DNA of 64,000 nucleotides, from positions 62,001-126,000 of the forward strand of contig CAMPDV010001254.1 in the NCBI GenBank assembly GCA_946699065.1, in the 5' to 3' direction. The position numbers and the translations under genes are program-made. Below, piece after piece: positions 1 to 64,000 of this stretch (the stretch's first letter is position 1; every line of letters begins with the position of its first letter). The notes below the pieces were generated by a model. The model made no database searches and was not told where the DNA came from. It was given only the letters and a program-made list of their open reading frames with translations. Origin of the DNA: Loxodes magnus. Taxonomy: Eukaryota; Ciliophora; Karyorelictea; Loxodida; Loxodidae.

Positions 1-1105
1 TATTATTAAGAATAATTTCATTAATTTATTCAAATTTACTCAAATGGTTTATAAATTAGAGCAAAATTAGTGCTTTATTTAAGATTCATATTTAGAAAAA
101 GTTTAGTAATGAATATCTTTAAAAAGCTATTTTGCATGAGTAAACTTTATAAATGACTGTATAATAAAAAAAATTATTTTTATTTATAAATTCAGAAGAA
201 TTATGAGCATATAGGAATGAAATCTAATCTTGGTTTCTACAATAATTTTAGTTTTTCAGTAAACTTATTATTCTCGAGAGTAAATAAATCTTTATTATTA
301 TTCCTTTTTCATGTTTAGTTATTTTTTTAAATAAATTACTAAAATAAATTTAAAAGCCTGGCAACTATTAAGGTTTATAAGATTAAGGAATTCTTTTAAC
401 TGATATTTAGCAAGATTTAAATAAATTTATAACTAAATTCCTTAAATTTGGTAATTTTTTATTTAGTTCCAACAAATTAAAATTTTTTGTAGTCCCTCAA
501 TCCTTTTAGAAAAACTTAATTAACAAAAATAAGAAAAGATGAGATAAATATTGTAATTAATCATTTATCTAAGGAAGCTTTTATTTTAAATTTTAAGCAT
601 GCTTTTAATATTCTCTTAATAATCTAAAGGATTTATTAAAAATACAATTATTTGCATTATTTTTAGTGTTGTCATTTTTCTATGTATTATTTCTTTTTAA
701 TATGAGTGTTCAGATAGTCTAATTAATTTTTATATTTAGGTATATCTAAATAAACCTTAAATAAAATAGAAAAAATTTTTTAGTTATTTTAGAATTTATA
801 TCCTACAATTTTTTTTAAAGATAATTAGATTAAATGAAGAGTAACTCACTTTGCTATAATACCTAAAAGTTATATGTTTCTTTTTCAAAGACTACATTAA
901 ATTAGAATAATAGAATCTTGATCTATTTTGTTATTTTGAGATTGTCTTAATTTAATTTCTTAAGAGTAATTATTTAAATAATATCCCTGTAGAATAATTA
1001 TTTAAAATTGTTTCTAATAGAGTATTTTATTAAACATACAAGCTTCTTTTAATTTAAGAAAGGGAATTAAATCTACAATACTTAATTTTATTAATTATCT
1101 CATTA
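1..1105. other. A+T-rich sequence, no gene seen
   Basis: This stretch is almost entirely A and T, with short homopolymer runs and no codon-like composition on either strand. It ends where similarity to the downstream repeat unit begins. I see no RNA gene, repeat or element in it. Confidence 0.6.
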
Positions 1106-1858
1106 GAGATCAAGAATAAATAGAAAAATCATAAATCCAAGCATAGTCAAAAATAAACATGAAATGAACTCTTAAATTATTTTCCTTTAATTTTATTATT
1201 TTTCTTAAATTTTTATTATAGAAACTATAAAATAAATTTCGTATAAAAGATGTAGTTATTAATATCTCTTTCTTACACTTAGTTTAAAATTGTTAAAAGT
1301 AACTTATATTAAGAAGTTTTTACTATAAATTATTTTATTAATACAGAGATTTTTATAATTCTTTTAGTTTTAATCTAAGTTGCAAGCTTAGTAAATAAAC
1401 GAAGCTACTTTTCCTTTAATAGATTTTTTTATTTATACTTTTATTCTCAATTATTTATAATTAGCAAAACCAATTAAAATATTTATAAATGTGATGTTTT
1501 CATCTATTTTCTCTATAATTAAATATTTATCTATCCTTTTATTTTCTCTTAGTTATCTTTTATTAATCATGTAATTTTTCATCATTTTATATTTATAAAT
1601 TTATTATTAATTTTACTAAAATAGGATTACACTCTCTGTACTGAAATTAAAGCTGTATTGTTTCTTATTTTCTATGTTTCTTATATAATTTTTTAGATAT
1701 AAATAGCCTATTTTTGCTATAAGCTTTATTTTTATTTTTTATTTTAGGTTTTACTCTTAGAAATAACTTTTTATTAGAGTATAATACTTTAGTTAAAGAG
1801 AGATTTATATTTAAGATATTTTATTTGATTAAAAGGCCTAAATTTATTTGATTGTCAA
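1106..1858 (+). repeat. Diverged 3' remnant of the tandem repeat unit
   Basis: This segment matches 10063-10819, the last codons and 3' flank of gene A, with scattered substitutions and small indels. The shared part begins near AGATCAAGAATAAA. It is the tail of an older upstream copy whose gene body is gone. At 1859 the sequence abruptly becomes identical to the later copies, so 1858/1859 marks the edge of the homogenised array. Confidence 0.8.
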
Positions 1859-4308
1859 ATAAATAAAATAAATTGCCTTATAGAGCGAAATAAATAATAA
1901 TAACCATAAGGTTTTGTTTATTAATAAATATCTTTAAATTTAAGTTTAATTTTATCAACTTTACTAAATCCAAATTATAGAGATTATTTATAATTAATTA
2001 ATTTTATAAATATTTGAAATTCTTAAATTTATTTATTTAAAATAATGAAAAGCTTTAATTAACTATAAACATTTAGATTTAAATTATTATTATTTTATTT
2101 TCACAAAAAAGCTATATTTCTTATTAAATTTAATTTAACCTTAAAAGCTTCTATTAATTAATAATAGATTAAATCAATGCAGTTTAATTTAAAATAAATC
2201 GCTAAAATAGAAAATTTCACTAAATATATTTAAAATTTAATTAAATCTTAATATGAATATAAGCTTTAAGGATATAAATAATTAGTAAGTTAACTTAAAA
2301 ATAAAAATTATAAATAGCTTTATTTTATTATTCTTTTAACTATGGTAGGTTATTTATCTAATCAAATAGCATTTTACTAATTATTATCTTCACTTTTTCT
2401 TAAAATTTTCTAAAGAACAATTTTTTAGTTTTAGTCATAAAAAGTTTTAAGTTTATAAATCTCAAAAAAGAAAAATTAAATTATAAATCTATTTAATGGA
2501 AAATTGATAATCAAGATTCAGCTTAAAAAGAAAAATTAAAATGAACGTAATTATAGTAATTCTATAAGATTTAAATAAGAAATGTAAGTTTATCCTAGTT
2601 CAATCTAAACTTTTAAGTAAATCCTAAATAAAAGTATAAAAAACATTGTTTTTTTAAACTAAATTAAAATTTTCTTACTATGCTTAAATTATTTTTTATC
2701 TTTCCCGAGATAAATATAAAAAGTCCAGATTTTAAAATAAATCAAATTATTTAAAGTACTTATGAAAGTGATATTGGTAATTATTTTAAGATTTGCTATT
2801 ATAGGAAGAATATAAAAAGAGTGATTTGAAGTAACCTAATAAAACTTTTTTTTAATTTAGATATAAACAAAATCTAGCAAAATATAGATAATTTAACTTA
2901 CAGAATAAAAATCCATGTTAGATTACATGCTAACTTTTATATTTATTATATCTAAAGTTTTAAGACATAACTTTTCATTATTCTCTGTTTAGAAATAAAA
3001 TACTAAATTAATAATTATTTTAAATATGTAATAGCTATCTATGTATTTAGATTATTTCTTCTTTTATCTAAATATTTATTAATTATATTAAAGAAATAAA
3101 CTTGAAATATTTTAATATGAGAACCTAAATTAAAATAAAGAGAAATAAGAGGAATAATTAATTTTTAAACTAATTTGAAAACAAAAAATAATAAAATTAT
3201 CCATATGCTTATATATTAGATTAAAGAACACTATAATAAATTAACTAATTTATTAAGCATTCATAAATTCTTTATACATCTATTTAAGAAAAATATTTAA
3301 ATAAACATATTATAAAAGGAAATTATAGGAAAGAGTTATAATAATTATTTAAAACTACTTTATTTAATTTAGCTTTTATTTATATTCAATTTAATAAAAG
3401 ATAAACTAATAGAAGGGAAATAAATATAAATAATCAGTCATTACTAAAATATAAAAGTTAAATTAAATAATTATAGAAACCTTTTCAACTATACTTTACT
3501 AGTAAAATTAAGTTAATAAACATTTTTATATCTCCATAAATAAATAAAATTTAAATTATGAAAATTGTTATAGAAATATATAAATGTATAAGAATAGATT
3601 AAGTATCCTTTTCTAAAATATAAAAAGATTATATAATTTATAAGTATAAATTAAGATATGAAGTATTAAAATAAATTATTTCATTAAATTTATAAAAATT
3701 ATCTAAAGCTATTTAATTAAATATAAAATTGATATATCGATGTTTATTTAGATAAATTATAATCTCTCCTACAATCATATAGATTTAATCTTTTTCTATT
3801 TAAGAAATTAAGGGTATTTGAAAAGGAATTTCAAACAATTATGTATCTTAAAATTTAAATAAATAACTATATAAAAAGAATAGATTTTTATATCTATCTC
3901 TTTAAAAAACCCTTAATAAATATAAATTTATTCTATAAATAAACTCTAAATACAGCTAATTAAGATTAAAATTGTGAACTGTGAATAAATATTTTTGCTT
4001 ATAAAATAAAAGTTTAAGGATTTTACATTAAATTATTTTGTTACTCTTTTTTAATGGTTAGTTATTTTTATTTTAAAGGATTTATGAGATTCATAGAGTT
4101 TTAAATTATATATATGGAATTTTATTTGCTAGATTGATAGAATTTTAAGATTTAATCTATATAAATTATTGAAACTCCACAGCAGTATTCTCTGAGAGAT
4201 CTACGAATAAGATTATATTTCTAGACCAATAAAATAATAATTCAGAATATATTTTAGAAAAACAGCTTAATCCATTAAATTTAATTGAAAATAGATTATT
4301 ATTATATC
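1859..4308. other. A+T-rich head of repeat unit, no gene
   Basis: This is non-coding, A+T-rich sequence repeated at 10820-13269 and in part at 19781-21889. A diverged inverted relative lies around 26000-27000. I see no open frame with coding composition and no RNA gene. Confidence 0.6.
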
Positions 4309-4650
4309 TATTTTTTAAAACCGCCATAGTTGTTCGAAGGTGAGCAACAAGGTCATCTTCATCAGAGGTTGGGGAAGTTAAGTACCCATAATCGACTTTA
4401 TGTCTTCCTCTGCTTTGGTTTGACCTCGAGACATAAGATTCTTAGACCTTCGACACTGGCTTGGCTTGGCTTCGTTTTTTTTTTAATTCTGGAACTAAAG
4501 AGAAATAATATTGCGAGCTTCATCAGAGGTGGGGAATTTAAGTACCCATAATTGACACATGTCGTCTTCTGCTTTGGTGATGCAATGAGAAACAATCCTG
4601 CCATGTCCTTGGACCTCCAGCAAGTATTAAAGATTACGAGTATTCTAAAA

Positions 4651-4771
4651 TTATATCAGTATTGAACATTTTTATCAGTACTGAATAATTATACCAGTAT
4701 TGAACAAGGTCTACCAGTATCTGATAATTTTATCAGTAACAAACATTCTTGTCAGTATGAAACATTTTTTT
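4651..4771 (+). repeat. Six-unit 19-bp tandem repeat inside SINE-A
   Basis: The core CAGTA recurs at 4657, 4676, 4695, 4715, 4734 and 4753, a spacing of 19, 19, 20, 19 and 19 bp. The units resemble TTATCAGTAYTGAACATT with substitutions. It is repeated at 13612-13732 and, on the other strand, around 33112-33215. The regular period with diverged units suggests an old expansion inside the element. Confidence 0.85.
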
Positions 4772-4773
4772 TT

Positions 4774-4830
4774 AAAGAGCTGCGCACCAACGAGAGTTCT
4801 ACGCGCTCTATAATCAAATTTATTTATTTA
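4774..4830 (+). other. SINE-A 3' hairpin and (TTTA)n tail
   Basis: The sequence from AAAGAGC to GCGCTC is followed by TATAATCAA and TTTA repeats. The LINE version folds into GCACC-AACGA-GGTGC with flanking pairing. In this SINE-A copy the inner stem is partly broken (GAGAGTTC). The same tail ends the LINE copies (50427-50488 plus; 57330-57390 minus), the inverted SINE-A (33030-33092) and SINE-B 2 (56490-56545). It probably serves as the recognition site for the LINE reverse transcriptase; that role is inferred from known LINE/SINE pairs. Confidence 0.6.
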
Positions 4831-4834
4831 TATC

Positions 4835-6694
4835 TTTATTATTTAAGATATTTTACCTTTTAGCTTACAATTTTTTGATAATCTTAAGAAACAGATAGTT
4901 AGTTTTAAATTTAAAATACAGAATCTTAAAATTTAACCATATACTAAATATAAAATAAAGTACTATATGCATTACATTTATAATTTTAATAATTATAAGT
5001 ATATCTATCTTTATAGGTGTAATAAGCTTAAATTATAATATAATACTTGTAAGGTATGATTTCATTATCCCTTTAAAAATAATATAACTTTATAAATATT
5101 TTCAATTTTCTTTCCTCTTAATTAACTAAATCTCAGCTAGAAAATATGATTATAGCTTTATTATAACAAGTGATGTAAATCATACTTTTTGCTAATTAAT
5201 TGCTTAGTTACTAACATTTCTAAACTTATGAATATTTACCTTCTATCTTTAAATATTGTGTTAAGAGAATTATACTTTAACTAGAAGAATTAGAAATAAA
5301 AATCTTGTTTATCTAATAATTTTAATCATAAAACTTGTAATCCACTAAGTCATTCATGTATCTTATTCATGTTATTTATCGTGTTTTCTTTTTTTGAATA
5401 TCAACTTGAGGCTTTCTAATATCACTTTAAATTAAATAAAAAAGGATAGAGATATAAAGAGTAAGTTGAAAGAAAGATTTTGGCTAATTTAATGATTAAA
5501 GGATTTCAAAGTTTTCTTATTACTATCTTATTATAAACTTGTTCTTACTAAATTACCTTCAAATTAATTATCAATCTCTTAAGATAACTCTTAAAGCAAT
5601 CTTTCAAAAATAATTAAGCTATTAAAATGTTTATTTTGCATCTTTCTTTAATAATAAATTTTACGAACTATCAAATTAAAGTCTACTAATGCATTTTCTT
5701 AATAAACCTTATTGATCTAAGAGATAAATTAGATGTTTACATTGTAGCAATAAGGAGAAAATAAATGTTCACAAAGCAGAATTAGATTAAATTTAAGCAT
5801 AACAAAGTAAATGACAGAAAGAAGCTATAAAACAATAAAACAATAATTAAAACTAAAAAGTTATTATTCTCTATTTTAGTTTGCTAAGATACTTATAAAT
5901 CTCTACAAATAAAAGAACAAATAAAAATTGTTGGATCAAATAGTGTTGAAGAAATATAATTCTTAAAATAAATCTTTAAGATAAATAATTATAAAACTTA
6001 AACTTCAAACCAAAATAATATCAAAAGCATCTATTTTTAACTAATAATACCTTAATTAAAAAGAGAGAAAAAGGCATAGAATTTGTGAAGTATGTAATCA
6101 TCTATATTTCTAAGAAAATTTGAGAAATTCTAGAAAATCTCAATAAAGATAAGAACAAAAATCTTAAAAATAATTAAAGTTGATAAAGTAAATACTCTAT
6201 TATTACAATATCTTGCCTTCTACAAATTTATAAATGGCTTCTCATTAATAAATATAACTTAAACTTTATTTCTCTGAATTATCATTTATTTTTAATATTT
6301 ATCTACACTAGTTATAATTATAAACACATTGTCCCTATTTTTTATTTTAAAAACTTTCGAAGTATTAAACTTCTAAATCACTTTAAAGCAGAATATATAT
6401 ATTTAAATTCAAAGTATAACTAAATAAATTTAAGAGCTGCTTAAATGCAGCACTATACTTCTATCCAATTATCTTGATTATTTCAAGTATTATTTATCAT
6501 ATTAAGAATTTTTATAGTATCTTGAAATAAGAGAAAGATTGCTATTGTAGATTAAAATTAAAATTAAAGTCATTTTAGATTTATTTTCTTCCCATATTTG
6601 ATAAATTGATTATGTAAATTTAAGTTAGTTAAATTTATTAAATAGCTTACATCTATGTTTATTATTGATATAAGCGTAATTATCTATAAATAAA
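4835..6694. other. 5' flank of gene A
   Basis: This is A+T-rich and non-coding by composition. It is conserved, with divergence, upstream of gene C (inverted, about 31148-33021), and the part nearest the gene (about 6180-6694) upstream of gene D (62821-63335). Conservation next to the start codon suggests a shared promoter region, but I cannot point to a defined motif. The identical second copy is 13796-15655. Confidence 0.5.
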
Positions 6695-9600
6695 ATGTCA
6701 ATCTCTTTAATTATCTTTTATTTCCTTATCTCTAGAATCTCAGCTTAATTTACATTTTTTGATATACTTGATCCAAATGTTCCAACTTAAAGAGATACTA
6801 ACTCATTGCCTTCTAAAACTTTTTCTGAGTATGGCTAAGATCCGCAGGGACTTCAATTTAGCGTATCAGCCTGGTTAAAATTTAACTCTAGTAGCCAAGT
6901 AATGATTCGAGGTATTTTCCTTTAATTTTATATTAATATTAATGATTAGTATTTTGAATTCGGTTTGACTTAAGATTAAACAAATTAGCAAACTTCTTTC
7001 AAAATATCTTAAAGCATTACAATTTAAGATATAAAGTAATTAACCATCTCCTTTGTTAGTGATATCTGAGTATTTTTTGGATGTGCAATTAATACTCAAG
7101 GAAGCTTTTTAGCTGTTGCAACTCATTCAAAGATAAATAACTAGTTTTAGACTCTATCAGAATCTTTTGGATAACTATTGCCTTTTACTTCAAGTTTTGT
7201 AATAAATTAAGGAAGCAATTATTAAGTTTGGAGTTTTACTGGAACTATTTATTCATCAAGATATTATAAGAATTAACTATTTGATATTAATGCCTTTAAA
7301 TTAATTTTAGATAAGTCAGATTAAGGCTTTCTATAATTAAGTTCTATTATTTGTAATTCTTAATGCTTCAAATGCTTTGGACCTAATTCTAATAGTTGTA
7401 TCCAATGCTATTCCCCATGAGATTTATAGGCAGATTCATGTGTGTGCAACTTAAAGTTATCAGTAGAATAAATATGCAATAGTACATGTCCTATAACATA
7501 ATAAGACTAAGACAATAATAAATAATGCGAGTTTTGTAATGAAACCATTTTAAATTGCGAAGAGTGTAATTAGCAAGGAACTATATGCTCTAAGTGTTAA
7601 AATCCTTGATTGCTATACAATAGTTAGTGTGTAGAGAAATGCCCAAACGAAACATATTTTTAAGATAACTTAACTTGCTTCAAATGCGAATCTAGAATCT
7701 AGAATTGTGAAACGTGTGATATAACTGAAGCTTTGTGTACAAAGTGTTAATATCCATAATTCTTATTCTAGAAGAAATGCGTTTAAAGTTGCCCTAACGA
7801 TAACTTTTATGTTGAGGATTCTATTTGTTTAAACTGTAATTCCTCAATAGAGAACTGTTAAAGATGCAATTTAAATGGATCATAGTGCTTTCAATGCTAA
7901 GAATCTTTTATCTTATTCGAAAACTAGTGTATCTAGAACTGTCCTAACGAAACGTTTTTTATTGAAAATTCTACTTGCCAAAAATGTGAAAATAAGTTAG
8001 AAAATTGCTAAGAATGCAATTCAAACGGAGATAATTGCACAAAATGCTTGAAGCCTTGACTTTTATTCGGCAATAAGTGTGCTAAGAATTGTCCAAGCAA
8101 TCTTTATTATGAAGAGAGTTAAAGTTGCTAACTATGTAGTACGATTATAAGTAATTGTGAAATGTGCAATATAAGTGGTACTGAGTGTGTTAAATGTTAA
8201 GATTTTTATGTTTTGTTTGATGCTATGTGCATTGAAAGTTGTCCTAATCAAACTTACTATATTCAGAACTCCATTTGTCAAAAGTGTTCACAAAAGATCG
8301 AAAACTGTAAATTCTGCAATATTGAAAGAGGAGCATGTTTAGAGTGCTACGATCTTTATTTTCTTTTTCAAGAAACTTCTTGTGTTAGCAAATGCTAATA
8401 AGACTAGATAAATATCAATAAAACTTGTTAATCTTGCGAAATAATTCCTTACTGCTAGTTTTGCTCATGAAATCTTTCATAGAAGATAGAATGCTCTTAG
8501 TGCTAGATAAATTTTGCATTATCAAATAATGAATGCATTGAGAAAAAATAAGAGAATAATTCTAAATCTGGTAACAATGAAAATAATACTGACTCTTAAA
8601 ATTAAGAAGAGGAATAGAAATAAGATTAATTTAAGGATATGAAAAAGAGTCTTGATGACTTCTAAATTTCAAACTCGGAAAAAGATTTTATACAAAATTC
8701 TTCTGATATATCTACTGCTCTTGTTTACACTAGTGCTTTAGTAAGTTTAAATTCTTTATTAACTAGCCTTTTTAGTAACTCTAAGTATTCAGCAAGTACT
8801 CCTAAATTTTTATAAGCTATTTTTATAACTCAACTCATTCTTATGAGCGCATATGTTGATATATAAAGACCTGAAGTTCTTAACGCTTACTATTATACTA
8901 ATGTTGATAATGATTAGAAACAGAATGGACTAAGTAATAATAATTTTATTGGCTTAAATCTAAATTCCAACTAATTGAAAATAGATAAATAAATTTATGT
9001 TTAACTTAATTACTAAAGCTACACTCTATTATCCAATTTATTTGAAGCTCTTTTCCTGCTATTCATTTTACTTTTTATTGACTTACTACTCAAGATTATT
9101 GGACTCAAGTGTTACAAAACTAAAATAGAGAAAATAAGAACTAAATTTACGAACAGAAACTACGTCTCAGTGATTTACAGTATTAAGGCTCTTCAGATTA
9201 ATAATGCTGTTATGTTACAACTTTATCACTTTACTGTTTCTGATTTTTATTCTGGCTTAAATTCCTTCCTTGCTATCCTAGTACTAGTAAGTTTTTATAT
9301 TTAGGTTATTCAAATAGCATGCATTTTTCATAGCTTTCAAGTCCTTAATAAATATTACAGTTTAAAAAATAAATTTTAGGAAACTAAAGAGGAGAAGACA
9401 GAGAAATAAATAGCATAGATTAAAGAAAAGTATATAGTTTACTTTGACTAAAAGAAATAGGATAACAAGATGCAAACACTTTACTAAACTTTCTTTCTAG
9501 TAAGGAGACTTTTTGTTTCTTTTGCAGCTATTATATTAGTAGAGATATAAGTAGCTTAAATCATATTATACCTTATTCATTGTTTAGTTTGGTTCTTTTA

Positions 9601-10129
9601 TATAGTTTATTTCAAACCTTTTAAAAATATTTTGTAGTATGCTGTTGAGATAAGTGGAGAAATGGTACTCATTTTTATTTATTTCTTTAACTTCTATTTC
9701 GAAGCTAACAGTTATAGCACTTATACTTAAGATTTAAATACAGATGCGTAAACATTAGGAGTAGTTATTACAATAACATGTTGTTTTTTCACATTAATAG
9801 CTTTAGTAATATCACTTATATTTTCTTTTATAGATTTGTATAAATCTTGGAAAAAAGCGAGATAAGAGAAAATATAGTAGCAATAGAAGAATGAGTAGCT
9901 ACACCAACAAAATTTATTCAATAAAGATGACTCGAAACAAAAAGTGAACATGCATAACACAACAGTTATATAAAGTCAACGAGAAGGAGTGGATAAATTT
10001 TGTTTGATTTATGAAGATAAAGAGAGAAAAAAGTGCCTAAGCATCACAAAATATAGATCAAGAATAAAAAGCCAAGAAGTCATAAATCCGAGCATATTAG
10101 CCAAAAATAACCATGAAATGAACTCTTAA
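6695..10129 (+). CDS. Gene A: LamG-like, cysteine-rich repeat, multi-pass membrane protein
   Basis: I do not recognise a named gene, but the architecture is clear. Starting at ATG 6695, a signal peptide (MSISLIIFYFLISRISAQ) is followed at residues about 20-220 by a LamG/ConA-like beta domain (for example FSVSAWLKF, VWSFTGT). Residues about 225-610 form furin/growth-factor-receptor-type cysteine repeats of about 45-50 residues, with CPNETYF, CPNDNFY and CPNQTYY marking successive units and many Asn-glycosylation sequons. After an acidic Gln/Asn-rich linker come about seven hydrophobic segments (about 704-722, 778-805, 852-880, 936-975 as two, 985-1005 and 1022-1048), then a basic C-tail. TAA/TAG occur throughout as Gln. 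TGA occurs in frame five times (codons 125, 242, 305, 455, 592), each at a Trp-like position, beside four TGG codons. A surface receptor or adhesin is likely. The end is uncertain: TAA 10127 fits the change in composition, while the next in-frame TGA is only at 10787. Confidence 0.85.
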
Positions 10130-13100
10130 ACTATTTTCCTTGAATTTTATAATTTTTCATTATTTTTTATTATAGAAACTATAAAATAAATTTCATACAA
10201 AAGATGTAGTTATTAATATCTCTTTCTTAGACTTAGTTTAAAATTAGTAAAATTAACTTATATTAAGAAGTCTTTACTATAAATTATTTTATTAATAAAG
10301 ATATTTTATAATTATTTTATTTTTAATCTAAGAAGCAAGCTTAGTAAATAATCAAAGACATATGTAATTTTCTTTTAGTAGCTTTCTTTATTTATACTTT
10401 TATACTCAATTATTTATAATTATCATAACCAATTAAAGATATTTATAAATGAGATGTTTTCATCTATCTTTCTATATAATTTAATATTTAGTTTTTCTTT
10501 TATTTTCTCTTAGTTCTCTTTTATTAATTATGTAATTTTTAATCATTTTATATTTATAAATTTATTATTAATTTTCATAAAAAAGGATTTTACTCTCTGT
10601 ACTGAAATTAAAGCAATATTGTTTCTTATTTTCTATGCTTCTTTTATAATTTTTTAGATATAAATTGCCTATTTTTGTTTTAAGCTTTATTTTTATTTTT
10701 TATTTCACCTTTCGCTCTTAGAAATAACTTTTTATTAGAGTATAATACTTTAGTTTTAGAGTGATTTATATTTAAGATATTTTATTTGATTAAAAGATAT
10801 AAATTTATTTTATTGTCAAATAAATAAAATAAATTGCCTTATAGAGCGAAATAAATAATAATAACCATAAGGTTTTGTTTATTAATAAATATCTTTAAAT
10901 TTAAGTTTAATTTTATCAACTTTACTAAATCCAAATTATAGAGATTATTTATAATTAATTAATTTTATAAATATTTGAAATTCTTAAATTTATTTATTTA
11001 AAATAATGAAAAGCTTTAATTAACTATAAACATTTAGATTTAAATTATTATTATTTTATTTTCACAAAAAAGCTATATTTCTTATTAAATTTAATTTAAC
11101 CTTAAAAGCTTCTATTAATTAATAATAGATTAAATCAATGCAGTTTAATTTAAAATAAATCGCTAAAATAGAAAATTTCACTAAATATATTTAAAATTTA
11201 ATTAAATCTTAATATGAATATAAGCTTTAAGGATATAAATAATTAGTAAGTTAACTTAAAAATAAAAATTATAAATAGCTTTATTTTATTATTCTTTTAA
11301 CTATGGTAGGTTATTTATCTAATCAAATAGCATTTTACTAATTATTATCTTCACTTTTTCTTAAAATTTTCTAAAGAACAATTTTTTAGTTTTAGTCATA
11401 AAAAGTTTTAAGTTTATAAATCTCAAAAAAGAAAAATTAAATTATAAATCTATTTAATGGAAAATTGATAATCAAGATTCAGCTTAAAAAGAAAAATTAA
11501 AATGAACGTAATTATAGTAATTCTATAAGATTTAAATAAGAAATGTAAGTTTATCCTAGTTCAATCTAAACTTTTAAGTAAATCCTAAATAAAAGTATAA
11601 AAAACATTGTTTTTTTAAACTAAATTAAAATTTTCTTACTATGCTTAAATTATTTTTTATCTTTCCCGAGATAAATATAAAAAGTCCAGATTTTAAAATA
11701 AATCAAATTATTTAAAGTACTTATGAAAGTGATATTGGTAATTATTTTAAGATTTGCTATTATAGGAAGAATATAAAAAGAGTGATTTGAAGTAACCTAA
11801 TAAAACTTTTTTTTAATTTAGATATAAACAAAATCTAGCAAAATATAGATAATTTAACTTACAGAATAAAAATCCATGTTAGATTACATGCTAACTTTTA
11901 TATTTATTATATCTAAAGTTTTAAGACATAACTTTTCATTATTCTCTGTTTAGAAATAAAATACTAAATTAATAATTATTTTAAATATGTAATAGCTATC
12001 TATGTATTTAGATTATTTCTTCTTTTATCTAAATATTTATTAATTATATTAAAGAAATAAACTTGAAATATTTTAATATGAGAACCTAAATTAAAATAAA
12101 GAGAAATAAGAGGAATAATTAATTTTTAAACTAATTTGAAAACAAAAAATAATAAAATTATCCATATGCTTATATATTAGATTAAAGAACACTATAATAA
12201 ATTAACTAATTTATTAAGCATTCATAAATTCTTTATACATCTATTTAAGAAAAATATTTAAATAAACATATTATAAAAGGAAATTATAGGAAAGAGTTAT
12301 AATAATTATTTAAAACTACTTTATTTAATTTAGCTTTTATTTATATTCAATTTAATAAAAGATAAACTAATAGAAGGGAAATAAATATAAATAATCAGTC
12401 ATTACTAAAATATAAAAGTTAAATTAAATAATTATAGAAACCTTTTCAACTATACTTTACTAGTAAAATTAAGTTAATAAACATTTTTATATCTCCATAA
12501 ATAAATAAAATTTAAATTATGAAAATTGTTATAGAAATATATAAATGTATAAGAATAGATTAAGTATCCTTTTCTAAAATATAAAAAGATTATATAATTT
12601 ATAAGTATAAATTAAGATATGAAGTATTAAAATAAATTATTTCATTAAATTTATAAAAATTATCTAAAGCTATTTAATTAAATATAAAATTGATATATCG
12701 ATGTTTATTTAGATAAATTATAATCTCTCCTACAATCATATAGATTTAATCTTTTTCTATTTAAGAAATTAAGGGTATTTGAAAAGGAATTTCAAACAAT
12801 TATGTATCTTAAAATTTAAATAAATAACTATATAAAAAGAATAGATTTTTATATCTATCTCTTTAAAAAACCCTTAATAAATATAAATTTATTCTATAAA
12901 TAAACTCTAAATACAGCTAATTAAGATTAAAATTGTGAACTGTGAATAAATATTTTTGCTTATAAAATAAAAGTTTAAGGATTTTACATTAAATTATTTT
13001 GTTACTCTTTTTTAATGGTTAGTTATTTTTATTTTAAAGGATTTATGAGATTCATAGAGTTTTAAATTATATATATGGAATTTTATTTGCTAGATTGATA

Positions 13101-13269
13101 GAATTTTAAGATTTAATCTATATAAATTATTGAAACTCCACAGCAGTATTCTCTGAGAGATCTACGAATAAGATTATATTTCTAGACCAATAAAATAATA
13201 ATTCAGAATATATTTTAGAAAAACAGCTTAATCCATTAAATTTAATTGAAAATAGATTATTATTATATC
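10130..13269. other. Intergenic: 3' flank of gene A and head of second unit
   Basis: A+T-rich non-coding sequence. The first part (10130-10819) is the 3' flank shared with 1136-1858, 19091-19780 and, inverted, about 27060-27735. The rest repeats 1859-4308. No other feature is seen. Confidence 0.6.
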
Positions 13270-13795
13270 TATTTTTTAAAACCGCCATAGTTGTTCGAAG
13301 GTGAGCAACAAGGTCATCTTCATCAGAGGTTGGGGAAGTTAAGTACCCATAATCGACTTTATGTCTTCCTCTGCTTTGGTTTGACCTCGAGACATAAGAT
13401 TCTTAGACCTTCGACACTGGCTTGGCTTGGCTTCGTTTTTTTTTTAATTCTGGAACTAAAGAGAAATAATATTGCGAGCTTCATCAGAGGTGGGGAATTT
13501 AAGTACCCATAATTGACACATGTCGTCTTCTGCTTTGGTGATGCAATGAGAAACAATCCTGCCATGTCCTTGGACCTCCAGCAAGTATTAAAGATTACGA
13601 GTATTCTAAAATTATATCAGTATTGAACATTTTTATCAGTACTGAATAATTATACCAGTATTGAACAAGGTCTACCAGTATCTGATAATTTTATCAGTAA
13701 CAAACATTCTTGTCAGTATGAAACATTTTTTTTTAAAGAGCTGCGCACCAACGAGAGTTCTACGCGCTCTATAATCAAATTTATTTATTTATATC
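13270..13795 (+). mobile_element. SINE-A, second tandem copy
   Basis: Identical in the stretches compared to the element at 4309-4834, offset by 8961. It holds the same two AAGTACCC modules, six 19-bp units and hairpin tail. It was copied as part of the tandem unit rather than by its own transposition. Confidence 0.8.
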
Positions 13796-15655
13796 TTTAT
13801 TATTTAAGATATTTTACCTTTTAGCTTACAATTTTTTGATAATCTTAAGAAACAGATAGTTAGTTTTAAATTTAAAATACAGAATCTTAAAATTTAACCA
13901 TATACTAAATATAAAATAAAGTACTATATGCATTACATTTATAATTTTAATAATTATAAGTATATCTATCTTTATAGGTGTAATAAGCTTAAATTATAAT
14001 ATAATACTTGTAAGGTATGATTTCATTATCCCTTTAAAAATAATATAACTTTATAAATATTTTCAATTTTCTTTCCTCTTAATTAACTAAATCTCAGCTA
14101 GAAAATATGATTATAGCTTTATTATAACAAGTGATGTAAATCATACTTTTTGCTAATTAATTGCTTAGTTACTAACATTTCTAAACTTATGAATATTTAC
14201 CTTCTATCTTTAAATATTGTGTTAAGAGAATTATACTTTAACTAGAAGAATTAGAAATAAAAATCTTGTTTATCTAATAATTTTAATCATAAAACTTGTA
14301 ATCCACTAAGTCATTCATGTATCTTATTCATGTTATTTATCGTGTTTTCTTTTTTTGAATATCAACTTGAGGCTTTCTAATATCACTTTAAATTAAATAA
14401 AAAAGGATAGAGATATAAAGAGTAAGTTGAAAGAAAGATTTTGGCTAATTTAATGATTAAAGGATTTCAAAGTTTTCTTATTACTATCTTATTATAAACT
14501 TGTTCTTACTAAATTACCTTCAAATTAATTATCAATCTCTTAAGATAACTCTTAAAGCAATCTTTCAAAAATAATTAAGCTATTAAAATGTTTATTTTGC
14601 ATCTTTCTTTAATAATAAATTTTACGAACTATCAAATTAAAGTCTACTAATGCATTTTCTTAATAAACCTTATTGATCTAAGAGATAAATTAGATGTTTA
14701 CATTGTAGCAATAAGGAGAAAATAAATGTTCACAAAGCAGAATTAGATTAAATTTAAGCATAACAAAGTAAATGACAGAAAGAAGCTATAAAACAATAAA
14801 ACAATAATTAAAACTAAAAAGTTATTATTCTCTATTTTAGTTTGCTAAGATACTTATAAATCTCTACAAATAAAAGAACAAATAAAAATTGTTGGATCAA
14901 ATAGTGTTGAAGAAATATAATTCTTAAAATAAATCTTTAAGATAAATAATTATAAAACTTAAACTTCAAACCAAAATAATATCAAAAGCATCTATTTTTA
15001 ACTAATAATACCTTAATTAAAAAGAGAGAAAAAGGCATAGAATTTGTGAAGTATGTAATCATCTATATTTCTAAGAAAATTTGAGAAATTCTAGAAAATC
15101 TCAATAAAGATAAGAACAAAAATCTTAAAAATAATTAAAGTTGATAAAGTAAATACTCTATTATTACAATATCTTGCCTTCTACAAATTTATAAATGGCT
15201 TCTCATTAATAAATATAACTTAAACTTTATTTCTCTGAATTATCATTTATTTTTAATATTTATCTACACTAGTTATAATTATAAACACATTGTCCCTATT
15301 TTTTATTTTAAAAACTTTCGAAGTATTAAACTTCTAAATCACTTTAAAGCAGAATATATATATTTAAATTCAAAGTATAACTAAATAAATTTAAGAGCTG
15401 CTTAAATGCAGCACTATACTTCTATCCAATTATCTTGATTATTTCAAGTATTATTTATCATATTAAGAATTTTTATAGTATCTTGAAATAAGAGAAAGAT
15501 TGCTATTGTAGATTAAAATTAAAATTAAAGTCATTTTAGATTTATTTTCTTCCCATATTTGATAAATTGATTATGTAAATTTAAGTTAGTTAAATTTATT
15601 AAATAGCTTACATCTATGTTTATTATTGATATAAGCGTAATTATCTATAAATAAA

Positions 15656-18600
15656 ATGTCAATCTCTTTAATTATCTTTTATTTCCTTATCTCTAGAATC
15701 TCAGCTTAATTTACATTTTTTGATATACTTGATCCAAATGTTCCAACTTAAAGAGATACTAACTCATTGCCTTCTAAAACTTTTTCTGAGTATGGCTAAG
15801 ATCCGCAGGGACTTCAATTTAGCGTATCAGCCTGGTTAAAATTTAACTCTAGTAGCCAAGTAATGATTCGAGGTATTTTCCTTTAATTTTATATTAATAT
15901 TAATGATTAGTATTTTGAATTCGGTTTGACTTAAGATTAAACAAATTAGCAAACTTCTTTCAAAATATCTTAAAGCATTACAATTTAAGATATAAAGTAA
16001 TTAACCATCTCCTTTGTTAGTGATATCTGAGTATTTTTTGGATGTGCAATTAATACTCAAGGAAGCTTTTTAGCTGTTGCAACTCATTCAAAGATAAATA
16101 ACTAGTTTTAGACTCTATCAGAATCTTTTGGATAACTATTGCCTTTTACTTCAAGTTTTGTAATAAATTAAGGAAGCAATTATTAAGTTTGGAGTTTTAC
16201 TGGAACTATTTATTCATCAAGATATTATAAGAATTAACTATTTGATATTAATGCCTTTAAATTAATTTTAGATAAGTCAGATTAAGGCTTTCTATAATTA
16301 AGTTCTATTATTTGTAATTCTTAATGCTTCAAATGCTTTGGACCTAATTCTAATAGTTGTATCCAATGCTATTCCCCATGAGATTTATAGGCAGATTCAT
16401 GTGTGTGCAACTTAAAGTTATCAGTAGAATAAATATGCAATAGTACATGTCCTATAACATAATAAGACTAAGACAATAATAAATAATGCGAGTTTTGTAA
16501 TGAAACCATTTTAAATTGCGAAGAGTGTAATTAGCAAGGAACTATATGCTCTAAGTGTTAAAATCCTTGATTGCTATACAATAGTTAGTGTGTAGAGAAA
16601 TGCCCAAACGAAACATATTTTTAAGATAACTTAACTTGCTTCAAATGCGAATCTAGAATCTAGAATTGTGAAACGTGTGATATAACTGAAGCTTTGTGTA
16701 CAAAGTGTTAATATCCATAATTCTTATTCTAGAAGAAATGCGTTTAAAGTTGCCCTAACGATAACTTTTATGTTGAGGATTCTATTTGTTTAAACTGTAA
16801 TTCCTCAATAGAGAACTGTTAAAGATGCAATTTAAATGGATCATAGTGCTTTCAATGCTAAGAATCTTTTATCTTATTCGAAAACTAGTGTATCTAGAAC
16901 TGTCCTAACGAAACGTTTTTTATTGAAAATTCTACTTGCCAAAAATGTGAAAATAAGTTAGAAAATTGCTAAGAATGCAATTCAAACGGAGATAATTGCA
17001 CAAAATGCTTGAAGCCTTGACTTTTATTCGGCAATAAGTGTGCTAAGAATTGTCCAAGCAATCTTTATTATGAAGAGAGTTAAAGTTGCTAACTATGTAG
17101 TACGATTATAAGTAATTGTGAAATGTGCAATATAAGTGGTACTGAGTGTGTTAAATGTTAAGATTTTTATGTTTTGTTTGATGCTATGTGCATTGAAAGT
17201 TGTCCTAATCAAACTTACTATATTCAGAACTCCATTTGTCAAAAGTGTTCACAAAAGATCGAAAACTGTAAATTCTGCAATATTGAAAGAGGAGCATGTT
17301 TAGAGTGCTACGATCTTTATTTTCTTTTTCAAGAAACTTCTTGTGTTAGCAAATGCTAATAAGACTAGATAAATATCAATAAAACTTGTTAATCTTGCGA
17401 AATAATTCCTTACTGCTAGTTTTGCTCATGAAATCTTTCATAGAAGATAGAATGCTCTTAGTGCTAGATAAATTTTGCATTATCAAATAATGAATGCATT
17501 GAGAAAAAATAAGAGAATAATTCTAAATCTGGTAACAATGAAAATAATACTGACTCTTAAAATTAAGAAGAGGAATAGAAATAAGATTAATTTAAGGATA
17601 TGAAAAAGAGTCTTGATGACTTCTAAATTTCAAACTCGGAAAAAGATTTTATACAAAATTCTTCTGATATATCTACTGCTCTTGTTTACACTAGTGCTTT
17701 AGTAAGTTTAAATTCTTTATTAACTAGCCTTTTTAGTAACTCTAAGTATTCAGCAAGTACTCCTAAATTTTTATAAGCTATTTTTATAACTCAACTCATT
17801 CTTATGAGCGCATATGTTGATATATAAAGACCTGAAGTTCTTAACGCTTACTATTATACTAATGTTGATAATGATTAGAAACAGAATGGACTAAGTAATA
17901 ATAATTTTATTGGCTTAAATCTAAATTCCAACTAATTGAAAATAGATAAATAAATTTATGTTTAACTTAATTACTAAAGCTACACTCTATTATCCAATTT
18001 ATTTGAAGCTCTTTTCCTGCTATTCATTTTACTTTTTATTGACTTACTACTCAAGATTATTGGACTCAAGTGTTACAAAACTAAAATAGAGAAAATAAGA
18101 ACTAAATTTACGAACAGAAACTACGTCTCAGTGATTTACAGTATTAAGGCTCTTCAGATTAATAATGCTGTTATGTTACAACTTTATCACTTTACTGTTT
18201 CTGATTTTTATTCTGGCTTAAATTCCTTCCTTGCTATCCTAGTACTAGTAAGTTTTTATATTTAGGTTATTCAAATAGCATGCATTTTTCATAGCTTTCA
18301 AGTCCTTAATAAATATTACAGTTTAAAAAATAAATTTTAGGAAACTAAAGAGGAGAAGACAGAGAAATAAATAGCATAGATTAAAGAAAAGTATATAGTT
18401 TACTTTGACTAAAAGAAATAGGATAACAAGATGCAAACACTTTACTAAACTTTCTTTCTAGTAAGGAGACTTTTTGTTTCTTTTGCAGCTATTATATTAG
18501 TAGAGATATAAGTAGCTTAAATCATATTATACCTTATTCATTGTTTAGTTTGGTTCTTTTATATAGTTTATTTCAAACCTTTTAAAAATATTTTGTAGTA

Positions 18601-19090
18601 TGCTGTTGAGATAAGTGGAGAAATGGTACTCATTTTTATTTATTTCTTTAACTTCTATTTCGAAGCTAACAGTTATAGCACTTATACTTAAGATTTAAAT
18701 ACAGATGCGTAAACATTAGGAGTAGTTATTACAATAACATGTTGTTTTTTCACATTAATAGCTTTAGTAATATCACTTATATTTTCTTTTATAGATTTGT
18801 ATAAATCTTGGAAAAAAGCGAGATAAGAGAAAATATAGTAGCAATAGAAGAATGAGTAGCTACACCAACAAAATTTATTCAATAAAGATGACTCGAAACA
18901 AAAAGTGAACATGCATAACACAACAGTTATATAAAGTCAACGAGAAGGAGTGGATAAATTTTGTTTGATTTATGAAGATAAAGAGAGAAAAAAGTGCCTA
19001 AGCATCACAAAATATAGATCAAGAATAAAAAGCCAAGAAGTCATAAATCCGAGCATATTAGCCAAAAATAACCATGAAATGAACTCTTAA
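15656..19090 (+). CDS. Gene B: identical tandem copy of gene A
   Basis: The same protein as gene A: signal peptide, LamG-like domain, furin-type cysteine repeats and about seven membrane segments, 8961 bp downstream. All five in-frame TGA codons recur (16028, 16379, 16568, 17018 and 17429). No difference from gene A was found in the stretches compared, including flanks, which points to duplication of the whole unit. The TAA at 19088 is the proposed end, with the same caveat as for gene A. It faces gene C tail to tail. Confidence 0.85.
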
Positions 19091-19780
19091 ACTATTTTCC
19101 TTGAATTTTATAATTTTTCATTATTTTTTATTATAGAAACTATAAAATAAATTTCATACAAAAGATGTAGTTATTAATATCTCTTTCTTAGACTTAGTTT
19201 AAAATTAGTAAAATTAACTTATATTAAGAAGTCTTTACTATAAATTATTTTATTAATAAAGATATTTTATAATTATTTTATTTTTAATCTAAGAAGCAAG
19301 CTTAGTAAATAATCAAAGACATATGTAATTTTCTTTTAGTAGCTTTCTTTATTTATACTTTTATACTCAATTATTTATAATTATCATAACCAATTAAAGA
19401 TATTTATAAATGAGATGTTTTCATCTATCTTTCTATATAATTTAATATTTAGTTTTTCTTTTATTTTCTCTTAGTTCTCTTTTATTAATTATGTAATTTT
19501 TAATCATTTTATATTTATAAATTTATTATTAATTTTCATAAAAAAGGATTTTACTCTCTGTACTGAAATTAAAGCAATATTGTTTCTTATTTTCTATGCT
19601 TCTTTTATAATTTTTTAGATATAAATTGCCTATTTTTGTTTTAAGCTTTATTTTTATTTTTTATTTCACCTTTCGCTCTTAGAAATAACTTTTTATTAGA
19701 GTATAATACTTTAGTTTTAGAGTGATTTATATTTAAGATATTTTATTTGATTAAAAGATATAAATTTATTTTATTGTCAA

Positions 19781-21889
19781 ATAAATAAAATAAATTGCCT
19801 TATAGAGCGAAATAAATAATAATAACCATAAGGTTTTGTTTATTAATAAATATCTTTAAATTTAAGTTTAATTTTATCAACTTTACTAAATCCAAATTAT
19901 AGAGATTATTTATAATTAATTAATTTTATAAATATTTGAAATTCTTAAATTTATTTATTTAAAATAATGAAAAGCTTTAATTAACTATAAACATTTAGAT
20001 TTAAATTATTATTATTTTATTTTCACAAAAAAGCTATATTTCTTATTAAATTTAATTTAACCTTAAAAGCTTCTATTAATTAATAATAGATTAAATCAAT
20101 GCAGTTTAATTTAAAATAAATCGCTAAAATAGAAAATTTCACTAAATATATTTAAAATTTAATTAAATCTTAATATGAATATAAGCTTTAAGGATATAAA
20201 TAATTAGTAAGTTAACTTAAAAATAAAAATTATAAATAGCTTTATTTTATTATTCTTTTAACTATGGTAGGTTATTTATCTAATCAAATAGCATTTTACT
20301 AATTATTATCTTCACTTTTTCTTAAAATTTTCTAAAGAACAATTTTTTAGTTTTAGTCATAAAAAGTTTTAAGTTTATAAATCTCAAAAAAGAAAAATTA
20401 AATTATAAATCTATTTAATGGAAAATTGATAATCAAGATTCAGCTTAAAAAGAAAAATTAAAATGAACGTAATTATAGTAATTCTATAAGATTTAAATAA
20501 GAAATGTAAGTTTATCCTAGTTCAATCTAAACTTTTAAGTAAATCCTAAATAAAAGTATAAAAAACATTGTTTTTTTAAACTAAATTAAAATTTTCTTAC
20601 TATGCTTAAATTATTTTTTATCTTTCCCGAGATAAATATAAAAAGTCCAGATTTTAAAATAAATCAAATTATTTAAAGTACTTATGAAAGTGATATTGGT
20701 AATTATTTTAAGATTTGCTATTATAGGAAGAATATAAAAAGAGTGATTTGAAGTAACCTAATAAAACTTTTTTTTAATTTAGATATAAACAAAATCTAGC
20801 AAAATATAGATAATTTAACTTACAGAATAAAAATCCATGTTAGATTACATGCTAACTTTTATATTTATTATATCTAAAGTTTTAAGACATAACTTTTCAT
20901 TATTCTCTGTTTAGAAATAAAATACTAAATTAATAATTATTTTAAATATGTAATAGCTATCTATGTATTTAGATTATTTCTTCTTTTATCTAAATATTTA
21001 TTAATTATATTAAAGAAATAAACTTGAAATATTTTAATATGAGAACCTAAATTAAAATAAAGAGAAATAAGAGGAATAATTAATTTTTAAACTAATTTGA
21101 AAACAAAAAATAATAAAATTATCCATATGCTTATATATTAGATTAAAGAACACTATAATAAATTAACTAATTTATTAAGCATTCATAAATTCTTTATACA
21201 TCTATTTAAGAAAAATATTTAAATAAACATATTATAAAAGGAAATTATAGGAAAGAGTTATAATAATTATTTAAAACTACTTTATTTAATTTAGCTTTTA
21301 TTTATATTCAATTTAATAAAAGATAAACTAATAGAAGGGAAATAAATATAAATAATCAGTCATTACTAAAATATAAAAGTTAAATTAAATAATTATAGAA
21401 ACCTTTTCAACTATACTTTACTAGTAAAATTAAGTTAATAAACATTTTTATATCTCCATAAATAAATAAAATTTAAATTATGAAAATTGTTATAGAAATA
21501 TATAAATGTATAAGAATAGATTAAGTATCCTTTTCTAAAATATAAAAAGATTATATAATTTATAAGTATAAATTAAGATATGAAGTATTAAAATAAATTA
21601 TTTCATTAAATTTATAAAAATTATCTAAAGCTATTTAATTAAATATAAAATTGATATATCGATGTTTATTTAGATAAATTATAATCTCTCCTACAATCAT
21701 ATAGATTTAATCTTTTTCTATTTAAGAAATTAAGGGTATTTGAAAAGGAATTTCAAACAATTATGTATCTTAAAATTTAAATAAATAACTATATAAAAAG
21801 AATAGATTTTTATATCTATCTCTTTAAAAAACCCTTAATAAATATAAATTTATTCTATAAATAAACTCTAAATACAGCTAATTAAGATT
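19781..21889 (+). repeat. Third, partial copy of the tandem unit
   Basis: This repeats 1859-3967 and 10820-12928 exactly where compared. Identity ends inside TTAAGATTAA, after which only diverged similarity continues. It contains no gene. Confidence 0.85.
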
Positions 21890-23014
21890 AATATTTAAAA
21901 TAAGTATTTTAGCTTATAAAGCTCTTAGAAGAATAAAAGTTAAAGGATTCTACATGAAATTATTTTGTTTCTTTTTTAATGGTTAGTTATTTTTATTTTA
22001 AAGGATTTATGAGATTCATAGAGTTTTAAATTATATATATGGAATTTTATTTGATAAAATAATAGAAATTTAAGATTCAATCTATATAAATTATTAAAAC
22101 TCAACAGCAGTATTCTCTGAGAGATCTACGAATAAGATTATAATTTTAGACCAATAAAAATTAATTCAGAATATATTTTAGAAAAATAGCTTAACCCATT
22201 AAATTTAATTTAAAATAGATTATTATTATATCTTTATTATTTAAGATATTTTACCTTTAGCTTACAATTTTATTAATCTTAAGAGACAGATAGTTAGTTT
22301 TAAATTTAAAATACAGGATCTTAAAATTTAACTATATACTAAATATAAAATAAAGTACTATATGCATTACATTAATAATTTTAAAAATTATAACTATATC
22401 TATTTTTATAGTTGTAATAAGCTTAAATTATAATATAATACTTGTAAGGTATAAATTCATTATCTATTTAAAAATAATTATAACTTTATAAATATTTTCA
22501 ATTTTCTTTCCTCTTAATTAACTAAATCTCAGCCAGAAAATAAGATTATAGCTTTATTATAACAAGTGATGTAAATCATACATTTTGCTACTTAATTACT
22601 TAGTTTCTACATTTCTAGACTTTAGATTTTATTTTCTAACTTTAAATATTGTATTAAGAGAATTATACTTTAACTAGAAGAATTAAAAATAAAAATCTTG
22701 TTTATCTAATAATTTTAATCATAAAACTTGTAATCCACAAAGCCATTCATGTATCTTAGTCATGTTATTTATTGTGTTTTCTTTTTTTTTAATGTCAACT
22801 TGATGCTTTCTAATATAAGTTTAAATTAAATAAAAAAGGATAGAGATATAAAGAGTAAGTTGAAAGAAAGATTTTGGCTATCTTAATGATTAAAGAATTT
22901 CAAAGTTTTCTTATTATTATCTTATTTGAAACTTGTTCTTAGTAAATTAATTTCAAATTAATTATCTATCTCTTAAAGCAATTTTTCGAAAATAATTAAG
23001 CTATAAAAATTTTA
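21890..23014 (+). repeat. Diverged continuation of the unit, with empty SINE-A site
   Basis: Similar to 3968-5625 with substitutions and indels, but it lacks the 526-bp SINE-A. At 22226-22232 TTATATC occurs once, where genes A and B have two copies around the element. The similarity fades near 23000. No coding frame is present. Confidence 0.8.
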
Positions 23015-23059
23015 AGTTTATATCATTCTAGTTTATATCTTTCTAGTTTATATCATTCT
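23015..23059 (+). repeat. Three 15-bp tandem units at the end of the duplicated block
   Basis: AGTTTATATCATTCT, then a variant with T for A at position 11, then the first form again (23015-23029, 23030-23044, 23045-23059). It lies exactly where similarity to the repeat unit stops, so it may mark a rearrangement junction. Confidence 0.8.
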
Positions 23060-25999
23060 AAAAATAGAAGAGAGAATCCTACTTATCCTGAGTTACTTAA
23101 TTAAATAAATCACTTAAATAAAAGAATTAAATTAATAATCATTAATTTAAATATAAAAATAGATATTTTATTAATTAAGCGAAATTGAGGGAAAAGTTTA
23201 AAAAATTTATAGGCAAACTTAAAAAAAAGTTTTTAGCAATTATTCTAATTTAACACAATAATAAAAAGCTTAAGTAATTAAATTAAAAATATCGTGAAAA
23301 GAAAGAAATAATTTATTTTAATTTAAGGATTTTATAATTTTACTTAGGATAAATTAAAGATATTTAAAAAAATTTAAACAATTAAGCAGCTTATAATTGG
23401 TTAAATTTTAATAGCTTTTAATTTAAGCTATCTTTAACCATCAAAGCATCATATTTATTTAATAAATGCTAATAAAGAGAAATGATAAAAATAAACCTAA
23501 TTCACTAAAATTAAATAAAAATGTTTTCCTTTTGGTATCTTTAAACTATTTAATTAAATCATTTTATAATCAAATTTGTTTAAATAAAGTGGCTAATAAA
23601 AATTATAAGTATTTCAAAATTTAAATAAATAACTAATATAAAACAAATATAGATTTATTTTATTTAAATCAAAACCAACCTCAAAAAAAGTCCAATTATT
23701 TATTTATATATAGGAGTTATAACTTGAGCTTTTATCGGAATATTTCAAAATGATTCAATTTGATTTTCAATTATATTCTACATGGTTATATAGCATCCTT
23801 CAGTGTAGAGAATTGAATTATATAAATTTAACTATTTTCAAATAAAAAATAGAAAAATATGAAAAATAGAATTTAGACTGAAAAGAAGAAAATAAGGACG
23901 TTTAAAGGTGATATACAAGTGAATTACAAGATATTTATAATAATCAATTTAAATAAAAAGGTATATAAAAAGAATAAGCAAGAAAGAAGAAGGCTAAAAT
24001 TAGAGTGGATAAGAAAAGAAAAAGGAGGAGTAAATGCAAAGGTTTAAAATTAAAAATTAAAAAAATATTCTTACTCATCTTGATTTGACTTATATATGAT
24101 TACTAAACTATTGAATTGTTTAATAAAAAATTGTCGCATAATCATTTTAAATAAAATAAATAGAAAAAATGATTAAATAGATAATAGATATTTCTAATTT
24201 TTAGAAAGATAGGAGATAAATTTATTTATAGTAGTTTATTTAAATTCATTTAATAAACATATATTTATATGATTTATTATTAGTTTGTTTATTTAAAGTT
24301 TTGCAAATTATTCTTAAAAAATAATCTAAATCTATTTTTAATAGGTTGTTTCTACTCATATCAATAAAAATAGCATTAATTTAGCAAGAATCTTTGATGA
24401 CTCTTTTATCAAAAATTTATCTCAAAAAATATTTACATTAACCGATTTTACTAAGTAGAGCTTTAAATTATTTATATATAAATTATCATGATATAAAATA
24501 TTTTAAATTTAATTTTTAGTCCCTTCAGTTTTTTTCTTCATACTTAATTTGCATCTTATTCATAATTTAAAAAGTTCAATTTCAAAATTTATTATAAATT
24601 TGAATTTATCTAAAATATATAGTAGAAGGTTATTATATTAATTATAAATTTGCTATTCTATGCTAATTATTAAATTCATTTATCTTTATTTCTTCTAGCA
24701 TTATTTAATTTTTATTCTCAAGACTCATCACTAATTATTATTGTTTTCGTTTTATCAAGTATTGATATAAAAATTTAATTTAGTAATAAATTTATCTCCT
24801 TTCCATGTAATCATAAATGTGTAATAAATGTATAATAGTTTATTATGTATTTTTAAGATTATTAACTTGTAATTATTTTAATTTAAAAATGATATTATAA
24901 AATTTAATTCAATTACTATATCAGAATTTCAATAAGATAAATAAATTAAATTATAAATATTAAATTTAAATGAGATTAAAAGGAAATTGTTATAAATTGG
25001 TGAGAAGATATTATATTATAGCAAATCATATAAAATAAATTAGCTGATAATTATTAATGAAAATAAAGATAAAAATAAAGCAATAAAGCAAATTATTAAT
25101 ATTCATTAAATTGAAATAATTAGAAATATATAATTTTAGATATTTGTATAATAAATAGAGTGAATATCTATAGTAAAATATCTAATTAGCTATAAATTTA
25201 TCTATCTTATAAAATGAGGAAGGTGAATAAAAATAAATAGAAGTTGATTTTATTTTGATTTATTGATATATTAAATAAAAATTAATTATAATTAATAAGA
25301 AATTTAATTTATACTAGCTAGAATTTATAAAAAATATTAATTTAATAATAGATAATGATATATTATAACTATAAATAAATTAGTGATATTTAACTCTATA
25401 AACTATTTAAAAAAGATTTATTTTTTTAAAAAGAAGGAATGAATTATCATCAAATCATCTAAAATAAAAAATGTTTAAAGTGATAATCTTAATTTATTAT
25501 AGAAAAAAGATGAGATTAAAGGTATACCAAATAGATAAGAGTAAAATAAGGTGTTTATTATAAATAAATATCTACTTTAACTATTGATTATTTGCTTAAT
25601 AAATTGCAGAATTAAAGTTTCTTAACTCTTAATTTTCTTAATATTTGATAAATTTTGGAATTTATTATTTTTTACTTTCAAATTATCAATCTATACATAT
25701 CTAAAATTTTAGTTAAATCTTAGCTATTAAATTTAATGAGATAAGTTTTCTATCTACATTCAATTTTAAGTTAAAACTAAAATTAAAGTTATAGGTTAAA
25801 TTTTCATTAATCCTTTTTATAATTATAAACTTAATACTTATATTAGCTTAATAAATGAAAAAAATGAAACTTTACTACAACTATTAAATTATTAACTAAA
25901 GTAGTTATTAAAAGGAAAAAATTAGACTAAGCAACTAAATTAAAAACGGAGTAATAATAAAAGATTTTTTCATTTAAGTTTATTTAAGAAATTTTAATT
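23060..25999. other. A+T-rich spacer between inverted blocks
   Basis: No gene is seen. A purine-rich stretch around 23870-24050 (AAG/GAA-rich) reads as Lys/Arg/Glu codons on the plus strand but has no recognisable domain and no clear boundaries, so I do not call it. The remainder is simple A+T-rich sequence. Confidence 0.5.
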
Positions 26000-27739
26000 T
26001 ATTTTAAGGTAGGTATTTATTTAAACATTATACTAAACTCTAATTAAATGTATACAATAAAGGCTATCTAAAATAAATTTATTTTATAAGTCTTTAATAA
26101 TTTATTTTACAATATTTTATATTAAATCTGGATTGCTTACATTTATCTCACAAAAATATAAAAAGATAATTGTAGCATAGTAATAAAAACAATTTATCTA
26201 AAATACAAATATGCCAATTATATTTTGTAATAATTTTATTTAGAATTTATTTTTAAGTCTCAAGTTAAACTAGGATAAACTTCAATTTCTTAATTAAATC
26301 TTATAGAATAACTAAAATTTAATTTATTTTAAATTTTTCTTTTGCTGAGCTATATCTTAGTTAGCAATTTTGATTTTAAATATATTTATTACTTTATTCT
26401 TTTACCTTTTAGATTTAATTTTTGCTTCTTTGAGAATTATAAAACTAAAAATTAAAAAAAATGTAAACATCTTTTGGTTTATAAATTATAAGAAAAGTGA
26501 AGATAATAATTAGCAAAAAGCTATTAGATTGAATAAATAATCTATAATGAATTGTAATAATAATAAAAAGGCTATTTATCAAATTTATTTTTAAGTTAAC
26601 TTGCTCATCATTTTATATCCTTAAAATTTAAAATAATTGTTAATTTTATATATAGTTAGATTCTAAATATGTTTAACGATATTTACAATTAAATAGGTAT
26701 TTATTTTAAGATAAAATTTAAATTATTTATCTATTACTTATTAAAATATATTAGAGGCTTTAATTTTATTTATAAAGGAAATGCTAATTTTCGTTTTTTT
26801 AGAAATTTAAAAAGATATTATTATAAACCTTCTTTTTATAGTTAGTTATAGCTTTTCATAATTTTAAATAAATAAATTTTAGAATATCAAATCTTTAATA
26901 ATTAAATAATTATAAATAATCTCTATAATTTGGATTTAGCAAAAATAATTAAATTAAGTTTAATAAAAAGATATTTATTAATAAACAAAGCCATAAGCTA
27001 TTATTAGTGTTCGCTCTATAGGATAATTTATTTTTATTTATTTGACAATAAAATAAATTTAGGTATTTTAATCAAATAAAATATCTTAAATATTAATCAC
27101 TCTATAACTAAAGTATTATATTCTAATAAAAAGTTATTTCTAAGAGTGAAACTTTAAATTAAAAATTAAAATTAAATTAAAATTAAAATAAGGTATTTAT
27201 ATCTAAAAAATTATAAAAGAAACATAGAAAATAAGAAACAATACAGTTTTAATTTCAGTATAGAGAGTGTAATTCTTTTTTATGAAAATTAATAATAAAT
27301 TTATAAAAATAAAAAGATGAAAAATTACATAATTAATAAAAGAGAACTAAGATAAAATAAAAGGATAGCTAAATATATAGTTATATAGAAAAATAGTTGA
27401 AAACATCACATTTATAATATCTTTAATTGGTTATGATAATTATAAATAATTGAGAATAAAAGTATAAATAAAGAAAGCTACTAAATGAAAACTAAAAATA
27501 GCTTTGAATATTTACTAAGTTTGCTACTTAGATTAAAATTAAAAGATTATAAAATCTCTTTATTAATAAAACAATTTATAGCATAAACTTCTTAATATAA
27601 GTTACTTTTACTAATTTTAAAATGAGTCTAAGAAAGAGGTATTAATAACTACATCTTTTGTATGAAATTTATTTTATAGTTTCTATAATAAAAATTTAGA
27701 AAATTTAGAAAATTTAAGAAAAATAGTTTAAGAGTTCAT

Positions 27740-30700
27740 TCATGTTTATTTTTGGCTATTATGCTTGGATTTATGACTTCTTGGCTTTTTATTCTTTATC
27801 TATATTTTGTGATGTTTAGACACTTTTTTCTCTTCTATATCTCCATAAATCAAACAAAATTTATCCACTCCTTCTCGTTGACTTTATATAACTGTTGTGT
27901 TATGCATGCTCACTTTTTGTTTCGAGTCATCTTTATTGAATAAATTTTGTTGTTGTAACTACTCATTCTTCTATTGCTACTACATTTTCTCTTATTTCGC
28001 TTTTTTCCAAGATTTATATAAATCCATAAAAGAAAATATAAGTGATACTACTAAAGCTATTAATGTGAAAAGACAACATGTTATTGTGGTCACTACTCCT
28101 AATGTTTGCGCATCTGTATTTCAATCTTAAGTATAAGTGCTATAACTGTTAGCTTCGAAATAGAAGTTAAAGAAATAAATAAAAATGAGTACCATTTCTC
28201 CACTTATCTCAACAGCATACTACAAAATATTTTCAAAAGGTTTGAAATAAACTATATAAAAGAACCAAACTAAACAATGAATAAGGTATAATATGATTTA
28301 AGCTACTTATATCTCTACTAATATAATAGCTGCAAAAGAAACAAAAAGTCTCCTTACTAGAAAGAAAGTTTAGTAAAGTGTTTGCATCTTGTTATCCTAT
28401 TTCTTTTAGTCAAAGTAAACTATATACTTTTCTTTAATCTATGCTATTTATTTCTCTGTCTTCTCCTCTTTAGTTTCCTAAAATTTATTTTTTAAACTGT
28501 AATATTTATTAAGGACTTGAAAGCTATGAAAAATGCATGCTATTTAAATAATCTAAATATAAAAACTTACTAGTACTAGGATAGCAAGGAAGGAGTTCAA
28601 GCCAGAATAAAAATCAGAAACAGTAAAGTGATAAAGTTGTAACATAACAGCATTATTAATCTGAAGAGCCTTAATACTATAAATCACTGAGACGTAGTTT
28701 CTGTTCGTAAATTTAGTTCTTATTTTCTCTATTTTAGTTTTGTAACACTTGAGTCCAATAATCTTGAGTAGTAAATCAATAAAAAGTAAAATGAATAGCA
28801 GGAAAAGGGCTTCAAATAAATTGGATAATAGAGTGTAGCTTTAGTAATTAAGTTAAACATAAATTTATTTATCTATTTTCAATTAGTTGGAATTTAGATT
28901 TAAACCAATAAAATTATTATTACTTAGTCCATTTTATTTCTATTTATTGTCAAAGCTAGTATAATAGTAAGCGTTAAGAACTTCAGGTCTTTATACATCA
29001 ACGTATACGCTCATAAGAATGAGTTGAGTTATAAAAATAGCTTATAAAAATTTAGGAGTACTTGCTGAATACTTAGAGTTACTAAAAAAGCTAGTTAATA
29101 AAGAATTTAAACTTACTAAAGCACTAGTGTAAACAAGAGCAGTAGATATATCAGAAGAATTTTGTATAAAATCTTTTTCCGAGTTTGAAATTTAGAAGTC
29201 ATCAAGACTCTTTTTCATATCCTTAAATTAATCTTATTTCTATTCCTCTTCTTAATTTTAAGAGTCAGTATTATTTTCATTGTTACCAGATTTCGAATTA
29301 TTCTTTTATTTTTTCTCAATGCATTCATTATTTGATAATGTAAAATTTATCTAGCACTAAGAGCATTCTATCTTCTATGAAATATTTCATGAACAAAACT
29401 AGCAGTGAGGAATTATTTCGCAAGATTAGCAAGTTTTATTGATATTTATCTAGTCTTATTAACATTCTTTAACACAAGAAGTTTCTTGAAAAAGAAAATA
29501 AGGATTGTAGCACTCTAAACATGCTCCTCTTTCGATATCGCAAAATTTGCAGTTTTCTATCTTTTGTGAACACTTTTGACAAATGGAGTTCTGAATATAG
29601 TAAATTTGATTAGGACAACTTTCAATGCACATATTATCAAACAAAACATAAGGGTCCTAACATTTAAGACACTCAGTACCATTTATATTACACATTTCAC
29701 AATTACTTAAGCTCTAATTACATAGCTAACAACTTTAACTCTGTTCATAATAAAGATTGCTTGAACAATTCTAAACACATTTATTGCCGAATAAAAGCCA
29801 AGATTCCAAGCATTTTACGCAGATATCTCCATTTGAATTGCATTCTTAGCAATTTTCTAACTTATTTTCGCATTTTAGGCAAGTAGAATTTTCAATAAAA
29901 AACGTTTCGTTAGGACAGTTCTAGATGCACTAGTTTTCGAATAAGATAAAAGTCTCTTTGCATTGTAAGCACAATGATCCATTTAAATTGCATCTTTAAC
30001 ATTTTTCTATTGAGGAATTACAGCTTATGCAAATAAAATCCTCAACATAAAAACTATCGTTAGGGCAATTTTAAACGCATTAATTTTAGATTAAAAGTAA
30101 TGGATATTAACACTTTGTACACAAAGTTCCAGTTTCACAATTCTAGATTCTAGATTCGCATTTGAAGCAAGTTAAGTTATTTTAAAAATATGTTTTGCTT
30201 ATGCATTTCTCTACACACTAACTATTTTATAATAATCAAGGATTTTAACACTTAGAGCATATAGTTCCTTGTTAATTGCACTCTTCACAATTTAAAATGA
30301 TTTCATTACAAAACTCGCATTATTTATTATTGTCTTAGTCTTATTATGTTATAGGACATGTACTATTACATACTTATTCTACTGATAACTTTAAATTGCA
30401 TATGCATGAATCTGCCTATAAATCTCATGGGGAATAGCATTGGATGCAATTATTAGAATTAATTCCATAACAATTAAAGCATTAGGAATTACAAGTAATA
30501 GAACTTTATTATAGAAAGCCCTAATAAGACTAGTCTAAAATGTACTGAAAGTCGACAATGCCTAAATATTAATTCTTATAATATCTTAATGAATAAGTAG
30601 TCCCAGTAAAACTTCAAGCCTTATTAATACTTCCTTAATTTATTTCAGTACTTGAAGTAAAAGGCAATAATTACCCAAAGGATTCTGATAGAGTCTAAAA

Positions 30701-31147
30701 CTAGTTATTTTTCTTTTAATGAGTTGCGAGAGCTATAAAATCTCCTTGAGAATTAATTGCACGTCCAAAAAATACCCAGATATCACTAAAAAAGAAGATG
30801 GTTAATTACTTTATATCATAAATTGAAATGCTTTAAATTATTTAGAAAGTAGTTTGCTAATTTGTTTAATCTTAGGTCAAACCGAATTCCAGAAAATTCG
30901 AAACACCATCATGAAATTGAAGGAAAATACCATGAATCTCTACTTGTTTACTAGAGCTAAATTTTAACCAGGCTGTAACGCTAAATTAAAGTCCTTGGGG
31001 ATCTTAGCCATATTCAGAAAAAGTTTTAGATGGCAATGAGTTAGTATCTCTTTAAGTTGGAACATTTGGGTCAAGTATATCAAAAAATGTTAATTAAGCT
31101 GAGATTCTAGAGATAAGGAAATAAAAGATAATTAAAGAGATTGACAT
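27740..31147 (-). CDS. Gene C: diverged inverted paralog of gene A
   Basis: Read from ATG at 31147 the frame stays open to TGA 27740-27742 (about 1135 residues). Signal peptide, LamG-like domain, cysteine repeats and membrane segments are in the same order as in gene A. One cysteine unit is shortened in frame (CETGTLCTKC in place of CETCDITEALCTKC). It has TGG where A has TGA at two Trp sites (30776-30778 and 29798-29800) and TGA (30614-30616) where A and D have TGG. It keeps TGA at other sites. TAA replaces CAA and CAA replaces TAA at Gln positions. No frameshift is seen until one extra base near 27840, which changes the last 30 or so residues. The differences are mostly conservative, as expected for a gene kept under selection. 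Confidence 0.82.
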
Positions 31148-33021
31148 TTTATTTATAAATAGTTATGCTTATATCAATAATAAACATAGATATAAGCTAT
31201 TTAATAAATTAAACTAATTTAATTTACATCATCAATTTATCAAATATGGGAAGAAAATAAATCTCAAATGACTTTAACTTTAACTCTAATCTACAATAGC
31301 AAGCTTTCTCAAGATATTATAAAAATTCATAATATGATAAATAATAATTGAAGTAATCAAGATAATTGGATAGAAGTATAGTGCTGCATATAAGCAGCTC
31401 TTAAATTTATTTGTTATACTTTGAATTTAGCTATATATATCCTTTTATTTCAAATTTAAAGCTATTTAGAAGTTTAATACTTCGAACGTTTTTTAAATAA
31501 AAAATAGAGATTATGTGTTTATAATTACATTTAGTGTAGATAAATTTTAAACTAATGATAATTCAGGGAAATAAGTTTAAGTTATGCTTATTAATGAGAA
31601 GTCACTTAAAAAATTCGTTGAAGGCAAGATCTTGTAGAGTATTTACTTTATCAACTTAATTATTTTTTAATATTGTTGCCTTCATTGAAATTTTCTATAT
31701 ACACATTATTTAATTTATAACTTTTCAAACTTTCCTCCGAAATATAGATGATTATATACTACACAAAATCTAAATCGTTTTCTCTCTTTTATTTATGGCA
31801 TTATTAGTTAAAAAAGCTGCTTTTGATATTATTTTGGCTTGAAGTTTAAATTGAATAATTATTATTCTTAAAGATTTATTTTAAGAATTATATCTTCAAC
31901 ACTTGTATATGCACAATAACTTTTTTATTCATTTATTTATAGAGATTTATAAGTATCTTGTAAGCTAAAGTAGAGAATAAACTCTTTTTAGCATTAATTA
32001 TTTTTTATTGTTTTATAGCTTTTTATTGTCATTTACTTTGTTATGTTTAGAGTTAAACTAATTCTGCTTTGCGAAAATTAATTTTTATCCTTATTGCTAA
32101 CAGTAAACATCTAATTTATCTCTTATATTAATAAGGTTTATTTAGAAAATGCATAATCATTAGTGGACTTTAATTTGATGCTTCGTAAAATTTATTATTA
32201 AAGAGGGATATAAAATAAAACATTTTTATAGCTAATTTATTTTGAAAGATTACTTTAAGAGTTATCTTAAGAGATAATTAATTTGAAGGTATTTTACTAA
32301 GAACAAGTTTATAGTAAGATAGTAATAAGAAAACTTTAAAATGCTATAATCATTCAATTAGCCAAAATCTTTCTTTCAACTTACTCCTTAAGTTTCTATC
32401 CTTTTTTATTAAATTTAGACTGGAATTAGAAAGTCTGTAGTAGATAATTGAAAAAATAAAACCACGATAAATAACATGATTAAGATACTTTGAATGACTT
32501 AGTGGATTACAAGCTTATAATAAAAATTATTAGATAACAAAGACTTTATTTCTAATTCTTCTAGTTAAAGTATAATTCTCTTAATACAAAATAAAATCAG
32601 AAAATAAATATTCTAAACAAAATATTCAAAAGTCTATAAATGTTAACAATCAAGTAATTAAGTAGCCAAAGGTATGATTTTCAACACTTGTTATAATACA
32701 GCTATAATCACATTTTTTAGTTAAGCTTTAGTTAATTAAGAGGAAAGAAAATTGAAAATATTTATAAAGTTATATTATTTTTAAATAGATAATGAATTTA
32801 TACCTTACAAGTATTATATTATAATTTAAGCTTATTACACCTATAAAGATAGATATACTTATAATTATTAAAATTATAAATGTAATGCATATAGTACTTT
32901 ATTTTATATTTAGTATATGGTTAAATTTTAAGATTCTGTGTTTTAAATTTAAAACTAACTATCTGTCTCTTAAGATTAATAAAAAATTGTAAGCTAAAAG
33001 GTAAAATATCTTAAATAACAA

Positions 33022-33535
33022 AGTTATAAATAAATAAATAAATAAATTTGATTATAGAGCGCGTAGCACTCTCGTTGATGCGCAGCTCTTTAAAAAAAAT
33101 GTTTCATACTGACAAGAATGTTTGTTACTGATAAAATTATCAGATACTGATAAACCTTGTTCAATACTGGTATAATTATTCAGTACTGATAAAAATGTTC
33201 AATACTGATATAATTTTAGAATACTCGTAATCTTTAATACTTGCTGGAGGTCCAAGGACATGGCAGGATTGTGTCTCATTGCATCACCAAAGCAGAGGGA
33301 GACATATGTCAATTATGGGTACTTAAATTCCCCACCTCTGATGAAGCTCGCAATATTATTTATTTTTCGTTCCAGAATTAAAAATAAATTAAGCCAAGTC
33401 AAGCCACTGTCGAAGGTCTAAAAATCTTATGTCTCGAGGCCAAACCAAAGCAGAGGAAGACATAAAGTCGATTATGGGTACTTAACTTCCCCAACCTCTG
33501 ATGAAGGTGACCTTTTTGTTAACCTTCGAACAACT
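33022..33535 (-). mobile_element. SINE-A in the inverted copy
   Basis: At the site matching the SINE-A of units 1 and 2, in the same orientation relative to the gene, with the same modules, 19-bp repeats and hairpin tail. Its 5' end is about 15 bp shorter (the element begins GTTGTTCGAAGG directly after the flank), and the TTTA tail is longer. Because flank and position match, this is one ancestral insertion inherited by both blocks. Confidence 0.75.
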
Positions 33536-33830
33536 ATATAATAATAATCTATTTTCAATTAAATTTAATGGGTTAAGCTATTTTTCTAAACGTTATTCTG
33601 AATTATTATTTTATTTTATTGGTCTAGAAATATAATCTTATTCGTAGATTTCTCAGAGAATACTGCTGTGGAGTTTTAATGATTTATATAGATTGAATCT
33701 TAAATTTCTATTAGTCTAGCAAATAAAATTCCAAATATAAAATAAAAAAATCTATGAATCTCATAAATTCTAAAATAAAAATAACTAACCATTTTAGAAA
33801 AAAGATAAAAAGTATAAAATGCTTTAACTT

Positions 33831-35050
33831 TTCTTTTCTAAGACTAGTATAAAAATTTCAAATATTTAGAATACTTGATATTATTCTAGATTAAACATAA
33901 TTATTATTTCGTTTTTAATTTTTGCAATTAAATTTTTTACTATTTCATCTTTATATAATATTTTATAGGTAAATTTTTCCCATCTTACCTTTTATATTTT
34001 TTCTATATAAAACCAAAAATAATAATATCATTTATTATAGTGCTTTATACATCAATAGGTAACCACTTTAACACAAATTATTTCGGACTTTATTTCAATA
34101 TTGATCGAAAATATCTAGAGTCTAAATTTTATTTTAAATCATATTAGTCTATTCATCAAGTTGAGCTTAATTTTTAAAAAATAATTTAGTCAAAAATTTT
34201 TTTTTCATTTTTTGTTTTTATTATAAGTATTTTTAAAAGAGATTTTTAAATTAGCTTTTTAAATTATAAAAATAAAAATTTATCAAGTTTAAATAGATCT
34301 TTCTATATTTTGAATTACCAATATATTTTTTTATCTGGATCTAAATTAAAAAATATTTATTTTTAGATACAAACTAATTATTTGCTAAAATTACATAGTC
34401 TGTTTCGATTTCAGTTACTTTATCAAATTATTTTCCTAAATGAATGTAATTTTTGAATACTAAATTAAAAAAATTTTCTTCTAATCGTCTAAAATAATAC
34501 TATGAATTAAAATAAATCAAATTATGTAAAATGTATTTTAACTTTATATCCTTTTAATTTTTAGTATTTTAGAAATTATAAATAAAAGCAATCATTCTTT
34601 ATTTATCTAAGTTAGAAATTTTGTGGGATTTATAATAAAAATTTTTCATTATTTGCCATTTAAAGCTTAGTATTAAAGAAATTTTTCAAATTTTGCAAGG
34701 TTTTTATTTAAATTTTTAGTTTTATCATTCTTTTTAACTAATGTAAATAGATATAAATTTAAGTTTCTTTACAATTTTTTTTAATCATTTGAAATAAAAT
34801 ACCTTAAAATTTTATAAGTAAATTTCTTTTAGTTATTAAATTAATTTTTAATTTTTTATAAGCAATCAATATCCTAGTTAAAATGATATTAGAAAGAATC
34901 TTTTATTTGTTTACTTTTTTAATGTTTTTATATATATTTTTTATTTATTATTTTTTTAATGATTTTATTTTTTTTGCAACAATTTTATATTTATTATTTG
35001 ATATTTTCTTAAATTGATTATTTAAAAAATAAAATATACTTTAATTTTTT
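33831..35050. other. A+T-rich sequence, no gene seen
   Basis: Dominated by T- and A-runs. No codon-like composition, repeat or element boundary is apparent. Confidence 0.5.
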
Positions 35051-35170
35051 ATATTAAATGGATTAAACCACTTCTAAAAGAAAAGCTTAAACAACCTTAA
35101 CTATGAAACACTAAAAAGAGATATAAAGGCTGTTCTTGCAGAATCAGACCCCAAAATCTTAGTTCTTGGA

Positions 35171-35800
35171 ATGAAACGAAAATTTAGGATCTTGCTACAA
35201 GTCATGTATAGAACCAAAAAGAAAAATTAATAAAAAAAAGGAAATTAGCAGCAAATCGGAAAACGGTAAGGTAAACTTCCAACTAAAATTAATAAAGAAA
35301 GGTTTAGCCAGTTTATCTTGTAGACATAATCAATAGTCTAATAAAACTAAACCAATGGTATCCTATGTACATTGAGAAAGTACAAAAGCTAATTTATGCC
35401 TATAATCGGAGAAATATATTAAAATATTGATTACTCAATAGGGAAGTATTTTTAGTAAGACGATGCTATGTTTTTATAAAAGTAAATAATATAAGAAAAA
35501 ACTATGGATTAAACTGAACTGAATATATTGCTCAAGAGAAGGTAAACATTTTAGAAAAAAAAGTATTAAGGAATAGAATTACAATAATCAATAACAGAAG
35601 TGAATAATACAATAATGATGAAAATGATAAAAGGAGTTACAATTCAAATAATTTAAAAAAGGCAAGAAGAAAACTGATTATTGGAATATGAAGAAGACCG
35701 AGTTTAAATGAAAGAATAGAAAGAAATTTATCAACAATTTAGGAAGCATCAAGAAAGATTCCATAAACAATAATACAATTAAATTTATTTAAAACAGTGA
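35171..35800 (+). CDS. Hypothetical Gln/Lys-rich coiled-coil protein (possibly gag-like)
   Basis: I do not recognise this protein. From ATG 35171 the frame is open to TGA 35798-35800 and reads as a basic, Gln-rich, helix-forming protein (KRKFRILLQVMYRTKKK, then a long Glu/Lys/Gln-rich stretch with coiled-coil character). Its codon composition contrasts with the surrounding A+T-rich DNA. The open frame extends upstream to 35051 without an earlier ATG, so the start may be missed or decayed. One internal TGA (35675-35677) sits in EEN-W-LLEYEEDR, where Trp fits. Another frame begins MDQTTSKRK at 35059 and is also open for a while, so a frameshift near the start is possible. A weak reverse-transcriptase-like piece lies 1 kb downstream, so this may be the gag part of a dead retroelement. 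Confidence 0.4.
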
Positions 35801-36808
35801 TAATCTTATTAAAGGAGGAATTATGTTATCTATGATATTATTATTAAAAATCGTGAATAATATTAAACTTTATTTATGTAAATAACTATTATTTATTAGT
35901 ACGATTAAGGAAGATAATACCGATAAATTATCTAATCCAATAATTTTTTTAAAGTAAATATAATAAAAAAAATGTTATTCGAAATAATTTTGACTGCTTA
36001 ATAAAAAAATAATTATCTGTTTAAATTGAGATATTTATTGAAATATACGATTTATTTCTTGTAATATCTTTATTTATTAACAGATTAAATAATATTTAAT
36101 TACTTTATTAAAATTTTTTAAAATTGAATCATTTTTTGTATTAAGAAACTTAAATAAAAGCAGTAGCAGAACTTTTCCTATAATTTTTAAGGTTAAGAAA
36201 TTTTTATATTAAAAATAGCTAAAAATGTGTTATGAGGGATTAAATTTTTCAAAAAATTAAGATATTTAGAATTAAAAAAAACACCTTTTAAAATTTTAAT
36301 TATATATAGAAATTTCTATTTAAAATTTAAATTATAATGAAAGAAATAAAAAATATCTTAATAATAATGGTATTAATAAAATATTGAAGTTATTATTACT
36401 AATAAGTATGACTATAAAGATAAAAAATTGGCACTTATTTTAAAGAAGATATTAAAAATTAATCAATTAGAAATTAAAAATCTTTCATGAAATCCTAAAT
36501 ATTTTAAAAATAAAAGAAAATTAAATATTAAAATAAAAAATAAATAATAAGTATAAATAATAAAATCAAAATAGAAAAATATATAAAGAATTTAAAGATT
36601 TAAAAGAAAAATATAATTTATTATTATATTGAGATAATCTAGACAAAATTAAAAATATATTTATATAATTTTGAAATAATTAGTGCAATTTTACAGAGCT
36701 TAATTGAGAATTACAAATTGTACTTGATATTTTTAATATTTTTAAATTACTTAAAAAAGAATAGCAAAAATAAAATTAAAGTACAAATAAAAAGAAAAAT
36801 TAGCTTCT
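35801..36808. other. A+T-rich sequence, no gene seen
   Basis: Simple A+T-rich sequence with no coding signal on either strand. Confidence 0.5.
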
Positions 36809-36923
36809 TACAGGAGCAAAACTAAAAAAGAGCTATTAAAACTATTTGGTTTTATCGATTTCTTCAAGAAACATAAACATTTTCGCGTCTTTGGGAAGTT
36901 ACGTTAATAGAAATATAAGTGAA
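36809..36923 (+). pseudogene. Possible Ty3/gypsy-type RT remnant
   Basis: A short frame reads KELLKLFGFIDFFKKHKHF. It resembles the block just after the catalytic site of LTR-retroelement reverse transcriptases, where a leucine-rich turn (LRSFLGLxNFFRKFI-like) is typical. Nothing before or after it is recognisable. The match is short and judged by eye, so it is only a suggestion. Confidence 0.25.
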
Positions 36924-37939
36924 TGTTTGTATTTAGTAGAAAAATTAAGTTCTTTTTAAAATTTAAAATAATAATAGTATTCAATTTAAAAAGTAATTTG
37001 AAATAACTAAGATGAAAAATAAACTCAAGAAAAATTAAAAAAATAGACTTTATAAATTACTAAATAACAAATTAAAAGATAATAATTTTCCAGAAACTTC
37101 AAAGAATGCAAAAAGATTTAAAAGGCTTAACTTACCATGAGATTATTTATACTTTAGAATAGAAATAAAAAATTTTACAAGGAGTACTGATAAAAAAATA
37201 ATTTAGTAAGATATTTATTTATAATCAGAAAACACAAACAAATTTTTAACCAAAAATATAAAATAAAACTATTTATAAGTAAAAATATTTAATGCATACT
37301 AATAAGAATGTCTATTTATAATCATCAATGATTACTATTCAAAATAAAAAAAATTTAATTTTTATAAAAAGGAAAGAAAAATTCAGTATTATTAGTGATA
37401 AAATATCTCTTTGGTTAAAAATAAATAACTATATTAATTTTAAAATTTTTTAAACTTATTTACTTCTTATTTTTATAAAATAATTAGGAAACGTTTGAAA
37501 CATTAAATTGTGAAAAATATGATGCTATTTAGTTAACATTATTTATATTAATAAAGTTAAAAAAATATAAAAATCAATCAAAAAATTATAAAATTAATCA
37601 AAGCACTTTATAATGAATATAAAAATTAAAAATAACTATAATTAAATAATCAATAAACTTTTATTCCTAAATAATTTAAAAAATATTAAAAATTAAGCGC
37701 AAAAATTTTTACTTCGCGAATTAATTTTCGAAATATTTAAATTTTTCAATTTATTTTTTTATCTTGTATTTCTTTTTTCAATTTTATTTAAACTTAAATT
37801 AGTAAAATTATGTTTTTTATTTAATTTTATATTTACAAAGAAACAATTTTTAACCATTTTTATTTTTTTTAAGACAAATTTTCTTGATTTTCAGTTATTT
37901 TAGTTTTTAAAAATTATAAATTTTGAAATTTATGATATT
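36924..37939. other. A+T-rich sequence, no gene seen
   Basis: A- and T-rich throughout; no element or frame with coding composition was found. Confidence 0.5.
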
Positions 37940-38263
37940 GACTTCAGAGTGATTTAGTCACAAGGTCACAGAAATTAGTTATCAATGTACTTTGCTTAAA
38001 TGATATTTCGATCTTATGCCTTCGCTCCAGCTGTGATATTATTTGAGAATATTTAAAAAGCAAGTAATCGTCCTATGTTATATAAACAAATTAAGTTCTG
38101 ACTTCGTATGTTCCTCTATATATAATTCTAATTTAAACTAGCTTAGGATTATTTAATATGATTTTTGTGAAATTCTAACACAACAAGGGAACGCAGCACC
38201 TTTAAATGATCTCTACTGAGGCAGTATGAGAGTCCTCTACTAAAATAATATTTGATGAGTTAA
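37940..38263 (+). CDS. Possible small hypothetical protein or exon
   Basis: Base composition rises sharply for about 320 bp, and one plus-strand frame reads as a plausible protein: DFRVIQSQGHRNQLSMYFAQ, then RSYAFAPAVILFENIQ and RPMLYKQIKFWLRMFLYIQ. It contains in-frame TGA codons at Trp-like places (KF-W-LRMF, LI-W-FL, FK-W-SLL). ATG 37985 is a possible start. The composition collapses at TAA 38261, which I take as the likely end, although under a TGA-only stop the frame would continue into A+T-rich sequence. I recognise no family. It might be a short mitochondrial-type membrane protein or one exon of a larger gene. Confidence 0.35.
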
Positions 38264-39939
38264 TTTTTTTAGAATTAATATACTTAATTCTAAATTTGAA
38301 AGTAAAAATTTATTTTGTAAAATTAAGAAAACATTTTAAATAATGTTCTAATTAGATTCTAATTAAAAGTAACTTGCTTAAGATTTTTTTTGTGATTTTT
38401 TCTCAAATAAATCTTGATTATGCTACTTTTTACTAAGTCTCATCTCCGTTTTTATTAAAATTAAAATCATTATATCTTACTGACTTTTACTATACTTTTT
38501 TCTAGCATTCTCTGGAAAAACTTAAAGTATTATCTAAAGCATCTTTTAGAGTTCTGTAAGTTTTTTTTGAAATGGAAACACATAAAGATTTTTTAAGTTA
38601 AAAAACTAAAATTTATTAAATTATTTCATTAGGAACATTTTTTAGCATCTAATTTTCAACTAAATTCCTTAGAATTCCTTTTTAAGTTTTACTCATCAAA
38701 TTTAACCCTATTTTTCTATAAAAATTGTAGTTTTTAGACTTAATAATTTTATTATTTTTAATTATATTTTATTTTTATATTTAATTTAAATACAAATCTT
38801 ATTATTCATAAAATATTTAGACTTATTTTTATAATTATAATAATTAATATGTTTTTACTGTATTTTCTTATAGATAATAAGTAATTTTAGTATATTTCCT
38901 GATCAATAATTTTGCTTACTTATGTTATATCTTCCTATTCATCATCATTGTTGCTTCCAAGTTTTTCATAGTTCAAAATGTTTTATAAACGTTTTTTCAT
39001 TTTGCTCATTAATTAGATTTCTTCAAAGTAGATTTTATGAAAGTTTCTTATTCTAAAATATATTTTTACTATTTTTTGATCAGAAAATTTTGATTAAATT
39101 AACTTAAATTATAAGTTACAAATTTGAGTAAATCATATTTTTTGAAATCTCAAAATTCTTCATATATATTCTTTTTATTTAGTTATTTGCTTTAATTTTA
39201 AAAATTAAATTAATTTATGAATCATTATTAAAAAATTCTATGTTTTTCAATATTATTAAATACATTATTTTAACCAATTTCATACTTAAATTAATCTTAT
39301 TAACAAAGATTAATAAATAAAATTTTATGTATTAAATTTTAAAATTGTATTTTTTTAGACTATATTGTCTTTACATTATTTTTTAGTATTTTAGTTATTC
39401 TAATTTGCTACTCAGAATTTTTGTCTATAATTTTTAAAATTTCTTAATATTAATCATTTAAGTCTTCAAATATTTATATTATTTTGAAAAGTAAATTTTA
39501 ATTAAGTTGCTACGAAGTATTTAAAAGTTTAATCTATGAAAGATAGAATTAAATTTAATTTTTTCTTGAGCAAAATTTAATTGAAAAAGATCAAAAGCGT
39601 ACTTCTTAAGTTCATGCAGAAAAATATAAAAATTTGAGAAATAAAAGATTAAAAATTTATACTTTTGATTTTTTGATAAAAGTTATTTTTACTATTAATT
39701 TAATCACTACATAATGAGGAATTTTTCAAAAATAGATTAGTATTTAAAAAGTAGTAGCAAGATAAAAATATATTCGTAGAATTTCAATTTAAATTAACAA
39801 AAATAATTATTTACTATAATAAAATATTACGATAACGTTAATAATATTAATTAATTTTATTCTTTAAATTGAAATATCATTAATTTAAATTGAAAATAAT
39901 GATTAAATGATAAAAATTTTGATAATATTTTGAATATTG
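38264..39939. other. A+T-rich sequence, no gene seen
   Basis: No coding composition or repeat was found up to the target duplication at 39940. Confidence 0.5.
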
Positions 39940-40290
39940 AATTATATTTTTATCTTTTAATTAATTAATTTCAACTAAAAAAGTTTTTTGACCTGAAACT
40001 TCTTTCCGATTGCACAACCCGACGCTCTCTTTTTATGGAATAACGGGGATATCCTGTTTTGCTCCAGACACAGCTGCAAGGGAGCTCCATCGCTATGAGC
40101 AGCCAGGCTTCAAGTCCCTACCAAGAGCGGATAATCTCAAAGACAGTGTTCCCTTCAGAAAATGACTCTGACCAGGGACTTTCTCAGCGACAGGAAAGGA
40201 ACTTGTTCCTAGCCTTAAAACCAGAAAATGTTGTCACGAAGGTCATTCTCAGCTCCCATCATCTTTTTCAATTATATTTTTATCTTTTAA
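39940..40290. mobile_element. 309-bp GC-rich insertion with perfect 21-bp target duplication
   Basis: The 21 bp at 39940-39960 (ATTATATTTTTATCTTTTAA preceded by A) recur exactly at 40270-40290. Between them lie 309 bp, of which about 40000-40265 has far more G and C than anything nearby. A plus-strand frame is open through it (for example RSLFMEQRGYPVLLQTQ and SPYQERIISKTVFPSENDSD) and uses CAG and CAA for Gln and GC-rich codons unlike the ciliate genes here. The A+T-rich left end (39961-40000) could be a tail if the insert is in minus orientation. The long duplication implies target-primed reverse transcription or a similar integration. I cannot identify the source: retrocopied RNA, an unusual SINE, or foreign DNA. 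Confidence 0.7.
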
Positions 40291-40939
40291 ATGTTTATTT
40301 ATTTATAGTTTACAATTACTATTTTTTATGTATTATTTAATACTGATAATTGTGTTAAGAAGTTTATTTTAATTTTAAAAAAGTTTAACTAAAGCTATTA
40401 AAAATAAATTTTAATTGTTGGCTAATAATTTAAATTAAACCAAATCTTAAATTTAATTAATTATTTTAAGTTATATTGGTTGCTATTACTCTTATTTTTT
40501 TAAAGTTGCTTTGATCTTTAAAAGTTCAAAAATTTACGATTTTGTTATTAATTTATATTAATTCAGATACAACAAAAAATTTAGACTTGAAATTTTTAAT
40601 ATAAGCATAATTAAATCGTTAATAAATTTTAAAAGATTAATAATCTATAGAAACATAATTTATAACTATTCAATTATAAACTTTTTATTATTTTATCTAT
40701 AAGTGTTAAGACAAGTCTAAGCTAATTATTAAGAGAATTTATATAAATATGCATGCTTTTTGCTATCAGCAATTATGTGTGCATTTTACTCTCTTAAAAT
40801 TTTTAATTGGTTCTGAAATGTTATAAATTAACTTTGAAAATATCACTTTTAAAGGTAACAATTTGAGCATTTTTTAAATTGGCTAATTTATATTGAGTTT
40901 GCAGATAGTTAGGCATTATGGATTTTCTCTTCATCAAAT
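40291..40939. other. A+T-rich sequence, no gene seen
   Basis: No gene, repeat or element could be supported in this stretch. Confidence 0.5.
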
Positions 40940-41075
40940 AAAATTTTTCACATTATAAAGATTTACTTTTGCACAAAAATATGAAATAAACTAGTAATAT
41001 TTAACTTTTCTTTTACTTAGAACTAATATTCTCAGTTTTAAATACTTAGATACTTCAGTTACTAGTTTATAATTA
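40918..41075 (-). pseudogene. Duplicated C-terminal piece of the 42024-42431 gene
   Basis: On the minus strand this reads VTEVSKYLKL, then YYQFISYFCAK, and ends in TGA. It is closely similar to VTEVPKNLKL and HYQFISYFCAK at the end of the ORF 1.1 kb away. The DNA similarity covers about 120 bp and fades upstream, where no ATG or continuation of the related frame is seen. It is probably a partial duplicate of the gene's 3' end. Confidence 0.55.
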
Positions 41076-42023
41076 TTATTAGCTAAATTTCCGAACACTA
41101 TTATAGGAATTACATAATTCTTATTATTTTTCTGATTTTACTTTTCTTTTATCTTTTATATTTTCTATTTTTAATTTCATAAATTCCTATTTAAGATTTT
41201 TTGGACTTTAAAGTTCAAGATCTCTAAGATTAATTGTTTATGCAAATTTTAAATTTATTTGTTGAGAGGTTCAAACATTTTATTAACTTGAATTTTCAAT
41301 AAATAAAAATCAAAACTAATTTCAAATTTTTATTGATTATCCAGTGAAATTAAACTTTTACTTTTACTACTTTATTTCAAATTTTTGCTAGATAAGATAG
41401 AATTTTATTGATATTTCATATTTCTTGCTTAAACTATACACTATTTTTATGAAAATTAAATTTAAGCACATTTTTATTTAGTTAAAAAAGTAATAATTAA
41501 ATAATTGAAAATAATAAAAAAATTTAGATTTAAAAGTGTAAGTTTTCTTATAAGTTACGAAAAATTTATTATAAATAACTGATAATATCTTAAGCATTAC
41601 ATAAAGAAAAAGAGAATATTGAGTGCGCGAATTTCTAAATTTTATATTTCAATTACCTTTTTTATTTCCAAAAACTTTTATTTGCATTTCTCATTACTTG
41701 AAATTACTTAATTTTTTCCTTTTTCCATTTTACTTTTGGCAATCTTTTTCTATTTTTCCCTTAATAATTTACAAGATTTGGTAGTATTATCAAAATTTAA
41801 GCTGTTTTTGTAATAATTTAAATTTTAGCTTACTATGAAGAATCTTCTCATAGTTTAAAAAGAATATTATTAATTTATTACATTTCAGTAAACTTCCTTT
41901 TACATGTCATTTTTTACTCTTTTTCAATCAATTATTTTCTTTAAGTTTTATATAACTTCCTTAAGTTTCTTAACTTCATTAATTAGGTCACTTAAAAAAA
42001 GGCTCATCTATTGTAACTTTCTT

Positions 42024-42431
42024 TCATTAAATTAAATTTCTTATAGTATTAAGATTTGATTTTGCACAAAAATAAGAAATAAACTAGTAATGCTTAGCTT
42101 TTCTTTTATCTTAGAACTAAATATTCCTCAGTTTTAAATTCTTAGGTACTTCAGTTACATTTTTAGCTAGCATCCTCTGAGAAATTGTGATGATTGTTTT
42201 TTGAATATCTTTGATTTTTTCGAACTCTTGCAAAGCTTCTTTAAGAATCTAGGCCTTTGACAAGTTGGTATTATGGATTGATAAAGCTAATAGATATTCA
42301 CTCTAAGATTCTTACATAGCTTTTATATTATTAGCTCACTGATTTATATATTTCGGGATAATATTCTTTAAGCAGATACCTTTTACAATATGCCTAAGAT
42401 AAATTAATTTAGTGAAATTTCTAAAAAACAT
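42024..42431 (-). CDS. Hypothetical 135-residue protein, possible mitochondrial presequence
   Basis: From ATG 42431 to TGA 42024-42026. The N-terminus (MFFRNFTKLIYLRHIVKG) is basic and amphipathic, like a mitochondrial targeting sequence. A helical middle follows (SEYLLALSIHNTNLSKAQIL, KEALQEFEKIKDIQKTI), then a basic C-terminus. An internal TGA (42336-42338) lies in KYINQ-W-ANNIKAM, where Trp fits. The codon composition stands out against the flanks. The TGA end is shared with the partial duplicate at 40918-41075, so TGA may serve here both as Trp and as stop. I recognise no family with confidence; an F1Fo-ATPase OSCP-like helical protein crossed my mind, but no diagnostic motif supports it. 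Confidence 0.55.
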
Positions 42432-44610
42432 CTTACTGAAGTTATTTTTATTTGTATAGAGTACATTTTAAATCTAAATTGTATCATAAAAATTTAAAGT
42501 AATGAAATGTTAGTTTAAAGTATTTTACCTTTAAACATAAGTTTTAAGAAAAAAAAAGTATTAAGTATATATTCGGAGGTTAAAGGAAAAATTATGCTAA
42601 CTCAGAAAAGTTTAAAATTTTAAAAAGAAAACAATTAAATTATCTAGAAAAAGATCATATATGAGAATAGATAAGGAATCATTCTATCATAATATACTTA
42701 TGCTATTTTAAAATGTTATAAAATTTAAAGTTTAGTAAGATTCTTGATAGAAATTTTGAAATTTTGTGATGATCTTGAAGATAACTCAGTTTTGTGATAA
42801 TTTTAACTTTTTGTTTTTTCTTATCTTTATAACATAATTTAATTGATGATTAGATAATCGCTTCTTCGAAATAATTTTTACTCCTATCATCATTAAAAGA
42901 GTCTAAAAAATTGTAAGTGAAAATTAGATCTAATATAGATAAATCCTTTAAAAGAGCTACCTGCAAAATTTATTTAAATCAGTTTTTATTTTTAATTATA
43001 TATTACACTAACAAACTTTCACTTTATTTATTTAGTTAAATATTATTCAATTTTTTTGTTTTTTCTTTAGCGGATTATTTTATTTAGATTAGTTAATTTA
43101 ATTTATTACTCATTATAAAAGGAAAATATAAACCCTAAAAATTTTTATTTTTTTCATTATATACTATTATTTTAAATTTTCATTATTATAAATATCCAAA
43201 ATTTATAAAACGTAATAGTTTTCTGCACATATAGTCAAAAAATTTTGATTTGCACATATCTTAATTATCTTAATATAAATACTAAAATTAATAGATGTTG
43301 TTGCGATATTTTTCTAACGCATTGTTAGATCTTTTTAGCTTTTTAGAGATTCTTAATAAATTTAAATATTTTACATATTTAATGCAATTTTATCTTTTCC
43401 TCATACCTAGCTGTAATTTAAGAAATTTATTTGATGCTATTTAAAAAAAAATTAACTGATTGATAATTAAATTTGCTATAACTAAATAGACTCAATAGCA
43501 TTTTATTTAAAGTTTAATTATCCTAAAATTTTATTACAAAAAAAATGATAAAAAATCACAAAAAAACTAAATCTTAGTTTATATAAAAACTATAAAATAG
43601 GAGTAATGATATCTAAATAAAAATGAAAAAAAATTGGAATTACTAGAAATAAATCAAGGAATGATCTTAAATTTATAAAATTTTATTTAAAAAATCTACA
43701 TTGTTTTATGTCTTTAATAAAGGAGGATAAAATCAAACTGTTGAAATTCAATAAGAATAAAATTATTAAACTAAATTTTATTTATATTATTACTTTTATC
43801 AGAACTAAATTTTATAGAAGTTTAAATTTTTTATGAAATTCTCCTTATTACTAAAAAAATTTCTGAAGTATCTAATAAGAAATAATTCATTGCACTTTTT
43901 TTTAAATAGGAATATAAAATTTAGGTTCGCCAAAAGAATAGCAACTTTTTAGAAATATAATTCACATATATATTTATATTATATATTAAATATGAAAATT
44001 TTGATGTAAACAAAAAATTTAATTGATTAAAATTTTAAAATATTTATCATTAATCTAAAATAAAAGTTCATTTTTATTTATAAGTTTCTTTCCAAGTTAA
44101 GAGTGTAAGTGAGAAAATTTAATAAGCACATAAATAAAATGATACTTTCATTTCCTCAATAATTTTCTATCAACTGATATTGTCATTTTAATATCCTTGA
44201 AAGTAAATAATTTTAATTTATTCTATTGTATTATATTTTTCTTAAATATTATTCAATTTTATGTTGATATTTTCAAGAACCTTATCTAATAAATTTTTAA
44301 AGTGAAATAATAACTTTAAAAAGTATCTTTTGAATCATTGAAGCACTTTTTTTGTTAAAGCTTATAAACGTTTAAGCCAATATTTAAAACTAAACTAATT
44401 ATTTTGTTTTTTGCTATTTTTCTAAATTTTATTAGATAATTTGAAAGATTTAAAATAGTAGTTTTAATATGGGACTTAAAGAGGATTAATATATTTCATT
44501 TACATTTTTTCTAGATTAATCTTTAATTTGATGGTGATTAAAAAAACAAATGTCTTTAGTTTTTTAACTTAAAATATTAAAATTTATCAATTTTAGAGAA
44601 AAATTTTTCT
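42432..44610. other. A+T-rich sequence, no gene seen
   Basis: No coding composition or element boundary found. Flanks of the two neighbouring ORFs are included, but no promoter motif can be named. Confidence 0.5.
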
Positions 44611-45642
44611 ATGAATATTTATTATAAAAAAGATGTCAGATTGAAATTAGTTTTTTGCAGAAAGGTTTAACAAGCAAGGGATAGGAAGGAACAAATAAAG
44701 ATAGACAACAAAGTCAAGCGAATCCCATTTTTAAAATTAAAGCAGAAAATTACTCTGATATCTAGGTATTATCAAAAGTAAGAGGTATTTAAAAAAATTT
44801 TAAACCTTGTAATACTCTTTTAACAAGTTCTCAATGTTGCATTCGGGTTATTAGGACGGATTAACTATTAGGTCACTGAGCTAAAAAATAAAGTAGTGGA
44901 AATAAAGTAAATAATCCAAGTATTTGAGAGAAATGGCACCAAGCTGAACGCTTGGAACTAAGTCAGAGTAAATAAGTTTGAAAAGGATAACATCGGCGAG
45001 GGAGTGGAGGTCTAAACAGTTCATAGAGCATTAAAGAACAAAGTAGAACGATTGAATAGCTGAGCAAAAAAAGAAGCCATCTTAGTGCAGACTACTGTTT
45101 ATCAACCAACTTCTGCTACCAAGATCTTACGTAATTGGAGTAAAAGCATACCTCCATTACTCCTACCTTTTCCCAAGAACCAGTAACACAAGCTCATGTC
45201 GTTTTTTATTCTGCGGAAGCGATTGGTATCTCTATAGAAATTGTTGCAAATCCATGCAAATATAGAAAGAAAAGCAACGATTTTTTACCAGCAAAGGCTA
45301 TTCTGCAATATTAATGGGAAGATTTATAGAAAATGTTCAAATTTTGAGATTAAAAAAATCAAGAACACTCATTTATATTCAAGTTTTATTTTAAAACTGG
45401 TCTTAAAGCAATATGTTATCTTCAAGAATATTGTACCAGAATTCAAATCTCAACAAAAAAACAATAAAAAGCTATATCTCTCGTAAAAAAGCTTTTTAGT
45501 AAAAGCTCAATTTCAATTTAAAATTTAATTTATGTGTAATCTTGAAAAAATACAAAAAATTGAAATATTTCTGAAAATAAAAATGAAGATTATTTAAAAG
45601 TAAAAAATATATGAATTACTAAACAAATATATCTCATCTTGA
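44611..45642 (+). CDS. Hypothetical 343-residue basic protein
   Basis: From ATG 44611 to TGA 45640-45642 one frame is open. The best coding signal is in the middle (GLLGRINYQVTELKNKVVEI, then GTKLNAWNQVRVNKFEKDN, then VQTTVYQPTSATKILRNW). The last third is Lys/Phe/Ile-rich, with NINGKIYRKCSNFEIKK. An internal TGA (45061-45063) lies in ERLNS-W-AKKEA, consistent with Trp; TGG also occurs (LNAW, LRNW). In the first 200 bp a second frame (GLTSKGQEGTNKDRQQ, near 44664) is equally open, so the true start or an early frameshift is unsettled. No family is recognised. Its neighbours are retroelement fragments, so it could itself be an element-encoded protein. Confidence 0.5.
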
Positions 45643-46556
45643 AAAATATTTAATTTAATAATGATAAATAATAAAGATAATATTATCAAGTCAAGGTTAC
45701 AAGAACATGTTTTTATTTTCTAAGAACGTAGTTATTGTAATATATATTATTAATTTTATAAAGACCAAAACTACATTATAACTTTTTTAATTATCATTAA
45801 TATAAGTTTAAGAAATAAATACGAAAAGTACTAATAAATATATTTAAATAATTGAAATTAATTTATCTAAATGCTTAAAAAAGATAAATCTAGTTATATT
45901 TTTTAATGTTCCAGTAGCAATAAAATATATTTAGAAATAGAAAATTAACTTAGCTTAATTAAATTAAATTAATATATATTAGTTCTTATCTATGATGATA
46001 GCATTTACTTATTACAGTTATAGCTGATAAGATAAAAATTTATATTCAATCTTAAGAATTTTTAGTTACCTTAGTTTTTAGTGTGATTTAATAACATTTT
46101 TAATATTATTTTGCTATCTTTATCTAAATAGATACAATTTATTTAAAAATGATACATGTAGACTACTTATAACAGTCGTTATCATTGAATCCATAAGGAT
46201 ATATAATTTCTATTTTTCGAGAACTTTTTAAATTAATTAAAAATTGATAATTTTTATCATTCTTTGATAAATTAATACCTGCAATTAAAAGATTCAAAGA
46301 AAGATAAAAATGAATAAACAAAAATTGAATCAATTGTATTGATAAAAAAGTATCAAATAAGGTATAAAGTAGAATTTAATTAAAAATGATATCAACTAAA
46401 TGAAATAAAAGATATTCATAAAAGAAAGCTTTAAATATAAATTAATCAAATAAAGTTTAAACATTAATTGAAGCAAGATATATTGCAATTAAAATATTTA
46501 TTTTAACTATTACGGTAGAAAATAAAAAATGATCATTTTTAATAATTTTTTATATT
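45643..46556. other. A+T-rich sequence, no gene seen
   Basis: No gene or repeat is seen between the hypothetical gene and the gag-like frame. Confidence 0.5.
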
Positions 46557-47183
46557 TAATAAAAATTGAAAAAAGTAAGGAGCGAAAATTTTAGTAATGT
46601 TTATTAAAGGCAATAATTTATAGTTAAAAAATTGAACAGATTCAATAAAAAATAATATTTAAGAGTTAAATATTGTCAGCAGACTGAAGAAAAATTACAA
46701 AGAAAGAATTTTGAAAAGAATTAGGAACTACAAAATAAGATAAACTATGATCCCATGAATGTAGAGACAGATAGAGAAGAAATAAATTAAGCACTAATTA
46801 ATACATAAAGAAGCCCAATAATAAGTTGCTTATACTGTAAGAAGCAAGGCCACGTGGTAAGGCACTGTTTGAAATTTTAGGGGAAAAAAGAACGAAAGGC
46901 ATAAATAAAAAGTTTAGAATATACTGCACAAAAGAAGCAAAATTATATAGAAGAAAAGAACAATAAATAATTAAAGCAATACCTCTAATACTAATGGAAG
47001 CAAAGAGAATGGAATAAAAGACAATATGGATTTGATGTAGGAAAGCTTATGAATGCAAGTCTTAGTGGAAATAAGGGAAGTGAGAAATAATTCAAGTCTA
47101 CTCCGAAGAAGATTTCTGATAAGAAAAAATTATACAAACTCTAATTCTGTGATTAGCCAAAAAAGGTGAAATCACTTTAATGA
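46557..47183 (+). pseudogene. Gag/ORF1-like zinc-knuckle protein, 5'-incomplete
   Basis: The frame ends at TGA 47181-47183 and is open upstream to at least 46557 without an early ATG; the first is at 46755 (MNVETDREEINQAL). It contains a perfect CX2CX4HX4C zinc knuckle, CLYCKKQGHVVRHC, at 46827-46868. A Lys/Gln-rich tail with a short aromatic patch (KQREWNKRQYGF) follows. Such knuckles bind nucleic acid in the Gag or ORF1 proteins of retroelements. No RT frame follows directly; LINE fragments begin 1.2 kb downstream. It is most likely the truncated first ORF of a retrotransposon. Confidence 0.65.
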
Positions 47184-48395
47184 ATTATTTTATGTTATGA
47201 AAAACAGAAAAATTTTGAAAATTTCTTAGTTTATTTTTAATTTTAATGATTCATTTTTTAACTTTTTCTCCTATTTTTTACTTAAAAAATTTAAATATAA
47301 AATATTGATTAATTATGACTAGTCTATCTACACAATTATGAAGCAATTAAAAATATTTGCATAAATTTTTGTAATATATTTTAATAATGTCAAAATATAA
47401 GGAGATTATAAGACTTATTTTTTCTTCTTATTTTGGATAAAATTTAAAAATTATATTGTTTGCTTTATTTTCCTATCCAAATTAAGATTATATAATATTT
47501 AACACTTAATTTTCATTCTTTTAATAATTATCTATTAAATTAGCTTTTTAACTAAGAAAGGTATAAAGTACTTTATTTAAATAAAAATAAAATAATGAAA
47601 TTTACATTTTTTACTCATTAAAATTTTTGCTATTTTTTCAAGCTTTTCAGACAATTTAATCGAGTATTAAAAAATTTAACACCAATATTCTTATCGGAAA
47701 TGATGAAAGTATTGGAAAATAGTAATTTCTAATTCATATTATTAAATCCAAAATTACTTTTAGCAAATAAATTAGATATATGGTTACAATTTCTAAATTT
47801 ATTTTGCTGGTATAATAAAATTTTATATTACATTCCCAGGTTCTTCTAAATTTTAAAAGCAAATTTTTTTTTATTTGAACAAAAATTAAATATAAAATTT
47901 AATAATTTAAATAAATTTTTTTGACTCATTTCAAACTTTGATACATTTGGTATACAATTTTTGATGAGAATAAATCATTTAAATATAAAATATTATAAAT
48001 GGACTATTAAATTATTTTTTTCTCATTTAAATTTTTTTAAGATTTGAATCATTTTTTGTATTAAAATAGTGCTTCTTCTGATTTTTTTAATAAATTTAAG
48101 TTTTTTTAATATAACAATAATTAAAAATAATGATTATAAGATTAAGGAATATGTTTGAAATCTCTTTGATTCTCCGTTTTTGAATCCAGCCATCTGGAGG
48201 AAAGTTTACTATAATTATCTTTCATAATACTTAGCAGAAAGCACAACAGAATGCAAATATTTTCTTAAATATAGTCGTTGAAGTGGTAAAATTTTGCTAA
48301 ATTTCTTCGGAAACCTTAATCTTTTATATTCTCGCAACTTCAAAACATCTTGTAGATTCACTTTATAACAGATCTTATTATATTATTTTTATAGG
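47184..48395. other. A+T-rich sequence, mostly featureless
   Basis: Plain A+T-rich DNA up to about 48120. From there to 48395 the composition is more mixed, with a frame that may be upstream remains of the LINE fragment that follows, but nothing is recognisable. Confidence 0.4.
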
Positions 48396-48535
48396 GCCAC
48401 CAACATCTTGAGGTACAATAAAAACAAAAAACAAAAAATATGCTAAAAATTTCGAATAAGAACGCGATATAATGAAACTAGAATTTCTTAAATTAAAGAC
48501 ACTTAATTGTGGCAAACCAATGTCCTCGAGAAGAA
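48396..48535 (+). pseudogene. Decayed LINE ORF2 fragment
   Basis: This stretch aligns by eye with 49733-49865 of the truncated LINE copy. GGGCCACCAACATCTTGAGG matches GGACCAACCAACTACCTGAG, and AATAAGAACGCGATATAATG matches AATAAGAACGAGATGCAATG. The two then end together at ACCAATGTCC and ATCAATGCCC. It is clearly more diverged than the two LINE-1 copies are from each other, so it belongs to an older insertion or a related family. Confidence 0.65.
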
Positions 48536-49374
48536 AAATTATCTCAATAATATTGATTACTCTTCTTTAATTATTTTATCCTCGCTGAATCTCTAAAAAG
48601 ATTGCTCCAATAACTCCTTCACTTGTTTATCATTTTGCTCTAAATTTTAAATTTTTCAGCTATTTTATAATTAAAAAAATTCATTTATAAATGATATCTC
48701 AAACAGAATTTACATTATAAACATTAACTAAAAATTTCTAAAAAAGATAATTAAATATTCTTATAACTAAATTATTTTCACTTTAAATCTATACTAAACC
48801 TCATAAACATAACTTAAATATTCAATTTTATGAAAATATTTTAATTAATAGTATTTATACCTCTATTTTTTAATTTTTTCCTAATCATTTAAAATTTTTC
48901 TATATTTAATCATTTTTTATCTTCTTATCATTTCTCATAAACATCATGCTATAGAATAGCTTCTTCAAACTAAAAAAAATGAAACCAAATATAAAATGAA
49001 AGCAATTTTTAATTGATGAATATAGATTTTTATCTTAATATATTTTATCATTTTTTTTCTTTTATTCTTACTTTATTTACAATACTTTACTGTTTTTCTT
49101 TCCTTTTTTCATGCCTTAAACTACTTTTAAATTGAAATTAACATTTAACGTTAAATTATAGTTCGAATTACTTTGTAAATGCTCAAATACTTTACAAAAT
49201 TGATTAATATTGAAAATTATTTTCTTATTATTCTAGATTATTTAATAAATCAAACTAGCAATAAATTCTTATTAAAGTTGATAAAATGTTTAAAAGCATT
49301 TCTATTAAAATTTCTGATTGATGAAATAATGAAAACAGTATTTTCTTTAAAATTATAAACTTTTTTTAAATTAA
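48536..49374. other. A+T-rich sequence, no gene seen
   Basis: No feature could be supported between the LINE fragments. Confidence 0.5.
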
Positions 49375-50488
49375 AAATGAGATGTTAGAATAAAAATTGC
49401 AGTCTATAAATTTAAACATTACTTATGACAAAAAACGTTGAGATTAAGAGGCAAATTAATAAGAAATTAAGGAAAAACCATAGACGGATTATTGTTCGAC
49501 CTAAGTAAAGAAGAGAATTTTATATTTGAATAATACTGCACAGCAATAAAAATAGAATTAAAAATTGAAGACAAATAAATATTTATAGATGATGGTAAGA
49601 ACAATTAAAAAGGAAAGAAAAACATTAACCGTGCAATATGAGAATATAGAGTGTACGTAGAAGACAGAGAAAGGATGGAGTAAATGATAATAACATTACA
49701 ATATAGAAAAACATGATTTGATGAATATGTAGGACCAACCAACTACCTGAGATTTAATACAAATAGAAAAGAAGATATATGTTACCTATTTAGAATAAGA
49801 ACGAGATGCAATGGGAGCTAGGATTGCTTAAAAGAAAGACACCTAGTTATGACAAATCAATGCCCTTTCTGTAATAATGCAAGAGAAAATGAAAGGCATA
49901 TCATAGAAAACTGTTCAGAATACAAAGAAGGAAGATAATAATGTTTCTGAAATCTTAGAGTAATAGGAGTAGAGAGATAAGGAATAAATCTATTTTATAT
50001 AATATGACGAACGGCCAAATTCGAGAAATTCATTAGAACCTAAGAAGAGTAAAAAAGAGGTAAAGCTGACTTGATAATAAAAGATTATATCAAAGATATA
50101 TTAGAAAAAAGGAAAAGAGGGTATATAGAAAAGAAAATTGAATGAAAAAGAGAAATAAGAAAAGACTATAGAGCAGGAAAAGGATAATTTTTCAAGTGTA
50201 TAAAACTTGATAAAGAAGAAAATAATTAGAAATGAAAATTAGTAAGATATGTAAGAAAAAATAAATTAGACTTGCAATAAAGATCTATTAAAGCGTAGAT
50301 AGATAGAAGACAGAAGAACAAGAGATAATGTAGAGAAAAATGAGGAAGATATGTAACTAATAAGAGAAGAATTTCTATTACCTGAAGGCTTACTTGAAGA
50401 AACGGACATATATTGAGATATGTAAAGACCTGCGCACCAACGAGGTGCTACGCGCTCTATTATCAATTTTATTTATTTATTTATAGTT
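49375..50488 (+). mobile_element. LINE-1 (this window), 5'-truncated copy
   Basis: Nearly identical to the reverse complement of 57330-58445; the match begins abruptly near AAATGAGATGTTAGAA. It is the 3' end of ORF2 plus the tail, as expected when reverse transcription stops early. The reading frame includes the C-terminal knuckle CPFCNNARENERHIIENC (49861-49914), typical of many LINE ORF2 proteins after the RT. Four in-frame TGA codons (49639, 49714, 49948, 50005) lie in contexts RAI-W-EYR, RKT-W-FDEY, CF-W-NLR and YII-W-RTA, all fitting Trp. It ends in the hairpin (50427-50460) and a TTTA tail. Very few differences from the long copy suggest recent mobility. Confidence 0.85.
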
Positions 50489-52254
50489 TTTTTTCCATAA
50501 AGATAGTAAAAATTTAAATATTTATGGAAATTTTAGTAATTGATGAAATAAAAGGAAAAAGATTTCATTAAAAAAGAATATCAAAATTTAGAAATCTAAA
50601 GATGATCTACAGTCAAAATAAATGATTTTAAAAACTTAAAAATGAGTGACTTAAAAATACTATAAAAACTTTAAATATTTAGAAAAAAGAAAATTATTGA
50701 TAGTGAAAAAATGAATGAAAATCTTAAAAAATTTAGCTTTAAGCCAACATCTTTAAATTAATTTAAATTAATAGTTTTAATCTATAAAAAATAAATAAGA
50801 TAGTCAAAAATTAATAATGATATTTTTAAAAAGACTCTATTTATAAAATTTAATTCGATTTCGATATAATTATGATATAATTAGAATAAATTTAATATAA
50901 ATGTGGGTTTTGATTATTTAAGAAGATTGAAACAATAAATTTTTGATAAGTTGATTAAAAAATAAAATAATCAAAAAAGATATTTAAAAGGCAAAAAATT
51001 TAATATTTAAGAACAATAAACATCTGGATAAATAGTCTAGAGTGTTCAACAGTAAGTAATTTAATTAAAAAAAAGATTTTCTTCAAGATTTGCTTAAGAT
51101 TTTTCTTTTTCTACAATTTTAACTTTTTTTTATTTAAATTGGTTTTCTATTCAATCAAAAATACACAAGCATTTATTAAATTTTTCTTAGAAAATTTTCT
51201 CTAGTAAGAAAATACTGGATAATCTTCTAATTTTCTAATATAAAAGAAATTTTTTAAGTTTTCTTTTAAGAAATAGTAAAATAAGGCATAAATTTATATA
51301 TATTGAATGTTCAAAATTATTTAAAGTGCAAAAAGAAAAACATTTATTCGTAAAATTAAGTTAAATTTTTACAGGAGTATTTCTAAATAAAATTTGCATA
51401 AAATTGAAAGAATAAATACTGTTTAAAAATAAAATATTTATATAAATACGCTTAGATAGCATTACAAAATTCTTTATAATAATTAGCATAAACAGACTAA
51501 AATTATTCATATTATTTGAAAAATATTTATTTACAAAAGAGGAATATCTAAATAATTTCATTTGAAATTGTGAATAAACTATGATATTTTAAGTAATTAT
51601 GATAGAAGATAAATTTGATGTTAAGGAAGATAAAGAAATTAACTTAATTTTCTTGAAAATATTTCTATAATTATGCATTTATTACACAATTTCTTGTAGA
51701 TCAAAATATTTCATTTTTACTATCATATATAGTAATTATTCCTAATTTAAGATATACTAAAAGAAAATCATAAATAATTAGATTTTTATAGAAATCTCTT
51801 TGTACAAATCTAGAATAAATAATTAAATGAAAGCATTTAAGGAATAAATTATATCCTCTATTTAAATTTTGATATAATTAAAAAGATTAGAACTTTCTTT
51901 CTTTAATAACACATTCAAAGTAAAACTGTTTGTTTGAAAATATATTTCAATAAAAAAGGAAATTGATTTAAGTTTTTAAGATGATTCGATTTAATAAAAG
52001 CTGCTAATTAGAATTATCATTTATTGTTTAAATTTAATAAATTAAAACAACTTTTTTTATATATTACTCAAATAAAATTAAGAGTAATAAGCATTAATTA
52101 CTATCAAGAAAAAATGTTTAATTTTGAATTATTGAAATAATTTTCTTCAAATTTTAACAAAATCAAATTACTTATAAAAAAAATATAAATCTATTTATGA
52201 GAATTTTTGTAAAAAACGCAATTTAGAATTTTAATTAAAAAAAAGATTAAAAAA
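50489..52254. other. A+T-rich sequence, no gene seen
   Basis: No frame with coding composition or repeat was recognised. Short open frames here are explained by the low frequency of TGA in A+T-rich DNA. Confidence 0.5.
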
Positions 52255-53105
52255 ATGAAAAAAGCCCGGGAATCTAAACCTTGAATTCTAACCTTAAAGA
52301 TCAATCTTAAATCTCAGTTAACTAACAAGAACCAAGAATTCAAAAAAGATAAATCTACTCCTGTTAAGGATTGGGAAATACGGAATTTCCTAGCAAACTG
52401 AAAAAGCTTGAGAAACCCCACGAGCAAGACATTATTTAGCTTTATTCATTAATTGAGAAAATTAATACCGAAATATAGAACCTGAAGGCGGAAAACTTGA
52501 ATCTTCGGCTTCTTTTTTAAGGTAGAAAAAAGGAAGATCAAGACTTGGTAAGTAAAGTTTAGTTTTAAATTGAAGCCTTAACTTCCTAATTTAAACTATT
52601 AGAAAAAAACCTAAAAGAAAATCAATAGAAAATTAAAGAAGAAATTCGATTACCAATAAAAAAAAACTAACTTCAATCAGAAAAGATGGAAATTGAAAAA
52701 ATGTAAACAGAATAAAAATTTTAATTCAAGCCCTTAATAAAACGTTGCTATTGTTGTCAAAAGGCTGGACATTTTTGGAGGTAATGTCCGAAGTGAAGAA
52801 GAGTGCTTGAGCAGCACCGTAAATAATTTGGAACATCGAGGAGGCTATATTGTAACTACTTTGGAGGTATTTACAGAAAGAAGCTGATATTAGATGATTC
52901 AAGTGTGACACTAATCAAACAAGATCTTGGTAATTAATAGTAACAGAATAAATAGCTTTAAAAGTACAACAATGACCTTAGAATTTGTTTAGAGAAGCTG
53001 GAGAAAAATTAAAAGAAGATGGAAGAACAATTCTATGAGCTTATTGAAGAGAAAGAAGAATTATCTCAGTTTAAAATTGATTTAGATGAAGACATGTACA
53101 GTTGA
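52255..53105 (+). pseudogene. LINE-2 ORF1: coiled-coil and zinc-knuckle protein, frameshifted
   Basis: ATG 52255 opens MKKARESKPWILTLK and then KDWEIRNFLAN. Near 52395 the sensible reading moves to another frame, KLKKLEKPHEQDIIQLYSL, and stays open to TGA 53103-53105. A long coiled coil (EKINTEIQNLKAENLNLRLL and following) precedes a CCHC knuckle CYCCQKAGHFWRQC (52746-52787) and a second, degenerate one (YCNYFGGIYRKK). A C-terminal Glu/Lys-rich helix ends the protein. TGA at 52794 follows the knuckle; Trp would fit, and the frame continues sensibly beyond it. Coiled coil plus CCHC is the layout of LINE ORF1 proteins. An RT of the same orientation follows. Confidence 0.65.
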
Positions 53106-53589
53106 GTATTGAATATAAAAACTTTTATTGTTTTTAATTTGAGGAAACATTTCCTCTAATTAAAGATGACCCTAACCCTTATAGTTAAAATTAATTAATT
53201 AACTTAAATTTTATTTCTTTAGGAGATATAAAAATGTTTATTAACTTAATTTTACTATTTAAGTATAGTTGAAAATGGTTTCTATTATTATTTTAATTTA
53301 GCTTTTATATTTTTAGTAATGACTGATTATTTATATTTAGTTCTCTTCTATTAGTTCATCTTTTATTAAATTGAATTTAAATAAAAGTTAAATTAAATTA
53401 AAGTAGTTTTAAATAAGTATTATAGCTCTTCCTATAATAATCTTTTATAATAATGTAGAATTAAACATTAAATAGATTTATTTTTAAAGGTCTATGAGAT
53501 TTTAGTAATTTAGTACAATTTTTAAAAAGACAGTTGAAAAATAATATAGGTATAACCAAAAATTTCTAATAATTATTAAGTATATTTAG
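53106..53589. other. A+T-rich gap between ORF1 and RT remnants
   Basis: No endonuclease domain is recognisable here, so the middle of LINE-2 (end of ORF1, APE domain) is missing or decayed. Confidence 0.4.
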
Positions 53590-54550
53590 ATTATTCTTTT
53601 AATTTAGATAAATAAATAACTACTTTATTGATGTAGAGAAAATGTTTTATTCCATAGAAATAAGATTACTATAACAATAACTTAAAAGAAATGGAACTAA
53701 TAATTGCATTCGAATCATTTTACTAAAATTTAGATTCATCATTTCTTATATGGAAACATATTAAAAAGCTTTAATATAACGATGGAGTTATGCAGAAAGT
53801 TCACATGGATCAGTATTAGATATATTGTATTATGATATTGTAATTCGTTATTTAGAAAATAAAATGGTTAGATAGGATTTAAATGTTTGAATTTAGATAA
53901 AAGCTTCAATTGTATAGTATGAGCTGATAATTTAATTTTACTACCAAATGAAAGAATGCAATAATTAATAAATGAAACTAAAACATTTTTCGACTGAACA
54001 ATATATATTTCTATATTTGAAGCTAAATAATTTTTAAAGAAATATGAAAATAACGAGCTATAACTTAATTTTAAGATTGGAACTTCACTAATCATATAAA
54101 AATAATAAGTCATGTATTTATGAGTACTTTTGCATTTAAAAAAGAAAATTAAAATTCTTTTAAATAAATAACCTAAAAATATCTAGCGGCAAAGAAAAAA
54201 ATTGTTTATTATCTGCTAAAGTATAAATACGTGAAACCACGGCATTTCATAAACCTTGTAAGACTTTTTGCACTCCCCAAAGCAGAATATAGGTTAATAA
54301 GTACTCGCAAGTAGCAAAATGGAATTTCTGCCGTAATGGACAGAATAAATGCAAGTATGAGATTTAAAGCTAGAAACAAATATGTAAATCTTTAATGAAT
54401 CATGCTGTATAGATCTTATTTGAATGCTTTTATAGTATATTATGGCACTGAAATTTTTTATTCTTTTTTATAAAATTAGAAAAGAAAGTATTGAATTCCC
54501 TTAATTGAAAATCAGAAATTTATTGAGAAATATAAAAAAGAATAAAATAC
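53590..54550 (+). pseudogene. LINE-2 ORF2: decayed reverse transcriptase
   Basis: RT block A is visible as YFIDVEKMFYSIE (from about 53616), matching the usual FIDxxKAFDxx with the catalytic Asp. Block B appears as SSHGSVLDILYYDIVIRYLE. Block C is degenerate: VWADNLILLPNE at about 53920 in place of YADDxxL, with the second Asp changed to Asn and a frameshift just before it. Downstream, YLAAKKKIVYYLLKYKYV and NLVRLFALPKAEYRLIS resemble the thumb region of LINE RTs. It must be inactive. It differs clearly from the LINE at 57320-62820, so it is a second family. SINE-B 1 abuts its end. Confidence 0.65.
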
Positions 54551-54559
54551 TTTGATGAT

Positions 54560-54995
54560 GCTTAGCATTTATTTATATTTTATAAATAAATATGATTATA
54601 GAACGAGCAACTCTTTCATTATTTATATTAAAGAAGAAAGCTCTCATGCTTCTCGTTGTCATTCTACCTGTTCAATGAGTCACATCAGCTACTCAAAATG
54701 GGGAATGGGGCTTCATCTTGTTAAAAATTATTCTTGAATCTTGAACCAAATACTCCAATCTTTTTGAATAAGATCCAAATAAGAATTATTAATTAAACCA
54801 TTAGAAGGCTCGTCAGTCGAATTTTCATAACGTTAGCAAGAACCTTCGGACAAGCTAAGTTTTTCTCTTCCAAGCTTGTCCACCCTTTCCCATGGCGGCA
54901 TCTAGTGCGAGATTACTCGTAAGACAGTATACACTACACAAGATTACCTGTTAGTTCTCCTGAATGCGTTTGAAGTCCATATTTTATACATAATA
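54560..54995 (-). mobile_element. SINE-B copy 1 (tail on the left)
   Basis: Similar over its whole length to 56495-56935, for instance around ATGGGGAATGGGGC, GATTACTCG, GTATACACTACAC and GATTACCTGTTAG. It is GC-richer than its flanks. Its left end has the A+T tail and the outer bases of the LINE-type terminus (TTATAGAACGAGC), but the inner hairpin is deleted. A possible target duplication around ATATTTTATA is seen on both sides. It differs in body from SINE-A but shares the tail type. It lies against the 3' end of the minus-strand gene at 55056-55715 and may have replaced its original end. Confidence 0.6.
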
Positions 54996-55055
54996 ATAAT
55001 TTATTAGCGTGATGTCTACCTTTATTAGGTTTAATTATGGTTAATATAAATTGTT

Positions 55056-55715
55056 TTAAAAGTTCATGGGATCGTTCTGTTCTTCACTAGAATTATTTTC
55101 TTCTTATACAAAAGGCTTGAGATAATTTAACCGTTCATTATCATAAGAATCTTCCTCCATTCTCAATTAAATCCAAACATTTGTATCATTCTTCTTTTTG
55201 AATATATGATATATCAAATAATAATTAATCTCCACCGTAGATCTTTTTCTTGTAAATTTTTCCTTCTGGGGAGCGGTATAATTTAGTCATGCTATTTCAT
55301 AACTTTTAGCATGCTTATTTATATTTTCTCTGAAAGTATCAACATTTTCTAGAAATATGTCCTTTCTTTTATGAAAGAAGCATCTTTTTTGGTATTTTAA
55401 GAGTTATATCCTAATTTTTGACATTCTCTGTATTTATTTATTTTTTTCTTGTAGCAGAAAGAATTTTATAAAATCTCTGTTCAAATCAAAGAATCAGATT
55501 TGGATTTTATTAGAATTTATTTATGGTTATTACTTTTTTCGATTTATTATATCTTGAGATCTATTTTTCCAACTGTACACAAATTAGACTATGAAGGATT
55601 TGGTGTCTTTTCTGTTTTTATCCAAGGGTCTTCATTCTGGAGTTGGATTACTGTGATTGCCAAAGAAATAATTCGGTTACTTTTAATTTTTCGCTTTTCA
55701 TCTCTTTGAAGCCAT
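55056..55715 (-). CDS. Hypothetical basic protein with four in-frame TGA (Trp)
   Basis: From ATG 55715 the minus strand encodes MASKRWKAKNQKQPNYFFGN, followed by PTPEWRPLDKNRKDTKSF, KIQIWFFDLNRDFIKFFLLQ, FLENVDTFRENINKHAKSYE, TRKRSTVEINYYLIYHIFKK and an acidic C-terminus (EEDSYDNERLNYLKPFVQEE). The protein is not recognised; it is basic, without an obvious signal or membrane segment, and could bind nucleic acid. TGA occurs at 55698, 55632, 55494 and 55287 in contexts KR-W-KA, PE-W-RP, QI-W-FF and IA-W-LN; TGG also occurs twice (YSWKN, NVWIQ). It is an independent witness for TGA as Trp. The end is uncertain: TAA 55056-55058 follows DPMNF, but under a TGA-only stop the frame runs into SINE-B. 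Confidence 0.65.
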
Positions 55716-56494
55716 TATTTTTAAGGTAATTTAAATTCTAATAATATTTATAATGTTTAGAGGAGATTCTAAATTTAAAAGCTGAAAAAGTAAGAGTAAG
55801 AACAGACAAGGAACACTGAAAGACTATTGGTATAAGTAAGAAATACAACATTTTCTTCCTGATTTTAAAGCGAAACTACTAGATATTTATTATATATTAA
55901 TTATTAATGCAGATTCCCAAATTTGAGCTTGCTTAACATAGGAACCTTCACTGAAACTTAGGTCATTAATAAAGAGATGATAAAGGATAGTTTAATCAGA
56001 TTTTTGGGAAATTAAGTACCCATTATTACTATATCTTCCACTGCTTTGGCTGATTCAAGGGACCTGGAACGGAATGACATTTGGTGGTTGAAATGACTTA
56101 AGCTCTTACTTTTTTTAACTTAGAAGGACTTAAATCAGCTGTTGTATTTACTACAAGATTTGGAATTCCTCTATTATCCACTCTTTCCAGCCTTCGGAGA
56201 GAATTACAAGACGTAAGAATAAGAATAAGAAGGGAATAAAATTTTTGATTTGACTAAATGGAGAAGAGAAAAATTACTAACTTTTATCTATTAATAGTGA
56301 ACCAAGTTAATTTATTTATACTATTTTCTTGATATGGCGTTTTATCATAACATGCGACTTCAGGGTTTTAATTGAATATCCTGAGGTACAAATAGCTACA
56401 ATAAATTTATTATGAGTACTATAGATTTTAATTCTACTTATTTACAAACCTTATCCTAAGAGAGGAAATTTTTTTTATAAAAAATAAATAAATA
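55716..56494. other. Intergenic sequence holding a SINE-A module
   Basis: Mixed-composition sequence between the hypothetical gene and SINE-B 2. It contains the SINE-A-like module listed separately. The rest shows no recognisable gene. Confidence 0.45.
55985..56085 (+). repeat. Isolated SINE-A module
   Basis: GGGAAATTAAGTACCCATTA is followed by TCTTCCACTGCTTTGGCTGA and then GGGACCTGG. This repeats the order of motifs in the two internal modules of SINE-A. No 19-bp repeats or hairpin tail follow, so it is a fragment or a relative with a different 3' part. Confidence 0.6.
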
Positions 56495-56935
56495 AATAAA
56501 AATGTCTATAGAGCGCGTAGTACCTCATTGGCACGCAGCTCTTTCAATATTAATATTTAATATTAAAAAATGTTCTCATGTTTCTTGTTAAATTCTAGAG
56601 GTCCGATGAGTCATGTCAGCTTCTCCAAATGGGGAATCTTCTTATTAAAAATTATCTAAAAATCTTGAGTCAAATGCTTCAGTCTTCTTGAATAAGGTCC
56701 AAATAAGAGATAGTTATTAAGTCGATAATTAGAAGGCCCATCAGTCAAACTTTCATACTGCTAGAGATAACCATCGGGGTAAGTTAGGTGCGTCTCAACA
56801 GAGCTTATCCACCCTTCCCCGTGGTGGCATCTAGTGTGAGATTACTCGCAATGCAGTATACACTGCACCAGATTACCTATTAGTTTGGCTGACACGGCCG
56901 ACATCCATTTTATATATATAATAAAAATGATTGGA
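56495..56935 (-). mobile_element. SINE-B copy 2 (tail on the left)
   Basis: Related to 54560-54995 but with an intact terminal hairpin at 56511-56542 and an upstream TAAATAAATAAATAAA stretch. In sense orientation the stem is GTGCC-AATGA-GGTAC, against GCACC-AACGA-GGTGC in the LINE. The second pair has changed from C-G to T-A on both sides, which supports a conserved fold. The body holds GTGGTGGCATCTAGTGTGAG and GCAGTATACACTGCAC. The right edge is approximate. It is non-coding. Confidence 0.65.
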
Positions 56936-57319
56936 TGTATTAAAATAATGATAAATAAGAAAAAACTCTAGCAATCGCATACATAACTTAATATTTCATT
57001 AATTTTTGATGAAACTATAATTTATTTTTATTTTAGCAAGTTAAAATTTAAATAAACATTTTCTAGGAAGTTAAAAAAAGAAAAACCATCGTAGTAATAA
57101 GCTAGGAAAAGATAATATGCCAATGATTTTTAAACAGAAGAAAGAAATTAAAAAATAACTAAAGATAGGACTTAAAGAGTAATGTAAGAAAATAAAAGTC
57201 GCTAATAAAAGAAAAATCCATAATAGAAAAAAAAATCTAATTCAGTTGAAGCTCTATAACAAAATAGACATTATATTGTTTATAGTTCATATTAAAATAA
57301 TCATTAACAATGTATTAAA
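56936..57319. other. A+T-rich sequence, no gene seen
   Basis: Separates SINE-B 2 from the LINE tail. Nothing recognisable is present. Confidence 0.5.
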
Positions 57320-57349
57320 GTAAATAAAAATAGATAAATAAATAAAATT

Positions 57350-60300
57350 GATAATAGAGCGCGTAGCACCTCGTTGGTGCGCAGGTCTTTACATATCTCA
57401 ATATATGTCCGTTTCTTCAAGTAAGCCTTCAGGTAATAGAAATTCTTCTCTTATTAGTTACATATCTTCCTCATTTTTCTCTACATTATCTCTTGTTCTT
57501 CTGTCTTCTATCTATCTACCCTTTAATAGATCTTTATTGCAAGTCTAATTTATTTTTTCTTACATATCTTACTAATTTTCATTTCTAATTATTTTCTTCT
57601 TTATCAAGTTTTATACACTTGAAAAATTATCCTTTTCCTGCTCTATAGTCTTTTCTTATTTCTCTTTTTCATTCAATTTTCTTTTCTATATACCCTCTTT
57701 TCCTTTTTTCTAATATATCTTTGATATAATCTTTTATTATCAAGTCAGCTTTACCTCTTTTTTACTCTTCTTAGGTTCTAATGAATTTCTCGAATTTGGC
57801 CGTTCGTCATATTATATAAAATAGTTTTATTCCTTATCTCTCTACTCCTATTACTCTAAGATTTCAGAAACATTATTATCTTCCTTCTTTGTATTCTGAA
57901 CAGTTTTCTATGATATGCCTTTCATTTTCTCTTGCATTATTACAGAAAGGGCATTGATTTGTCATAACTAGGTGTCTTTCTTTTAAGCAATCCTAGCTCC
58001 CATTGCATCTCGTTCTTATTCTAAATAGGTAACATATATCTTCTTTTCTATTTGTATTAAATCTCAGGTAGTTGGTTGGTCCTACATATTCATCAAATCA
58101 TGTTTTTCTATATTGTAATGTTATTATCATTTACTCCATCCTTTCTCTGTCTTCTACGTACACTCTATATTCTCATATTGCACGGTTAATTTTTTCTTTC
58201 CTTTTTAATTGATATTACAATCGTCTATAAATATTTATTTGTCTTCAATTTTTAATTCTATTTTTATTGCTGTGCAGTATTATTCAATATAAAATTCTCT
58301 TCTTTACTTAGGTCGAACAATAATCCGTCTATGGTTTTTCCTTAATTTCTTATTAATTTGCCTCTTAATCTCAACGTTTTTGTCGTAGGTAATGTTTAAA
58401 TTTATAGACTGCAATTTTTATTCTAACATCTCATTTTGCACTTAAAAAGGGGCATCTATGATTGTTCGTAAAGATCTTCTCTATATTATTTCTAGTTGCT
58501 CCATCACTTATTTTCCTACATTTATTCGCAATATGGGATCACTTCTGTCCCATAACTGAAAACTGAGTTTACGAAGGTTTTTATCATTATTCTTGCATTA
58601 TATGGTGTTAATCCCTTATTCATTGTTATTTTTCCCAATATTCATGTTTGGATTTTTTATGCTGCTTTTAGTCTATTCTCCATGTGTTTTTCAAAACTGA
58701 TGTTCTTTTCTATTATATGCTAGGTACTAAAAGGTCGTTACTCTTTCGATCTTTAAATTTCCCACCTCGATATTATTTCCAATATTTTCCCAGTTACTAT
58801 TTTCTGCTGATTTTCATATCATTCATTTTGTTTTGTCTGCAATTTCCAATTTGTACTTTTCTGCCCATTAGGCTAAATTTTTGATTACTTCCTCTAATTA
58901 TTCCCATTCGCTTATTAAGTCTGGTCATCTGTATATCCAAAACATCCTGCATATATTTCTTATGTTCATCCCTCTTCGTTTTATAATCTATCGTGATTCC
59001 TAGCTTTTAATCTTCCAAACTATGGAGAAATCTTGCTATTATCAAGTTAAATAGTCTTGGCGACGTTATGCTTCCCTGCTTTAGCCCTTATTTGTCGCGA
59101 ATGACTTTGCTATTTAATCATTGATTTTAAGTTTAATTTCTTCTTTACAGTAGAAGTTTGTTAATAGTTAATATCTATTCCGGTACTTTTAGATCGTTTA
59201 GAATTTATCATAGTCCTTTTTTTGCACTGAGTCATAAGCTTTCTTAATATCAGCAAATATTACAAATAAATCTTTTTTGTTCAACATTGACCATTCCTAT
59301 ACTGTTCTTTGATTGAAGATTTATAGTGCGCATGATTTTCCTTTTTTGAGACCATATTAATATTCGCTTTCATCATTATGCAGATATACTTATAGTTGCT
59401 AGAAAATTCATGCATCTACTATTTTTAAAGCATGATTCAGTAAAGAAATTGGTATATAATTCATTGGGTTCATCTGTCCTCCTTTTTTGTATATTAATAT
59501 TATGTATTATTATTTCATCTCTTAAGGTATTACTCCCTCTTAAATCATCTTAACTATCATTTTACATGTTATTTCTGTTAGTTTTTTCCCGCCTGCTAAT
59601 ATTGTGCCTACTTGTATTTCATCAGGTCCTGCTGCTTTTCATTTCGCCAATTAGTTGATGATTTCTCAAATTTCATATTCGTTTACCACTATTTATCTCT
59701 TGTTTAAGAATTTAGTTGGTAACGTATTATCGCCATTCTTCATATAGCTGCTATCATTCATTCCTGAAAGTCTTAACATCTTCTTTTGATAAGAGTACTC
59801 ACTAATTATTTTTTCTATTAAGTAGGTTTTTTAGTTTCTTCCACGTTTCTGTCAGGTTTCCCTTATTTACATTGTCCATAAATAGGTTAAGTTAGTTTTT
59901 TTATCTTTTTTCCTTGATTAAATGTATTCTTGTCTTACTCTTTGGTATTCTCTATATTCTACTTTTTGTTGATTTTCATTTATTTCTTTGTTGTTCTTTA
60001 TTCTTTATTTTAATTGTTTGCTGTATTTTCTGAAAATTTTATTGCACTATTTTGTTGTTTCTGAGTATTTATATATCTTAAAGTTTTTATGTTTTAACTG
60101 TTCCACATACCATTTGAGCTCCTTCTTATATCTTTTTCTTTCATCATTTATAAGTCTACGTGCCGCTTAGGTTTTCTATTTCTTCTTCTTCGATATTTTC
60201 TTGCATACATTTTTCAAATTATTCTTAGATCTCTTTTTTCTTTAATAGTAGATAATTTATTTTTTCTATCTTTTATGGTTTTCTAACTTCTTTACCAATC

Positions 60301-61010
60301 TTTATCTATATAATACCAGATCTGTGGTCCCCTATTACGTATGAGTAATAAAAATCACTTTTTATCACCTTTTCTCTCATTATCTCTTAAATTAAAAAGT
60401 AATATATTTTATATTAATTGTTTTAGTGAACGTAAGTACCTATTTCAATTGGATCAAGGCATATTAAATTATTCTGTTCCATGAACTGTAGCATTCTCTT
60501 ACCAGATGAGTTTGTTTTCTTTGGTTTTCATTACTCTATGTGCACATTTCAATCTCCTATGATCGTTACATTAAGTTCTTTTTCTGCTGCTTAAAGTTTG
60601 AATTCGTTCACTAAGTTATAGAATGGCTCATATTATTAGTTGTCATTTGCCACAGGTGCATATATATATTACTGCCAGTTTTCTCCTTATTTCTATGGCC
60701 ATCACTCTCGCTCCTCCGAAAAGCGTCGTTTGGTTGACTTCATTCTATATTTCTTTGATCTCCTTACATATGTCGTTTCTTATATAGAATGCTACTCCTT
60801 TCCCTTTTTTGACCCGACATTTATTAAATTTTTATATCCTGCTATATTACGCATATCTTTTTAGTCTTCAATCTAAATCTCTTAAATTGCCATTATGTGG
60901 ATACTTTTTTGAGTCATGAATTTGGCTAGTGCCTCTTTTGCACTTCTAACTCCCCTAACATTTGCTGTCCCTATTTTTATGACTTATTCTTATTCTTCTT
61001 TTTTCCCATC
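57350..61010 (-). pseudogene. LINE-1 ORF2: endonuclease-reverse transcriptase
   Basis: Multidomain ORF2 broken by frameshifts. The N-terminal APE-type endonuclease begins near 60990 (TANVRGVRSAKEALAKF, MAIQEIQIEDQ). It contains IIGD-W-NVHIE at about 60544-60570, where the usual GDWN/GDFN Trp is TGA (60549-60551). RT block A is FADIKKAYDSVQ at about 59225-59262, and the catalytic block C is FGYTDDQ at about 58922-58943, both with their Asp residues intact. The C-terminal knuckle CPFCNNARENERHIIENC lies at about 57901-57955. The protein nicks target DNA and copies element RNA in the nucleus. Short plus-strand frames across this region are shadows. Confidence 0.8.
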
Positions 61011-61699
61011 TCCTCTGCTACCTCTTCATCCCTTTCTTCTTTTTATTCATCTTCCTACTCCATCTTTCTTTTATCTTATCTATCATTCTCTGCTTCCCTA
61101 TTCTCTTCATTATTAGTTATTTCCCCTTTTTTATATTTTTCCACTTATTATCTATCTTTTCCTTCTTCTTATCTATTCTATTCTTCTTCTTTTTCCTTTT
61201 CCTATTAATTTTGTTGGGTAATTGTTCATTTTTATTTTTCAGTTTCTTAGCATAGTAAATTCTAATTGAGGCTTGCTTCAGTTTGCTTCTTACTTCTCAC
61301 TCTTATCTGGGATTTTATTCTTTTTCTTCTTGAACTTGTTCTATTTCTTTTTTTTATTTCTCTTAATTAGCGCTTTTCCTTACATACTACATTATGCTAT
61401 TTTGTTTTTTTCTTATTTCTTCTGTTAGATTTTAGCGTTTTTATCAATACTTTATCCTATCCTTTTCTCTGATTTTTTTATATTATATCTTATTGTATAA
61501 TTGTTTGTTTTCCTATTTTATTTAGTTCTATGAACATTTCTCTATCCCTCTGCCTTACATATGTCCAATTCCATTTTGATGAAAAATAATTCTTATTTAT
61601 TCATTTAGTATAAAAGATTTTTTATTATTTAATTGTTTAGTTGTTTTAATTATTTTCCTATTATCCTCGTTTTATTTCCTTCTCTTCTTCCCTTGCTTC

Positions 61700-62570
61700 C
61701 TCTATAATCATTTACTCTCCTTCTTCAATTATCCTCTTATTTGCTTGATTTGCTTTTGATTCTGGTTTTTTTATTGCTAATTTAACTTCTCCTTCAAGCA
61801 TCTCTAATTCTCTTGTATGTAGTTTTTTCCTTTTTGCTGCTTCCACCCTTCTGCATTGTTGATTTGTGTACCCTTTCACTTTGCATAGACAGCAGATAAA
61901 GTTTACTGGGTGGTGTATTCTCATTTTGTTTCCGTTCAGGCCTATTACTTCTGGTGTCCTCTATGCTTCGTCTATATCCTTTAAATCTAAGTACATTACA
62001 CTGCTACCTGTTAGCATCGTAGTGTTTGGGTATGTATACTATACCTCTCCTCTAGATTTTCCATAAGCTCTCATTACTTCCATTACTTCCTTCATGTTTG
62101 AGTATTCGTTTATTATGAAGTAAAACTGGGTAGTTATGAATGTCAAAGTGTTCTAATTAGTTTCTTGCTTGTATAGGAATTCTAACGCCTTTGAATGTTC
62201 ATTCCCTGAATTAAGCGAATTGCTAGTGTCTTTCTTCATTGTTGAATATTAAATATACTACTCCATTTTATTTGACGATGAATTTGGCCACTGCTTGTCC
62301 GTACTCCTCCCATATTTGATTTCTAAACACTTTTATTACTTCTTAGTCTATGGCCTTTTTCTCTACTAAAATCAGTATTTTCCAGATAGTGGTTAAAATA
62401 AACTGCGACCACCATATCTGATAGATCATCATAGGTATTTTAGTATACTCTTATCATTTATTCTTCAGGGATGTTGGCTGAGATTAGTTGTTCATTCTTT
62501 TATTAAATTATAGCTTAGACTGTGACTCTTTTTTACCACTTCATTCCTTTCTTATTTTATGCACCTCCTT
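61700..62570 (-). pseudogene. LINE-1 ORF1: RNA-binding zinc-knuckle protein
   Basis: The minus strand reads EVMRAYGKSRGEVQYTYPNT, then a patch that could be the end of an RRM-like fold (VMYLDLKDIDEAQRTPEVIG), then the knuckle CCLCKVKGYTNQQC at about 61850-61894, followed by a Lys/Glu-rich helix. In the knuckle the usual His is Tyr, a change that would weaken zinc binding. ORF1 proteins coat the element RNA. The limits are approximate, since the start codon and the junction to ORF2 cannot be fixed with all three stop codons readable. Confidence 0.6.
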
Positions 62571-62820
62571 TTAGTGAGATCCGTCCAAACATAGATATAT
62601 CGGTATCCTTTTTCCGTTGAGTATATTATTATATCGTGTTTCTTTGATCAGTGAAAATAGTTCCGTGTAGTCTGAGAGCTTGGATTATAAGTCTGGTTTC
62701 CATTCGTAATAAAGAAGGTTAGACTAATTAAAGCAAAGACGTGGTAGAAGAAAGTGCTTCAGGTTTTCTTTCCCTACATTGAGGAGGTGGATAAAAACCC
62801 TTCTTGAAGCTAACCATTTT

Positions 62821-63335
62821 TTAATATGATAAAATAAACAAATTATTATTACAAGATCTTTCCTTCTACAAATTTTATAAGTGGTTTCTTTTCTCATTAT
62901 TTAACAAAACTCAAGCCCATTTCTCTGAATTATCAATAATTTAAAATTTATCTACACTAAATGTAATTATAAATATATCATCCCCATTTTTTTATTTTAA
63001 AGCTTTCGAAGTATTAAACTTCTAAATCAATTTAAAGCAGAAATAAAAGAATATATTTTAAAAAAATTCAAAGAATAACTAAATAAATTAAAGAACTGCT
63101 TAAAATGCTGCACTATACATCTATCCAATTATCTTGATTACTTCAAATATTATTTATCATATTAAAAATTGTTATAGTATCTTGAGAAAGCTTGCTATTG
63201 TAGATTAAAGTCATTTGAGATTTATTTTCTATCCATATTTAATGAATTGATGATATAAAATTAAGTTAGTTAAATTTATTAAATAGCTTACATCTATGTT
63301 TATTATTGATATAAACATAACTATCTATAAATAAA
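62821..63335 (+). other. 5' flank of gene D
   Basis: Similar, with changes, to 6180-6694 upstream of gene A, including CTATCCAATTATCTTGATTA about 200 bp before the start. It is probably the promoter-proximal region. It begins at the edge of LINE-1. Confidence 0.6.
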
Positions 63336-64000
63336 ATGTCAATCTCTTTAATTACTTTTTATTTCCTTATCTCTAGAATTTCAGCTTAATTTACATTTTT
63401 TGATATAATTGATCCAAATGTTCCAACTTAAAGAGATACTAACTCAGTGCCTTCTAAAACTTTTTCTTAGTATGGCTAAGATCCCCAAGGACTTTAATTT
63501 AGCTTTACAGCCTGGTTAAAGTTTAACTCCATTAAATAAGTAAATAGTTGGGGTAATTTTATTCAATTTCATGATACTAAGGATTATACTGAATTCGGTT
63601 TGATATAAAGCTAAGCGGAGTAGCAAACTTCTTTCAAAATAATTCAAAATATAGGAGGATTAACTTCTTTCTAATTAGATATGGTGTTTGTTAGTGATAT
63701 CTGAGTTTTTTTTGGATGTGCAATTAATACTCAAGGAAAATTTTTAGCTGCCGCAACTCATTCAAAGATAAATAACTAGTTTTAGACTCTATCATAATCT
63801 TTTGGAAAACTATTGCCTTTTAAATCAAGTTTTGTAATATATTAAGGAAGTGTATCTAAATCTTGGAGTTTTACTGGGACTACTTATTCATTAAGATATT
63901 ATAAGAATTAATATTTAGGCATTGTCGACTTTCAGTACATTTTAGACTAGTCTGACTCGGGTTTTATATCCGCAAATTCTATTACTTGTAACTCCTAATG
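63336..64000 (+). CDS. Gene D: paralog of gene A, cut by the window end
   Basis: ATG 63336 opens the same signal peptide (MSISLITFYFLISRISAQ) and LamG-like domain as genes A to C. The frame stays open to the last base, just entering the cysteine repeats (SITCNS). It differs from A by many mostly conservative changes and is closer to C in places (for example GIVDFQYILD in both). TGA at 63702-63704 matches the Trp codon of SDI-W-VFF, and TGG occurs at the site where C has TGA. No frameshift was found. The rest of the gene lies beyond 64000. Confidence 0.8.

Follow-up and report, generated by a model that had tools for sequence, protein, structure and literature searches.

In the 64,000-nucleotide stretch of Loxodes magnus DNA analysed here (the window), a family of paralogous genes, designated A to D, uses TGA and TGG interchangeably, and the stretch is best read, with a probability of roughly 93%, as karyorelict nuclear DNA whose code assigns UAA and UAG to glutamine and internal UGA to tryptophan, with UGA acting as stop close to the 3′ end of the mRNA (NCBI translation table 27). 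A preliminary description of this DNA had proposed that UGA is read as tryptophan in the family, and this proposal is upheld by the conservation of the reading frame, the exchange between Trp codons and TGA, a mostly aromatic repeat column and three genes located elsewhere in the assembly. The code as such is already known, being the one described for karyorelicts, Loxodes among them. The present analysis amounts to a sequence-only, independent confirmation, in which a genome lacking an unambiguous stop codon was recognised from paralogs alone.

Gene A (6695..10129, plus strand), which starts with MSISL, contains in-frame TGA codons at 7067, 7418, 7607, 8057 and 8468. Gene B (15656..19090, plus strand) is a letter-for-letter copy of A, and because of this identity B was not counted as independent evidence. 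Both copies originate from an exact repeat with a period of 8,961 bp, which spans 1851-21891 with zero mismatches and reflects tandem duplication in the very recent past or, alternatively, misassembly. Gene C (27740..31147, minus strand) is a paralog of ~1,135 codons with in-frame TGA codons at 30616-30614, 30427-30425, 30238-30236, 29389-29387 and 28123-28121. Gene D (63336..64000, plus strand) is interrupted by the end of the window and carries TGA at 63702 and TGG at three codons in its window part; reading was continued for 433 bases past the window to the end of the contig, which still falls within D. A fifth paralog, E, is located 5′ of the window.

The products of A (6695, plus), C (31147, minus) and D (63336, plus) are closely related and all open with MSISLI.FYFLISRISAQ. 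From the N- to the C-terminus the product of A shows an apparent signal peptide, a Laminin-G-like part, Cys-rich repeats and a hydrophobic multi-spanning part. The match of the N-terminal part to the Pfam-type profile Laminin_G_3 was sub-threshold, and therefore no weight was put on its identity; structure prediction for this part (pLDDT 32) was of no use. Comparison of the whole protein with a protein database revealed two Cys-rich relatives (E 4e-64 and 9.5e-16, with 31% and 27% identity), and the membrane part found no relatives there. Pattern searches of viral contigs and genome contigs with back-translated family patterns also returned no relatives; these misses are weak because TAA/TAG may not have been permitted for Gln in the back-translation. 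The units of A and C are 88% identical across 7.8 kb, the N-terminal half having diverged like the upstream flank (10%) and the 3′ half differing by 2.5%, and the membrane part of E (from 6526 of the E-bearing stretch) is quite unlike that of the other members. This pattern of divergence in A, C and E is suggestive of a surface protein family that diversifies, with gene conversion or the swapping of domains.

The sites at which TGA and TGG had been said to swap were compared codon by codon. At SDI-x-VFFG, A (7067) and D (63702) carry TGA and C carries TGG (30778-30776); at x-SFTGT, A (7229) and D read TGG and C reads TGA (30616-30614); and at x-LLFGN, TGA in A (8057) stands opposite TGG in C (29800-29798). 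All three swaps thus exist as described, the coordinates given earlier for C (30776, 30614 and 29798) being the low ends of the codons, and A, C and D are indeed long paralogs with in-frame TGA, to which B adds an exact copy of A. Seven A-C columns contain TGA on at least one side: in three of them TGA is common to both genes (columns 241, 304 and 591), three pair TGA with TGG and one pairs TGA with TTA. TGG is retained in both genes at a further three columns. Pooled over A and C, about half of the Trp codons are TGA (10 TGA, 9 TGG).

As a neutral control the A-C flanks (2630 + 1484 aligned bases) were evaluated in the same manner. Where TGA differed between the two genes, TGG stood opposite in 3/4 coding columns, compared to 6 of the 64 differing TGA triplets in the flanks, which were more often paired with TAA (15) or TTA (9). 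Measured against the flank frequency, the exchange between TGA and TGG exceeds chance (binomial P ~0.003); a neutral model built on the flank rates gives TGG an expected share of 12% among TGA partners. The earlier statement that TGA occurs only at Trp-like sites is slightly too strong, as exceptions were observed in C, D and E. The TGA of C at 28123-28121 (A/C column 1013) is opposite TTA (Leu) in A; beyond the window, D reads TTA at column 241, a TGA column in both A and C; and E carries TGA where A/C/D read Arg/His/Trp, Ser/Ser/Asn and Gln/Leu/Leu. A similar picture emerged from the family-wide alignment of TGA partners that the preliminary description had recommended. In pairwise comparisons across A, C, D and E, with E represented by its first 640 codons (its diverged part beyond codon 640 carries 8 further TGAs), TGA was opposite TGA 16 times, and TGG was the commonest other partner (9) though not the sole one, being followed by TTA (5) and six others (AGC 2, CGA 1, TAA 1, CAT 1, AAT 1). 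Such mixed partners are as expected if Trp sites also undergo ordinary replacement in a fast-evolving protein.

The Cys-rich repeats provide a further view of the same codon. Within the length filter eight repeats per gene were counted; a ninth in A and in C, which differs in length and has TGA as its second residue, fell outside the filter. At the fourth position after CxxC, TGA occurs in 3/8 repeats of A and 2/8 of C, and the remaining repeats have Q, F, Y, Y and F in A and L, F, W, Y, Y and F in C. Among distant relatives the matching column holds F, Y or W in 16/21 repeats of P0004 and is aromatic in 0/10 repeats of P0005. Taken together, the mostly aromatic column and TGG as the exchange partner indicate Trp. 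For glutamine, the claimed exchanges of CAA with TAA and of TAG with TAA were likewise found. The A-C partners of TAA comprised TAA in 47 columns, CAA in 4, CAG in 1, TAG in 5 and non-Gln codons in 9, from which UAA and UAG are read as glutamine as in table 27.

The frame itself was assessed against the flanks. Between A and C the upstream flank (2630 aligned bases) has accumulated 267 substitutions and 31 indels, 24 of which are not multiples of three, and the downstream flank (1484 bases) 270 substitutions and 24 indels, 22 of them frame-breaking, giving 46 frame-breaking indels among 55 in the pooled flanks. In the coding region 6695-9990 (3281 bases) there are 225 substitutions and only two indels, of 3 and 12 nt, both in frame. 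Hence, no frame-breaking indel was observed where ~19 would be expected at the flank rate (P ~4e-9 by a simple Poisson estimate). The segment 9991-10200, which contains three 1-nt A/C indels (A positions 10019, 10116 and 10159, the first two touching the likely coding tail), was left out of both the coding and the flank counts. Even in the 5′ half of the gene, whose divergence equals that of the upstream flank, the number of frame-breaking indels is zero. Overall the dN/dS ratio of A versus C is 0.39, declining from 0.51 in the N-terminal part through 0.34 in the repeats to 0.26 in the membrane part, and 68/69 Cys columns are kept. In the first 640 codons of E compared to A, indels of 3, 3 and 12 bases were found along with one 1-nt gap at the extreme end of the aligned stretch; the 954 aligned upstream bases contain ten indels.

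These data bear directly on the possibility that the window derives from a ciliate with the Tetrahymena code, in which UGA is the sole stop, and that the TGAs arose by drift from TGG in dead gene copies. G-to-A changes are frequent in the flanks, a few TGAs are opposite non-Trp codons, the last A-versus-C stretch contains 1-nt indels, and the window does harbor a truly decayed LINE. Nevertheless, decay of this kind is extremely unlikely: none of the expected frame-breaking indels occurred in the 3281 coding bases, the dN/dS ratio and the retained Cys columns point to selection, and TGG is a minor partner of TGA in the neutral flanks. Moreover, the TGAs common to A and C predate the 225 substitutions, and therefore the reading frame has been maintained for a long time since TGA appeared in it. 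In agreement with the preliminary description, which had held that random decay does not predict such exchanges, mutational decay was rejected on the grounds of the flank control, the selection and a frame free of frameshifts up to 10019. A local picture of actual decay, in contrast to the frame of A and C, is given by the LINE relic at 57-61 kb, and TGA at Trp sites of unrelated genes elsewhere in the assembly is equally at odds with a decay of the family. The best explanation for A, B, C and D is a fast-evolving membrane protein family in which TGA and TGG are interchangeable for Trp.

In order to cover other genes, 20 stretches of 10 kb each, i.e. 200 kb of the 706 Mb assembly (705,730,643 bases in 7,843 contigs), were sampled. 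Coding segments were called by a codon-usage model that gave TGA zero weight, and 45 were listed. With TGA read as X, 19/45 segments were scanned with Pfam, 11/19 of which matched; five of those 11 were compared with PDB sequences, two finding no match there and three being aligned. In the kinase domain of a casein kinase I homolog three X were opposite W, S and W, and in a SEC13 homolog both X were opposite W. A Kelch homolog gave weak matches (best E 4.5e-7), and in the repeats shown its single aligned X was opposite W. TGA thus faced Trp at 5/6 aligned positions in three unrelated genes, a small sample, and internal UGA behaves as tryptophan, as in table 27, here as well as in the 3/4 differing A-C columns. 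The segments contain 6 (kinase), 2 (SEC13) and 3 (Kelch) TGAs in total, of which 3, 2 and 1 lay within the aligned domains. The behavior of these genes is also relevant to the idea that, in the A-D family only, UGA is a stop that is bypassed by programmed or leaky readthrough, rather than a sense codon genome-wide. Although insertion of Trp at UGA by a near-cognate tRNA is described for organisms with the standard code, the chance that readthrough accounts for the family is practically negligible: A and C each carry five TGAs ahead of the likely end, these exchange with TGG, and three unrelated genes behave alike. With UGA as sense codon, annotation tools that treat UGA as stop would fragment the A-D family as well as the SEC13 and casein kinase I homologs.

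A role as terminator is proposed for UGA in this DNA, and the gene ends differ in this respect. In C an in-frame TGA at 27742-27740 coincides with a fall in G+C, the next 60-base bin having 0.10 instead of 0.27 and those beyond it 0.10-0.23, and is likely the terminal codon. The 126 codons ahead of this likely stop contain no other TGA, and in this one gene a TAA lies two codons ahead of it. The terminal TGA of C is not in frame in A and B. After 8468, A has no in-frame TGA until 10787, which leaves A and B with a UGA-free frame of more than 2.3 kb. The end of A is uncertain, as a 1-nt indel relative to C near 10019 puts the last ~32 codons into another frame and a second difference follows at 10116; the first in-frame TAA or TAG past this indel is TAA 10127-10129, near the fall in G+C. 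One might accordingly consider a code of the Condylostoma type (table 28), where UAA and UAG, too, act as stops close to the 3′ end of the mRNA, since A has no TGA in frame over this stretch (8468 to 10787) and the TAA at 10127-10129 is suitably placed. This is very unlikely for the window, given that C has its TGA exactly at the fall in G+C, that UGA is reported as the sole stop for Loxodes, and that the missing TGA in A can be a 1-nt change or error. Also unlikely is a role for UAA as a second, minor terminator, with A and B, if expressed, possibly stopping at UAA, the first one past the indel being 10127-10129; if true, the code would be intermediate between tables 27 and 28. We read the difference between the ends of A and C as a mutation or a sequence error close to where A terminates.

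The decayed LINE (57322..60990, minus strand) consists of fragments of an endonuclease (Exo_endo_phos_2) and a reverse transcriptase that are spread over several frames, and a 5′-truncated copy (49363..50494, plus strand) is 98.4% identical to it and shares its 3′ end. The relic displays LINE motifs, including an endonuclease motif GD-TGA-N; because the element is frameshifted, its TGAs were not used for the code. The reverse-transcriptase piece matched an R2 protein, and in this alignment the TGA ahead of KAAGPD was opposite no Trp. Six-frame Pfam searches of 33.8-53.5 kb, of the plus strand of 53.4-57.3 kb and of the minus strand of 57.3-63.4 kb gave only the LINE endonuclease above the cut-off. 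In view of the high A+T content and the LINEs, a Tetrahymena germline origin was considered and rejected, the Tetrahymena breakage motif giving 4 matches versus 4.9 expected by chance.

Furthermore, a short repeat occurs in three copies (~4300-4830 and 13261-13791 on the plus strand, 33040-33600 on the minus strand), the second being part of the exact repeat of the first. Its 3′ tail, CTGCGCAYCAACGAG, a few bases, CTACGCGCTC and then ATTT repeats, is much like that of the LINE, as judged from the LINE ends near 50430-50490 and 57320-57390, and the element looks like a SINE that may borrow the 3′ end of the LINE. An island at 39950-40300 has 44-51% G+C over ~250 bases within DNA of ~15% G+C and one frame without TAA/TAG; it had no match in Rfam up to E 1. 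Searches of the whole window with Rfam at gathering scores and with ARAGORN found nothing. Among 63 tRNA matches listed for the assembly, eight were read and 8/8 were tRNA-Lys(TTT); many of the 63 have one common score and some are regularly spaced, as in repeat arrays.

According to published work, from which the mechanism considered here is taken, UGA would be read by a tRNA-Trp(CCA) with a shortened anticodon stem, and the context of the 3′ end would make it a stop. The preliminary description had suggested a search for tRNA-Trp(UCA), the absence of which was to count against UGA as Trp. In Condylostoma magnum, however, UGA is translated as Trp and no nuclear tRNA-Trp(UCA) was detected (Swart et al. 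2016, PMC4967479); the test is therefore unsound and could have misled. The practical gain is a warning that a missing tRNA-Trp(UCA) does not refute UGA as Trp.

Comparison with known systems agrees with the earlier guess of a karyorelictean or Condylostoma-like code, and the Tetrahymena/Paramecium type (table 6), in which UGA is never sense, does not fit the internal UGAs. In Condylostoma magnum (table 28) all three stop codons are translated, too, with UGA as Trp, but UAA and UAG also terminate, which is hinted at here only by the missing TGA of A. Plagiopyla frontata is predicted to use identical assignments (UAA/UAG as Gln, UGA as Trp; PMC10553269), yet internal UGA is given there at conserved Trp in 3/240 proteins, as opposed to the 10 TGA versus 9 TGG in A and C. 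Amoebophrya sp. ex Karlodinium veneficum is reported to translate all three stops as well; it is a dinoflagellate, to which no feature here points. The closest system is Loxodes magnus itself, whose macronucleus is assigned NCBI code 27 with UGA as the sole reported stop and whose LINEs carry the Exo_endo_phos_2 endonuclease. Two points are unlike the published description: the G+C content of gene A is 27.4% compared to 33.5% reported for coding sequence, though genes within one genome can vary, and C has TAA two codons ahead of its likely stop, whereas coding UGA and UAA are reported as depleted ~20 codons ahead of the stop in table 27. In UAA/UAG as Gln, internal UGA as Trp, the likely UGA stop of C and LINEs with Exo_endo_phos_2 and reverse transcriptase, the window agrees with Loxodes magnus, and none of the tested defining features of table 27 differs.
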